From the NCBI GenBank assembly GCA_905250025.1, contig CAJNOJ010000402.1, positions 1 through 64,000 of the forward strand: 64,000 nt of DNA, read 5' to 3'. Made by a program: the position numbers and the translations under genes. Position 1 is the first letter of the stretch, and each line of letters opens with the position of its first letter. The DNA is from Adineta ricciae. Its lineage: Eukaryota > Rotifera > Eurotatoria > Adinetida > Adinetidae. This document shows, piece by piece, positions 1 to 64,000 of the stretch. Below the pieces are notes generated by a model, which had not been told where the DNA came from, did not search any database, and saw only the letters and a list, made by a program, of their open reading frames with translations.

Positions 1-930
1 CGGCGTCCGGTGAACCTACCGACCGCTGATACCGGCGTGTCGTTTGAGACCGATGACGGTGAAAAAGTGACGGTGAGACCGGTGGTCCACCGTCACTGTT
101 GCATGCCTAGTCTCTTCTGCATAACTCACAGCATGAATTCTTTTTTTGCTTTTCAATAGAAAGCAAAATAATGATATTTAGCGTCGCGAACGTCTAAAAA
201 TATTACTACTACATATTACTTATGACGTATTATTTCTTTTCCGTTTTTACATTCCAATTCGCTGTTTTTAGGCATGCACTTTCTAATTGTATGAATTTTT
301 TAAATCGCACTTCAAAAGCTATTTCTCATTCTTGTTTTCATTGCATCTTAACTTGATATCGCTGAGCAGATCTAAAATAATTTCATCTTAATAGCTACTT
401 TGTAATATATATTTTTAGATTATTTGAAAAATTCACGTAGACTTTTCGAAATGATCATGGCTTGGTTGATTTCATTGTTTAATGTCGTGTGAGCGGTCGG
501 ACGTCTACAATAGGATTATTGATGATTATGTGTGATGCTGTTCTTTCATCATTCTCTTTTGTATCGGCCATTAATACCATTGAATATATCTCGTTGAAAA
601 TATATGCGGTCATCGTATTCAATTGGATAATTAATCGTTGCTTCGTCCTTCATATATATTTGACCCGGCCGCGCGTTTGCTTTGTTCTTTCTTTTCTTCT
701 TCTCCTTCTTGTTCTTCACATGCGCACATCTCTGTTTTAATCTGATCGCTCTATTCTATTCAACGTGGCCACAACATACTGAAGTAGAATAATGTAAAAT
801 ACGAAGCAGAGTTCATTTTTTTTAATATAAAATTCGTTTTCAACGTGTGAATGCAAGATCTCAACTAAATATGCACAAAAGTATGCAATAATGTTCACAT
901 GCAATAAACGATTAGAATAATACAAATGAT
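1..930. other. Intergenic, no gene recognised
   Basis: The first 110 bases are clearly GC-richer than the rest and contain a perfect 10-bp inverted repeat (arms at 66-75 and 88-97, AGTGACGGTG). The remainder is AT-rich with only short, low-complexity open frames. I see no recognisable coding, RNA gene or transposon terminus. Confidence 0.5.
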
Positions 931-932
931 TA

Positions 933-1157
933 TTAATGGGATAGTTTTGTAAGTTGACATGCTAATCTTGATGACATCAAAATTGATGTTGCATTATCGA
1001 TTTTTGATGAGATACGTTGAGCAGATGTCGTTGTTGTCATAAATGATCGGTGCTGACCAGCAGCTAGTCGAAGTTGATTGGTGCTGTTAACAAGATCAGG
1101 GCACAATAATTTAATACCAGCAGATACGATATCTTTTTGTTGAGTAGATGTAGTTGC
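933..1157 (-). CDS. Possible helical exon, hypothetical
   Basis: An open minus-strand frame of about 75 codons ends at a stop near 933. It has good amino-acid complexity (Ala/Ser/Thr/Leu/Gln-rich, amphipathic-helix-like), unlike the surrounding hydrophobic junk frames. A plausible splice acceptor (reading TTTGACAG on the minus strand) lies at its upstream edge, so it could be a terminal exon. The composition loosely recalls helical-bundle cytoskeletal proteins, but I cannot assign a family and found no partner exon upstream. It may equally be a chance frame. Confidence 0.22.
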   Translation of the reverse strand, partial: ATTSTQQKDIVSAGIKLLCPDLVNSTNQLRLAAGQHRSFMTTTTSAQRISSKIDNATSILMSSRLACQLTKLSH

Positions 1158-1678
1158 TGTCAAATAATATTCAGCTGAATGAGTTTATCATAAATGAATC
1201 AACGTTGCGTCACAACTCATACCATTTTCTACGATTAATGAGAGTGATTTTTTTTCTTTTCTGATCGTCCCATTAGAAAATGCTTACTTAAACGCGTGTA
1301 GGTGTCGTCGGTCATATGTTAAACTGTCTTATTACCATTCAATCATGATTCAACAAACCGTCTTTCTCAAACGAAATCGTCTGTTTATGTTACAAACTTT
1401 GCTCTACTTTACTTACTGTCTTTCAAGCTAGAAACTCCAAAATTTCAAATAAAAATTTTCATGATATGAAAATGATCCTCATTTTACCTAACCGGCTATT
1501 TAATTTTTAGACCATTCGAAGGATCTCACAAAATGGCTCATCTCCTCTCAAATCTATACTTTCGTTATGCAATCTCGAAAAAAACTAATATCTGATGTGT
1601 AAATATTCGTGCAAGTAACCTGATTCGACTGATGAAATACACTCTCCTACTTATACTGCATTAGCTAAACTTATACTT

Positions 1679-1900
1679 GTCATCATCTGTGATATTGATA
1701 AATCGTCTTCTGGGTCATCTGACCACTCGTTTGCCTATAACGGGACTCATATGCTAGTCGAAGACGAGACTCGTGTACACTTACAAAATCGTCATCGATC
1801 ATATTCATAAATCGTCTTCTGGGTCATCTGACCAGTCGTTTTTCCCATAACGGGAATCATGAACTAGTTGAAGACTAGACTCGTGTACACTTACAAAATC
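1679..1900. repeat. Two-unit tandem repeat, about 110 bp each
   Basis: Units at 1679-1790 and 1791-1900 share long near-identical blocks (AAATCGTCTTCTGGGTCATC; the end block CTCGTGTACACTTACAAAATC minus its last base is also shared). The copies differ by scattered substitutions and small indels. No coding potential is evident. Confidence 0.85.
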
Positions 1901-3209
1901 AAACTACAATTGATACACTGGATATAATACTACGTAGTTCGCACCAACCTAGAAGACAATAATGCTAATCAAACAACATCTATACAAATTAACTCACGCT
2001 TTCGAGCAAGCTTATCCAAACACGAACAATTTATACCGTAATAGTCGATGAAAACGCTTCGCCGTATGATCCAATGCTTCATGTACTTCTACTCTATCAC
2101 AAAACTGCTTCTACAATGGCTCTCATCGTCATCATTCTTTTTTTTTCATCGCTCGAACAGTTGAAAAATCCTTATCTGATCCGTCTGCATGAACATGAAA
2201 AGAAACAGATTAATTCGCTTCAACTACATCGCGTCTTATATAAACATTATCTATGCATGCGTCACTCAATCAGTATCGTGCCTGACAAGCTCTCAGATCA
2301 CGAACAAATTTCAAACTCAAACACGGACAGCTTTACTTCGCAATGAGAAATAAAATCGCAAATCTCAAAAAAGGATGATACCCTCCAATGCCACAAAATA
2401 AATTCCCTCATCAACATATTAAGCTCATCTCATCAAACATCTACCGAATATATTTCTCCCGAACTTCTTTTCAAATCGATTGGTGTAAACAATTGAAAGA
2501 TTTCATTTGGAAAAGTGGCAAATTTGCCTTTTTCTTCACTTGATCATGCATACAATATGCTACCGTTAAGAAGAGAAGTTTTCTCCTTTCAACAGTCCGA
2601 TTTCAGTTGAAATTTCTCGATTTCGACTCCGTTTGCTAACATCGATATGATGAACGCGTCTTTGAGCCGATTAGATTCAACGATCAGTGACTTTCATTTT
2701 TAAAAAATCGGAAATTCGCCCTTTTCTTCACTCGACCATGTGTGTGCACATGCATTATTTGTGTTGACGCTTGGGAGAGATATTCTTTGTTTCCAATAGA
2801 TCAATTTAGAGGAAAATTGAAGGAGTTTGTTCCCGTTGCAAATCATTTTTTCGATGAAGCATGTGACCATTACGTTATCATGCGAATTGACTGTGGAAGA
2901 AAATCAAATGTCTTATTTTACATGGTTTGACCGTTTGGGCATTGTGAATTCAGGAGGAGTTAAAGGAGAGTAAATTGTTTCTATTTTAGATATCGAAACT
3001 GGAGAAGAATTCGAAATAAAAAGGGTAAATCATAAAAGTTCAGATTCTTCCGTCAACTACGTCGAATCATCTGTTCGATGTTGGAAGACTTATATGCAAA
3101 AGATGAGTTTTGTGTAATGATAATTTTTCTGTATTTGTAATTTTGAATTGAATAAACATTACGTCAGTTCGTAGCCATTCTGAATGAGATATCGAAGACG
3201 ATTATTTGG
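1901..3209. other. Intergenic with weak open frames
   Basis: Open frames at 2074-2346 and 2742-2930 (+) have no recognisable domain. Two diverged direct repeats of about 70 bp occur around 2497 and 2687 (both contain a TTTTCTTCACT core). I see no supported gene here. Confidence 0.4.
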
Positions 3210-3217
3210 GTTTTGAG

Positions 3218-3363
3218 TAGGGGTGGCACTTTAACTTTAACTTTAAAGGAAAAGTTAAAGTTTAAAGTTGCTTAAAAACATAAAATAAAGAAGTTTAACG
3301 CGACTTTAAAGAACTTTATACTTTAACTTTTTCTTTAAAGTTAAAGTTAAAGTGCCACCCCTA
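3218..3363. mobile_element. hAT-type MITE, 146 bp
   Basis: The element begins TAGGGGTGGCACTTTAAC and ends with the reverse complement. The terminal inverted repeats are over 30 bp, built from iterated CTTTAA motifs. It is flanked by a perfect 8-bp target-site duplication GTTTTGAG at 3210-3217 and 3364-3371. An 8-bp duplication and a TAGGGGTGGCA-type terminus are known hallmarks of hAT elements. There is no coding capacity, so it is non-autonomous. Confidence 0.9.
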
Positions 3364-3653
3364 GTTTTGAGAGCAAAGTTGTAGTTGAGATATTTTTGCT
3401 GATGCACTTGGCTGTTCTTGTCCAGGAGTATGTGTAGTTCAGAGAGAAATGATTTTTAGATATTGGATATTCGCTTTGGCTTTGTCTCGCGTGAAGATCT
3501 TGGTAGTTTATCCCATTGAAAAGGAAATAGATTCAGTTGCACGTTAGATGATATAGTTTTCATTTGAAACCTTATCTTGATACAGAGAGAGTCGTTTTTG
3601 TCAATGTGAAGCCAAGTATAGTCTTGATCTATATGCAGTTAAAATGGATTTGC

Positions 3654-3788
3654 CAAGGGGGAAACAGCGATACTCCAATAAGAACTTGGAGTACAGCAGC
3701 GTATAACGGAGTATTGTGGAGTTTTGCTGGAGTATGGCCGTAGTAAGTTGGAGTACTGAAGTATTGGAGTATCGCTGTTTCCCCCTAG
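3654..3788. mobile_element. hAT-like MITE, 135 bp
   Basis: The terminal inverted repeat reads C(A/T)AGGGGGAAACAGCG at both ends, and similarity continues inward through a GATACTCCAATA motif. Flanks are GGATTTGC (3646-3653) and GGTTTTGC (3789-3796), an 8-bp target duplication with one mismatch. The interior is AGTACTCCAA-type repetitive sequence with no coding capacity. The family call rests on duplication length and the element's general form. Confidence 0.72.
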
Positions 3789-3796
3789 GGTTTTGC

Positions 3797-5262
3797 ATTT
3801 TGCCACAGATTTGTCTGAGAAATTTTCATTTGCGCAGTTGTGGTGAGTTTCCTTATAACGCGGTCGTCCAAATTTAACTGGTGAGTGATGATCTTTCAGG
3901 TCACCACTGTTTGCTTCACTTGTCTATGTCTCGAACGTACGATACTAATTAGCATGTACGGTAATTTCTAATATTTTTTCGGGTTTCCATCGGTCCCAGT
4001 TTGTTGAGCATATATTACGCAGTCCTTCCATTCGTCAGTATATAGTAGCACTAGCGCGGATACCCGCTGAGAATTAAGAAATATTTTAATCCGATTTCAT
4101 GACCAACTTTCCAACATCAGATCCTCAAGATGGTGGCCGTAGATATTACAAGAACTCAATGCATAAGGAAGAGAAAATATTTATAAAAATTTTCTTGGTA
4201 TATAAATTCTAAAATTCTATCGATCAGCTTCATGGATTGCCTGCAGCAAATACAGGACTGTGAAATATAGATAGCATATGTAGCTTCTTGTCCATGAGCG
4301 ATGAGATAGCCTTCGGCCGTCTTCGCTACCAAACTTCTCCCTTTTTTCAAATCCTCCAGTCCCAGTTCTGGCCAGCTCCACATGCTGCTCCTAGCAAACA
4401 CAGCATTATACCGTAAACCGACCGTGTGTAATGTTGCCTTCGGCCGCCTTCGCTATCCATCGAGCCCATTTCTTGAAATCCCGATATTTCGGATTGCCTG
4501 ACTTCGTAAGTTTCAGGTACTGAATATAACATCGCAACATATACAACCTATGGAATGTTCTCTTCGACCGCTCAGACGGCCTTCGCTATCACCCTCACCC
4601 ACCCTCAACACCCCTCCCAAGCCATGTTTTATCAAGTTTTGGGCTATTTTGAAAAAAATATTTTTTTGACCTTTGACCTTTGACCCGCGACAAACATACA
4701 TACAAACGCATTTCAGTTTTTTGACCACTTTTTTTCGACATGACCCTCCTTTCAGTCGAGGGAACAAACGAGCATATTATCGACTGATGTTCTATTACAA
4801 CGTCCTATACATTCGAATGCCTTATTTCTGCCGACCAATGGCCATCATAAAGGACATTTTTAGACAAAGGACTATTTCTCAAGGACATTCATGCCTGCAT
4901 TCACAAATCTCTTGCCGCCGGATTCGGTCGTAAAACGAATTTAGCCGGCTGCAACCGACCGAGCCACAATGATCTGTGCGGAATATAAAATACACGAACG
5001 GCTTGAAGTTTTTCAGGAATCTATAGGACTGTAAGAAATACAATTCTCTATCCAGTAACATAGAATTTGCTTATACTAGTGTAAAAATATCACGCAAAAC
5101 GATAATGGACATCCAATCAACCTCGAGGAACTCTTTCTTCGCATAACTGTATGTATTTTATAATTGTTTTTTTTTCGAAGAATTCATGAATATTTTGTTA
5201 AACTGTATTATTTTAACAAATTAGACAAAAAATATTGTAAAGACGAGTAATAAGTTAATTTT
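3797..5262. other. Intergenic; degenerate tandem repeat and dispersed repeat
   Basis: A motif GCCTTCGGCCG(T/C)CTTCGCTA recurs at about 4311 and 4437, with a weaker version near 4570. This suggests a decayed tandem repeat of period about 126-135 bp. A dispersed repeat follows at 4597-4762. No gene is recognised. Confidence 0.5.
4597..4762 (+). repeat. Dispersed repeat, CTTTCAGTCGAGG family
   Basis: This roughly 165-bp unit runs from CCCTCAACACCCCTCC to CCTCCTTTCAGTCGAGGG. It resembles the reverse complement of 12575-12715 over its whole length. Its right 70 bp (from ACATACA) closely matches 9990-10052, and a partial inverted copy sits at about 12815-12883. No terminal inverted repeat or coding sequence was identified; the family is unclassified. 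Confidence 0.7.
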
Positions 5263-5712
5263 TTAGGAATCGTCTTCGCCACGATAAACAACAATATTTT
5301 TGTCTGTTTCATATAATTTAATCTCATATAAACGAACATTTTTATATTGCTGATTAATAACATCATTGATTTGATTCCAAATAAAAATAGCGACGTTTTC
5401 AGTTGTGCTTATAACATGATTTCGACGAAAATATTCAACATCTAAATCAATATTTTTATGATCAAGTATATTAAGTACATATTCTACGAGAATATATTTC
5501 AGATCACTAATATTCATAACCATCCCTGTTTTTCCATCAATATTTCCAACAATGGTAACTTCAAGAACATAATTATGGCCATGTCCATTCAGATTATTAC
5601 ATTTACTATAAATTCGAAGATTTTCTTCGTCGGATATATGATTTGAATGAAGACGGTGTGCACTACTGAATGATTCACGTCGAATTAAATAAATTTTTGA
5701 TTTTGAAGACAT
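5263..5712 (-). CDS. PTS: 6-pyruvoyl-tetrahydropterin synthase
   Basis: This intronless 149-aa protein matches the usual length of the family. It converts 7,8-dihydroneopterin triphosphate to 6-pyruvoyl-tetrahydropterin in tetrahydrobiopterin synthesis, in the cytosol. Visible family residues: the three zinc-binding histidines H19 (in FSSAHR), H44 and H46 (in NGHGHNY), catalytic Cys38 (SKCNN), the Asp84-His85 pair (LDHKNID) and substrate-binding Glu135 in LYETDKN. All positions expected from the animal enzyme are present, so it should be active. The start is the first ATG, giving the standard short N-terminus. An 82-bp palindrome lies 57 bp upstream. The stop is followed by AT-rich sequence. 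Confidence 0.95.
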   Translation of the reverse strand: MSSKSKIYLIRRESFSSAHRLHSNHISDEENLRIYSKCNNLNGHGHNYVLEVTIVGNIDGKTGMVMNISDLKYILVEYVLNILDHKNIDLDVEYFRRNHVISTTENVAIFIWNQINDVINQQYKNVRLYEIKLYETDKNIVVYRGEDDS

Positions 5713-5768
5713 TGTCTAAATAAAAGTCAATTGAAAATTATCTAGCTGTACTGTTTTATAATACTTGG

Positions 5769-5850
5769 TTGAGGAAAAATTTCGTGCGCCGTGTTATGAG
5801 GGTGACCTCACCCCCTCCCTCATAACACGGCGCACGAAAGTTTTCCTCAA
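5769..5850. repeat. 82-bp near-perfect palindrome
   Basis: The arms begin TTGAGGAAAA on both strands and are about 35 bp each with two or three mismatches. They enclose a short loop that itself holds GGTGA/TCACC. The arms are GC-richer (CGTGCGCCGTG) than their surroundings. No clear target-site duplication is visible. It lies in the putative promoter of the PTS gene (57 bp before the ATG), so it could be a small foldback element or a cis element. Confidence 0.85.
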
Positions 5851-8800
5851 ACTAATAAAACCAACGTTTTGAAACAAATTTGATAGAAGTGATTTTGAAT
5901 TTATATAGTCAGTTAATATGAAAGTATCTACCGATCAAAGTATATTATCAAATCAACTAATCGAATACTTTCGTATACAATACCAAACGAATTTGAATGG
6001 AAAAACAATAATATTCGATATTATTATAAAAACTGGCATATGGGTAGAAACTGTATATGATTCTTTGCATCATGCGTCAATGTGCTTAGAGTTACGGTAA
6101 TAATTCGATTTCATGCGTAATGAAATGCTGCTTTTTTGCAAAATATATTTCCAAGTCGAAATAATATATAAAAGTTTGAATTTTCGAGAAATAATGCAGA
6201 AATGTATACGCTAATTTGAACTTTTAACGCCTGCAGCGCATTTTCATCGTAATAGAAAGCATACTTGTGTTGTTACATTTAATATTGAATTAACTTTCTA
6301 AAGATTGGCACTATATTATTATGAGAAAATATGACTCATAATATTGATCGATTCAAAAGAAAATAATTTGACTTTTATGTAGTTATTTTATATGACATAT
6401 AAGACATAGAAAAGTAGAACAGGTCATTAACCCATTTCTATCGATGTTTCACACCTGATTGATTTTTCTTTTTCTCGCCAATTCTAACATTCGATCGATT
6501 CGACATAACACGAATATTTTATCGTATGGAAGATAGGTAGCTTTTCTTATCTTTACACACGAAAAATACTAAACGACTCGATGAATAGAAATTACGTTTT
6601 TTTATGTTTTAGTTTATTCATCAATACAATGAAATGAGAGAATCAAACAAAATTATATCTTCAGAATGTAAATCCATCAATTGAACGATATGATACTGTT
6701 ATAATTCTTCTTTTTCATATACTAGATAATAATGACTGCGCATGAAAATGGCTTTTGTTCAAAAAACATTCTCAGTCATTTCGAAATACTGTATATGGTA
6801 CAAACAATCTGCTTCACTGTTACAATCAATAACAATCACGAAAGATGGTGAATATCATTTTTCATATAAAATTATCTTTTTTCTATTCAAACAACAAAAA
6901 GTATAAACCTATTCAATTTATAAACTACAGTATAACCTGTCTAATGTGAGCACTAATCGGATCCATCAAAAGTATCCACTTCAAGAAGTTGCCCACTATG
7001 GAGAGTTTTCACTCAAAATTTGTTCAGTCTCTGGTTCAACTTTAGTACTACCACTCTGGATCATTTTTAACTCGGTGAATAGTAAATTCAACTAATAGGA
7101 CATATATTATTATTAATTAGCTGTTCTTCATAAATAGTATGGACTGGAATTAATCGCGTGTGCTAGAGTTTAGGATATGTGTGGATCATGATGTAAAAGA
7201 ATATATAGGAGGAACAATAATGAGTGAAGCTTCTAGATAGCGGCGAACAGCGTTTTTCATATTAAAATGAGAATTTTCTTGATGAAACAACTGGCCATAA
7301 CAAATTTTCTTTTTTAGAAGTCAATTTATGGTCACAAAGGCTATGAAAAGAGGATAGCAGTACTAGGATTAATCGTTTCGCAGAAGAATAAAATTAATTG
7401 TCTTGCTGTCATGTAATATCTTTTTGCTAAATATTTAGTCCTTATTCTACCGCACACACTGTTTAGGTTTTCCTCAAACTTTGATGTGCACAGTATATTC
7501 AATTTTCCGTCTTTGTGAAGCCATCGACTAATACATCATCCGTATTATAGAGGTTGTTGTTAATTTTCGGACCAAAAATTAGTGCTCACTAAACAGAGGT
7601 TTCTTTCTAGTCGAAGTCGATAGGGCGGACTTTCGAGCGCCCAAATTAGGTTGGTGATTACTGTCAGGAGGTGCCCACATATAGAGGTTTTACTGTGATA
7701 CACTAAATGAATATACAGAACAGTTATATCAGAATACATTTCGATTGACCGGAATGGCAGTGAAATGTAGATCATCTGTATAATTGTTGACTTGTTGGAG
7801 AGTTCACAATTCACATCTACAGTGAAGAACTCTTTGACATTTGGATTGAAGTATGAGAACTATATTCGTAATTACCAGACCTTCCAAATCATCATTCGGT
7901 TTCATCATCATTTATTGAAATTTAAATAAATATAATTTTAAAAATATATAAATTGGGAGATATCGTAAGGTAAGTTTAGATTTGAGATAATCGGTTGAAG
8001 GATACGAATTGATGGTATGGGATTGTGACGAATATTGGTACAAATATTTCATCTGTTTGAGAGCTTTGCTGAATACCGATGACTTCTATTTGTTTTAATA
8101 TTACGACAGATTCTGTGTAAAGTGCGTTTAATAAAGGAAAAGAGACAGTTGTGTGTGCAGATGACAGAAGATACTATCGTGCCGAAAGGCGTCAACAGTC
8201 ACTCTCAGTTTTCATTACACCGATGATTTTCTATGATGAATTTTTCGTTTGCTTGGATGGCTAGTAAGATGAAAATTCCTCTTTGTAATTGGTTCATCTC
8301 GAGATGATTATTGACGAATATAAAAATATTAGCACGAAGAAAGTTTAGCTTTGAGAATATAGTCTGTAGGTATGTCCTATATTGTACTAAATGATATGAC
8401 TTGTCATACAGTAGAAATATAAGAAGCATTGCACGTACGCCACACCTGACGTCGCGCAATGCCCATCTCCGGTTTTCCCGACATGTTCACAGTAGTTAGA
8501 CTATGATATGCTAGGAATAAGTCCACAATTTTAGCTCAATCGGACATGCCGGAGAGAAATGATGAGCTAATCTGTTAGCTTTTCCTTGCAGACCAAATCT
8601 GTATCAGTCCGATTAGGTTAATGCGTGTGGTTGTCCTACTTCGGTGTTGAAGAAATGAACGAGATGAGTCGATATCTTCGTGATAACGTTTATTGATAAA
8701 CGACGAGAAGAAAAAACAAGAAACGACCGATGTCGATCACTGTTCAAAGACAACTGGCGTCTGTCTGATCTTACAAGTTTGGAGAGCGGTCAGGCAGGCA

Positions 8801-10470
8801 ACATAGAGAGAAAACATAAATATATATTATGGCATCGAACCGCACATAGGACATATAGATCTGAACAAGGGGAGAAAAGAAAAAGAGTAGCGATAACAAT
8901 GTACTATCTGTTATCGCTAACATAAACATTATGCATAGCCGTTTTCGGTCATTGTAAATACTCTTAGAAGTCACCATCTTGAATTTCAGGTTTAACGCGA
9001 CTAAAAAGCCTAAAACTTTCGCAATGAAGTATTCACAGTAAGGCCTCAACGTACGCAAAATATGAGTTCAAAATTTAATCTTCAACTTGTTTCAATTCCC
9101 TGGCGGGGATGACGGCCTTTTCCTATTGATATATGTGCTCATAATTATGACACCAATGAAAAGGAAATACGAATGAGAACATATTCATGAATTATCCATC
9201 TAATTCGAATCTATCCACTATACATCTCTTTTTAGTCAATCTGACGCTGTTTCCAGGCCAGTTCTGTGTGAAAAACCAAGGAAAAACTAGAAAAATACAA
9301 CATACGTTCTATCGAAGGCATAAAAAATATGTTTCACAACTTCTCTCCAGTATGTCCGATTGAGCTGAAATTTTGAACTGATAGGTTTTTCACTACTGGC
9401 TTTCAGCTGGACTATTCCGATCGGATATAAGAAAGCAAATTGAATACCCTTATCTATAGAGTCTTGAAATCCAAGCGAAATTCTTTGGTACTGTTGAAAA
9501 GAGTTTATGCATCCAAATTCATTTGTACAAAATTTTGAAGACATAAATTGATTAATCTCGAAGTGCTCTTTCATGTACGAATACTCTTGAAAAAATTCCA
9601 AGGCGCTAATCCACTTGATGTGACATGGATCCTTATCCCAATGACCTCGCAATACCGAAGGAAAAAAGTCCTAAAGCCAGGCACTTTTAATATCATCAAA
9701 CCATACTCCACTACTGACAGTACTCACCAAAAAAATCATATTTCTATCTTCTACTGTTCGTGAGATATTGAAAATTGTTGCTTAAAACAGGGTTCAAAAT
9801 GTTCGTTACTCCAGATACTTGTAACGCTTATATCTCAACAACGACTTATTCGGTTGAGCTGAAATTTTGGAGTTATTCCTAACATATCATGGTCTAACTA
9901 TTGTAAAAATATCAGCCAAATCGGAGATAGCTATTGCGTAAAGTTATGCTAAATTGAGTTTGGCCTAGGTGCAATACCTCATACATACACACAAATGCAT
10001 TTCAGTTTTTTGGCCACTTTTTTTCGACGTTGCCCTCCTTTCAGTCGAGAAAAAAGAATGAGATAGAAAATATCGAAAATACTCAATGGTTTTGTTAACT
10101 AATAGTTAGTTGATGAAGCGTAGCAAAAAGAAAAAGAAAACGAAATCACAAATGTAACGACAAACTGGTTGAGTAGTTGACCGCTTCTCACGGTATCGAT
10201 GTTTATTGACTACTCTATATGACCAGAATGTCTCTCTTTCACAATAAGACACGCGCTTATATAGAGAAGAGGAAAGAAAGATATGACCCGGAGATAATAT
10301 GATATAGAGGTGAGAGAATAAAGAACAGAAAGAGATGAACGATATTATTATCGTTACAACAAATATTTTATAGTTACCGATGCATAAAGCATCAAACCTT
10401 ATAAATTCGATTTTATTCATTGACAGAAAAACTCACCTTCTTTTTTTGTTTAAAGATAAAGAATACAAAA
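5851..10470. other. Long intergenic region without recognised gene
   Basis: 4.6 kb of AT-rich DNA. Open frames are short and of poor complexity. There is a perfect 10-bp inverted repeat AGCGATAACA at 8889-8898/8909-8918, and a copy of the 4.7-kb dispersed repeat at 9990-10052. The open minus frame 9287-9652 (121 codons) shows no recognisable domain. No tRNA or rRNA was recognised. Confidence 0.5.
9990..10052 (+). repeat. Dispersed repeat copy (CTTTCAGTCGAG family)
   Basis: This matches the right part of the 4597-4762 repeat with few substitutions. It includes the CATTTCAGTTTTTTGGCCAC block and the terminal CCTCCTTTCAGTCGAG. Confidence 0.7.
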
Positions 10471-10513
10471 TCTCCATATATCATCCGATATATCTTCTCA
10501 TCGTACAAAAAAT

Positions 10514-11484
10514 CAATATAATTTAACTGATCGAGTCGCTGTTGTTACTGGATCAGATTCTGGCATCGGTAAATGAGAATTATTTTTAAATTTAAAGAAT
10601 CTATGTTTTCAAAGGACAAGGCATTGCTCTTCTTTTGGCCCAATCTGGTCGCCATGTAACTGTTTGCTATCATAAAAATGAAAAAGGTGCTTTAGAAACT
10701 GCACAAAAAATCCATGATTTTGGAAGAAAATCATTAGTTATTCAAGTTGATATTAGTGACGAGAAGCAAGTTAAGGAATTAATTGAAAAAACACTGAAAA
10801 ACTTTGATAATCATATTGATATTTTTATCAATAATGCTGGTAAAGATTTTCTTATTATTTCTTTCTCAATGAAATCATTTTAATCTAGGAATATCTGGTG
10901 ATTTTAATAATGTAATTGATAAAGAATTTCGAGATTGGGAAGAAGTATTTCGCGTCAATATTCATGGAACATATCTTTGTTCAAAATTAATTGCTAAACA
11001 ATATCTCAAGCAAAATCTAGAAAAAAAAATTAATGAAGCTGATCAGAATCATGGAATTATTATTAATATTACAAGTGTAAGACAATATCTTGTTTGTGAA
11101 GGTTCAGCTGCTTGTAAGTTATTCCAAAAACTATTGAATAGTTGAAAGAATTCATTTTGTTTCATAATTATATTAGATTGTGCATCAAAACTTGCTATAG
11201 AAAGTTTGACAAAAACAATGGCATTAGAATTAGGACCACAAGGGATTCGGGTATGCGCTATATGTCCTGGTCTTATTGATACTCCAATGACGTCATGGGC
11301 AACTCGTGATGCAGAAAGAAAATCTAAAGTTGAAAAACAAATTCCAATGAGACGCATTGGTCATCCAAGTGAAATCGCTTCTATGGTTGCTTTTCTTTGC
11401 TCGGATGATGCTTCATATTGTACGGGACAAACTTATATTGTTGATGGCGGTTGGTTGTTGACCAATCCAAATCTGTTTGCTTAA
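10514..11484 (+). CDS. Short-chain dehydrogenase/reductase (SDR)
   Basis: Four exons: 10514-10568, 10615-10839, 10889-11113 and 11177-11484, joined by 46-, 49- and 63-bp GT-AG introns. Together they give about 270 residues in one frame. Classical SDR features: nucleotide-binding [14 protein letters not shown] after the fourth strand, catalytic Ser in NITSV, and YCASK, whose Tyr codon is rebuilt exactly across intron 3. The PG motif is CPGLIDTP and the C-terminus ends in [10 protein letters not shown]. This looks most like the FabG/glucose-1-dehydrogenase-like group that oxidises small alcohols or sugars with NAD(P). No in-frame ATG is found before the frame closes upstream, so the true 5' end probably lies in an earlier exon; 10514 is a conservative edge. 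The stop codon TAA overlaps a TTAA bordering a piggyBac-like terminus. Confidence 0.88.
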
Positions 11485-11814
11485 CCCTAGTACTACCGGC
11501 CTTTTTAAAGACCTATTTCGACAAGATATATCTCCATAGAGTAGTTACTTTTACTTTTGGATCAGTTTACTGATAAAATATGTTGTTTTCATATTCGATC
11601 TAATAGAAGAACTTTACCGAAATGATATTTTTTATTAAGAACAAATAATTAAAAGAACAAGTATAACATAATGTTCATTACAAACAAACTCAGAACAATT
11701 AGAACATCTAGTTGACGTTTTCTTGTCCACAAAACGTTCACAAAGCGAACATCGTTTCAGTTTTGACCGAGTAGAATTGTCATTTGAATCGGATATATCT
11801 CTTCTTACCACAGG
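11485..11814 (-). mobile_element. piggyBac transposase relic (C-terminal zinc finger)
   Basis: An open minus frame at 11635-11814 (about 59 codons, no start) contains CSLCERFVDKK, then CSNC and CNEH. This is the C-x2-C ... C-x2-C-type cysteine finger that ends piggyBac transposases. On the plus strand, TTAA (11481-11484) is followed at once by CCCTAGTACTACCGGCC. A TTAA target followed by CCC is the piggyBac insertion signature. The opposite terminus was not found. A short acidic/Ser-rich frame (MQDSTEDESHSQ) just upstream near 11885 may be the transposase N-terminus, which would make this an internally deleted element. Confidence 0.65.
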
Positions 11815-11839
11815 TTAACAAACAACAACTAATGCATCC

Positions 11840-12883
11840 TGAATATAAAAATATTGGCTATGACTTTCGTCTTCAGTCGAATCTTGCATAATTGTTGTTA
11901 TAATATACGAACAGCTCTATACCGATGATATAAGGAAAAAATGCAATCTAACAGTCAGAAGTAAACGAAGGAACACTATATGAACTGTTATTAGGTGAAG
12001 TAATAAACTGGCAAGGAAAATTTAATAGAAAAATTAGTCTCCTTCATGGCTTTACAAGCTTTCAAAGTGATATCTCAACCTCATTATTTTAAAAAACTGA
12101 AACAGAAGGGAGAAACAAGCTATATCTTAGATCTGCATCTGCAATGATAAATCATCTATTCTGATGATTGGATAGTTCGAAACCATTCAGAAAAATATTT
12201 TTAATCGATTAGAAGTACGTATATCCGCTTAGATTAATAAATGAATGGCTGAATTATATATTGTACGTTTTATTTTTTTCCTTTCTTGTAATATACTTGT
12301 TGTATGCTAAAGACATGTTCTTGTGACAAAGATTTGCAATGATACCAGAATAAGTGTATTTCTTTTTCAGTTTAAGAACATATCTAGTTATTATACATAG
12401 AGTACTCAATAAGTTCTCGAAATGTTTATTTTTATCATCTGTTAAAGTAAGATTAACTTGCCATAATCGATCTTTGATTAATTGAACTTCCTCAATGCGA
12501 AAAGAAGTATGAGTAGAAAAAAGTAGCACTCATCCGTTGGATTCGCTGACCTTTTTATGAAAGAATCAGAAATTCCCTCGACTGAAAGGAGGGTCATGTA
12601 AACAAAAGTTTGTCTGTCTGTTTGTGTCAGGATCAAAGGTTAAAGGTCAAAAAAGCATTTTTTGAAAATGCTCAAAACGTCATGAAACATCGTTTGGAAG
12701 GAGTGTTGAGGCTAGATCTTGGTTGAGACGTGTATGCGGAAGAAGGAAGATTGAAGCTCGAAGAACACGCCGAGAGAGCGTTTGTAACTGAGATAGTCAG
12801 CGTCATCATATGCTTTCCTCAACCGAAAGGAGGACCATATGAAAAAAGTAGCTAGTGCTTATAATGTCAGTGTCAAAGGTCAC
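11840..12883. other. Intergenic, repeat-bearing
   Basis: A minus-strand open frame of 91 codons (12254-12529) is basic and helical-looking but unrecognised. Inverted copies of the CTTTCAGTCGAGG repeat lie at 12575-12715 (full length) and about 12815-12883 (cut off by the piggyBac MITE that follows). Confidence 0.45.
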
Positions 12884-12887
12884 TTAA

Positions 12888-13535
12888 CCCTTAAAAGCCG
12901 AAGAGGGTTTTTGTGAAATGAAGAAAGAATTAATCACATAAATAGAGAATTTAGACCTCCAATATGCACAAACCGTGGTTGGAACTGCTGGGTGGGGCTA
13001 AAAAATTTTTCCACCCAGATGACCTGGGTGAAGTATGATCGTTATAAATTTCTGCTTGGGTGATCCTGTTATATGGTTCAGGATCACTGTAAGTTCACGC
13101 TGATGAAATTTTAAGATATCTGTAATTATCTATAGAGCGAAAATTTGCGAATAACCCTGAGGATTATGCCCAAAAGTTCCCATAAAATGGCACTTTTTTA
13201 TACCTTCAAAACACCTTAGTAAAAGAGTTTAAAACGCACAAAGTTGTTTTATATTATAGTTTAGAATTGTTTCTAATGATATCACTCGAAATCCACGTTG
13301 CATATATCATCAGACAGAAATATCCAAGTAACCAATTATGGTGGAAAAGTCACACACTCTAAAAGCGACACCTTGGTGTCTGACCACTATTTTGATACGA
13401 TTTTTTTCTTATAATACTATCACTCTGGCTGTTCTCATTCGACAAAATAGTAGCTCTTGTGGATGCGACTTAATTCCTTCGTTCTATAGCCATTAATGCA
13501 ATGCCCTTTGGAAGGGACGTTTCGGCTTTTAAGGG
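12888..13535. mobile_element. piggyBac-like MITE, 648 bp
   Basis: TTAA at 12884-12887 and 13536-13539 flanks a perfect terminal inverted repeat CCCTTAAAAGCCGAA / TTCGGCTTTTAAGGG. Target TTAA with CCC...GGG termini is diagnostic of piggyBac-type insertion. There is no transposase frame inside, so it is a non-autonomous derivative. It has inserted into the end of an older dispersed-repeat copy. Confidence 0.9.
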
Positions 13536-13820
13536 TTAATATAAATGTCTTGGTTCACCGTCTCATTGCGCCATGTAACTAATCAGGTGTTCATAGTCAT
13601 AAAATCGACCAATCAGAAATAGAAGATCAGAAACCGACTAATAAAAAACGGAGGGTGATGATAGTTATGGTTTTCATGTATCCCAAGCATTTGTTCAATG
13701 CTAAGAAGCCACTTTGTACCAAATTCCTTAATATGAATTCAATATGATATTGTTGTATTTAGAAGCTGCGTCCTGTCATCCGACTACTGATCAAGTATTA
13801 CACGGAACTAAACAAATAAC

Positions 13821-14110
13821 GTTCGTCGTGTCGACTCACTAAATCCTTGACTGTGGAGGACAGATACTTTTTCGTGCTCCAATTGTAAGACAAATTGGTC
13901 TAATAATTTTATATACGAAGAAGCAATTCAAATTTTTTTGCGCACATATAATTAATTAGTAACTTTCTAAAACAAGATACTGAATTTTTTTGTAAAAAAA
14001 CATATGAATTGTTTCTTCGTATATAAAATTGTTAGATCTATTTCACAATTGCAACACAAAAGAATATCTGTCCCCCACAGTCGAGGGTTTAGTGAGTCGG
14101 CGCGACGTGC
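13821..14110. mobile_element. Foldback element with about 115-bp inverted repeats
   Basis: The left arm 13821-13935 and right arm 13995-14110 are inverted copies sharing GACTCACTAAA, a GACTGTGG(A/G)GGACAGATA block and TTTTATATACGAAGAA. They are separated by about 60 bp. There is no coding capacity. I could not identify an unambiguous target-site duplication, so the superfamily is open. Confidence 0.82.
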
Positions 14111-15094
14111 GCTACTTGCGTAATAGATAAAAATAAATAAAAACTCTCACTTAGATCTCAATCTAATTGACTTCGGAATGAAGTCACTTTTGTGCTCATT
14201 CTTCCCCTTTAATTCTTTTCTAATCTATTGATGCCAAATTACTTTCAATTCATTTGGCCAAAGATGTAAGCAAAAGGAACACTGTTTCTAAACATTTAGT
14301 CATCGACTTTCTTCCGACTATTCAAAATCAAAAAGAGTCGTGTCCATCAAAATTAGACCATTCGACTCAGAATTTAATTCGGCATCGAATGGTGGTACTT
14401 TTATTCACGGGACAAACTTTGGAAAGATTCTATCTGGATTATAAATAGTCATAAAGGAAATGCCCGGTTCCGTGGTGTTCCGTAGATTTCATGGAAGCCG
14501 GGTTCCGCTCAGAAATCACAAGTTTCCTCAGGGATTTTGTCGGAAATTTATGGAGTCCTGCTTCATGAATCATCGTGCTGAGATATGAATCAACAAGTGA
14601 AATTTTTTGGTCAGTGCATATCTAACACACATGTTGATAATTAGTGGTTTTCTCGAAGACAGATAAAAAACTAAGGTGTGAAATCGAGGTAGGTAGTTGT
14701 AAGGTGAGTTCGGCCGAAGGTATCATACATGTGATAAACGTATTTTAAATTATTGTTGAAATTTATACAAGTTTCTAATATTATGCCATCTGTGATACAA
14801 AACTTCAATCGTAGAATCAACGATATTCTCTCTGAAATTACACAAAAATTGAGTCAACCAAAAGAAGATTAAATATAATAGTGTACAATTAAAATACAAC
14901 AGCACTGTGCAAAGACCATATCGTTCTTATGCAAATTTTCTTTTTGAATGAGTCATTCTTGCATAATATTGATACAGAATTGTGCAAGATATTTTACGCA
15001 AGGAACACTCATGTTGTACAATAAATATATGTACATGCTTTTCTCTCTCGCTCTTCTAGAGACTATTTGTAACAGTTAAACATTATCATAGATA
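14111..15094. other. Intergenic, no gene recognised
   Basis: AT-rich; the open frame 14254-14448 has no recognisable feature. The first copy of the 9-kb duplicated block starts near 15095. Confidence 0.5.
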
Positions 15095-15170
15095 GATATA
15101 ATACTATTTTAGTTATTGCAATTACACAATGATAAAAATCAGAGCCTTTTTTCAGATAATCTTTATCATT

Positions 15171-15629
15171 ATGAATGCTCATCCAATTACTGTCATCGCA
15201 TGTGATATCGGTGGTGTAATCAGAAATGTGCAGAATGATCAGCCAATTGAAAATGCTGTGGAATCTGTGATCAAATTGGCACAAAATCCATTGAATAGAG
15301 TGATATTCATATCTAAATGCAAAGATAATTATAAACAAAGCTCAAATATGTTTCTTGAAAGGCACAATTTATCCCATATTCCAACATATTACTGTTTAGA
15401 ATATGGAGATAAAATCAATATTGCTGATAACAACCATGTTAATATTATGATTGACGATAGAATGCAAATTTTAAGTACTTTTCCATCTTCAATTGTTAAA
15501 ATATGGTTTTGTTCGGATACAAAAAAGATTGAAGGTGCCAGAAAATTCCAACCAGATTTTTTCGATTCTGTTAGAATTGCTCGAAGTTGGACAGATGTAA
15601 TGAAAATAATTGAAGAAACACAAATGTAA
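15171..15629 (+). CDS. HAD-superfamily hydrolase-like protein, copy 1
   Basis: 152 aa, single exon. I chose the start at 15171 because the paralog at 25007 begins at the same ATG; an in-frame ATG at 15129 would add 14 hydrophobic residues not shared by the paralog. HAD-fold landmarks in order: nucleophile Asp12 in ACDIGGVI, motif II Ser48 in VIFISKC, Lys81 in GDKIN and the acidic pair Asp95-Asp96 in IMIDDRMQ. The second Asp of the usual DxD is Gly (DIG), as in the DxGG(V) branch of HAD proteins, so phosphatase activity may be altered. There is no cap domain at this length. The substrate is unknown. It is the first gene of the duplicated block. Confidence 0.75.
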   Translation: MNAHPITVIACDIGGVIRNVQNDQPIENAVESVIKLAQNPLNRVIFISKCKDNYKQSSNMFLERHNLSHIPTYYCLEYGDKINIADNNHVNIMIDDRMQILSTFPSSIVKIWFCSDTKKIEGARKFQPDFFDSVRIARSWTDVMKIIEETQM

Positions 15630-16840
15630 TATATTCACTATTGTTTTATCAAACACAACTATGAGTGATCATATTTTATATTATTCATTGATTAAATAAA
15701 AACGCTTTCAAATGATCTGAAATAAACTTTAGGCAGAAAAATGAGTAATCTACGGTGAATATCACTATTTCGGTTTTATTCGTATACTTCAACTGCACAA
15801 GTTTAATCTGCTATGACGCGTTGTCGACTGACTTTCACAATCCTATTAGATGATTTAAACTCTCATACTTGGAGAAATTTGAGCGATCAGTAACGAAATT
15901 GTATTCACGTGCATATCGGTAATAAAAACCGATTTCGAACTTAAAACATCAAAATGAAAATCTAAAACTGATCAAAAACCGTTTAAAATTACTTTTAAAT
16001 GAACCAAAGTTTGTGATACAATTAATTTGATTTTTATAGAAAGATCGAGATTGGTGACGAATAAAGACTTGAATGAATAAAAACACCATTCGGAAGTAAA
16101 TTGTGTGAAACAACACATTAGAAGACCCCTTTTTTACAATATATCAATCAATTTTTTTGCTTCTCCTATCTGTGAGTGTTTTAAAATCATACCGAATAGT
16201 GTTTTCTTTCTCACATTTATGATGAAATACACTCACGAATGTCTATTTCGTTTGTCACGTTTGAAATAGTCTGTTCTTAAATAAGGTCTAACGTACTGCA
16301 CGGGCCTATGTGTAAACTAGTAGCGTACTCAAAGATCGCCGGGCGAATTAGCCTCGCTGTACTGGTTGTGAATAGAATTCTATGTTTTTATTGAGAATGT
16401 ATAGTTATTAATGCGATACTGTCTCACATGTTCATAAGAAAAACAAATTATTCATGAAATCAAACTTATCCATTATAATCGTTTCTGTACATCTTCGTCG
16501 ATTTTAAAGAGTAAGGATCGATGGCACGACAAAAAGGCTTAGTGAGTGTCTCGTGCTCTATCATGAGCAAAAATATGAATTTGAACAGAACATAACAAAT
16601 GATCCGGATCTATCATTTGATTCATGGCTTTAGTCAAAATTAGTAAATGGAATATTGCTGATAAAAATTGTGAATAATCGGCACTCTTTCATATGAATTG
16701 GAAAGAGGATTTAGCAATTGTTGTTTTTTAGTTGTAAATAAAAGCCAATATAACTATTTTGAAATGAATTGCATTAAAGTTACTCGCTTAATCCGTCTAA
16801 AAATAACCTTTTTATGGTTTTTTTATGCACTTGAATAAAA
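15630..16840. other. Intergenic (duplication I, copy 1)
   Basis: AT-rich with no recognised gene. Alignable to 25466-26490 with indels. Confidence 0.5.
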
Positions 16841-16844
16841 TCAA

Positions 16845-17495
16845 TATTTTTGATTCGTTGAAAGCAATTCAATGACAGATTCTGCTACAAGACTATTTGC
16901 ACATTGAGCGATGAGATGCAGTGGTCGATCTTCGTTTTCACCGAAAACATCATTAACATCTGCTCGAAATTGAAGCAATAAGCGAATAGCCGATAATCTT
17001 GTGGAATTAAAACAAAAACGAAGTCAATTTCGAAAATTACAATTCAAATAATAATATAAATACCTGCATTGTCGTTCGGTGTCTTCCTAAGAATAAATTG
17101 GTCATTTTTGTGCAAAGTTTTTGGTTGAATCAACGAGAAACAAAGTTATTCACATACCAAATTTTTCTTTTTGTAAAAATCAACTTACACAAATGAAAGT
17201 ATATAAAATCTCTCGGCAATGCATCGGGCAAAAGTTTATATTTTGGTCAAATATCCAATACGTAGTAATTACTAATGAATCAATTGGTACTATTCGATCA
17301 TGTTTTCATATATTTAATAAATCGCCAGACAATCTAAAATATTGAAATTGAAACGGAAGTGAATTGTGACAATCATGAAGAATTATTTGACAAGAATGTA
17401 AACGTAATCTAAAACTATGATGAAATAAACTTCTTTGACGATAATATTCACATTGTTCGTAAATTAAATGACTGTATTTCATATCATCTTTATAT
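16845..17495 (-). pseudogene. Ankyrin-type gene relic, copy 1
   Basis: The minus strand encodes an exon starting MKYSHLIYEQCEYYRQ. A downstream part after a likely intron (GTAAGT donor) reads RLLLQFRADVNDVFGE, then RPLHLIAQCAN. The pattern (A/G)DVN...RPLHLIA is the core of an ankyrin repeat. Copy 1 is broken in the first exon by TGA at 17306-17308 where copy 2 has TGG (Trp), while its ankyrin part is still open. Additional coding-like sequence (17507-17752) lies upstream on the same strand. Confidence 0.6.
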
Positions 17496-18089
17496 TTATG
17501 AAATATTCATTCATTGGCGAGTGTAGCATGTGTAATCGAATACCATTCATCGTCTGACTTTTTTTTCAATTCGAGTTTGTGAAAAGAAATAAAGTACTTC
17601 TTCATTTCTATGATAATAATAAAAATAGAATTATAAGTGTATATTTCCAAGCTAAACGTATTAAATGATGGAGAGAGTGAATGAATCAGCATTAATAAGA
17701 CTCTATATAATGTATTGGCAATCAATCGATGAATGTCTTTACGTTTCTTCAATGTACTTCAATCAGATGCATTTTTAGACATGGCAAATACACGAACATT
17801 ATTTACTATTGAATGTTACTCAGGGAAAAAAATATCAGCAAATATTCGTATTTTCTAGGTGAAAATGAAATACCTCTTCTTCGCCTGACGCACAATTCAA
17901 GGTCATAGTCTTCATTATTGGGTTCAATTAGAAGAAATAGAATAAAATAAAACAAAACAATACAGCTTTACAACGATCGATGCTAAAATATAGAAGCCAT
18001 ACGAATATACATCTTGATGGTTAAAATGTGACTGACTATTATATTATATGGATTTTGTTGTCAAAGAGGCGATTATATAAAAAAAAAGA

Positions 18090-18550
18090 TGCCCAGCATT
18101 TAATTCAGCATTGAATAATATTACAGCAGCCGGTGTTTGGATTTTAGCTCAAGCATTGGATAATAATTATCGACTGAAATCATTAGCTCTTCATGGTAAT
18201 CAAATCGGTGATGAAGATCTTTCTTTTCTTACAAATAACAAGCATATCAATAGTCTCAACACCGGAAATAATATAATCACCGACGAAGGTATAAGGCATC
18301 TTAGTCAAATGATAAAAGCAAATCAATCGTTAACTAACCTATGGTTTTGCAAAAATAGAACAGGCGAGGTCGATGTTCGAATAATAATAAGACTGTTGGA
18401 TTTTTGTCTTTTATAATGAAAACATGTTACTTATCGGTGAAAGTGTGTAAGATCGTTAATTTATCTTATTGTAATTTCTTTCCAAGAGGCAAAGAACGAC
18501 TCATGCAAGCACATCAATTTAGACCATGTATAAAACTAGATATTAGATAA
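18090..18550 (+). pseudogene. Leucine-rich-repeat (RNI/NLRC3-like) relic, copy 1
   Basis: An open frame to 18416 carries repeats of the ribonuclease-inhibitor type: LKSLALHGNQIGDEDL, then LNTGNNIITDEGIRHLSQ. After a frame break, the C-terminal end continues in another frame as VNLSYCNF...KERLMQAHQ and stops at 18550. There is no ATG at the head of the frame and no upstream exon was found. LRR repeats of this class are protein-binding scaffolds. Probably a decayed fragment rather than a spliced gene. Confidence 0.6.
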
Positions 18551-18769
18551 GAAAAACAAGTCAGACGGCGCAGAACGCAAGAGAAAACACATGTTAATGC
18601 GCTATTTAATCATCCATAACATGATCTATTTGTTCGCGACGACGAAAATATTTTCTACTGCTCCTACTCAGCAGTTTTTTTCGCTTGAAGAGACAGAACT
18701 GCTTAAATAATATGAATTGTCAATTCGATTGAAACAGTGTAAACACAACGATAGAAACGCCTAAAGTCA

Positions 18770-20851
18770 ATGGAAGCGAGCAAGAGATTATCTCGATTAA
18801 CAAAGAGCAATCTTGAAATATTTTCTATCGTATGGCTCGATACTTGCGTCAATCTTGTTCAGGAAAATCCTGATGTTCAACAACGAATTCGTGCAACAAT
18901 CAATCATTTGGAAATATTTTCTGCGAAGGACGAATGTGAGCAATATATTCGATCTGTACATCCCAACGATCAGATCATTTTTATTGTCGACTGTCAATCT
19001 GGTCAAGACATTGTGCCTGACATTCATCAATTGCCACAAATTTCCTCCATATATATCTACTGTCTAGATAAGCAGAAATACGAACCATGGACGAAGTCAT
19101 TCTCAAAAGTGAACATGATTTAATGAAATTGAACAAAGATTTTTTTCTTATAATTTAGGTTTTAGATCAAAAACGTTATTGCACATGTGGATGAATTGAT
19201 CGAACAAATTCAGTCAGATCAAACTAAACGAGTTCATAATAGACATAACGAAACGCTTTCGATTGATTTTTTTCACGCAAATGAGAGTTCAGAGCAATCA
19301 AGTACGGCGCTAAACGGTCAATTTATTCATTCTCAACTTTTGATAAATTGTCTTCTTCGAATGAAATTATCGATAAATGATAAAAATGAGCTTATTTCGC
19401 TGTGTAAAGAAGAATACAACGGTAATCCAAGACAAATATCTATTGTTGGTGAATTTGAAACGAATTATTCACCTGATCGGGCTGTATGGTGGTATACAAG
19501 AGATTCATTTCTATACAAAATCTTCAACAAGGCTCTTCGAATGCAAAATATCGATGTACTTTTTCTTTTTCGATTCTTTCTTCGCGATCTTGAACAACAA
19601 CTGAAACAGTACAAATGTTCATCGACAATTCGTGTCTATCGAGGTCAACTCATATCGAATAACGAGCTAAACAAACTGAAAGCTTCGATCGGACAATTTA
19701 TTTCAATGAACTCATTTCTATCAACGACTATCGATCGTGATGTAGCGCTCTTCTTTATTGGTGATATTCATTCCTTAGACGATGAACTCAAGCCAATTTT
19801 ATTCGAGATTGATGTTGATCCCCGACTTGATGGCACCAAACCAGTTGCTGACATAACATCGCTCAGTTACTTTCATGCCGAACAAGAAGTACTCATTATG
19901 CTCGGATCAATTTTTCGTCTTACTGATCTACATCAAGATGAGAACGAAATATGGATCGGTCAGATGACGCTATGTAGCGATAATGATCATCACTTGAATC
20001 AAGTGTTTGAATTCATGAAGAATGAATATGGAACTGGAGAGACTGATCTTCTTTCATTTGGTCATAAACTAAAGGACATGGGTAGATTTGACGACGCGGG
20101 CAAATACTATCGTCGATTGCTCAATGAACTACCGTATGATCATAAAGATGTTCCACGCTGTTACCACAACCTCGGAAATATGGCGTTTCAAAAAGGAGAT
20201 TATGATTCCAGTCTCCAATGGTATAATAAGTCGCTCGATATTTGGAATCGAACACTTGAGACGAATGATCCTCTTCTAGCGACGGGCTACAATAATATTG
20301 GTCTTGTGTACGATGACCAAAATGATTCGAAGAAGGCACTTGAAATGTACGAGAAAGCATTGCAGATTTGGAAGCAAAAGTTTGGTGAGAACCATGCTAA
20401 TATAGCCAAATGTTACAATAACATAGGTGTCGTCTATCGAAAAGAGAAAAATTATCATACGGCACTTAAGTATTATCAAAAGGCACTGAGTATCCTGCAG
20501 AAGCTTCTTCCCGTCGATCATCCAGATTTAGGCTTACCACATAGTTGTATTGCCAATATTTATTATTATATGGGCGAATATGACCTTGCCTTGCACTACC
20601 ATGAGCAAGCACACAGAATCAAATTGAAAACTCTCCCTTCTCAACATTCCTCGATTGCAAATACACTTGAGAATATTGGACTTATTTACGAATGCAAGGG
20701 TGACTTACAACGTTCTCTGTCATATTATAGAAATGCATCCGACATATTTCATCATACACTGCCGTCTACACATCCAAATGTCATTAAAGTTGAGCAAAGT
20801 GTCAATCGCATTCTTTCAAAAATAATGTCAGAATGTGCTCTACATGAATAA
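18770..20851 (+). CDS. ADP-ribosyltransferase-TPR protein, copy 1
   Basis: Two exons, 18770-19108 and 19166-20851, with a 57-bp intron; total 674 aa. Residues 1-115 form an N-terminal domain (IFSIVWLDT ... IIFIVD ... IYIYCLDKQK) resembling a Rossmann-like or receiver-like alpha/beta fold, known to me from rotifer proteins but unnamed. Residues about 200-375 form a mono-ADP-ribosyltransferase domain with the arginine-specific R-S-ExE signature: Arg272 in RVYRGQ, Ser299 in SFLSTT, and Glu352/Glu354 in AEQEVL. Residues about 430-665 hold five to six kinesin-light-chain-like TPRs (YNNIGLVYDDQND type). It likely transfers ADP-ribose from NAD to protein arginines, with the TPRs selecting partners. 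There is no signal peptide, so it is cytosolic. The 28.4-kb paralog has the same intron position and length, supporting the model. Confidence 0.92.
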
Positions 20852-21177
20852 CAAGGGCTTATTGTGAAAATTAGCATGCGCTTCGATCGAGTCTTGTTCA
20901 CGTCTAATCTTTCAAACAAAAAACAGTTAATTGAAATCAGACATGAATAAATCCGTTTCTCCGAAGGGTATTGAATCAAGCTTATACATATTTTTCAAGA
21001 AAGCACACCAAATGACGTAGTCAACCGAGAAAAAGAGAAAATACCAACTAAACACTGCAAGAGCATAGAGATGATCAGTTTATTCGTCTTAGGATAAGGA
21101 TAATAAGCGTATTTCTTCACCATCATCTCAAGTCTCGATAGAGTTTTGTTGAAAATTTTGTGATTTTAACGAATAAA

Positions 21178-22000
21178 TCATTTTTCCTTAACATTCTCAT
21201 CACACTTGCAGCAAGGATGATTTTTAGTAATATAACGATAACGATAACCACAACCGTCACGTCCATGCTGGGTAAGGTAAGTATCATAGCCTTCTCCACA
21301 CCCACACCCTCAAGAATTTATTCGCTGTTTTCAATGTGACTATTTGTTGTTTAAATAGTTCGACATCAGCTGATAATTTATCGATTCTTTCCACTGATTG
21401 ATCAGCGTATTCATGTCGAAGCAATTGTGTTATCTTTTCGATTAAAGTCATATATTCTGTACTTAACGGCTTTTTGCATTGTTCGATCTCACGGACTTTG
21501 ATTTTTAAAGTTTCTTGGTATTCACTGATAATTTTCCGTAAATTTTCCAAAACTCCTGTAATCTTGCCTATATCAGCGTTTTCATCGTCTCGCATCAATG
21601 CATTCATTTCCTCTATTTTTCGATGCACTTCTCCTAGCTTATTCTACAAAATAACTTCGTTTCAGAGCATTCGGATAACTGTAATACAGAACTCACTTTT
21701 CGGATTGTTTCCGATTCGATATCATCGAGTGAACCAGCTTTTTTGTGTTTTTTTGAACGATGATCATTCGATGCTTCTGTTTCATCGTGAGAAAGTTCGC
21801 TTTTCTTACATAATTGGGAAGATTGTTCTTCAGACACATTGTTGTCCTGGAATTGAAATGTTTTAAACAAACCTCGATTGTAACAAGATAGAATCGAAAT
21901 AAAGATACACGACAAACAACCTGAATAGCAAGTCCAAATGTTTTATAAAAAGTCTCCACACTATCTTGAAAATTGCTTTCTGATGTTGAAGATAAACTGA
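21178..22000 (-). pseudogene. Coiled-coil/Cys-rich gene, truncated copy 1
   Basis: This is the counterpart of 30780-31886. The exon with SQLCKKSELSHDETEAS and the coiled-coil exon (KIEEMNALMRDDENADIG onward) are preserved with the same intron. About 420 bp are missing at about 21310: the coiled-coil frame runs into the middle of the last exon out of frame and stops soon after. The sequence that survives of the last exon also ends early (AAA TGA). An extra upstream exon (FQDSVETFYKTFGLAIQ) joined by a GT-AG intron to DNNVSEEQ can be read here better than in copy 2. Confidence 0.75.
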
Positions 22001-22422
22001 TAATGCAGGATTATTTTTTGCGTTCTGTCGAGTTATTTCGTCACATAAACTCAGTGAACAGAGTGAGTAGTCATGTGAAGGATGACATTTGAAAAACTAA
22101 GTTTTCAAAGTCAATATTCTGATCGATTTCCATCGTTTTTGTTCATCCAAAAATTAAAAACTTCATTTGCAACATATTGAAACATTTCTTCAATGTGAAG
22201 AACTCTTCTAAACTTAATTTCTTATGTAAAACAATATATTTTCTATGCCATTACCTACAATTCTTTTTCAACAATGACTCATGCATAGCAACGGAGTGTG
22301 ACGCGTTCAATTACAATTTCATTTTTTTCAGATTCGTGTCAGTATATCCGCTTCACATTGAAGAAAGAAAAGATAATAACAAAACAGAATTCGTTTCCAG
22401 AAATTAGTCGCACCACCGATTG

Positions 22423-23400
22423 TCATGGCGTGGATTCAGCGACAGTACGTGTCAGTGTAATTACAATAGCATTGTCTGTTCTTTGACGACAGCATTTTCG
22501 CACAATTCGTCGGGTCAGTTCAGGAAAGAAGCCGAGCCACACCCATGGGAAAAAGAAATAAATGATATAAATAAGATCACTGAAGTAATTTTGCTGAACA
22601 TAATTAAGGAAAGCTGGATCGACTAGAACATTGATAATATATACCAGAAGAAATGGTGTCCATCCGACGAGATAAAGTGCTGAAACAGACAATAACTGTC
22701 TTAGCATGCGTCGTTGCTGACGCCATCTGCTCAATTGTTGCACACGACGTTTCTGTAGAAACACTCGTGCAATCAAAACTGTATTAGCGAGAATGTCAAT
22801 CGCAACTGGAACACCGTTGTTCATCACGAGATCGAACGAGCCAAGAAAACTGCCATACATCAAATAACAATTAGCAAAACCGCATACTCGACTGCTGAAA
22901 TCCCATTGAGTATTGTTACATGGATACAAAAGAATCGCATATATGTAGAATACTGTTGGATAAATAATGCAGAATAAAAGTGGCAGATGATGTAGTAAAT
23001 GACATATCCAACGTTTTCGTAGAATATGTTGATGAAAAATAAATATATGGCGTTGAAGAGATATGATAGCTAAGAGATATTCACTTGATACATAGATAAT
23101 ATATTCAAAGAATGTCCACCATATACAATGGCTTGCAACAGGTGGATTTACATATCCAGATACGTAGAAATTACGGCTGAGTGGAATATCGAACACGAGT
23201 TGAACAGAATTGATGATGAGCAAAATGAATAATCCATGTTTTTGCGGAGCTTTGATAAAAGTGCGATGTTTTGTCAAGTGAAAAAAGATTAGAATTGTCA
23301 CCATGATCGATGAAATTTGTAATAGTAAGAATATAGTAAATTTGATACGATAGAAGGCGAATTTACTGCGTCCAATCGATTCCAAATCGGTGATGTTCAT
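22423..23400 (-). CDS. Rhodopsin-like GPCR, type I, copy 1
   Basis: 325 aa, single exon, seven hydrophobic segments: TM1 about 20-42, TM2 about 55-78, TM3 about 92-115, TM4 about 132-155, TM5 about 195-218, TM6 about 240-263 and TM7 about 275-298. A Cys at the top of TM3 (SHCIWW) and cysteines in loop 2 can form the conserved disulphide. The DRY motif is replaced by LQRH, and the TM7 NPxxY by FFPWVWLGFF. TM6 keeps GWTPF, close to the CWxPF switch. Start at MNIT because the upstream frames of the two copies differ while this ATG is shared. Likely an orphan chemosensory or peptide-type receptor at the plasma membrane. Confidence 0.85.
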   Translation of the reverse strand: MNITDLESIGRSKFAFYRIKFTIFLLLQISSIMVTILIFFHLTKHRTFIKAPQKHGLFILLIINSVQLVFDIPLSRNFYVSGYVNPPVASHCIWWTFFEYIIYVSSEYLLAIISLQRHIFIFHQHILRKRWICHLLHHLPLLFCIIYPTVFYIYAILLYPCNNTQWDFSSRVCGFANCYLMYGSFLGSFDLVMNNGVPVAIDILANTVLIARVFLQKRRVQQLSRWRQQRRMLRQLLSVSALYLVGWTPFLLVYIINVLVDPAFLNYVQQNYFSDLIYIIYFFFPWVWLGFFPELTRRIVRKCCRQRTDNAIVITLTRTVAESTP

Positions 23401-23949
23401 TTTTCTGATTAATAGAATATAGTATGGGTTTATTTAGTTCTTCGAATGATGCAAGTTCATAAAACATGTTTAATTTTCTCTCTTTACTGATTACTTGTTC
23501 TTTTTTCATATTAAAACTTGATTTCGACAAATTCAACAACGGAAAAGAATTTCTTACTTCATTATACACGTAATTTCTTCGCATTAAACAAACGGAAATA
23601 GCTACAACATAGATCTATTCAGTACGTGTTTCATAATAGAAAAACTAGATTAGTTTTCGTCACATCAGACACACTGAACTCGGACAAGATTCAATTCCTA
23701 ATGTAAGGATAATTGACGGATAGGGTGGAAGACTTTATCAATCTATCCATAAAAGTTATGTTCTCAGCAACTTCATTTGTATTTCTAAGATTTCAATAAA
23801 GAAATTAGAGAATGGAAATAAATAGAGTGATACTACTGATGTTTTTCTCATCAAACATGAAAATCGCTCCATATTACGCGCAAACCGATGTATAAACATA
23901 TTTTTAAAAAGATCTGATATAATAACAAAGACCGATTTAAAAAGACAGC

Positions 23950-24929
23950 TTTGAAAGGGCAAGCATGAATATGATTCCACTAATTACTGATTACTTGCCT
24001 GAAAAGTTATTGTTATATCACTCATTTTTTCGTGCTATTTATTTAATCATATGTTTTTTTCTTTTCTTTTCTCCAAAATGAAAATACAAAATTCAAAACT
24101 CTTCGCTTTTTCTTATGCATTATATCATATATGAAAAATTCTTGTTGTTCAGATTGTTTGGGAATCACCATATCTAACTTAAGATTGTGATCAATTGTAG
24201 ATGTGGTTGATAAAGCAACAATAATATTAACGAAGCATAACACTCATTTTCATTTGATAGTCGTATACTGGTTTCAAGCCGTAACTGATAACAAGAAATT
24301 TCATGTGTTCGAAACAAAATTTTTAATCAATGTAGCATTAGTGATTGAATTACATCCAGCAGTACATTAAAACACTAACACTACTCATAACAAAAAATTG
24401 ATTAAAAATTTTAACTATTTCAATTAAAGATTTTCTTTCGTGAATTCTTCGTTTTTGGTACATATTGACAATAAAGCCGGAAGTATAACATTCAGCCGAC
24501 AAACAATCTTCATATACCGTTTTCAAAGGGAATTTCCAAATAAAGTCAAACGTTATCATCAGTTTTAAATGAAATCGTACCGTCTCATGAAATTACTTCT
24601 AACGGTTTCCGTAAATGAGAAATCCTGCTTGATGCACATAGACTAAAAATCTAGAGTTTCGAATTGTGTAGATATATTGAAGAAAAATACGATTGATGGT
24701 ACAGGTACTTCACAGATCAATGAACCAGAATACCGAGTTAGCTTCGTTGGGAAAAGTTTTAAATCTTGCCATAGCGTTCAGTTTGATTAATTATTTACTG
24801 TATACATNTCTATTTCTATTCCTACCTACTCATTTGTTGTAAGTGTGATATAGATATCTGTTTATATTCGAATTGATACTAGCCTGTCGGGGGTCGACTT
24901 ATAATATAAGTCGAATTAGGCATCTCATG
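23950..24929. other. Spacer between duplication I copies
   Basis: Contains a 0.6-kb sequence (24209-24807) also present at 52394-52990, followed immediately by an N at 24808. Then about 120 bp of unrelated sequence with a palindrome GACTTATAATATAAGTC (about 24899-24915) leads into copy 2. No gene is recognised. Confidence 0.6.
24209..24807 (+). repeat. 0.6-kb direct repeat, copy a
   Basis: Nearly identical to 52394-52990 over its whole length, in the same orientation. Similarity starts at GATAAAG and stops at TGTATACAT. No terminal inverted repeat or target duplication is evident at the edges, so it looks like a segmental copy or a fragment of a longer element. The right edge coincides with the N at 24808. 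Confidence 0.85.
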
Positions 24930-25006
24930 GATATAATACTATTTTAGTTATTACAATGACACAGTGAGAAAAAATCAGAGCTTTTTTTCAGATAATCTTT
25001 ATTTTT

Positions 25007-25465
25007 ATGAGTGCTCATCCAATCACTGTTATTGCATGTGATATCGGTGGTGTAATCAGAAATGTGCAGAATGATGAACCAATTGAAAATGCTGTGGAAT
25101 CCGTGATCAAATTAGCACAAAATCCATTGAATAGAGTGATATTCATATCTAAATGCAAAGATAATTATAAACAAAGCTCAAATATGTTTCTTGAAAGACA
25201 CAATTTATCTCATATTCCAACATATTACTGTTTAGAATATGGAGATAAAATCAATATTGCTGATAATAACCATGTTAATATTATGATTGATGATAGAATG
25301 CAAATTTTAAGTACTTTTCCATCTTCAATTGTTAAAATATGGTTTTGTTCGGATATAAAAAAGATTGAAGGTGCCAGAAAATTCCAACCAGATTTTTTCG
25401 ATTCTGTTAGAATTGCTCGAAGTTGGACAGATGTAATGGAAATAATTGAAGAAACACAAATGTAA
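25007..25465 (+). CDS. HAD-superfamily hydrolase-like protein, copy 2
   Basis: 152 aa. It differs from copy 1 at only four residues that I can count (N2S, Q24E, T117I, K145E). All HAD motif residues (Asp12, Ser48, Lys81, Asp95-Asp96) and the DIGG variant are kept. The upstream in-frame extension of copy 1 is not conserved here, which supports the ATG at 25007. Confidence 0.75.
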   Translation: MSAHPITVIACDIGGVIRNVQNDEPIENAVESVIKLAQNPLNRVIFISKCKDNYKQSSNMFLERHNLSHIPTYYCLEYGDKINIADNNHVNIMIDDRMQILSTFPSSIVKIWFCSDIKKIEGARKFQPDFFDSVRIARSWTDVMEIIEETQM

Positions 25466-26489
25466 TCTATTCACTATTGTTTTATCAAACACAATTATGA
25501 GTGATCATATTTTATATTATTCCTTGATAAAATAAAAACATTTTCAAATGATCTGAAATAAACCTTAAACAGAAAAATGAGTAATCTACAATGAATATCA
25601 CTGTTTCGGTTTTATTCGTATACTTCAACTCCACAAGTTTAATCTGCCATGACGCGTTGTCGACTAACTTTCGCAATCTTATCAGATGATTTATACTCTC
25701 ATATTTGGAGAAATTTGGACAATCAGTAACGAATTCGTATTCACGTGTATATCGGTGAGAATAACGGATTTCGAACTTACTACATCAAAATGAAAATCTA
25801 AAACTGATTAAAAACCATTTAAAATGACTTTTAAATGAACTAAAGTTTGTTATACAATTAATTCGATTTTTATAGGAAGATCGAAATTGGTGATGTATAA
25901 AGCCTTCAATGGATTAAAACATCACTCGGGAGTAAATTATGTAGAACAACACATTAGAAGGCCCCCTTTTTTTTGAAAATACACCAATCAATCTTTTTGC
26001 TTCTCCTGTCTGTGAGTGTTTTAAGATCACGCCAAATAATGTTTTCTTTGTCACATTTGAAATAGTTTGTTCTTAAATAAGATCTAATGTACTTTACGGA
26101 CCTATGTGTAAATTAGTAGTGTAGTCAAAGACCGCCGGGAGAATTGGCCGGGTTGTACTGGTTGTGAAGAGAATTCTATATTTTTCTTGAAAATGTATAG
26201 TTGTTAGTGCGATACTGTTTTGTAAGTTCATAAGAAGAAACAAATTATTCATGAAATCAAACTCATTCATTATAATTGTCTGTGTACACCTTCGTCGATT
26301 TTAAAGAGCAAGAATCGATGACACGACGAGAAGGTCTAGTGAGTGTGTCGTGCACTATCGTGAACAAAACTACGAATTTGAACAGAACATAATAAATGAT
26401 CCTGGTCTATCATTTCATTCAGGAATTTAGTCAAAATTAGTAAATGGAATATTGTTGATAAAATTGTGAATAATAATTAATTCAATAGC
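25466..26489. other. Intergenic (duplication I, copy 2)
   Basis: AT-rich counterpart of 15630-16840, with deletions relative to copy 1. No gene recognised. Confidence 0.5.
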
Positions 26490-27097
26490 TGGTTGTGCTA
26501 CAAGACTATTTGCACATTGAGCAATGAGATGCAGTGGTCAATCTTCGCTTTTACCGAAAACATCATTAACATCTGCTCAAAATTGACGTAATAAGCGAAT
26601 AGAAGGTAATCTTGTGAAATTAAAACAAAAACGAATTCAGTTTTGAAAATTACAATTCAAATAATAATATAAATATCTGAATTGTTGTCCTGTTTCTTCC
26701 TAAGAATAAATCGGTCATTTTTGTGCAAAGTTTTTGATTGAATCAACTAGAAACAAAGTCATTCACATACCAAATTTTTCTTTTTGTAAAAATCAACTTA
26801 CACAAACGATAGTATATAAAATCTCTGGGCAATGCATCGGGCAAAAGTTTATATTTTGGTCAAATACCCGATACATAGTAATTACTAATGAATCAACTAG
26901 TACTATTCCATCATGTTTCCATATATTTAATAAATCGCCAGACCATTTAAAACATTGAAATTGAAACGGCAGTGATTTATGACACTCATGAAGAATTATT
27001 TGACAAGAATGTAAACGTAATTTCAAACTATGATGAAATAAACTTCTTTGACGATAATATTCACATTGTTCATAAGTTAAATGACTGTATTTCATAT
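26490..27097 (-). pseudogene. Ankyrin-type gene relic, copy 2
   Basis: The first exon (MKYSHLTYEQCEYYRQ to PEILYTIVC, followed by a GTAAGT donor) is fully open here. The ankyrin segment carries two stops: TGA at 26576-26578 (CGA in copy 1, before ADVND) and TGA at 26538-26540 (CGA in copy 1, before PLHLIA). The two copies are therefore inactivated by different mutations. Confidence 0.6.
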
Positions 27098-27710
27098 CAT
27101 CTTTATATTTATGAAATAGTCATTCATTGTCGAGTACGTATAGCATGTAATCGCATACCATCATCATCTGAGATTTGTTTTTCAATTTAAGTTTGTGAAA
27201 AGAAATAAAATGTTTCTTCATTTTTATGATCATTATAAAAATAGGATTAAGTGTATATTGTCAAGCTAAATGTGTTAAATGGAGGAGAGAGTAGATGAAT
27301 CAGCATTAATAAGACTTTATATAATGTATTGGCAACCAATCGATGAATGTCTTTACGTTTCGTCAATGTACTTCAATCAGATGCATTTTTAGATATGACA
27401 AGTGCACGAACATTATTTACTATTGAATGTTACTCGAGAAAAATTATATCAGCAAATATTCCTATTTTCTAGATAAAATGAAATACTTCTTCTTCGCCTA
27501 ACACACAGTTCAAGGTCATAGTCTTCATTTGCTTCAATTAGAAGAAATACAATAAAAAAAATAATACTATTCAGTCAGCAAGAACAACAATACAGCTTTA
27601 CAGCGATCGATGCAAAAAATATAGAAGCCATACGAATATACATCTTGGTGGTCAAAATGTGATTCGATGGAATTTGTTGTCACACAGACCATTGTGAAAA
27701 AAAAGGATGC

Positions 27711-28166
27711 CCAACGCTTAATTCAGCATTGAATAATATTACAGCAGCCGGTGTTTGGATTTTAGGTCAAGCATTGGGTAATAATTATCGATTGAAATCA
27801 TTAGCTCTTCATGGTAATCAAATCGGTGATGAAGGTCTTTCTTTTCTTACAAATAACAAGCATATCAATACTCTCAACACTGGGAATAATAAAATTACCG
27901 ACGAAGGTATAAGGCATCTTAGTCAAATGATAAAATCAAATCCATCGTCAACTAATCTATGGTTTTGCAAAAATAGAACAGGCGAGGTTGATGTTCGAAT
28001 GATAATACGACTGTTCGATTTTTGTCTTTTAATGAAAACATGTTACTTATTGGTGAAAGTATGAAAGATCGTTAATTTATCTTATTGTAATTTCTCTCCA
28101 AGAAGCAAAGAACGACTCATGCAAGCATATCAATAAAGACCATGTATAAAACTAGATATTAGATAA
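27711..28166 (+). pseudogene. Leucine-rich-repeat relic, copy 2
   Basis: Same RNI-like repeats as copy 1 (LKSLALHGNQIGDEGL, LNTGNNKITDEGIRHLSQ). The frame runs to a stop at 28064. The C-terminal continuation, in a different frame, carries an additional TAA (reading AYQ-stop) where copy 1 has AHQF. Non-functional or a relic. Confidence 0.6.
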
Positions 28167-28385
28167 GAAAAACAAGTTATACGGCGCAGAAAGCAAGAGA
28201 AAACACATGTTAATACGCTATTTAATCATCCATAACGTAATCTATTCGTTCGTGACGACGAAAATATTCTCTACTACTCTTACTCAGCAGTTTTTTCGCT
28301 TGAAGAGACAGAACTGCTTAAATACATATGAGTTGTCAATTCGATTGAGATAGTGTAAACACAACGATAGAAACGCCTAAAGTCA

Positions 28386-30466
28386 ATGGAAATGAGCAAG
28401 AGATCATCTCAATTAACAAAGAGCAATCTTGAAATATTTTCTATTGTATGGCTCGATACTTCCGTCAATCTTATTCAAGAAAATCTTGATGTTCAACAAC
28501 GAATTCGTGCAACAATCAATCATTTGGAAATATTTTCTACGAGGGACGAATGTGAGCAATATATTCGATCTGTACATTTCGACGATCAGATCATTTTCAT
28601 TGTCGACCGTCAATCTAGTCAAGACATTGTGCCTGACATTCATCAATTGCCACAAATTTCCTCCATATATATCTACTGTTTAGATAAGCAAAAATACGAC
28701 CCATGGACGAAGTCATTCTCCAAAGTGAATATGATTTAATGAAATTGAACAGAGGTTTTTTGTTATAATTTAGGTTTTAGATCAAAAACGTTATTGCACA
28801 TGTGGATGAATTGATCGAACAAATTCAGTTAGATCAAATTAAACGAGTTCATAATAGACTTAACGAAACGCTTTCGATTGATTTTTTTCACGCAAATGAG
28901 AGTTCAGAGCAATCGAGTACGACGCTAAACGGTCAATTTATTCATTCTCAACTTTTGATAAATTGTCTTCTTCGAATGAAATTAACGATAAATGATAAAA
29001 ATGAGCTTATTTCGTTGTGTAAAGAAGAATACAACGGTAATCCAAGACAATTATCTATTGTCGGTGAATTTGAAACGAATTATTCACCTGATCGGGCTGT
29101 ATGGTGGTATACAAGAGATTCATTTCTATACAAAGTTTTCAACAAAGCTCTTCGAACGCAAAATATTGATGTACTTTTTCTCTTTCGATTCTTTCTTCGC
29201 GATCTTGAACTGCAACTGAAGCAGTACAAATGTTCATCCACAATTCGTGTCTATCGAGGTCAACTCATATCGAAAAACGAGCTAAACAAGCTGAAAGCTT
29301 CGATCGGACAATTCATTTCAATGAACTCATTTCTATCAACAACTATCGATCGTGATGTAGCGCTCTTCTTTATTGGTGATACTCATTCCTTAGACGATGA
29401 ACTCGAGCCAATTTTATTCGAGATTGATGTTGACCCCCGACCTGATGGCACCAAACCAGTTGCTGACATAACATCGCTCAGTTACTTTCGTGCCGAACAG
29501 GAGGTACTCATTATGCTCGGATCGATTTTTCGTCTTACTGATCTACATCAAGATGAGAACGAAATATGGATCGGTCAGATGACGCTATGTAGCGATAATG
29601 ATCATCACTTGAATCAAGTGTTTGAATTTATGAAGGATGAATATGGAACTGGAGAGACTGATCTTCTTTCATTTGGTCATAAACTAAAAGACATGGGCAG
29701 ATTTGACGACGCGGGCAAATACTATCGTCGATTGCTCAATGAACTACCGTGTGATCATAAAGATGTTCCACGCTGTTATCACAACCTCGGAAATATGGCA
29801 TTTCAAAAAGGAGATTATGATTCCAGTCTCCAATGGTATAATAAGTCGCTCGAGATTTGGAATCGAACACTAGAGGCGAATGATCCTCTTCTAGCGACGA
29901 GCTACAATAATATTGGTCTTGTATACGATGACCAAAATGATTCGAAGAAGGCACTTGAAATGTATGAGAAAGCATTGCAGATTTGGAAGCAAAAGTTTGG
30001 TGAGAACCATGCTAATGTAGCCAAATGTTACAATAACATAGGTGTCATCTATCGAAAAGAGAAGAATTATCATACGGCACTTAATTATTATCAAAAGGCA
30101 CTAACTATCCTGCAGAAACTTCTTCCCGTCGATCATCCAGATTTAGGCTCACCACATAGTTGTATTGCCAATATTTATTATTATATAGGCGAATATGACC
30201 TTGCCTTACACTACCATGAGCAAGCACACAGAATCAAATTGAAAACTCTCCCTTCTCAACATTCCTCGATTGCAAATACACTTGAGAATATTGGACTTGT
30301 TTACGAATACAAGGCTGACCTACAACGTTCTCTGTCGTATTATAAAAATGCATCCGACATGTTTCATCATACACTGCCGTCTACACATCCAAGCGTCATT
30401 AAAGTTGAGCAAAGTGTAAATCGCATTCTTTCGAAAATAGCGTCAGAGGGTGCTCTACACGAATAA
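28386..30466 (+). CDS. ADP-ribosyltransferase-TPR protein, copy 2
   Basis: Exons 28386-28724 and 28781-30466 (56-bp intron at the same codon as copy 1); 674 aa, the same length as copy 1. The R-S-ExE residues (VYRGQ, SFLSTT, AEQEVL), the N-terminal alpha/beta domain and the TPR block are all intact. Substitutions relative to copy 1 are scattered and the frame is uninterrupted, suggesting both are under constraint. Followed after about 310 bp by the convergent coiled-coil/Cys-rich gene on the minus strand. Confidence 0.92.
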
Positions 30467-30779
30467 CAAGGGCCCATTGTGAAAATTAGCATGCACTTCA
30501 ATCGAACCTCGTCCACGCCTAATCTTTCGAACAAAAGAACGGTTAATTGAAATCAGACATGAATAAATCCGTTTCTACGAAAGTATTAATCAAGCTGATA
30601 CATATTTTTCTAGAAAGCATACCAAATGACGTAGTCAACCGAGAAAAAGAGAAAATACCAACTAAACAGTGCAAGAGCATAGAGATTATCCGTTTATCCT
30701 TTTTAGGATAAGGATAATAAGCGTATTTCTTCACCATTATCTCAAGTCTCGATAGAGTTTTGTTGAAAATTTTGTGATT

Positions 30780-31886
30780 TTAACGAACAAATAATTTTTC
30801 CTTAACATTCTCATCACACTGACAATAAGGATGATTTTTAGTAATATAACGATAACGATAACCACGACCGTCACGTCCATGCTGGATAAAACAAGTATCA
30901 TAGCCTTGCCCACACTCACAGTCCATATAAGAAGTAATATGACCCCCATGATATTCACGCTGGCGATCATAGTAATAACCGAAATGAGCTGTACATGTGG
31001 AACCTTGACGTTCTTGGAAACGCTCCGTATATTCGCCGTCGTCCCAACGCTGGCGATCTTCTTCATCCCATTCATTTTCATTTACTATCCACTCCCAGGT
31101 TCTTCGGTCACCAATATAGTACCAATCACGACATTTACTGCAAACATTACACGCACGACCTCGGCAGCTCAGCTGACCATAGGTACCTGCGGTTTTAAAT
31201 TCTAAATAAGAAGTAGTGTGAACCTAATCCACTGGATACGATTTCATTTGATCATATCCTCGAGCAAGTGAAATGCTTACCCGTAACACATGAATGATCA
31301 AGCACAGTGTTAATCTTAGCTTCTAGTTCGTTTAATTCATCAATACAATAATCGAATTTCTTTGTTGTTTTCAATGTGACTATTTGTTGTTTAAATAGTT
31401 CGACATCAGCTGATAATTTATCGATTCTTTCTACTGATTGATCATCGTATTCATGTCGAAGGAATTGTGTTATCTTTTCGATTAAAGTCTTATATTCTGT
31501 AGTTGATGGCTTTTTGCGTTGTTCGATCTCACGGACTTTGGTTTTTAAAGTTTCTTGATATTTACTGATAATTTTCCGTAAATTTTTAAAAACTTTTGTA
31601 ATCTTGCCTATATCAGCGTTTTCATCATCGCGCATCAATGCATTCATTTCCTCTATTTTTCGATGCAGTTCTCCTAACTTATTCTACAAGATAACTTCGT
31701 TTCAGAGCATTCGGATAACTGTAATACAGAACTCACTTTTCGGATTGTTTCAGATTCGATATCATCGAATGAATCAGCTTTTTTGTGTTTTTTTGAACGA
31801 TGATCATTCGATGCTTCTATTTCATCGTAAGAAAGTTCGCTTTTCTTACATAATTGGGATAAAATCATAGAATTCTCACACGACAA
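30780..31886 (-). CDS. Coiled-coil protein with novel Cys/Trp-rich C-terminus
   Basis: Minus-strand exons 31886-31737, 31683-31281 and 31201-30780, with 53- and 79-bp GT-AG introns; phases match (IRK|NKLGE and CVT|EFKTAG). The 5' end is unresolved: no ATG opens the first exon cleanly, and an upstream exon is likely, as in copy 1. A charged linker (SKKHKKAD) is followed by about 110 residues of coiled coil (KIEEMNALM ... VELFKQQIVTLK). The last exon is a 140-residue Cys/Trp/Tyr-rich module with CRGRACNVCSKCRDWYY, CTAHFGYYYD, MDCECGQGYDTC and HPYCQCDE. Paired CxxC-like cysteines suggest metal binding or disulphides. Family unknown to me; possibly a TRIM-like architecture without a clear RING or B-box. 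This last exon lacks any ATG, so it is invisible to simple ORF calling. Confidence 0.7.
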
Positions 31887-32434
31887 ACAACCTGAATAGC
31901 AAATCCAAAAATTTTATAAAAGGCTCACACAGCACCTCTATATAATATAATTATTACAAAAATCTCCACACTATCTTGAAAATTGCTTTCTCACATTGAA
32001 GATAAACTGATAATGCGAGATTATTTTTTGGGTTCTGTCGAGTTATTCCATTATATAAACTCAGTAAACAGAGTGAATCGTCACGTTAAAGATGGCATTT
32101 GAAAAACTAAGTTATCAAAGTCAATGTTCTTTTTGATTTCCTTCGTTTTCGTTCATCCAAAAATTAAAAACTTCATTTGCAACGTATTGAAACATATCAT
32201 CAATGTGAAGAACTTTTCTAAACTTAATTTCTAATGTAAAACAATATATTTTCCTATGCCATTTCCTACAGTTCTTTTTCAACAATGACTCATACATAGC
32301 AACAAAGTATGACGCGTTCAATTACAATTTCTTTTTTTTTCAGATATGTGTCAGTGTATCCACTTCACATTGAAGAAAGAAAAGATAATAACAAAACAGA
32401 ATTTGTTTCCAGAAATTAGTCGCACCACCGATTA

Positions 32435-33412
32435 TCATAGTACGGATTCAGCGACAATACGTGTCGGTGTAATTCCAATCACATTGTCTGTTCTTTGACG
32501 ACAGCATTTTCGCACAATTCGTCCGGTCAGATCAGGAAAGAAGCCGAGCCACACCCATGGGAAAAAGAAATAAATGATATAAATGAGATCACTGAAGTAA
32601 TTTTGCTGAATATAATTAAGGAAAGTTGGATCGACAAGAACATTGACAATATATACCAGAAGAAACGGTGTCCATCCGACTAGATAAAGTGCTGAAACAG
32701 ACAATAACTGTCTTAACATGCGTCGTTGCTGACGCCATCTGCTCAATTGTCGCACACGACGTTTCTGTAGAAACACTCGTGCAATCAAAACTGTATTAGA
32801 TATAATGTCAATCGCAACTGGAACACCGTTGTTCATCACGAGATCGAACGTACCAAGAAAACTGCCATACATCAAATAACAATTAGCAAAACCGCATACT
32901 CGACTGCTGAAATCCCATTGAGTATTGTTACATGGATACAAAAGAACAGCGTATATGTAGAACACTGTTGGATAAACAATGCAGAATAAAAGTGGCAGAT
33001 AATGTAGTAAATGACATATCCAACGTTTTCGTAGAATATGTTGATGAAAAATAAATATATGGCGTTGAAGAGATATGATAGCTAAAAGATACTCACTTGA
33101 TACATAGATAATATATTCAAAGAATGTCCACCATATACAATGGCTTGCAACAGGTGGATTTACATATCCAGATATGTAGAAATTAAGGCTGAGTGGAATA
33201 TCGAACACAAGTTGGACAGAATTGACGATGAGCAAAATGAATAATCCATGATTTTGCGGAGCTCTGATAAAAGTGCGATGTTTTGTCAAGTGAAAAAAGA
33301 TTAGAATTGTCACCATGATTGATGAAATTTGTAATAAGAAGAATATAGTAAATTTGATACGATAGAAGGTGAATTTACTGTGTCCAATCGATTCCAACTC
33401 GGTAATGTTCAT
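32435..33412 (-). CDS. Rhodopsin-like GPCR, type I, copy 2
   Basis: 325 aa, same length and seven-TM layout as the 22.4-kb copy, including the LQRH (in place of DRY), GWTPF and FFPWVW motifs. The open frame could extend upstream to 33553 in this copy (adding 47 residues). The equivalent stretch is out of frame in copy 1, so I place the start at the shared MNIT ATG. Substitutions are mostly conservative, with changes concentrated at the C-terminal tail. Confidence 0.85.
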   Translation of the reverse strand: MNITELESIGHSKFTFYRIKFTIFFLLQISSIMVTILIFFHLTKHRTFIRAPQNHGLFILLIVNSVQLVFDIPLSLNFYISGYVNPPVASHCIWWTFFEYIIYVSSEYLLAIISLQRHIFIFHQHILRKRWICHLLHYLPLLFCIVYPTVFYIYAVLLYPCNNTQWDFSSRVCGFANCYLMYGSFLGTFDLVMNNGVPVAIDIISNTVLIARVFLQKRRVRQLSRWRQQRRMLRQLLSVSALYLVGWTPFLLVYIVNVLVDPTFLNYIQQNYFSDLIYIIYFFFPWVWLGFFPDLTGRIVRKCCRQRTDNVIGITPTRIVAESVL

Positions 33413-34030
33413 GTTTCTGATTAATAGAATATAACATAGGGGTTTATTTAGTTCTTCGAATGATGCAAGTTCATACAACATGTTTAATTTTCTCTTTTTA
33501 CTGATTACTTGCTCTTGTTTCATATTAAAACTTGATTTTGACAAATTCAACAACGGAAAAGAATTTTTTACTTCATTACACGTAATTTCTTCACGTTAAA
33601 CAAACGGAAATAGCTACAATATAGATCTATTCAGTAACTTACGTGTTAACATAATAGAAAAATTAGGTTAGTTTTCGTCACATTAGACACACTGAACTCG
33701 GACAAGATTCAATTTCTAACGTAAGGATAATTGACGGATAGGGTGAAAGATTTTATCAATCTACCCATAAAAGCTGTGTTCTCGGAAACTTCATTTGTAT
33801 TTCTAAGATTTCAATAATAAAGAAACTAGAGAATGGAGATAAATAGAGTGATACTACTGATCTTTTTCTCATCAAACATGAAATTCGCTGCATATTACGC
33901 GCCAATCGATATATAGACATAACTTACTTTTAAAAAATTTAATATACTTTTTTTGTTTGATATTGAAAAAAAAGCCTGTTAATAGTTGTGAGTGTATTTT
34001 CTCGTCTTTTTTTTTCTTGTGGACTCACAT

Positions 34031-34055
34031 GTTTTGTTTTGTTTTGTTTTCTTTC
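34031..34055. repeat. (GTTTT)n microsatellite
   Basis: Four to five tandem TTTTG units in the spacer between duplication I and the third ART-TPR locus. Confidence 0.8.
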
Positions 34056-34650
34056 CTTCATCACAGCAAATATACAGTGAGAATGAATATTTAATGAGAG
34101 AGACTTGTCATGATCATGTTACCCAGATATTACGTGAGAATATTCCATATTTCATATAACATAAGACGTAAGAAAATTTTTCAATGCATAGATATTATGC
34201 TATTCGATGCAAATCAATACTAGAATCAATGCAATCAAAATGGGAGCAACAATGACAACAATTTTTTTTCCAGATGAAGAATTTGAACGCAATGATGTTA
34301 TACAGCTAGGACATAATGAATGAGATCCTATAAGTATATGAGGGTGAGGGTGTCAGTGAAGAGCAGTGTCTGCATTTTCACCCTCATCGACGTCCTTGTC
34401 TACATACAAACTCTCAAATGTTGACTCAACAATAAAATTTCGTCGAAAAATACTGAATTCAACCATCGTTCTGAAAGAGACAAGAGTACAAGTAAAAAAG
34501 AACATGAATATTTAAGGACGAGCAATCCTTATCTACCATTGCAGAACGTATTTAGTGAATTCTTTTATTGTTCTAACTCATATATCTTTTTCTCTAGTTT
34601 ACATAACAATACTTTTACAAAGTAATAAGAAAGTTATTATCGATTCTTAT

Positions 34651-37600
34651 ATGGCATTCAAAACAACATCGTTACAATTACCGATTCCTGTGTATTCTAA
34701 TGTTCAAACTACTATTCCGATTGAAAATGAAAATAAAGAAAGTACAACTCTTCTTTGGGTATATCCTAACACCGGTTTTCATCAAGACACTGAACAAACA
34801 AGAACATGTCTACGAAAAATTAATGATTTCGTTGTCTTTCATACTGAACTCGAAGTGTGCATTGCATTTATTGAATCGATAAAAGACGAAAAAATACTGT
34901 TGGTTACCTCAGGTTCCAGTGCAACTTCACTTCTACCACGTGTGATACATCTGCGCCAAATCGATTCCATTTTTGTTTTCTGCATCCAAAAGGCTAAATA
35001 TGAATACTTACTCAATGACTTTTCAAAGATTATTGGTATTTATATCAAACTTGATGAATTATGTCGATCTATCAAAGAACAAGTAAATCTTGTCGATAAA
35101 CAAATGGAAGCATTTAGCTATTTTGATTATCATCAAAAATCAACAAAAGATCTAACGAAAGAATCAGGTGCATTTCTTTGGTTTCAATTGTTTAATTATG
35201 CTATTTTACGTTTACCACGAAATGAACAAGCCAAAAAGCAGATGATTACAATATGTCGACAATACTATCGCGGCAATACTGGCGAACTCAAATTGATTGA
35301 TCAGTTCGATCGCGAATATCAACCAACAGAAGCTATTCGATGGTATTCCAAACAATCATTTATCTATAAACTAGTAAATAAAGCATTAAGAAGTGAAAAT
35401 GTTGACCAGTTACATACATTTCGCTTTTATATTGGTGATCTTTCAGAAAGTTTAGCAGTCGAACATAAAAAATGTTCTCCTCAGGCGAAAAGGTACTAAC
35501 TGTCTATCGTGGTGTTCAATTGGCAAGAGAAGAATTTAATAAATTGAAAGATAATTAAGGTCAACTCATTTCAACCAATGGATATTTATCAACGAGTCGA
35601 CGAAAATCACAAGCCATTGAATTTGCATTACAACCTACGAAACGAACAGATATCGTACGTGTTCTTTTTGAAATTGAATGTGATATACAACAATTAGGTG
35701 ATCGTGTCATATTTGCCGATATTGCAAAATATAGTGATTATCCTGATGAACAAGAAGTTTTATTCGATATGAATGCAGCATTTCGAATAAACAGCATTCA
35801 ACGTGAATCACAGTTCTGGTTAGTCAAAATGAATGCATCAAATCGTGGCCAAATGATCGCGAAACATTATATCGAAGAAACAGAAGAGAAAAGTATTGCA
35901 ATTATATTTGGACGATTAATGTGTAATTTAGGGCAATATGATAAATCAATTAGATACTTTGAGCAATTAATGAACGATCCGAATGATGAAGATCTCGCCT
36001 GGATTGAGTTCAATATCGGAAGAGGTTTCGATTTTAAAAATGATTGGAACGTGTCTCGAAAATTCTATGAAAGTGCATATCGACGAATGGTAAAATCAAA
36101 TCCACCACGTTTCAAAGATTCAGCCTATGTGCTTAATAATATCGGTATTAGTCTTCGTTGTCAAGGCAAATACAATGAAGCTCTCGACTATTATCGACGT
36201 GGATTAAAATCACTACAAAAATTTTATCCCTCTGGACACAAAGATATTGCACTAATTCTTAATAATATCGGAGACATTTTCTATTTACAAGGAGAATATT
36301 CTAAAGCTCTCGACTCATATGAGCAAGCACTAAAAATGCACCAAAAGCTGTATCCGACTGGTCATGCGAATATTGCTATTAGTTTGAGCAATATTGGTGA
36401 TATTTTTTGTAACAAAGACAAATATGATGAAGCATTAATCTATTATCAACAAGCGCTCGAAATGCAAAAGAAATATTATCCTTCTGGCCATGTTAAAATT
36501 GCGACGAGTCTTAATCGCATAGGTTCTATTCTTTATCATAAAGGAAAATATGACGAAGCAATCGTATATTTCCAACAAGCATTGAGTATACAAGAGAAAA
36601 CATATTCATCTGGACATATTGACACCACTACTAGTCTCAATAACATCGGTGATGCTCTTCAAAGACAAGGCAAATATGACGAAGCTCTTGTTTACTACCA
36701 GCGAGCGCTTGAAATGCAACAGAAAATATATATTTCTGATCATGTTGACATTGCTTCCAGTTTCAACAATATTGGTAACGTGTTTTATGAAAAAGGTGAA
36801 TATGATGAAGCCCTGAAATACTATCACAAAGCGTTAAACATGCAGCAGAAATGAAATCCGACCGACCATCCTGATATTGCTACTACTCTTAATTTCATTG
36901 GATCAACTCTTCATGAGCAGGGGCAGTACGATGAAGCCCTTGAATATCATAAACGAGCGCTGAAATTGCAAGAAAAGTTTTATTCTTCCGATCATGTAAA
37001 TATAGCTGATAATGTATATCGAGTTGCTCGAACACTTGCGAGCTTAGGAAAGTATGATAAGGCACTAGATTATTATCGACGTGCGCTTAAAATACTAGAA
37101 AAGATTTTTCCATTAGGTCATGTTGACATTGCTCATAATCTAAACGGTGTTGGTACTATTCTCCAAAATCAAGGAAAATACGATGAAGCTCTTCACCGCT
37201 ATAAACGAGCATTGGATATGCAACGGATGATCTACCCTTCCGGTCATGTAGATATGGCGTGGACTCTAAATTCGATTGGTACAGTTTTTAATAGTCAAGG
37301 AAAATATGCTGAAGCATTGGATTATAAACAGCAAGCACTCAAAGTGCGTGAGAAGAATTATCCATTTGGTCACGCCGACACTGCTATTAGCCTTGATGAA
37401 GTCGGTAGTACTCTTCGTTGTCAAAACAAAGATGACGAAGCTCTTGAATACTTCGAACGAGCGCTTAAAATGCGGGAGAATCTTTATGAATCTGATCATG
37501 CTGATATTGCTACCAGCCTGTGCAATATTGCCAATATTTTGTATAGCAAGGGAGAGTACGATGAAGCAGCTGTTTACAATCATCGAGCTCTGCAAATATG

Positions 37601-38309
37601 AGAGAAAGTTTATTCCACTGATCATGTTGCTACTGCTGCCAGCCTAAACGCAATTGCTGAAATCCTCAACAAACAAGGAAAGTCTGATGAAGCACTAGAC
37701 TATGCACAACGTGCCCTAAAAATGCTGCAGAACTGTTTTTCCTCCGATCACTCTGATATTGGTGATTGTCTAGGTATTATTGCTGGTATACTTGATGATC
37801 AAGATAAATACGATGACGCTCTCAAGTATTATCACAAAGCACTTAAAATGAGACAACGAATCTACCCATCTCATCATCCTGATATTGCTAAAACTCTTGC
37901 TCTAATTGCTTGTACGCTTGTAAAACAGGAGCAGTGGGACGAGGCACTTCTGTATTTTCAACGTGCACTGAAAATACAAGAGAAGTTCTATTCATCGGCT
38001 CATGAAGAAATTGCAGCAGCTCTGCAAGGAATTGGTCTTATTTTAAATGCTCAAGAAAAGTATGATAAAGCCCTTGAGCACTATCAGAGATTGGCAAAAA
38101 TATATGAACAACTATATCCTTCTGGAAGTGTTGATGTTGCGGACAATTTCAATACCATTGGAACGATTTATGAACAAAAGCACAAGCCAAAAACAGCACT
38201 AGACTATTATCAGCGTGCATTAACTATGTACGACGAATTTGTACCTGTTGAGCATCCAAGTCGAAAAGAAGTTGAGCAGAATATTCACCGTGTCAGTGAA
38301 AACCAATGA
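34651..38309 (+). pseudogene. ART-TPR gene with 17 TPR units, disrupted
   Basis: A third member of the ART-TPR family, without the intron of the other two. Start taken at MAFKTTSL. Order: N-terminal alpha/beta domain (TTLLWVYPN ... SIFVFCIQK), ART domain (VYRGVQ, GYLSTS, DEQEVL: R, S and ExE all kept), then 17 consecutive 42-residue TPRs of kinesin-light-chain type (typical unit SLNNIGDALQRQGKYDEAL). Disruptions: a -1 frame change around 35480 (between KKCS and GEKV), TAA at 35556-35558 just before GQLIST, TGA at 36852-36854 (MQQK-stop-NPTDHP) and TGA at 37599-37601 (LQI-stop-EKV). Apart from these, all repeat positions are intact across 3.6 kb, implying recent inactivation, stop readthrough, or consensus errors. 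Confidence 0.85.
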
Positions 38310-38614
38310 ATACAATAATCGTCTATGTCAAACTGATTCTTTTCTTAGAATGTGAATTGTTACATCCGTGATCATAAATAAAAATTGAATGTAATGAGAT
38401 TGAGTTAAGAATTTTATATAGACGCATGAAGAGTTCTAATAAGAGCGAAATGTTATTCTCACTTCTAGAAGGATGAGTTTAAAAAACCGAAAAGCGATGT
38501 TTGTCTGTATTTCAGATTGAGTAATGCTTAATATTGTTCACTTGAGTGTGAGTATTCTCCTGTCTGTTTCTCTCACTCACCGTCGAATCAACGATTAAAT
38601 GTTAATGCACAAGT
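38310..38614. other. Intergenic
   Basis: Spacer after the ART-TPR pseudogene. No feature recognised. Confidence 0.5.
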
Positions 38615-38763
38615 TTAATATTGAAAGAGCACGCTAATATCGTTCGAGTCGTAGTTTGCAACGACAATATCTGGCTTGTTGTCACTGTTCAGATCCATTA
38701 TTGAGACTGAGGTTGGCTTCTTGCCAGTTGAGTAAGTAGATTGATTAAAGTACATGCTGGAAC
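38615..38763 (-). pseudogene. Orphan FG-GAP/VCBS-repeat exon
   Basis: The minus strand reads from a CAG acceptor into a 49-codon frame containing TGKKPTSVSIMDLNSDNKPD, followed by IVVANYDSND and a stop. D-x-N-x-D-x-x-P-D-I-V-V-A-N is the calcium-binding signature of VCBS/FG-GAP (integrin-like) beta-propeller repeats. No upstream exons of the propeller are visible nearby, so it is a terminal exon remnant. Confidence 0.7.
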
Positions 38764-40890
38764 CTGTCACAAAAAAAACCTCCTGTTTTCTTATCGACGT
38801 GTAAAAACAGTATCTGTTTATTACAGTTTTTAGAACTTCGAAGGCCTCATTTCATTTGGAATAGAAGTAGTGCACAGAATCAGCTCAATTCGTTCTGAAC
38901 AATTCTCAATATGCAGGAACGATGCCAAGATCGCTTACTTCCCTTCCGTACATCTTTCGGTTGGGTTGTGTTTTACACAAAAAATTGTAATGATTTCATC
39001 TCATCTTCGTTTGCTTTACTCAAAAGTTGTCTCTAGCTAATACACTTGAATCGTCATCCATTAAAATTGTTTACAGATGGAATTTAGAACAAAAGCAATA
39101 CAAGCTATCTAGGACATCACTCACTACTCGTAGTTAGGATGTCCGTTGTTGGTACTGCTGTTGTTGGCGAAACTCTTGTTAACTTTGCTACCGTGGACTC
39201 TATTAATATTTATGTAAAAAAGTACAAAATTTGTGAACATCTAGCTTGGATCGCAAAGTTATTTCAGGTGCATCAGAGCTATCTATTCGTCACTATTATG
39301 TAACTGAGGAAAGTTTTAGAATGAGGTGACAATTTGCAAGCTTTTTGTCCGTTCGAGAAACACTGTACAATTTGCATGGCGCGCACTCTACAATATAGAA
39401 AGGCTAATTCACTTAGTAAAACAAGATTGAAGTCGCTATAGAGACTATCTCTAAATAATCGTTAGGGTGTTCCGCTACAGTCTTTCGATTCCCTTTAACA
39501 ACTTGTAACTACCTGTTTCTGCTTCTGTAGTTGGGTTAGTGCTGCTTATTGCTGATGCAATTCTCTGTTGTGGGGACGTGCACTTGCTGAAAGCATAAGT
39601 CACTCCAGCAGAGACTGGAACAACAGCGACGATTATGTAACAATGGCAACTATCACAGCTGTCTTCATTGTGGCTATTGATCTAAAGGCAAATATATTTG
39701 AAGCCTCGTGAGATATCATTAAACGAAAACATATGTTCACTACTGGCTTCTGTGGATGACTTACCTCATCCGTGATGAACGCTTTAGTAAATTACTTAAG
39801 ATAGTGTCTGAGACCAGACTGAGTCATTCCATTGATGCAGAAGTCAATGCTTTTGTTATTTCCCTCTGTTCCTTACTTTAAACAAGAAAAATGTCATTCA
39901 ACAACAAAAAAACTTGAGAAATGAAGTACATTGAAGCGGTAAGTAGCATGCTGGTATTTCACATGTCACATTTCGTAGATGGAATTTTGTCTTTCCTCCT
40001 TTAAGAAGTATCCACAGTCGTTTTGCTTATGTCAATAAAAACCAAATTAAACCAAAAATGCCTCTATGTATCATAAATTATAGATAGTTAACAACAAAAA
40101 CAAACAATTTGACATGTCCTATGTCATACTACTTCGTCACCCTTTTGACGTTATTGTCTCCTTATTTAGTGAGAATATGCTGCCGTGTATACATCAAAAC
40201 GTACCACCTTGAACAGAATCGATGATACACACAGAAATCGATCAGACAAAATTGTATACTAATCACTCTGTGAATATATAATATGTGTCATGTCTTTGCT
40301 TGTCTCCGTTTCTTCTTTTCAGTCTTCAATGGGATGCTATGTGATTACATATCACCTTTTGTTCATAGCACATGAAATATTTAGGACATGCATCGGAAAC
40401 AAATTAATTCCTCAGTCTAGAAAAAATTAATTTGAATCTCAAAGCGTAGTTACCAATGAACTACACTCATTAGAAGTCCTGGATATCAATTCTTATTAAG
40501 AAACTACACTGTTTAGTCAAACGTTACTTTTTGCACACCGTAATGTAATACTAGTTGTGACTCTCAAAATATAAACATCTTCTCTCATTTATGTCAACAT
40601 CGTGGTCTGTTCATGGCACATTTTCGAGATGTTGAAATCATTTAAAGAGTGTAACTATTTTTCTTCTACTTCTGCATTCACATTCTTTTGTCTTCATTTT
40701 GAAAGATAACATCTTTATTCTCTTTTTCCATCTTGCACTGACACGTGTGTGAAATGTGGAACAAAACTGAGTAAATAGACACATTCGTTAGAAAAATTTA
40801 ACAGAGATAAGAAAAGCAACACGGTATTCTGACAGTTTTTTCTCGTCATTTCGAGTGTTTATAGTCAGAAAGAATTTTTGATTCTGAAGA
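38764..40890. other. Intergenic; start of duplication II and small-gene relic
   Basis: Duplication II begins near 39268. Apart from the small-gene remnant at 39475-39690, no gene is recognised. Confidence 0.5.
39475..39690 (-). pseudogene. Relic of small gene (copy A)
   Basis: Counterpart of the C-terminal exon at 57338. The minus strand reads IATMKTAVIVAIVT and then stops. A short duplication with a frame change precedes AGVTYAFSKCTS...ISSTNPTTEAETGSYKLL. The upstream exons present in copy B are missing here. Non-functional. Confidence 0.6.
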
Positions 40891-40907
40891 ACATTATGAA
40901 CAGAAAA

Positions 40908-41883
40908 ATGAAATCGTTCTTCATCTTGTTAATCACCATCAGTTTCCTTCTTCAAACTGATGCATACGCTAATATGCGATCCAAAAAGAAAACAGCACCA
41001 ATTGGTCCAACATGTACTCAAGGTGGTCACAATCCATTACCTCCATCTGGAGTATGTCCTAAATCAAATACCACGTTTGTTTTTCCAGGTTGATTATATT
41101 CCCAGAACTCTCAATTATTTTTATATTTTGTGTTATATTTAAGGTATGCACGATGTTCCTGCCAGTCAAGCAGCTGTTCACCGTTGGGCGCCATGGTTTA
41201 GTGTCGAGTGGGTATTCTATTATGTTTTCGACCCAGCCAATATTCCACCTTATTTTCCTGTGCCTCAAGGAAATTTCACATTTACGAACGGACGAACGTA
41301 TTTCGATGATACAACTGAGCGAGGTAGATGTATGAGAGAAGTATATGATACACGATGCATTCCGATCTTTTTCACGGATGTTTTATCAACAAACAATAAT
41401 TATTCGTGTGATTTTCTCAATATTGCTTCAACACAAACAGCTTATTTAATCTTGCATGAAGATCGACCTAAAGGCGCGCCAGAATGTTGCATCATTGGTC
41501 AACCATTTCATCCACCATCCAGAAATTTTTCCGATAATTTATATATTAAAAAAGCTTCAACTATTGAAGTAAATTGAATAAAAGAATTGGATTTTTTGTT
41601 ATATGTCTTTCTTCTTTAGGGTATTGATATCGATTGGAATGGTTTAACATTAGAAGATGCTGGCCTATTTCTTTATGGTTTTTATAATAAAACAACAGTC
41701 ATTCCACATGATCCAATTCCTGCTTCACGTCCTTATGTATTTTATATGATGGGTGCACCACAAATAGCAACATGGATGTATCAAAAGTTTGGCGATTGGG
41801 ATCCGATTAGTAAACCAGATCCACGTGTTTGGGAAATTCCTGAATCATGTCGGCAAGCAACTGTGTGTCCAGGATGGGGTTAA
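40908..41883 (+). CDS. Secreted Cys-containing protein, copy A
   Basis: Three exons: 40908-41088, 41144-41568 and 41620-41883 (introns 55 and 51 bp); 289 aa. The N-terminal MKSFFILLITISFLLQTDA is a clear signal peptide. The mature protein has a basic stretch, two early cysteines (CTQGG, GVCPKS), an aromatic-rich core (HRWAPWFSVEWVFYYVFD), a CCIIGQPFHPP motif, N-glycosylation sequons and the C-terminal SCRQATVCPGWG. An in-frame ATG at 40896 is possible; I chose 40908 because the paralog has only that one. The CC...PFHPP...F pattern resembles a class of secreted eukaryotic proteins of unknown function; I do not assign a role. Both copies are intact. Confidence 0.87.
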
Positions 41884-41937
41884 ACTGGCATAAAATTCTT
41901 TTCAAACTATTTTATTCCTTCTTTTGAAATAAGCAAC

Positions 41938-43032
41938 CTAATCGAGCATAATAAACAATCGTGAAAAGATGCGCGAGTGAATGATTGTGGCAACTGAGTA
42001 CTCACCTACCCTTGTTAAAATATGAAAGTTTAAGAATGTTTTCAAAACTTTTTCAAGAATATTTTCATCCGGAAATAAACATTTCAAATTGAGTAAACAA
42101 TGGCTAATCCACATGTAAATATGAGTCAAAGATATATTATCCAAATGAATAGTATATGAACATCGCGGGTTATGTGGTATTTTGACAATCTTCATCTCTG
42201 ATAGTTTTTGCATCAGTCCATTTTTCGATCTGTATTTGTTTGATTAAGTTGCGATTAACTCGATATTCTTTGAAAATGAAAAGATAATATATAAAGATAG
42301 TTATCATGAGTTACAACAATTCAATTGTGATCGAACGCAAATGAATTCGTAAAACTTGGTAAAAAATGGAAAAGATTCTTCCATGATCTCAATTGACACG
42401 AAATATAGAAATCAAAGTGCTTTAATCGTTGCATTAATTGCAGCAATTTCTGTTGAAGTGGAGTGTCATTCATTGATAAGGAAAACCGTTGGAGGGGAAT
42501 ATCAGATGATTCTGCCGATGCTCTATTAGCTTTCCTTAGATAAATTCCAGTTACAATTCGATCCAAACTTTTTAAATTCGGACAATATTGAAGAATAAAA
42601 TTGATTGTTTCAAATTTCCATAATTTTAAGGATGAATTTTGCAAATGAGGTCTTATATCCATTCCGGAAATATCATCCACCGTTTGAAAAGATTTGAATT
42701 TTGTGGATGAAGAGAACAGTGGTGTAAACGCTGTTCCTTCAACGATGTAATCAGCTTGATTATAAATTTCTTCAGCATAAATTTTGCTTTTCATTTGTAA
42801 GGATTGTAAATTATCTATTGTTAGAGTTAATTGAAACAAGGTGTTAAAACAATCTAAATGATTTGTTCGAACATGAATATTACTCATCAAATAATTTATA
42901 ACGAAATATAATCTCATTGTATCGTTTGTTCAACGAGAAAAATGAATAAATCAGATCATTTGAGGATAAATAACTACATATTGTCAGAATTATTTCATTG
43001 GAGAGATGTTCAAAACGTGTTGCTTCAGTCAT
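41938..43032 (-). pseudogene. F-box protein relic, copy A
   Basis: The minus strand starts at ATG 43032 with MTEATRFEHLSNEIILTICS followed by YLSSNDLIYSFFSLNKRY, a canonical F-box (SCF adaptor-binding) motif. That frame stops soon after. The continuation is in another frame (42321-42917, 198 codons, ending NSFAFDHN) with an LRR-like segment CPNLKSLDRIV. A further frame (IFKEYRVNRNLIKQIQIEKW) continues downstream. At least two frame breaks make it a pseudogene unless unusual splicing rescues it. Confidence 0.7.
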
Positions 43033-43262
43033 ATTCACAGTTGTTCTACAGAAAAATTGCGTTTCTTCAGTTAGATTTTTTTATCATAAGAAAATAAATG
43101 GGCATAGAACACAAAGAAAAATGAAGTTGCTCGTTCTATCGCATATCAAAGCGAGTGCAACTAAAACCAGGATGACAGGCATTTGGAGCAAAAATTGACC
43201 CCCGAGTGAATTTCGCTATGTTCAAATATTAGGTGGCCGGAGGTCCATCGCGACTGAATTTA

Positions 43263-44195
43263 TTAACGATTAGTCAATGTCGTACTTAATCCAGTAAGAT
43301 TTCTTCGTCCGGAAAAAAGTTTTCTCAACGAATCTTTCAATGGTTCGGTGAAATAGAATAAAGTCGCAAGAAGTATTGGATACGGTAGTACGACGAACAC
43401 ATGTGAAATTCGATAATGATACAATGGAATATTTGTAAAAAATGATGTAAATATAAATGTTACATATGGGACACCAAAGATCAAAAGCATTGACACTAAT
43501 ATCACAATTTGCTTCACCATCTTTAATTCCCGTTGTGCGCGAAAGAAGACATTCACAGCTGTTGCAACATTGTTTATTGATTTGGCATATAATACTAATC
43601 GAAAATACAGAAATATAATGATCACTACAGGCACATTATATGTGCAAGATGATATCCAGATGACACCAAAATTGAAGCTAAATAAGATTTCGCAATTTTG
43701 ATTGTAAACATTGTAAACAATGTAACCAGTCAGCAATGGAATTAGAGGAAATAATAGACAAAATACGAAGGATATACACATAAGAAACAATTGTGTTCGA
43801 ATCAATTGCCAAAATAAATGAGTCGGATAAACAGCCGTCATGTATCGATGAAATGTTTGTAATGTAAATGAATGTATCATCATAGCACACGATGCAGGAG
43901 TAAAGTAACCTCGAAATAAGCACATCGAATTGTAATATTGTAATTGTTTAAGATCATTTTCTAATAGAAAGATGTACACCCAAGTCATGTTGATACTTGT
44001 AAGAAGTTGTGCAAAACATGTATAAGCAATAAACATCATCTGTAAGGTATGACAGGCTTTGTCGAAAATGATAAGAATTAGAAAAATACAATCGAAAATA
44101 ATAGTGAGAATAAGAGCAAACATTGGTATGATATCTAATGGGATAAACCATGATTCGATAACGACTGGAGTTAAAGTATTATTGAGTTCAGTCAT
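43263..44195 (-). CDS. Rhodopsin-like GPCR, type II, copy A
   Basis: 310 aa, single exon, with a short N-terminus bearing one NNT glycosylation sequon. Seven hydrophobic helices are apparent. TM3 ends in FHRYMTAV, an HRY variant of DRY. The stretch RAQRELKMVKQIVILVSMLL is a typical basic IL3/TM6 junction, and TM6 has FGVPYV. TM7 ends YFTEPLKD where NPxxY would be expected (the E-P-L-K-D form is common in divergent chemoreceptors). Probable plasma-membrane chemosensory receptor, ligand unknown. Its paralog at 61863 has identical length. Confidence 0.87.
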   Translation of the reverse strand: MTELNNTLTPVVIESWFIPLDIIPMFALILTIIFDCIFLILIIFDKACHTLQMMFIAYTCFAQLLTSINMTWVYIFLLENDLKQLQYYNSMCLFRGYFTPASCAMMIHSFTLQTFHRYMTAVYPTHLFWQLIRTQLFLMCISFVFCLLFPLIPLLTGYIVYNVYNQNCEILFSFNFGVIWISSCTYNVPVVIIIFLYFRLVLYAKSINNVATAVNVFFRAQRELKMVKQIVILVSMLLIFGVPYVTFIFTSFFTNIPLYHYRISHVFVVLPYPILLATLFYFTEPLKDSLRKLFSGRRNLTGLSTTLTNR

Positions 44196-45270
44196 TACTA
44201 ATTCTTCTGCCGATATGTTACCATTGAAATTTTGTCTTTCGAATAAAAAGAATGAACTTGAATAACTTCATTAATATTTTAAAAGAAGATTATTCTCCTT
44301 CCTGCGTTAAGACTCTTTTCATGACAGTAAAAGAAAAAGAAAGAAACTATACGACGTCAAAACTATTCTATTCAGCAAACGTAATATCACTGAAAAATAT
44401 GTTGTCTAGGAACTCATCTAGAGGGTGAGTGTGTGAATATGTCTTCGACTGGTATATTCATTCAAATGAGCAGTGCACAGAGGATGACTTAGAGGTACAT
44501 TAAATGAAGTAATTCATGTTGAAGGATCTTTAATTTAAATATTTTGATCGGATTGAAAAAGAATTATTTAGATTGCAAAACAAAACAATGATGAAGATTA
44601 CACGATTTGATGAAAAGAAAAGTAATGAAATCGAAAGAGTTTTTTTTTACCGTTAAAGGCAAAGAACTTTTCTTATCGCCATCGTAAATCTAATTTTTAT
44701 TATTAAGACGAATAGAAAGAGCATTTTATCCCACGAAAGATTTGCATCGTTCTAAGTGGATTTTGACGAAAAGAAAAGTTTTACATCAATTTCCTTTTTC
44801 AGCGTGTGTTGCTGAACAAAATGTCACTATTTTGTAGATTTTCACTTCGTTTTATCGTTGAATTATTTGAGAATTTGCAAAATGAAGCATTTTGGTGACA
44901 TTGAATGTTCGACTAAAAGATTTCCGACAATTTATGATTGTTACATTGAGAAAAGCTTTGGAACTAGTTCAAACTCAAATTGTTGGGTGTAGCGTTCCGA
45001 ACGATACTGGAAAGAAAATGAAGTTATTCCCAAATTTGAAACTGATTTACGTGTTCAAAGCGATCTTCTAAAAACATCCAAAAGGATCTTTTCAAGTGCA
45101 TCTTGTTGAGATTAATTATTAACAAGAAGATCAGCAACCATATTAGCATCGGCAATAAATACGTAATTTACAAATTAAAACAATTCAGTAAGAAAAAAAA
45201 GTATGTTTTTTCTTTCGAAGAAATTAAATTCAAGAAATGGGAAACAAACGCGTGAGTTACATCGCAGAAG
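44196..45270. other. Intergenic (duplication II, copy A)
   Basis: AT-rich with no gene recognised. Alignable to 62796-63600, with roughly 190 bp here (about 45044-45230) missing from copy B. Confidence 0.5.
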
Positions 45271-45278
45271 GATATTGA

Positions 45279-45683
45279 TAGGGATGCACCAAATCCAATT
45301 CCAATCAAATCCAAATCTTAGATTTGACTGGAGTTGAGTGGAGTTGGATTTGGATTTGACCATCAAATCTTGTCAAAGCTTTAGACTTTCTGTACATTCG
45401 ATAAGTTGCAGTGTTGGAATCAGTAAGAGTGAATCGAACGGTAATGTGGATTTGACAATAGGTATTTCACCTTTTTTGAGACGAAAATCGGGAAAGACTT
45501 GTAAAAAATGGCAAGTTTATTTCACTGTGATTCAGTGCTAGTTCGAGTAGAAATACAGTTCAATAAGATCGAAATTTAATTCTGACTAAATATGAGCCAC
45601 ATATCAGTCAAACCTGGTCAAATCCAAACCCAACTCTAGAATTGGATTTGGATTTGAATGGAATTGGATTTCGTGCATCCCTA
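45279..45683. mobile_element. hAT-type MITE, 405 bp
   Basis: The termini TAGGGATGCACCAAATCC and GGATTTCGTGCATCCCTA are inverted repeats followed by long arrays of CCAAATC/GATTTGG motifs. A perfect 8-bp target duplication GATATTGA lies at 45271-45278 and 45684-45691. The paralogous sequence at 63609-63635 reads straight through (CGCAGAAGGATATGAAGATG) without the element, giving an empty-site control. The interior has only short frames. Confidence 0.95.
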
Positions 45684-45691
45684 GATATTGA

Positions 45692-48600
45692 AGATGAAGA
45701 CAAATTAAATCAACTTTTATATCCTGTGGGAATTTGTGTTGATAAAAACCAAACTGTTTTTATTGCGGATTTCGTAACTGATCGAAGTGTTTCGATGGAA
45801 ATAGAATGAAGAGAAAGGAACAATTGTTGTAGACAGAAATGAAAGCAGGGCCGAATGGATCATTTAAATTAAACAAAATCAACAGAAAATTCTCATTCAG
45901 AATATTTTCTGCTCGAATTGAACAAAAGTTAAATTTGGATTAGAGTTTGGAACATTAGTGGCCGGTGGAAATAATCTGAATCAATTGAATCATCTTGCAG
46001 AGATCTTTGTTGATGAGTTGGATCAAGTTTGTGTTGCCGATAGAGGAAATGATCGAATCTTGAGATTTAGTTTAATGATTGGAATGAACGAAAAAGACTT
46101 TTTTCATTCTATTTCCTTTTTTGCCATTTTTCTTATAAATTGATTTAAATCGCTGGTTCGTATACAGTAAATATATGAGCTTTTATCACCATTGAAACAG
46201 GTGAAAAACTATTTCTCTCCTCCACAGTCAATGTTCGTGTAATATGAATAGCAAAATCGTATGTAAGAAATTAGATAACAACTGCTTCTCGCCTATAAGA
46301 CGCACACATACAACAAAGCCGGACTTAGTGATCTAATCTGATATTCTCATGAAACTGTTGAGAGAAAAAAAGTTACCAGATGGTTTATGGGTTTCATTTT
46401 GATTCTCTAAATCTTCAATTATGGTCATATTTAATAAATTTTCATGTAGTGTCTCAATATTGACCACGTTCAAATACTGTTCATAAGTTTCATGACTTTG
46501 ATAAACATCAGAAAGGAAAAGTTAATATTTGTCTTTTATTTCTCATTCACACAGGAAAGAATATTGTGCATATGAATAATGAAAGGAAACTTGCTATGAG
46601 CAAATCTAATCTTCTGACGATCAGCAATCATCTCAAAATGGTCGTTATTGCAGTTCTGATGTTCCCCATCATGAGAATATCAGGTAGTCATCTGTATTAT
46701 TCATCTAATCTGAGAATGAAGGAGCTTCTCTTACAGCAGTTTCATACAACCAACCGAAGTTTTGTTCAACAGTTGAATGGAATGCAGATGGACCTATTTT
46801 CGCATTTGATAAATCACCTGACGAAAGATACCTGGTTCTATGTATCGATACGAGCAATACGATATACATTGTTTCTGAAGAGAAAGCTGAAATTCTACTT
46901 TTGTTTCGGAATCATACTTCGTTCAAGTCAATCAGATATCCATATCAGGCAAAACTATCTTCGACATTCGTGATCATCAATGGTGATATGCACACAAGTT
47001 ATGAGAACAGAAAAATCGAGAAATGGCTAGCGAGTACAAATGAATTCGTTCGAGTAATTGATACTAAATCAACTTGCTTTGATCTTTACATCGATATCGA
47101 GAATAATTTATATTGTTCGATGCTTCATGCGAATAAAGTTGCAAAGAAATCATTGGACGAAGTGAAAGTGACACTTGTATAGCTGGCACAACCTCTGTTG
47201 GTTTTGCTTCGCACCAACTGAATGGCCCGACAGGAATTTTTGTTGATACAAAGTTGGATTTATATGTGGCAGATCGTTTCAACGGTCGAATTCAATTGTT
47301 CCACTGGAACGAAATCAATGGGAAAACAGTGGTAGGCGCAAGCTCATCAGATATTATTATTTCGCTCTTTCATCCTTATTTAGTGACACTCGATTCGAAG
47401 AAATATCTATTTATTGTAGATCGCGGTAACAATTGTATAGTTGGATCAGAATCAAATCGATTTTGATGTTTACTTGAATGTGATAAGGAAACGAACACAA
47501 TGCTCCATGGAACATCTAAACCGAAAAAACTGAGTTTCGATGTGTTTGGAAATTTATTTGTTTCTGACCGGGACGGTTCTCGAATACAAACATTTGATTT
47601 ACAAATCGATTCTCGTGGTAAGCTTCGCAAAATTCAAGAAAATATTTCAAGACGAAGAACAAGCTCTGTTGTTAATAAAAAAAATGTTGGCATAGATTTA
47701 GTGGCGTAACCAGAAAAATGTGGGTGCCCGGGCGTCGCCCTGCACATTTTAGAAACTCCCTGACAATAGTAAAAATATATTCTATGGCTCACTCAACTCT
47801 TCCATTCTCTGTTCCCCTACAATTAAGACAGAGGCAAAACAATATATTTTATTATTCTTTTAAATAAGGCCTAGCAAAAACAAGAAAGAGAAAAACTCAA
47901 CAGTGCCTATTTCTGCATTATTCAATTGTTTCTATGTTATATAGAGAAAATATCAATAATCTTTTCCTAATTGATACAAACATCTTTTTCAGATGCAAAT
48001 ACTGATAAATCAGTAACTTTGAGCCTCCTGTCCCGCATGCTACTATCCAAAACACTTCGGATTACCTTAATTCTTCTGAAAGTTCGTTCGGTTGTAGTAG
48101 ACACTGTTAGAACTGTCATAGCTTTAATAAGAAGTAATATAATAATTAGAAATGCATGTTGTATTGGAAATATTTCACGATACAAACTAATCACTTCTGT
48201 GAATTTTGATGGTTACAAGGTTGTCCTCCATTCACTACTTGTGGTTCAGTATTTAAAGATAAATTTCACTTTTTAATTTTGTTCATGAAGTTTCCATTTC
48301 TTATATTTCGAAAAATGTCGAGCTATTAGGTGCTAATGATGAAATACAATGAAGATTTTCACTATTTCTTCTGCAAAAGTGACTATTCATCGCAAGTAGA
48401 ATTCAGTCAATTATTAAATACTGATAGATTAAATTTATTTCTATTATTAATTTCTTCGCCTTGCTCGATAAAATATAATCGGACTCTTAATTATCGTAAT
48501 AGAAATTTTTTCAGTTTCGCTTTTTTTCAATTCAGTATATAAATATCAATCAAGTTTATATTTACTAGAGAAATTGATAATGTCATCATGTATCTTAGAA

Positions 48601-49161
48601 AGCTCCACTTCATGACTATATTCATTAGTCTGAGTAATTATAACATTAATCAAAATATGAGGATGTGTCAAAATTGACATATTTAGCTAGATTATACTGT
48701 AAATATCATTCATAAACTGTTTTTAAGAATTATTGAACATATCAAAAAGATCAACGCTTCACTACCAATTATTACTTGATTTTTCTCGGTGCCCGGGCTA
48801 GCCCGCCCCTGGTTACGCCACTACATAGATTGAAAATAGCACGGATCATGAGTAATTATCATCTTGGTTTGTTCTAGTGCATGTTTCGCCCACAATTCAG
48901 GCAGGGTATTCTTCGGTTTTAAAAAATGATCATCCATTATTCTCACGTATTTTGTTCTATCCTCCAAACTATTGCTACGCAGCTATAGAAGTAGCTGTCA
49001 GCAAGACTGATGTTTATGTTCTCGCTGCTGACAGTATCATTGATCTTTATAGTCATGTATACAAAGATCATTTTCATCGATATAATACGCCAAAAAATCT
49101 AATTGCATGGTTTGGCAAATGTTGTAATAAAGATCAATTTAAATTCACGCTTGAACTGTAA
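45692..49161 (+). pseudogene. NHL-repeat beta-propeller gene, decayed
   Basis: NHL-type repeats read in several frames: LLYPVGICVDKNQTVFIADF, EIFVDELDQVCVADRGNDRI, YIDIENNLYCSMLHANKV, GIFVDTKLDLYVADRFNGRI, YLFIVDRGNNCIVG and LSFDVFGNLFVSDRDGSRI. After the hAT insertion (47699-48823), a C-terminal beta-rich domain (48877-49161, PLFSRILFYPPNYCYAAI ... VYVLAADS) closes the protein. Frame shifts and stops occur (for example after VSMEIE and SESNRF). NHL propellers mediate protein or RNA binding. This architecture is common in bdelloid genomes; here it is clearly inactive. Confidence 0.8.
47699..48823 (-). mobile_element. hAT transposon, internally deleted (1.1 kb)
   Basis: The terminal inverted repeat TAGTGGCGTAACCAG / CTGGTTACGCCACTA is flanked by a perfect 8-bp duplication CATAGATT (47691-47698 and 48824-48831). 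Minus-strand frame 47967-48194 encodes VSTTTERTFRRIKVIRSVL, followed by RDRRLKVTDLS. This is the hallmark of the C-terminal hAT dimerisation domain. The catalytic core is missing. The CAGTGGCGTA-type end recalls the Zaphod/Tip100 branch of hAT elements. Confidence 0.92.
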
Positions 49162-50426
49162 ACCAACACGAAATATGTACTGGTCGTAACCATGGAAATG
49201 AACTAACATGCACATGTTCGTAAAACGATCATCTTTGTAATAGTAGAATATGATTATGCACAACTTATGTTAAAGTATCTGACTGACACAATAGTTGATT
49301 TTATTTTCTCTAAATAGACGTTGAGTTACCTGTTAAATCAATCTACTCATCTGCATTCACAAAAGATCATCCAACATATAATCGAATTTCCTCTGTACAA
49401 ATCAAGAAATTCTTTTGTGAAGTAATACAAATAAGCGTGGCTGAAAGTGGCTTTTATGCATTTTCTATCAACAGCATCATGGGTGGGTGGGTGAGGGTGT
49501 GGGTGGGGTGAAAACTTTTTATGATTGGAACCGATAGAGCTTGTCGAGTTGTACTTGGAACCAGTGTTGGTTTGATTGGAACCTACGCTGAAACGAATCC
49601 GCTCAATAAAATGTCGAATCCTGCCCGATGGTATCCTACGTATCAGTTCTGTCATTCTGCTTATTCTCGCAACACTCCGCTTTTGAAAGCTATTATTGAC
49701 GAATAAAAACGTTTTTGAGTAAACAAAGACTTTTTGATAAGAGAAAAAAACGATGAATATAATAATGAACAATAACATGAGAATGTGGATCGAAGTAAGG
49801 ATAGTTAACTATAGGGTAACCGAATTCATGTCTTCACTCTCACTCTCACACCATTTCATACGTCATATTCTTCGCAAGCGCATTGACTAACATTCTCACT
49901 CTAAAGATCCTCCTTAGTAATCTCATCAGTATGTATGGATTAGCTTTATATTGTTATAATATAAATGTGGAAACTTCGGATTTCATCCGAAAGTTATGTG
50001 TACTACAAAAAGTGTATGGAACCAATTACTTGCTCTGGATTAATATCTTCAAATCAAAAATACTATGAAGTATTTTTTTAATAAACGCAATTTGTTTTAA
50101 CCATTGTCCATTCGAAAGGATTTGAGATGGAGACAGCTCATGTTTGAACTCGCTATCATCATATGCATATAACAGCCACTTTTCAATTAAACTCGATATT
50201 TATTGTTCACTGTTGAGCTAATGGACTTTGACAGATAAATCGAGTGTGATGAAGAGATAAAGTCTTCTACTAGTCTGTTTTGATATTAAGAAACAGACTT
50301 TTCATTTAGAAAAAATTTCCAAAAGAGTGGTTTTTGAATTTAATTTCGATAATACTATCAAGACTAATCAATTTGTGGGTCAAGTTCGAATAATCAGCGA
50401 TTTAATTGAAAGCTCATCCTTTATAA
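49162..50426. other. Intergenic; G-rich tract
   Basis: No gene recognised. A plus-strand G-rich tract at 49481-49510 (GGGTGGGTGGGTGAGGGTGT, then GGGTGGGG) fits a G-quadruplex motif and contains TGTGGG. Confidence 0.55.
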
Positions 50427-51024
50427 CTATGCAAAAATAAAGACTATTCCGTACGATTAGAAACAAGAGCTGAATATCCTGTTCGAGCATTCGATTCAGT
50501 CTATGCTCGGACACGTACGACTGGAGACGGAAATTGTTTATATAGTTCTCTTTCGATACTGAGTGTCGGTTCTGAGAAACTAACACATTCGATGAGATTG
50601 TTGGCAGTTTATGCAATGATAACTAATAGGAACTATTTCCAAAAACTTTGTAGCATACTAGGATACACCTTTGAAGAGCAGCTGGAAAAAACTGCCACAC
50701 ATACAATATGGGGAAGAGAAGTGCAAATTCAAGCTCTCTCTATCGCACTACGTCGTCCTATATATTCATATATAAAGTTTAACAATAATCCGGACCCAAA
50801 AAACACAGTTTGTTCCGTCAAATATTAATCTACACGAATTAATTCATCGATTTGATGAAGGGACAGCAGGTGGCCATTTAATATATCTTGGATATAAATA
50901 CGACGGAAAGAAAATAGGACTTTGCATTTATTACAACGGTACACATTATGATGCTCGTTTGCCTTTTCAAGCTAATCCTCCTCAGTTTGTACCACATTTC
51001 GACTTAATAAACATGAGTTTGTAA
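50427..51024 (+). pseudogene. OTU-family cysteine protease relic
   Basis: An open frame from 50427 reads YARTRTTGDGNCLYSSLS, the OTU active-site block (Asp ... Gly-Asn-Cys). It continues through WGREVQIQALSIALRRPIYS to about 50810. There the frame shifts at an A-run (CCCAAAAAACAC) and resumes as TQFVPSNINLHELIHRF, GGHLIYLGY and NGTHYDARL, containing the catalytic His. It stops at 51024. The catalytic Cys and His are both kept. No ATG heads the frame. OTU enzymes remove ubiquitin; they also occur inside retroelements. A single-base sequencing error could explain the shift. Confidence 0.7.
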
Positions 51025-51945
51025 TATATAGAAGAATTCATTGCAGATATAGAAAATCGATCAACATAGATTTTGCGTTTAATCAAGTAGTTACTTGTGT
51101 GGAACTAACTCCTCGCCACGTCCTACGGGACCAAAGGAGGGCATCTGCAGGGCCTAAGGGGTGGATCCTCAATGCGCTCAAGGATGATTTGTTTCGAGAC
51201 TTTGATAAGCAAAAGCTCGATGACATTGATTAAAGCAAAAGATTATCTGGGTGAACCTTACCCAACCCTACCTTTCCTCCTCTTTCTATCGGCTTCAACT
51301 TCACGTCGCCTTTTTTATATGTGTAGAAAATCTGGGACATTATTTTGTAAGTCAGTAGTAGCACAGCCGATCGGGCTCATCTTCGAATTTGTCTGCGACA
51401 TTGACAATATACTGCTATCTCCTAAATTTCATGACAGTTGGATTATTCTTTCAGGAGTTATCGGATTAACGGCCAGACGGACCTACTGACCCGTTCTATA
51501 GTATACTCACTTTTTGAGTACACAAAAACCAGCATGCAAAGTTTGACAACCTTATCTGCCATAGAATCACTTGGATGATAACTCACGGACACCAACCTTA
51601 TCCATCTCCTTGCGGGCTCCTTAACAATCCATCTACCCTTCCATATGCCCACAAAAGTAGTACGGAAGGTTTGGCGTACAGTCTTCACACGAAATCGCGT
51701 GGGTGAAATTGCATCCACACCATCCTTACCCACCCTCGTTACTGATCCACTAACTCTCTTTCGATGTTTCCCTACATTCACAGAAGTACTATGAAAGATT
51801 TCGTGATTTTTTCTGATGCAAAATCGCTTGGGTGAAATTCCACCCAGATCTCACCCAGGCCTACACCTTCACTGGCCAATCAGCATTTTTCTGGATCCAA
51901 AGAAACAGTACAGAAGGTTTCGTGGCCATAGCTGATACAAAAAGT
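51025..51945. repeat. Degenerate minisatellite-like region
   Basis: GC-richer than its neighbours. From about 51510 a diverged unit of about 125 bp recurs. The anchor (C)AGTA-x-x-GAAGGTTT(C/G)G appears near 51655, 51783 and 51903 with a weaker form near 51530. A GGGTGAAATT(C/G)CA(C/T)CCA block follows at about 51700 and 51830. The array ends at the N at 51946. 51025-51510 shows nothing recognisable. Confidence 0.6.
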
Positions 51946-51946
51946 N

Positions 51947-52225
51947 TAATATGGGAGCACCCAAGTTGCTCTGCTAAACACCGCGTAGTCAATCGAGGAT
52001 CTTCTTCAATAAGCTGCTTTAAAACATCCATATCCACCTGTAGCGGTCTTCCGGTGTGAGGTAAATCGTCGAGTTCGAAGTTACCGTTCTTGAACCGATG
52101 AAACCAATGCTGCGCCGTACGGATGGAGAGTACATCCTTGCCTATCGTGCTACATATGTTGCTTTGCGCCCCAAACGGAATTCATGAAGCAGAAGCAGTC
52201 GGAGCTCTCTACGAGATATATTCAT
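51947..52225 (-). mobile_element. mariner transposase N-terminal fragment
   Basis: Minus-strand ATG at 52225 opens MNISRRELRLLLLHEFRLGR. After one frame disturbance come TAQHWFHRFKNGNFELDDLP, HTGRP and EDPRLTTRCLAEQLGCSH. This is the paired helix-turn-helix region of mariner/Mos1-type transposases (HTH_48 plus the GRP linker). The frame ends at the N (51946), beyond which the sequence is unrelated. No catalytic DDD region or terminal repeat is present. Confidence 0.8.
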
Positions 52226-52393
52226 CTCTAATTCGTGATCAACATCCATGTCCATAGTTTTGTTGTTGTCCGAAAGATATTCGTACCCCCTATATATATC
52301 TTTAGTATGGAAACTTCTAGAACTTTCCCGACTGTTCTAAGAAATTTTCGAAAGAAACGCAAGAAATTTCTTACCAACCCAATAGATACGGAT

Positions 52394-52990
52394 GATAAAG
52401 AAACAATAATATTAACGAAGCATAACACTCATTTTCGTTTGATAGTCGTATACTGGTTTCAAGCCGTAACTGATAACAAGAAATTTCATGTGTTCGAAAC
52501 AAAATTTGTAATCAATGTGGCATTACTGATTGAATTACATCCAGCAGCACATTAAAACACTAACACTACTCATAAAAAAGTTCATTAAAAATTTTAACTA
52601 TTTCAATTAAAGATTTTCTTTCGTGAATTCTTCGTTTTTGGTACATATTGACAATAAAGCCGGAAGTATAACATCCAGCCGACAAAAAATCTTCATATAC
52701 CCTTTTCAAAAGGAATTTCCAAATAAAGTCAAACGTTATCATCAGTTTTAAATGAAATCGTACCGTCTAATGAAATTACTTCTAACGGTTTCCGTAAATG
52801 AGAAATCCTGCTTGATGCACATAGACTAAAAATCTAGAGTTTCGAATTGTGTAGATATATTGAAGAAAAATACGATTGATGGTACAGGTACTTCACAGAT
52901 CAATGAACCAGAATAACGAGTTAGCTTCGTTCGGAAAGGTTTTAAATCTTCCCATAGCGTTCAGTTTGATTAATTATTTACTGTATACAT
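52394..52990 (+). repeat. 0.6-kb direct repeat, copy b
   Basis: Near-identical copy of 24209-24807. It continues to the right into TGGGACATCG..., whereas copy a ends at an N. Confidence 0.85.
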
Positions 52991-53728
52991 GGGACATCGA
53001 AAAATTGTTGTTCAATTCTCCCACTAATAATCATAATTTCAATACCTACAAAAAATGAAACTTTGCATGTTCGAAATTTTTTTATCGCTTAGAAAACATT
53101 TAATTGTTTTCAGAAACTATCCTATTCTATTGTTGTTGCCAACTCCAATCAAGTTAAAATAGAAACTTAAGAAATTGAGCAACTTCGTTTTATTTATGAT
53201 TACTGTACCAGATGCATGTTCAAATGAACAATCTATTAACCAACCTAGTCGATATAACGCATTACATGTTTTCCTATATAGGAGCAATGCAATCTACTTT
53301 ATCCAATATCGCTGCAATATATAAAAATACCAACTTCATCACAATCTCCCATTTCACAGCTCACTTTTAGGGCTTAAATTCCATAATAGCAACAAACAAC
53401 AATATTTATTTGTGAACATTGATTGAATATACATTTATTCAAGCCCGGAGAGATTCAACAGCGCGATATCACACGCGCTTGTGGACTAAGAGTCTCCTTC
53501 GGAAATTGTATTGCGTTGCTCACATGTTTTCCGATACAAAAACATCTGGACATCCGTATAAGAAGTCTTCACCTAATTTCCAATCTGAGAAATCGCAGTA
53601 TAGGGGCATCAGAAAATTTTTTTGAACAGTTATTTATCTTGTCAAGAGATATAAAGGCAAATTTGAATTTCCGGGAAAACGCTATAACGCATCAAATCAA
53701 AAAAATTTTGCTAAAGAGTGTTCTTGAC
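52991..53728. other. Intergenic
   Basis: Open frames at 53419-53740 are in two overlapping registers without recognisable features. No gene is supported. Confidence 0.45.
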
Positions 53729-55705
53729 TCAATTTGGTGATTGTAAACGAAAATTGTCAAATTGTACGTAGTCCCAAGATGATCCAATTGCAGCCCATCC
53801 AGAAGAACTAGATGCATTCAATTCACATCGACCAACTGCATCACCATTAACATATCCTATTGAATAATCTTGTAAAACAACAAGTGTCAATGTATACCAA
53901 GTGCCAGCTACAATAGAAACCATTCCAGAAGCAACTGGATTTTTAATCTGCGTATTATTAGTTATTTGCCAGAATCCATTATTAGTTGTACTGACACTGA
54001 ATACAATGCCAGGACTTCCAGTACCACAACCTCCTTGTGATACTCCTAAAGCAACGAAAGCAGTTCCATTTTTCTCAATCGTAACATCCACACTAACATT
54101 TAAAGGTTGTTTCCAACTAGAATTACCAATAATAGTATATGGATAGATTGCTTCATCGCACCAATTAATAGTTGTTTCAGGTACCATTTGTCTCATAGTT
54201 TTACCACGAGTGCTTGCTGTATCTATGATTTCCCATGAGCCTGTCTGATCAGAAAAATATGGTGCTTCACTGGATACCTGATGTTTGTCAAAATTATCTG
54301 CATATGGTAATGGAAATGGTTGAGATGGTGGAGCTTCGTAAGCACCTTTTGTACCGTTAATTGTTGAAAGAGTATAAAGTACACCAACTGGTAATTGAAT
54401 TGTAAATTCTCCACTATCTAAAGTAACGATTCCTTTGTAGGTGAAGGCTTGATCTACATCCAATATATTGAGATCCGTGAAGAAAACATATAATTTAGTA
54501 ATATGACTAAAAGAATTGTCGAGTTGGAAAGTTGCTGTTTGATTAGTTGTATTATAGTATACCGTACTCGAATGTGCACATTGAGAACGATCACGATCCA
54601 TCGTTTCGATAATGATAGTCAATTGTTGACCAGTTGGATCGGTTAAAGAGACATAACTACCACCATTATCGAGCAATCCAACACCTGATTGATGTTTCAA
54701 AAAGGACCATCCCGCTTTGGTAAACTGTCCCCAATGTGCTGATACCCATAGAAGTCGTCCAATTTGATAATGTCCTGACCATGGTTCATTAGCACGTAGT
54801 ATTCCAACACCACCCCATGGTAATCCATCATAGAATGAATTAATTAAATCCCAAGCAATAGTTGCAGTTAAATTCGCACGAACGTAATTTTGATTCAATG
54901 ATCTTGCCCAACATAGAGAACCGGTATCATAATCGAGTGACATATCTTCACTTGACCATTGAATTTTGTCAAGAGCAGCACATTCTTTTGGTATAGATGA
55001 ACCAACATAATGCGCTCCAATAACATCAACGGCAGCTAACCATTCAGGATCTTTAGCTAAAGTGTCGCAAAAATCCCACCATGAATCATGACCGACAATC
55101 TTTGTTTTGAGCCCAGCTGCAGCGATTGCTGCTTTGAGTGTGAGTGTATATCCTTTGTTCCAATCACGTTCATTCCAAATTCCTACGTAATCAATATCCA
55201 GATTGTAATATTTCTTTGCACCTAAAAGCCAATTTATAGTATATCTAACAGTACTATTAGTCCAAGGCGATTTTGTTCCTTCACCGACCCAACCAGGAAA
55301 TCCCCAACTGAGAGCATATAAAGTGATGTTTGGATTTCTTCGTTTTGCTTCCACCATGGTATTCCATTCATAACCTCGTCGATAATTTTCATCATCAGCT
55401 GTATGCATATGAGAAGGTTCTGTTCCATCAGTTGATTGCACATCACCACCAATTTCAACTTTAAGTATATGTAACGAAGCACCAAACCCTGGTAAAAATA
55501 AATAATCCATTATTTGACTATACCATTTGCTTTCATAATCTGCAAGTAAACGTGTAACACAACCACCGCCACTCAATCCACCAACACCATCGAAACGTTT
55601 ACTTAATCCCGTTGCTTTACTCACAGTATATGTGAATAATGCATCCGACATTGAAAAAAGTGCTACGAATACACTAACTATAAATACAGCTTTGACCAGT
55701 ATCAT
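53729..55705 (-). CDS. GALC: Galactocerebrosidase (GH59)
   Basis: 658 aa, a single uninterrupted exon, close to the length of animal GALC. It hydrolyses galactose from galactosylceramide and related lipids in the lysosome. Signal peptide about 1-22 (VKAVFIVSVFVALFSMSDA). The TIM-barrel starts at FDGVGGLSGGG. The general acid/base is Glu179 in IWNERDW and the nucleophile Glu253 in WSSEDMS, spaced as expected for the family. Further landmarks are ALSWGFPGW and NEPWSGHY. The C-terminal roughly 170 residues form a lectin-like beta-sandwich (FSVSTTNNGFW ... SSWDYVQFDNFRL). Many N-x-S/T sequons fit a secreted or lysosomal glycoprotein. No introns, unlike other genes here; origin by transfer or retrocopy cannot be judged from sequence alone. 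Confidence 0.96.
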   Translation of the reverse strand: MILVKAVFIVSVFVALFSMSDALFTYTVSKATGLSKRFDGVGGLSGGGCVTRLLADYESKWYSQIMDYLFLPGFGASLHILKVEIGGDVQSTDGTEPSHMHTADDENYRRGYEWNTMVEAKRRNPNITLYALSWGFPGWVGEGTKSPWTNSTVRYTINWLLGAKKYYNLDIDYVGIWNERDWNKGYTLTLKAAIAAAGLKTKIVGHDSWWDFCDTLAKDPEWLAAVDVIGAHYVGSSIPKECAALDKIQWSSEDMSLDYDTGSLCWARSLNQNYVRANLTATIAWDLINSFYDGLPWGGVGILRANEPWSGHYQIGRLLWVSAHWGQFTKAGWSFLKHQSGVGLLDNGGSYVSLTDPTGQQLTIIIETMDRDRSQCAHSSTVYYNTTNQTATFQLDNSFSHITKLYVFFTDLNILDVDQAFTYKGIVTLDSGEFTIQLPVGVLYTLSTINGTKGAYEAPPSQPFPLPYADNFDKHQVSSEAPYFSDQTGSWEIIDTASTRGKTMRQMVPETTINWCDEAIYPYTIIGNSSWKQPLNVSVDVTIEKNGTAFVALGVSQGGCGTGSPGIVFSVSTTNNGFWQITNNTQIKNPVASGMVSIVAGTWYTLTLVVLQDYSIGYVNGDAVGRCELNASSSSGWAAIGSSWDYVQFDNFRLQSPN

Positions 55706-57168
55706 TATCGTTGTTAATCTTTTTGAAAATATTCACTAAAATATACATCAAGTATTACCGGCAAAACTACTGTTACTTCTTACCTGTGATATCAAATATG
55801 AATACTTTATACAACGAATGAATTATTTAAATATAGAACTCGAAAAACATGAGTTGAAGGATAATATTGAGATAAATGTTTCATTACTGATAACAGGTAC
55901 TAAGAACGGCACACAGTCTTGTGCGTACCTTTTTTTCCACATTTCAAAAAAGAAATGTAAGGATATAACAACGATAAACTATTATCGTTATATAATTTTG
56001 CATCTAAATCATATTTCAAGCCTTTTTAAAAGTTGAAAATTTTTACTTTCAATTATTATCACGTCCTTTTTCATTTTGATAACAATACGATCTGTCAACA
56101 TTTTCTAAAATAATTCAAAATAAAAGTTATCGAATAGAAAAGAATTTTTCTGTCTTTCGAGGTTTTTCACATAGAATCGTACGAGACCATACATGGGTAT
56201 AGAGAAACGATTCATGTGCTTAACGCGAGTTTTTGTTGTCGATATATTAATCGTTTTAATGATAATGTATTTGGAAATCAATTTGATTGAATACACAATT
56301 CTGTCGCCAGTAACAAACATTGGCAATGAACTATGTTGACCCATCGAATTTAATAAATGACTATTCACCTGCCGAGGATTCAAACTTTACCTTTAACCAT
56401 CATCCCACAAGGTGTTAATAGTTCTACGATGTTGTGCAACTGTATAGAGTTCTCTTTTTGTTTGATGAAAGTCTAAACAATTCTAGTTATGAATAGAAAT
56501 ATCAACGTCCATATAATTCCTTGATTCGCACTTTGTATACATATACACTTCTAAGATATAATCATACGTGTTTATCAAATGCCTAAGGAAATCAAAGATC
56601 AAACTATCGCATAGACAAGATTAACATTTGCCAAATTCATCATTCTTAAAAAGCTCATCCCGTAACTAAAGGGTTAAATTTCTTTTTAAAGATTGCAACT
56701 AGAATTATCATTGTACAAACAGATCTAATAATAACATAAATTCAGTAAAGAAAAGACGATTTGAATTGACATTTCTATATGGTGATGTATATTTATTCTT
56801 TATGGTCTTTCAATAATAATTTTTATTATTGCAAGAGGAATTGAATTTGGTAATGATAAAACACCAAAATGGTCAACATCTGTTCTTACAGAATTTTTTG
56901 AATCGATTTTTTTAAACTCAACCAATCAAAGTAATTGTTTTGATATTTAAAGATCATTTGTCTGTCAATATTCTTTGCATTTTTTTATCGAAATTCAACG
57001 AATGATTAAAAAGCAATAGGTTTAATAACTTTTATGAGATCAAAGATGGATAATCCACTTGTTGATGGTTACGTCGAATTCACATGATTGAATAAAGAAA
57101 AAGAAAGGTGGTATTAGAAGTGTTTCTTCCTCGTCGTAATTTGAATATGATGCTACATCACGGCCTTA
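55706..57168. other. Intergenic upstream of GALC
   Basis: AT-rich, with no convincing gene. The minus frame 56105-56383 has no recognisable motif. The GALC promoter should lie just above 55705; no specific element is recognised. Confidence 0.5.
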
Positions 57169-57337
57169 GTGCATCAGAGCTATCTATTCGTCACTACTAT
57201 GTAATTGAGGAAAGTTTTAGAATGAGGTGACAATTTGCATGGCGCGTACTCTGCAATATAGAAAGGCTAATTTACTTAGTAAAACAAGATTGGAGTCGCT
57301 ATAGAGATTATTTCTAAATAATCGTTTAGCGGCTCCG

Positions 57338-57877
57338 CTACAGTCTTTCGATTCTCTTTAACAACTTGTAACTACCTGTTTCTGCTTCTGTAGTTGGGTT
57401 AGTGCTGCTTATTGCCGATGCAATTCTCTGTTGTAGGGACGTGCATTTGCTGAGAGCATAAGTCACTCCAGCAGAGATTGTAACTATGGCAACTGTCTTC
57501 ATCGTGGCTATTGATCTAAAGGCAAATATATTCGAAGCCTCGTGAGATATCGCATAACAACTCTTCGTACGCTTGCGAAGCAGCAGCAGCACCTTGAACG
57601 ACCGTATTTACAGTAGTTTGATTATGAGACTGTTGTGTTTCAGAGATTGGATGGACTTCACCACTTTGAAACCATTGGCGTCCCCTCTGAAACTTGTTCT
57701 TCGCATTGTTGACACTGCGTCGTATCCATTTTTTATCTTGTCATATTTTTTCTTTATAGCCGTTGTTTTATCACAAAGTTGTTTCATCCTTCCAGTATTA
57801 CTAAGAGTAGCACCGCACTTCGGTTCATCTTCCTCTTCCATAGGTTCATTAGTAGATTTCGAACTCATTGCTATCAA
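57338..57877 (-). CDS. Small hypothetical gene, three-exon model
   Basis: Minus strand. The first frame (57877 down to about 57690) begins MIAMSSKSTNEPMEEEDEPK and is acidic, then basic. The last segment ends SKCTSLQQRIASAISSTNPT ... SYKLLKRIERL, with a hydrophobic stretch (MKTVAIVTISAGVTYAL) that could be a membrane helix. Two short GT-AG candidates (about 35 and 46 bp) join the pieces in one frame through GAAAASQAYEE, but the first is shorter than other introns here. Copy A retains only the last exon, broken. No family recognised. Confidence 0.38.
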
Positions 57878-59785
57878 CAGTTCATATCTGAATGAAACAT
57901 ATCCGCAATCAAAAAGTTGCGTTATACTTTATCCGACGCAGCGAGAGAGAAAAAGACATGATATAGACGGAAAGTGCCATAACATGCTCACGCTCAAATG
58001 CATTACAGAGCACGTTCGATACAGTATTTGTAGAATGCGGTAGGTGTTTTACATTAATACTTAAAAGTATCAATAGACTTGTTTTGAGAGAGTAGCTTTT
58101 TAGGCTTCAAATAAGACCGTGCTAAAGTTCAATATTTTATAGCCAATTTTTCGTCATACCATCGGGAATATATAAGTAAGAACACAATTTTACACGTCAA
58201 ATCTCGCCGTAGATACTCATTCGTTTTGTATAACTTAGCATCATATCAATAACTATGGAGAATACAAATGTTATGAGAATAAACGCTTTGTATACATTAC
58301 GAACTTCGATCGATGTACATGGATCAACGAAAATTTTTCAGATTGGCTTGACAAAACATTTAAAGCAGCAACTTGTTTATCAAAGAAGTTGACTTGAACT
58401 GGAAAATAACGATTTTTTCAACAAAGTCTTTAGGTTAATCTTGAATCTCCACTAACTGCACAAGCTATCAAAAACGATGATGATATATGATTGTTAAATA
58501 AATAAATCAGGAGAACAGGTTGCGTTTACGTTGCTTATACTGACGCAGCAAAATCTTAAACATATCAAACCACACTGATTCCAATGTCATCTGGAATCTC
58601 TGTCGTACGAATTAATCGTTTAAATTAAAAAGATGATACAAATTTTCTTTCTCCACTTAATCAATGACATGAAAATACTTATAGACGAATACTCTTCTTG
58701 TAATTCCTATAGAAATATCATGACAAAAAAAAACAGCTAAAGATGATTCATACTGAAATCTTTCTAGTCACCATCCTTTTTTGATCGCTGACCAACGAAC
58801 ATAAAGACAAAAAAATACTACAACTTATAATGAAAACAGTAGAGTAAGTATGCTAGTAATAAACGAAAACATATGTCCATTATTGATTTCTGTGGATAAC
58901 CTACCTCATCCGTGATGAACGCTTTAGTAAATTACTTAAGACAGTGTCCGAGACTAGATTTAGTCATTCCATTGATGCAGAAGTCAATATTTTTGCTATT
59001 TCCTTCTATTCCTTAATCTAAAACAAGAAAAATGTCATTCAACGACAAAAAACTTGAGAAATGAAGTGCAGTGAAGCGGTAAGTAGGATGCTGGTATTTC
59101 AAATGCTACATTTCGTAGATGGAATTTTGCCTTTGCTCCTTTAAGAAGTATCCACACTCGTTTTGCGTATGTCAATAAAAACCAAGTTATATCAAAAGTG
59201 CTCCTATTGTATACATCAAAACGTGTACCATCTTGAACAGAATCGATGATACACACGGAAATCGATCAGACAAAATTGTACACTAATCACTCTCAATATA
59301 TAAAATATGAATTCATAGCACACGAAATATCTAGGATATGCATTTATGCATAGGAAATAAATTAATTCCTCAGTCCAGAAAAAATTAATTTGAATCTCAA
59401 AGTGTAGTTACCAATGAACTACACTCATTAGAAGTCCTGGATATCAATTCTTATAAGAAACTACTAGTTGTGACTCTCAGAATGTAAACATCTTCTCTCA
59501 TTTATGTTGGCACTATGGTCTGTTCATGGCACATTTTCGAGATGTTGAAACCATTTAAAGAGTGTAACTATTTTTCTTTTACTTCTGCACTCACATCCTT
59601 TTGTCTTCATTTTGAAAGATAACATCTTTATTCTCTTTTTCTATCTTGCACTGATACGTGTGTGAAATGTGGAGCAAAGCTGAGTAAATAGACACATTCG
59701 TTAGAAAAATTTAACAGAGATAAGAAAAGCAACAAAGTATTCTGACAGATTTTTCTCGTCATTTCGAGTGTTTATAGTCAGAAAA
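57878..59785. other. Intergenic (duplication II, copy B)
   Basis: 57878-58857 is specific to this copy; 58858-59785 aligns with 39720-40907. No gene is recognised. Confidence 0.5.
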
Positions 59786-60761
59786 ATGAAATCGTTCTTC
59801 ATCTTGTTAATCACCACCAGTTTGCTTCTTCAAACTGATGCATACGCTAGTATGCGTTCTAAAAAGAAAACGGCACCAATTGGTCCAACATGTACTCAAG
59901 GTGGTCACAATCCGTTACCTCCATCTGGAGTATGTCCTCAATCAAATACCACGTTTGTTTTCCCAGGTTGATTATATTCCCAGAACTCTCAATTATTTTC
60001 ATATTTTGTGTTATATTTAAGGTATGCACGATGTTCCTGCCAGTCAAGCGGCTGTTCACCGTTGGGCGCCGTGGTTTAGTGTCGAGTGGGTATTCTATTA
60101 TGTTTTCGACCCAGACAATATTCCACCTTATTTTCCTGTGCCTCAAGGAAATTTCACATTTACTAACGGGCGAACTTATTTCGATGATACAACTGAGCGA
60201 GGTAGATGTATGAGAGAAGTATATGATACACGATGTATTCCGATCTTTTTCACGGATGTTTTATCAACAAACAATAATTATTCTTGTGATTTTCTCAATA
60301 TTGCTTCAACACAAACAGCTTATTTAATCTTGCATGAAGATCGACCTAAAGGCGCCCCAGAATGTTGCATTATTGGTCAACCATTTCATCCACCATCCAG
60401 AAATTTTTCCGATAATTTATATATTAAAAAAGCTTCAACCATTGAAGTAAATCGAGTAAAAGAATTGGATCTTTTGTTATATGTCTCTCTTCTTTAGGGT
60501 ATTGATATCGATTGGAATGGTTTAACATTAGAAGATGCTGGCCTATTTCTTTATGGTTTTTATAATAAAACAACAGTCATTCCTCATGATCCAATTCCTG
60601 CTTCACGTCCTTATGTATTTTATATGATGGGTGCGCCACAAATAGCAACATGGATGTATCAGAAGTTTGGCGATTGGGATCCGATTAGTAAACCAGATCC
60701 ACGTGTTTGGGAAATTCCTGAATCATGTCGGCAAGCAACTGTGTGTCCAGGATGGAGTTAA
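59786..60761 (+). CDS. Secreted Cys-containing protein, copy B
   Basis: Exons 59786-59966, 60022-60446 and 60498-60761 (introns 55 and 51 bp). 289 aa, with exon lengths identical to copy A (181, 425 and 264 nt). Signal peptide MKSFFILLITTSLLLQTDA. The CCIIGQPFHPP motif, all cysteines and the VCPGW C-terminus are kept; differences from copy A are few and conservative. Equal exon lengths and intron positions in both copies support the model and indicate purifying selection. Confidence 0.87.
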
Positions 60762-60882
60762 AACTGGCATAAAATTCTTTTCAAACTGTTTTATTCTTTC
60801 CTTTTAAATACGCAATTTAATCGAGCATAATAAACAATCGTGAAAGGATGCGCGAGTCAATGATTGTGGCAACTGAGTATAC

Positions 60883-61640
60883 TCACCCACTCTCGATCTG
60901 TATTTGTTTGATTAAGTTACGATTAAATCGATATTCTTTGAAAATGTAAAAATAACGTATAAAGATAGTTATCATGAGTTGTAACAATTCCATTGTGATC
61001 GAGCGAAAACGATTCTTTCGTGATCTCAATTGACACGAAATATAGAAATGAAAGTGCTTTAATCGTTGCATTAGTTGCAGCAATTTCTGTTGAAGTTGAG
61101 TGTCATTCATCGATAAGGAAGAACGTTAGAGGGGAATATCAGATGGTTCTGTCGATGCTCTATTAGCTTTACTTGGGTAAACTCCAGTTACAATTAGATC
61201 CAAACTTTTTAAATTAGGACAATATTGAAGAATAAAAAAACTGATTGTTTCAAGTTTTCATAATTTTAAGGATAAATTTTGCAAATGAGGACTTATATCC
61301 GTTCCGGAGATATGATCCACTGTTTGAAAAGATGGGAATTTTGCGGATGAACAGAATAGTGGTGTAAACGCTGTTCCTTCAATGATGTAATCAGCTCGAT
61401 TGTAAATTATCCATTGTTAGAATTAATTGAAAAAGTTGCTGAAAAAATCTAAATAACTTCTTCGAACATGAATATTACTCATCAAATAATTATAACGAAA
61501 TATAATCTCATTCTATCGTTTGTTCAACGAGGAAAATGAATAAATCAAATCATTTGACGATAAATAACTACATATTGTCAGAAATGATTTCATTGGAGAG
61601 ATGTTCAAAACGTGTTGCCTCATAGTCATATTCACAGTTG
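60883..61640 (-). pseudogene. F-box protein relic, copy B
   Basis: Same gene as 41938-43032, more decayed. The F-box segment (TICSYLSSNDLIYSF) is preceded by an indel that shifts the start frame. The middle region has deletions and stops. The downstream segment (FKEYRFNRNLIKQIQIE) is still readable. Confidence 0.65.
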
Positions 61641-61862
61641 TTCTACAGAAAAACCGCGTTTCTTCGGTCAGATTTCTTTATCATGAGAAAATAGATGGGC
61701 ACAGAACACCAAAAAAAAATGAAGTTGCTCATTCTGTTGCATATCAAAGTGAGTGCAACTATAAAACCAGGATGACAGACATTTGGAGCAAAAATTGACC
61801 CCAGAGTGAATTTCGCTAAGTTCAAATATTAGATGGCCGGAGGTTCATCGCGACTCGATTTA

Positions 61863-62795
61863 TTAACGGTTAGTAAATGTCGTACTTAATCCAATAAGAT
61901 TTCTTCGTCTGGAAAAATTTTTTTTCAAAGAATCTTTCAATGGTTCGGTGAAATAGAATAAAGTCGCAATAAGTACTGGATACGGTAGTACGACGAATAT
62001 ATGTGAAATTCGATAATGATACAATGGAATATTTGTAAAAAATGATGTAACTATAAATGTTACATATGGGACACCGAAGATCAAAAGCATTGACACCAAT
62101 ATCACAATTTGCTTCACCATCTTTAATTCCCGTTGTGCACGAGAGAAGACATTCGCAGCTGTTGCAACATTGTTTATCGATTTGGCGTACAATATTAATC
62201 GAAAATAGAGAAATATAATGATCACTACAGGCACATTATACGTGCAAGATGATATCCAGATGACACCAAAATTGAAGCTAAATAAGATTTCGCAATTTTG
62301 ATTGTAAACATTGTAAACAATGTAACCCGCCAATAATGGAATTAAAGGAAATAATAGACAAAATACGAAGGATATACATATAAGAAACAATTGTGTTCGA
62401 ATCGATTGCCAAAATAAATGAGTCGGATGAACAGCTGTCATGTATCGATGAAATGTTTGTAATGTAAATGAATGTATCATCATAGCACATGATGCAGGAG
62501 TAAAGTAACCTCGAAATAGGCACATCGAATTGTAATATTGTAGTTGTTTAAGATCATTTTCTAATCGAAAGATGTACACCCAAGTCATGTTGATACTTGT
62601 AAGAAGTTGTGCAAAACATGTATAAGCAATAAACATCATCTGTAAGGTATGACAGGCTTTGTCGAAAATGATAACAATTAGAAAAATACAATCGGAAATT
62701 ATGGTGAGAATAAGAGCAAACATTGGGATGATATCTAATGGGATAAACCATGATTCGATAACGACTGGAGTTAAAGTATTATTGAGTTCAGTCAT
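61863..62795 (-). CDS. Rhodopsin-like GPCR, type II, copy B
   Basis: 310 aa, same length as 43263-44195 with about two dozen scattered, mostly conservative replacements. The HRY variant after TM3, the VKQIVILVSMLLIFGVPY TM6 segment and TM7 YFTEPLKD are kept. The C-terminal tail differs most. Intact in both copies, unlike the neighbouring F-box gene. Confidence 0.87.
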   Translation of the reverse strand: MTELNNTLTPVVIESWFIPLDIIPMFALILTIISDCIFLIVIIFDKACHTLQMMFIAYTCFAQLLTSINMTWVYIFRLENDLKQLQYYNSMCLFRGYFTPASCAMMIHSFTLQTFHRYMTAVHPTHLFWQSIRTQLFLICISFVFCLLFPLIPLLAGYIVYNVYNQNCEILFSFNFGVIWISSCTYNVPVVIIIFLYFRLILYAKSINNVATAANVFSRAQRELKMVKQIVILVSMLLIFGVPYVTFIVTSFFTNIPLYHYRISHIFVVLPYPVLIATLFYFTEPLKDSLKKNFSRRRNLIGLSTTFTNR

Positions 62796-63610
62796 TACTA
62801 ATTCTTCTACCGATATGTTGGCATTGAAATTTTGTCTTTCGAATAAAAAGAGTGGACTTGAATAACTTCATTAATATTTTCACACGAAGATGATTCTCCT
62901 TCCTTCGTTAAGAATCTTTTCATCATAGGAAAAGAAAAAGAAAGAAGCTATGTGACGTCAAAACTACTTTACTCGGCAAACCTAATATCTCTGACAAATG
63001 TGTTGTCTAATAACTCATCTAGAGGGTGAGAGTGTGTCAATATGTCTTCGCCTGGTATATTCGTTCAAATGAGCTGTGCGCAGGATGACTTAGAGGCACA
63101 TTAAATGAAGTAATTCGTGTTCAAGGATTTTTAATTTAAATATTTTGATCGGATTGAAAAAGAATTATTTAAATTGCAAAACAAAACAATGATGAAAAGA
63201 AAAGTAATGAAATCGAAAGAATTTTTATCGTTAAGGGCAAAAACTTTTCTTATCACCATCATAAATCTAATTTTTATTATTAAGACAAATAGAAAGAGCA
63301 TTTTATCCCTCGAAAGATTTCAATCGTTCTAAGTTGATTTTGGCGAAAAGAAAAGTTTTACATCAGTTTCCTTATTCTGCGTGCGTTTCTGAAAAAAATA
63401 TCATTATTTTGTAGATTTTCACTTCGTTTTATCGTTGAATTATTTGAGAATTTGCAAAATGAATCTTTTTGGTGACATTGAATGTTTGACTAAAAGACTT
63501 CTGACAATTTATGATTGTCACATTGAGAAGTCAAACTGTTCGGTGTAGCGTTCCGAACGACACTGGAAAGAAAATGAAGTTATTCCCAAATTTGAACGCG
63601 TGAATTAAAT
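62796..63610. other. Intergenic (duplication II, copy B)
   Basis: Counterpart of 44196-45270 with several deletions; no gene recognised. The junction near 63590 shows the loss of roughly 190 bp relative to copy A. Confidence 0.5.
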
Positions 63611-64000
63611 CGCAGAAGGATATGAAGATGAAGAGAAATTAAATCAGTAACTTTTATATCCTGAGGAAATTTGTGTTGATAAAAATCAAACTGTTTTTAT
63701 TGCGGATTTCGTAACTGATTGAAGTATTCGATGGAAATAGAATGAAGAGAAAGGAACAATTGTTGTAGAGGCGAATGAAAGAAAAAGACTTTTTTTTCAT
63801 TCTATTTTCTTTCTTGCTATTTTTCTTATAAATTGATTTAAATCGCTGGTTCGTATACAGTGAATCCGTGAGCTTTTATCACCATTGAAGCAGGTGAAAA
63901 ACTATGTTCGTTAAATATTAATAGCAAAATCGTATTTAAGAAATTGGATAACAACTGCTTCTCGCCTATAAGATGCACATACAACGAAGCCTGACTTAGT
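63611..64000 (+). pseudogene. NHL-repeat gene relic, copy B (runs off window)
   Basis: Matches the start of the 45692 pseudogene, including EICVDKNQTVFIADFVTD, followed directly by a stop. It lacks about 180 bp of the copy A sequence (including the VCVADRGNDRI repeat). The rest lies beyond the window. Confidence 0.6.

Follow-up and report, generated by a model that had tools for sequence, protein, structure and literature searches.

Arginine-specific mono-ADP-ribosyltransferases of the R-S-E type (Pfam PF01129 and PF03496; Vis) are recognised by their R, S-T and E-x-E motifs. In receiver (REC, CheY-like) domains a Thr or Ser is found at the end of strand 4, and pseudo-receivers lacking the Asp exist among receiver-type domains. 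TPRs of 42 residues matching PF13424 and PF13374 are of the kinesin-light-chain type, and NLR-type and other repeat-bearing receptor repertoires combine an effector with a long repeat array in many paralogues. The family described here, found in a window of 64,000 nucleotides of the Adineta ricciae genome, resembles each of these systems in part. Its ADP-ribosyltransferase (ART) domain carries the same motifs and scores over the profile cut-off, but sits between a receiver-fold domain and a repeat array in one fusion protein, and a single genome has very many copies of it. The N-terminal domain (N-domain) differs from REC domains in having mostly Ser or Asn in place of the Asp and a Cys at the end of strand 4, and has no Pfam receiver match among the families listed. 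The repeats share the 42-residue unit of kinesin-light-chain-type TPRs, but are attached to an ART and, counted leniently, can number about 37 within a single frame (L065). As in NLR-type repertoires, many paralogues join an effector to a long series of repeats, which is homogenised in some of them, but here the output is an ART and the repeats are TPR or NHL. No NACHT or NB-ARC domain was present among the best 25 Pfam matches listed per protein for the pieces of copies A, B and C, and exon 2 of copy A is filled by ART and TPR sequence.

The original prediction of three loci with a common N-terminal domain, ART-domain sequence and TPRs was borne out by Pfam and by our own profiles, and its three-module reading (an alpha/beta N-domain, an arginine-type ART and a TPR scaffold) holds by profiles and models. 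All three loci lie on the forward strand. In copy A, exon 1 (18770..19108), identified by translation, encodes strands 1-4 of the N-domain, which has no Pfam match and whose receiver fold is taken from the copy C model. It is followed by a GT-AG intron of 57 nt in phase 0 (19109..19165) and by exon 2 (19166..20851), which encodes the last strand and helix of the N-domain, the ART, the TPRs and the stop. The ART domain (19259..20020) matches Pfam over the cut-off, and its catalytic codons were checked as R (19640-42), S (19721-23) and E-x-E (19880-82 and 19886-88). The TPR array (20039..20830), which matches Pfam TPR_12/TPR_10, was modelled by AF2 as six helix pairs plus a last helix, with high confidence over most residues. 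Copy B has the same arrangement by translation, Pfam and alignment, with exon 1 carrying the N-domain (28386..28724), an intron of 56 nt (28725..28780) and exon 2 (28781..30466) with the ART (28874-29635) and the TPR array. Exon 2 has 561 codons in both copies, with 94% identity between them. Exon 1 ends with ...SFSK before the short GT-AG intron, and the junction (...FSK-I... in copy A) is supported because copy C, which has no intron, reads across the same place. Read from the sequence, copies A and B are intact two-exon genes; no signal peptide was seen by eye in either.

Both copies sit in a tandem duplication with a unit spacing of 9.6-10.0 kb, in which a GPCR gene (with a 7tm_1 score slightly above the cut-off), an LRR fragment and a small frame whose HAD match is sub-threshold are likewise duplicated. 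Therefore, A and B do not constitute independent evidence. Elsewhere in the window, two near-identical reverse-strand frames with the look of seven-helix receptors by eye (43263-44267 and 61863-62867; no Pfam match for the former) represent another duplication. The reverse strand also carries a galactocerebrosidase-like gene of family GH59 with three Pfam domains (53729-55732) and a 6-pyruvoyl tetrahydropterin synthase gene identified by Pfam (5266-5715).

Copy C, in contrast to A and B, is to judge from its letters a dead member of the family, a pseudogene. Its N-domain (34714..35103; translation and AF2 model) is an unbroken piece without intron, and continues in one frame through the first helices of the ART up to a TAA at 35497. 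This front of the ART (35113..35499; own profile) thus runs out of frame into the TAA at 35497-99, and the VYRG strand is found by translation in a different frame (35484..35558) that ends with a TAA at 35556-58. The rest of the ART with the first TPRs follows (35559..36854; Pfam and own profile) up to a TGA at 36852-54, then further TPRs (36855..37601; Pfam) up to a TGA at 37599-601, and the last TPRs (37602..38309; Pfam). One frameshift and three stops are rather many for an assembly error. As the ART pieces lie in different frames, no single frame has all signature residues, so that the claim of a complete set at three loci stands for A and B (R, S and E-x-E) but not for C. Likewise, the array of 17 repeats ascribed to this locus was recovered as 18 matches with our own repeat profile, but spread over three stop-free pieces. 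The near N-domain matches of copy C (52, 49 and 44% identity) belong to open frames of 792, 1174 and 2121 residues. PADLOC matched copy C weakly to CARF (E 0.003). On the reverse strand, a probable relic of a fourth ART, of about its last 40 residues, was detected with our own profile at 12404..12523 (E 3e-6; within 12257-12529), with no Pfam match, and at three loci (L011, L020 and L056) the ART is split or shortened.

The N-domain had been described as of about 115 residues, but actually covers about 130, because its last strand and helix fall in exon 2. The AF2 model of the copy C domain (pLDDT 75.7, pTM 0.72) is a (beta-alpha)5 CheY-like structure that matched the receiver fold by structure comparison. 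Thus, among the receiver, TIR and SEFIR-type folds proposed for comparison, the receiver was the one found, from this model; TIR and SEFIR were absent both among the 50 matches listed for it and among the Pfam families listed. With 31 members searched against Pfam at E 5, no receiver model appeared among the best 25 of the 29 families matched, and the best E value for any family was 0.0066. An N-domain profile gave no PDB match at E 10, and a single-sequence PDB search gave nothing significant. According to the copy C model, from which it was assigned, the phospho-acceptor position lies at the end of strand 3. Of 57 distinct places, 46 have Ser there, 9 have Asn and 2, copies A and B, have Asp. 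As both carry this Asp, which is absent from the other 55, their N-domain may be phosphorylated. At the end of strand 4, Cys is present in 51 of 56 N-domains, and an S-G-x-x-G loop is common.

Regarding the ART, PF01129 scored 27.1 and, in another search, 30.0 bits in copy A and 26.8 bits in copy B against a cut-off of 22.3, PF03496 was also over its cut-off in exon 2 of both, and at E 0.01 PF01129 matched 20 of 21 chosen family members. A profile of these 21 domains matched 20 PDB sequences at E 0.01, the best being Vis (4xzj, E 3.4e-15); the matches include CdtA, iota toxin Ia, HopU1 and XopAI, and some of the names are uninformative. In the alignment of the 21 domains the columns of R128, S155, E208 and E210 are invariant. 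Among 46 full N-linked ARTs, a count that leaves out 10 partial pieces from seven genes and L009/L010, which are repeats of A and B, 34 keep all of R, S, E and E and 12 have at least one of them changed. AF2 run on an alignment of five rows gave a pLDDT below 50 for the ART part of exon 2, and therefore the ART fold rests on the profiles and the motif. From these, copies A and B would be arginine-type R-S-E mono-ADP-ribosyltransferases, as far as can be inferred.

Putative ADP-ribosylhydrolases of PF03747 are abundant in the same genome, with 58 of 67 scored candidates over the cut-off, corresponding to about 45 loci after merging. Many of these matches contain a single in-frame TAG, perhaps from short introns ending in TAG. 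At two loci, L068 (C360:22300-25200) and L069 (C470:5400-8200), an ART gene without an N-domain in the stretch examined is followed in the same orientation by a hydrolase gene whose start lies within about 1.1 kb of its own, and each may be a writer-eraser pair or a fusion. A general writer-eraser neighbourhood was rejected, since four pairs of an ART or N-domain gene with a hydrolase gene within 10 kb were found among the matches listed, compared to 3.5 expected.

The region behind the ART is variable in the family. By a lenient count, the numbers of TPR units are 14 in L067, 17 in L070, 20 in L066 and L071 and 37 in L065 (32 with our repeat profile). In the last of these (C112:75900-82900), one uninterrupted frame of 2121 residues carries more than 30 TPRs behind the N-domain and the ART match. 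Other members (L039, L042, the first gene of L044, L050, L051 and L053) have a tail of about 95-105 residues after the ART. In L046 and L052 an NHL propeller follows the N-domain and the ART (Pfam E 1.2e-29 and 9.8e-28), and in L051, which is near-identical to these NHL members, the frame stops about 46 nt short of NHL sequence. NHL matches were also detected close behind two further N-domains, on contigs C183 and C4. Additionally, PF01129 and NHL matches lie near each other at C390:14349-15833 and C447:21226-22803, in frames with agreeing listed lengths (567 and 603 aa), which by sequence could be ART-NHL fusions, possibly without an N-domain. The suggestion that variation in repeat number reflects rapid evolution had been drawn from copy C, a pseudogene, but it gains support from the variation among open-frame relatives and from the selection in two of them described below.

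The family is large. Two N-domain searches, of which the best 150 of 581 and the best 150 of 574 candidates were considered, gave at least 239 distinct places on 162 contigs of the same genome. An ART match lay downstream of the N-domain in all 52 distinct places with downstream sequence (55 N-domain matches minus two window duplicates and one cut by the end of its locus), and in all five further loci L061-L065. These places were sampled by how similar their N-domain is to those of the window, so distant branches may have other partners. ART-type sequence extends more widely than the N-domain family, with 12 of the best 150 of 553 PF01129 candidates at 1.5 kb or less from a listed N-domain. 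Close-relative scans revealed no close relatives of the N-domain in prokaryotic genome contigs or in viral contigs (query P0001), no match of the ART consensus in genome contigs and none of the ART in plasmids at E 1e-3, and the only phage matches of exon 2, from three Wolbachia phage records, fell within the TPRs. One viral-contig match (L059) was rejected as a chance similarity of 25 residues; the frames of this contig look phage-like. Searches of the open full-text literature, outside of which fall most subscription journals and bioRxiv, listed no paper with a receiver-ART-TPR family in its title or abstract. Public rotifer proteomes presumably hold such proteins under automatic ART names.

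The explanation that we favour for the whole, although tentatively, is an intracellular ART recognition-plus-effector repertoire, most likely in internal defence. According to this proposal, copies A and B would be intracellular arginine-type enzymes, in which the TPR array (or the NHL propeller in some relatives) would hold a partner protein, and the R-S-ExE domain would transfer ADP-ribose from NAD+ to an arginine of this partner or a neighbouring protein. The receiver-fold domain, whose phospho-acceptor is lost in most relatives, might act as a regulatory or self-assembly module, the mark could be reversed by the abundant ADP-ribosylhydrolases, and the family would be a large and still diversifying repertoire. 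A more specific version, which we regard as rather doubtful, would be an intracellular receptor repertoire of an animal lineage, with hundreds of genes and arginine ADP-ribosylation as output, in which TPR or NHL arrays, some homogenised and diversifying at ligand contacts, present foreign or altered proteins to the ART, with a repurposed receiver-fold switch and a hydrolase brake.

The same modules could instead serve stress signalling, with the family taking part in the desiccation and DNA-damage response and the TPR arrays choosing host proteins for arginine modification during drying and repair. Published expression hints suit this role no less than a defensive one. In Adineta vaga, ADP-ribosylation is among the processes to which most genes with raised expression in both of the compared desiccation conditions belong (PMC10809525), and GO:0006471 is enriched among genes whose expression is lowered in spaceflight (PMC12220480). 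The authors of both papers discuss PARPs. However, the passages concerned name no ART-TPR genes; the string 'ribosyl' has no occurrence in the main text of PMC11258130 and PMC5916493. PARPs themselves are numerous in the genome (125 exon-level matches of 143 scored), and housekeeping targets explain poorly the hundreds of copies, the variable arrays and the selection at ligand positions. We consider this alternative rather improbable.

Selection bears on a second alternative, in which a duplication-prone and weakly selected gene family drifts, with many members dying and without repertoire function, the number of TPRs being a by-product of unequal exchange. The death of copy C and probably of the relic at 12404, the split or shortened ARTs of three loci, the tandem duplication in the window and two TPR dN/dS values above 1 among the pairs listed are in its favour. 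Nevertheless, copies A and B (dS about 0.107) are under purifying selection, with dN/dS values of 0.24 for exon 2, 0.61 for exon 1, 0.20 for the ART and 0.28 for the TPRs, and of 0.15-0.30 for ART and TPR across estimates. The ART value was below 0.8 in all 20 pairs listed. TPR values were available for 19 overlapping pairs; they were higher than the ART value in 16, equal in one and lower in two, a comparison that we take as supporting evidence only. The catalytic residues are also kept in most members, as described above. A reading of the N-domain as a fast sensor was dropped, as its excess over the ART between A and B was inconsistent across other pairs.

Further evidence against drift came from the positions of the 42-residue unit. 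Positions 2, 5, 9, 12 and 13, which we take from the TPR literature to be ligand contacts, were used unfitted, although amino-acid counts per position had already been inspected, and the test covers arrays inside the family. For unit pairs at least 60% identical, ligand positions, unlike the rest of the unit, had more non-silent than silent change, both in L066 (pN 0.408 vs. pS 0.278, elsewhere 0.124 vs. 0.189; permutation p 0.001) and in L070 (0.283 vs. 0.051, elsewhere 0.091 vs. 0.179; p 0.008). These two are close relatives, and therefore their results are not independent. With all pairs of 19 L066 units the values were 0.421 vs. 0.279 at ligand positions and 0.141 vs. 0.223 elsewhere, with permutation p 0.001 over the 42 positions and 0.002 within helix A. 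Unit positions 3 and 35 are also highly variable in both arrays. In two copy C pieces (6 and 3 unit pairs at 50% identity), ligand positions varied most (p 0.002 and 0.007), with silent sites near saturation. There was no ligand-position effect in L065 (p 0.35, 3 pairs); L067, L071 and the third copy C piece had no usable unit pairs, and neither A nor B has near-identical repeats. Taken with the constraint on the ART, these patterns make drift unlikely. Least probable is a scaffold without catalysis, in which the TPR array would be the working part and the ART would serve as a spacer or to bind NAD+ or ADP-ribose, since despite the 12 of 46 domains with a changed R, S or E, the other 34 keep all four, these are invariant in the 21 chosen members, and no other part is as constrained between A and B as the ART.

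If the favoured reading of a recognition-plus-effector repertoire is true, it would mean repertoire-scale recognition in an animal through ADP-ribosylation rather than through NTPase switches, and would leave an unnamed domain of hundreds of copies to define. GO:0006471 also gathers ART-type genes. The enrichment for ADP-ribosylation in desiccated or space-flown bdelloids would then have to be read differently, because ART-TPR genes could be counted there beside PARPs. The proposal also makes testable predictions as to arginine marks, catalytic residues and target binding in the TPR groove.
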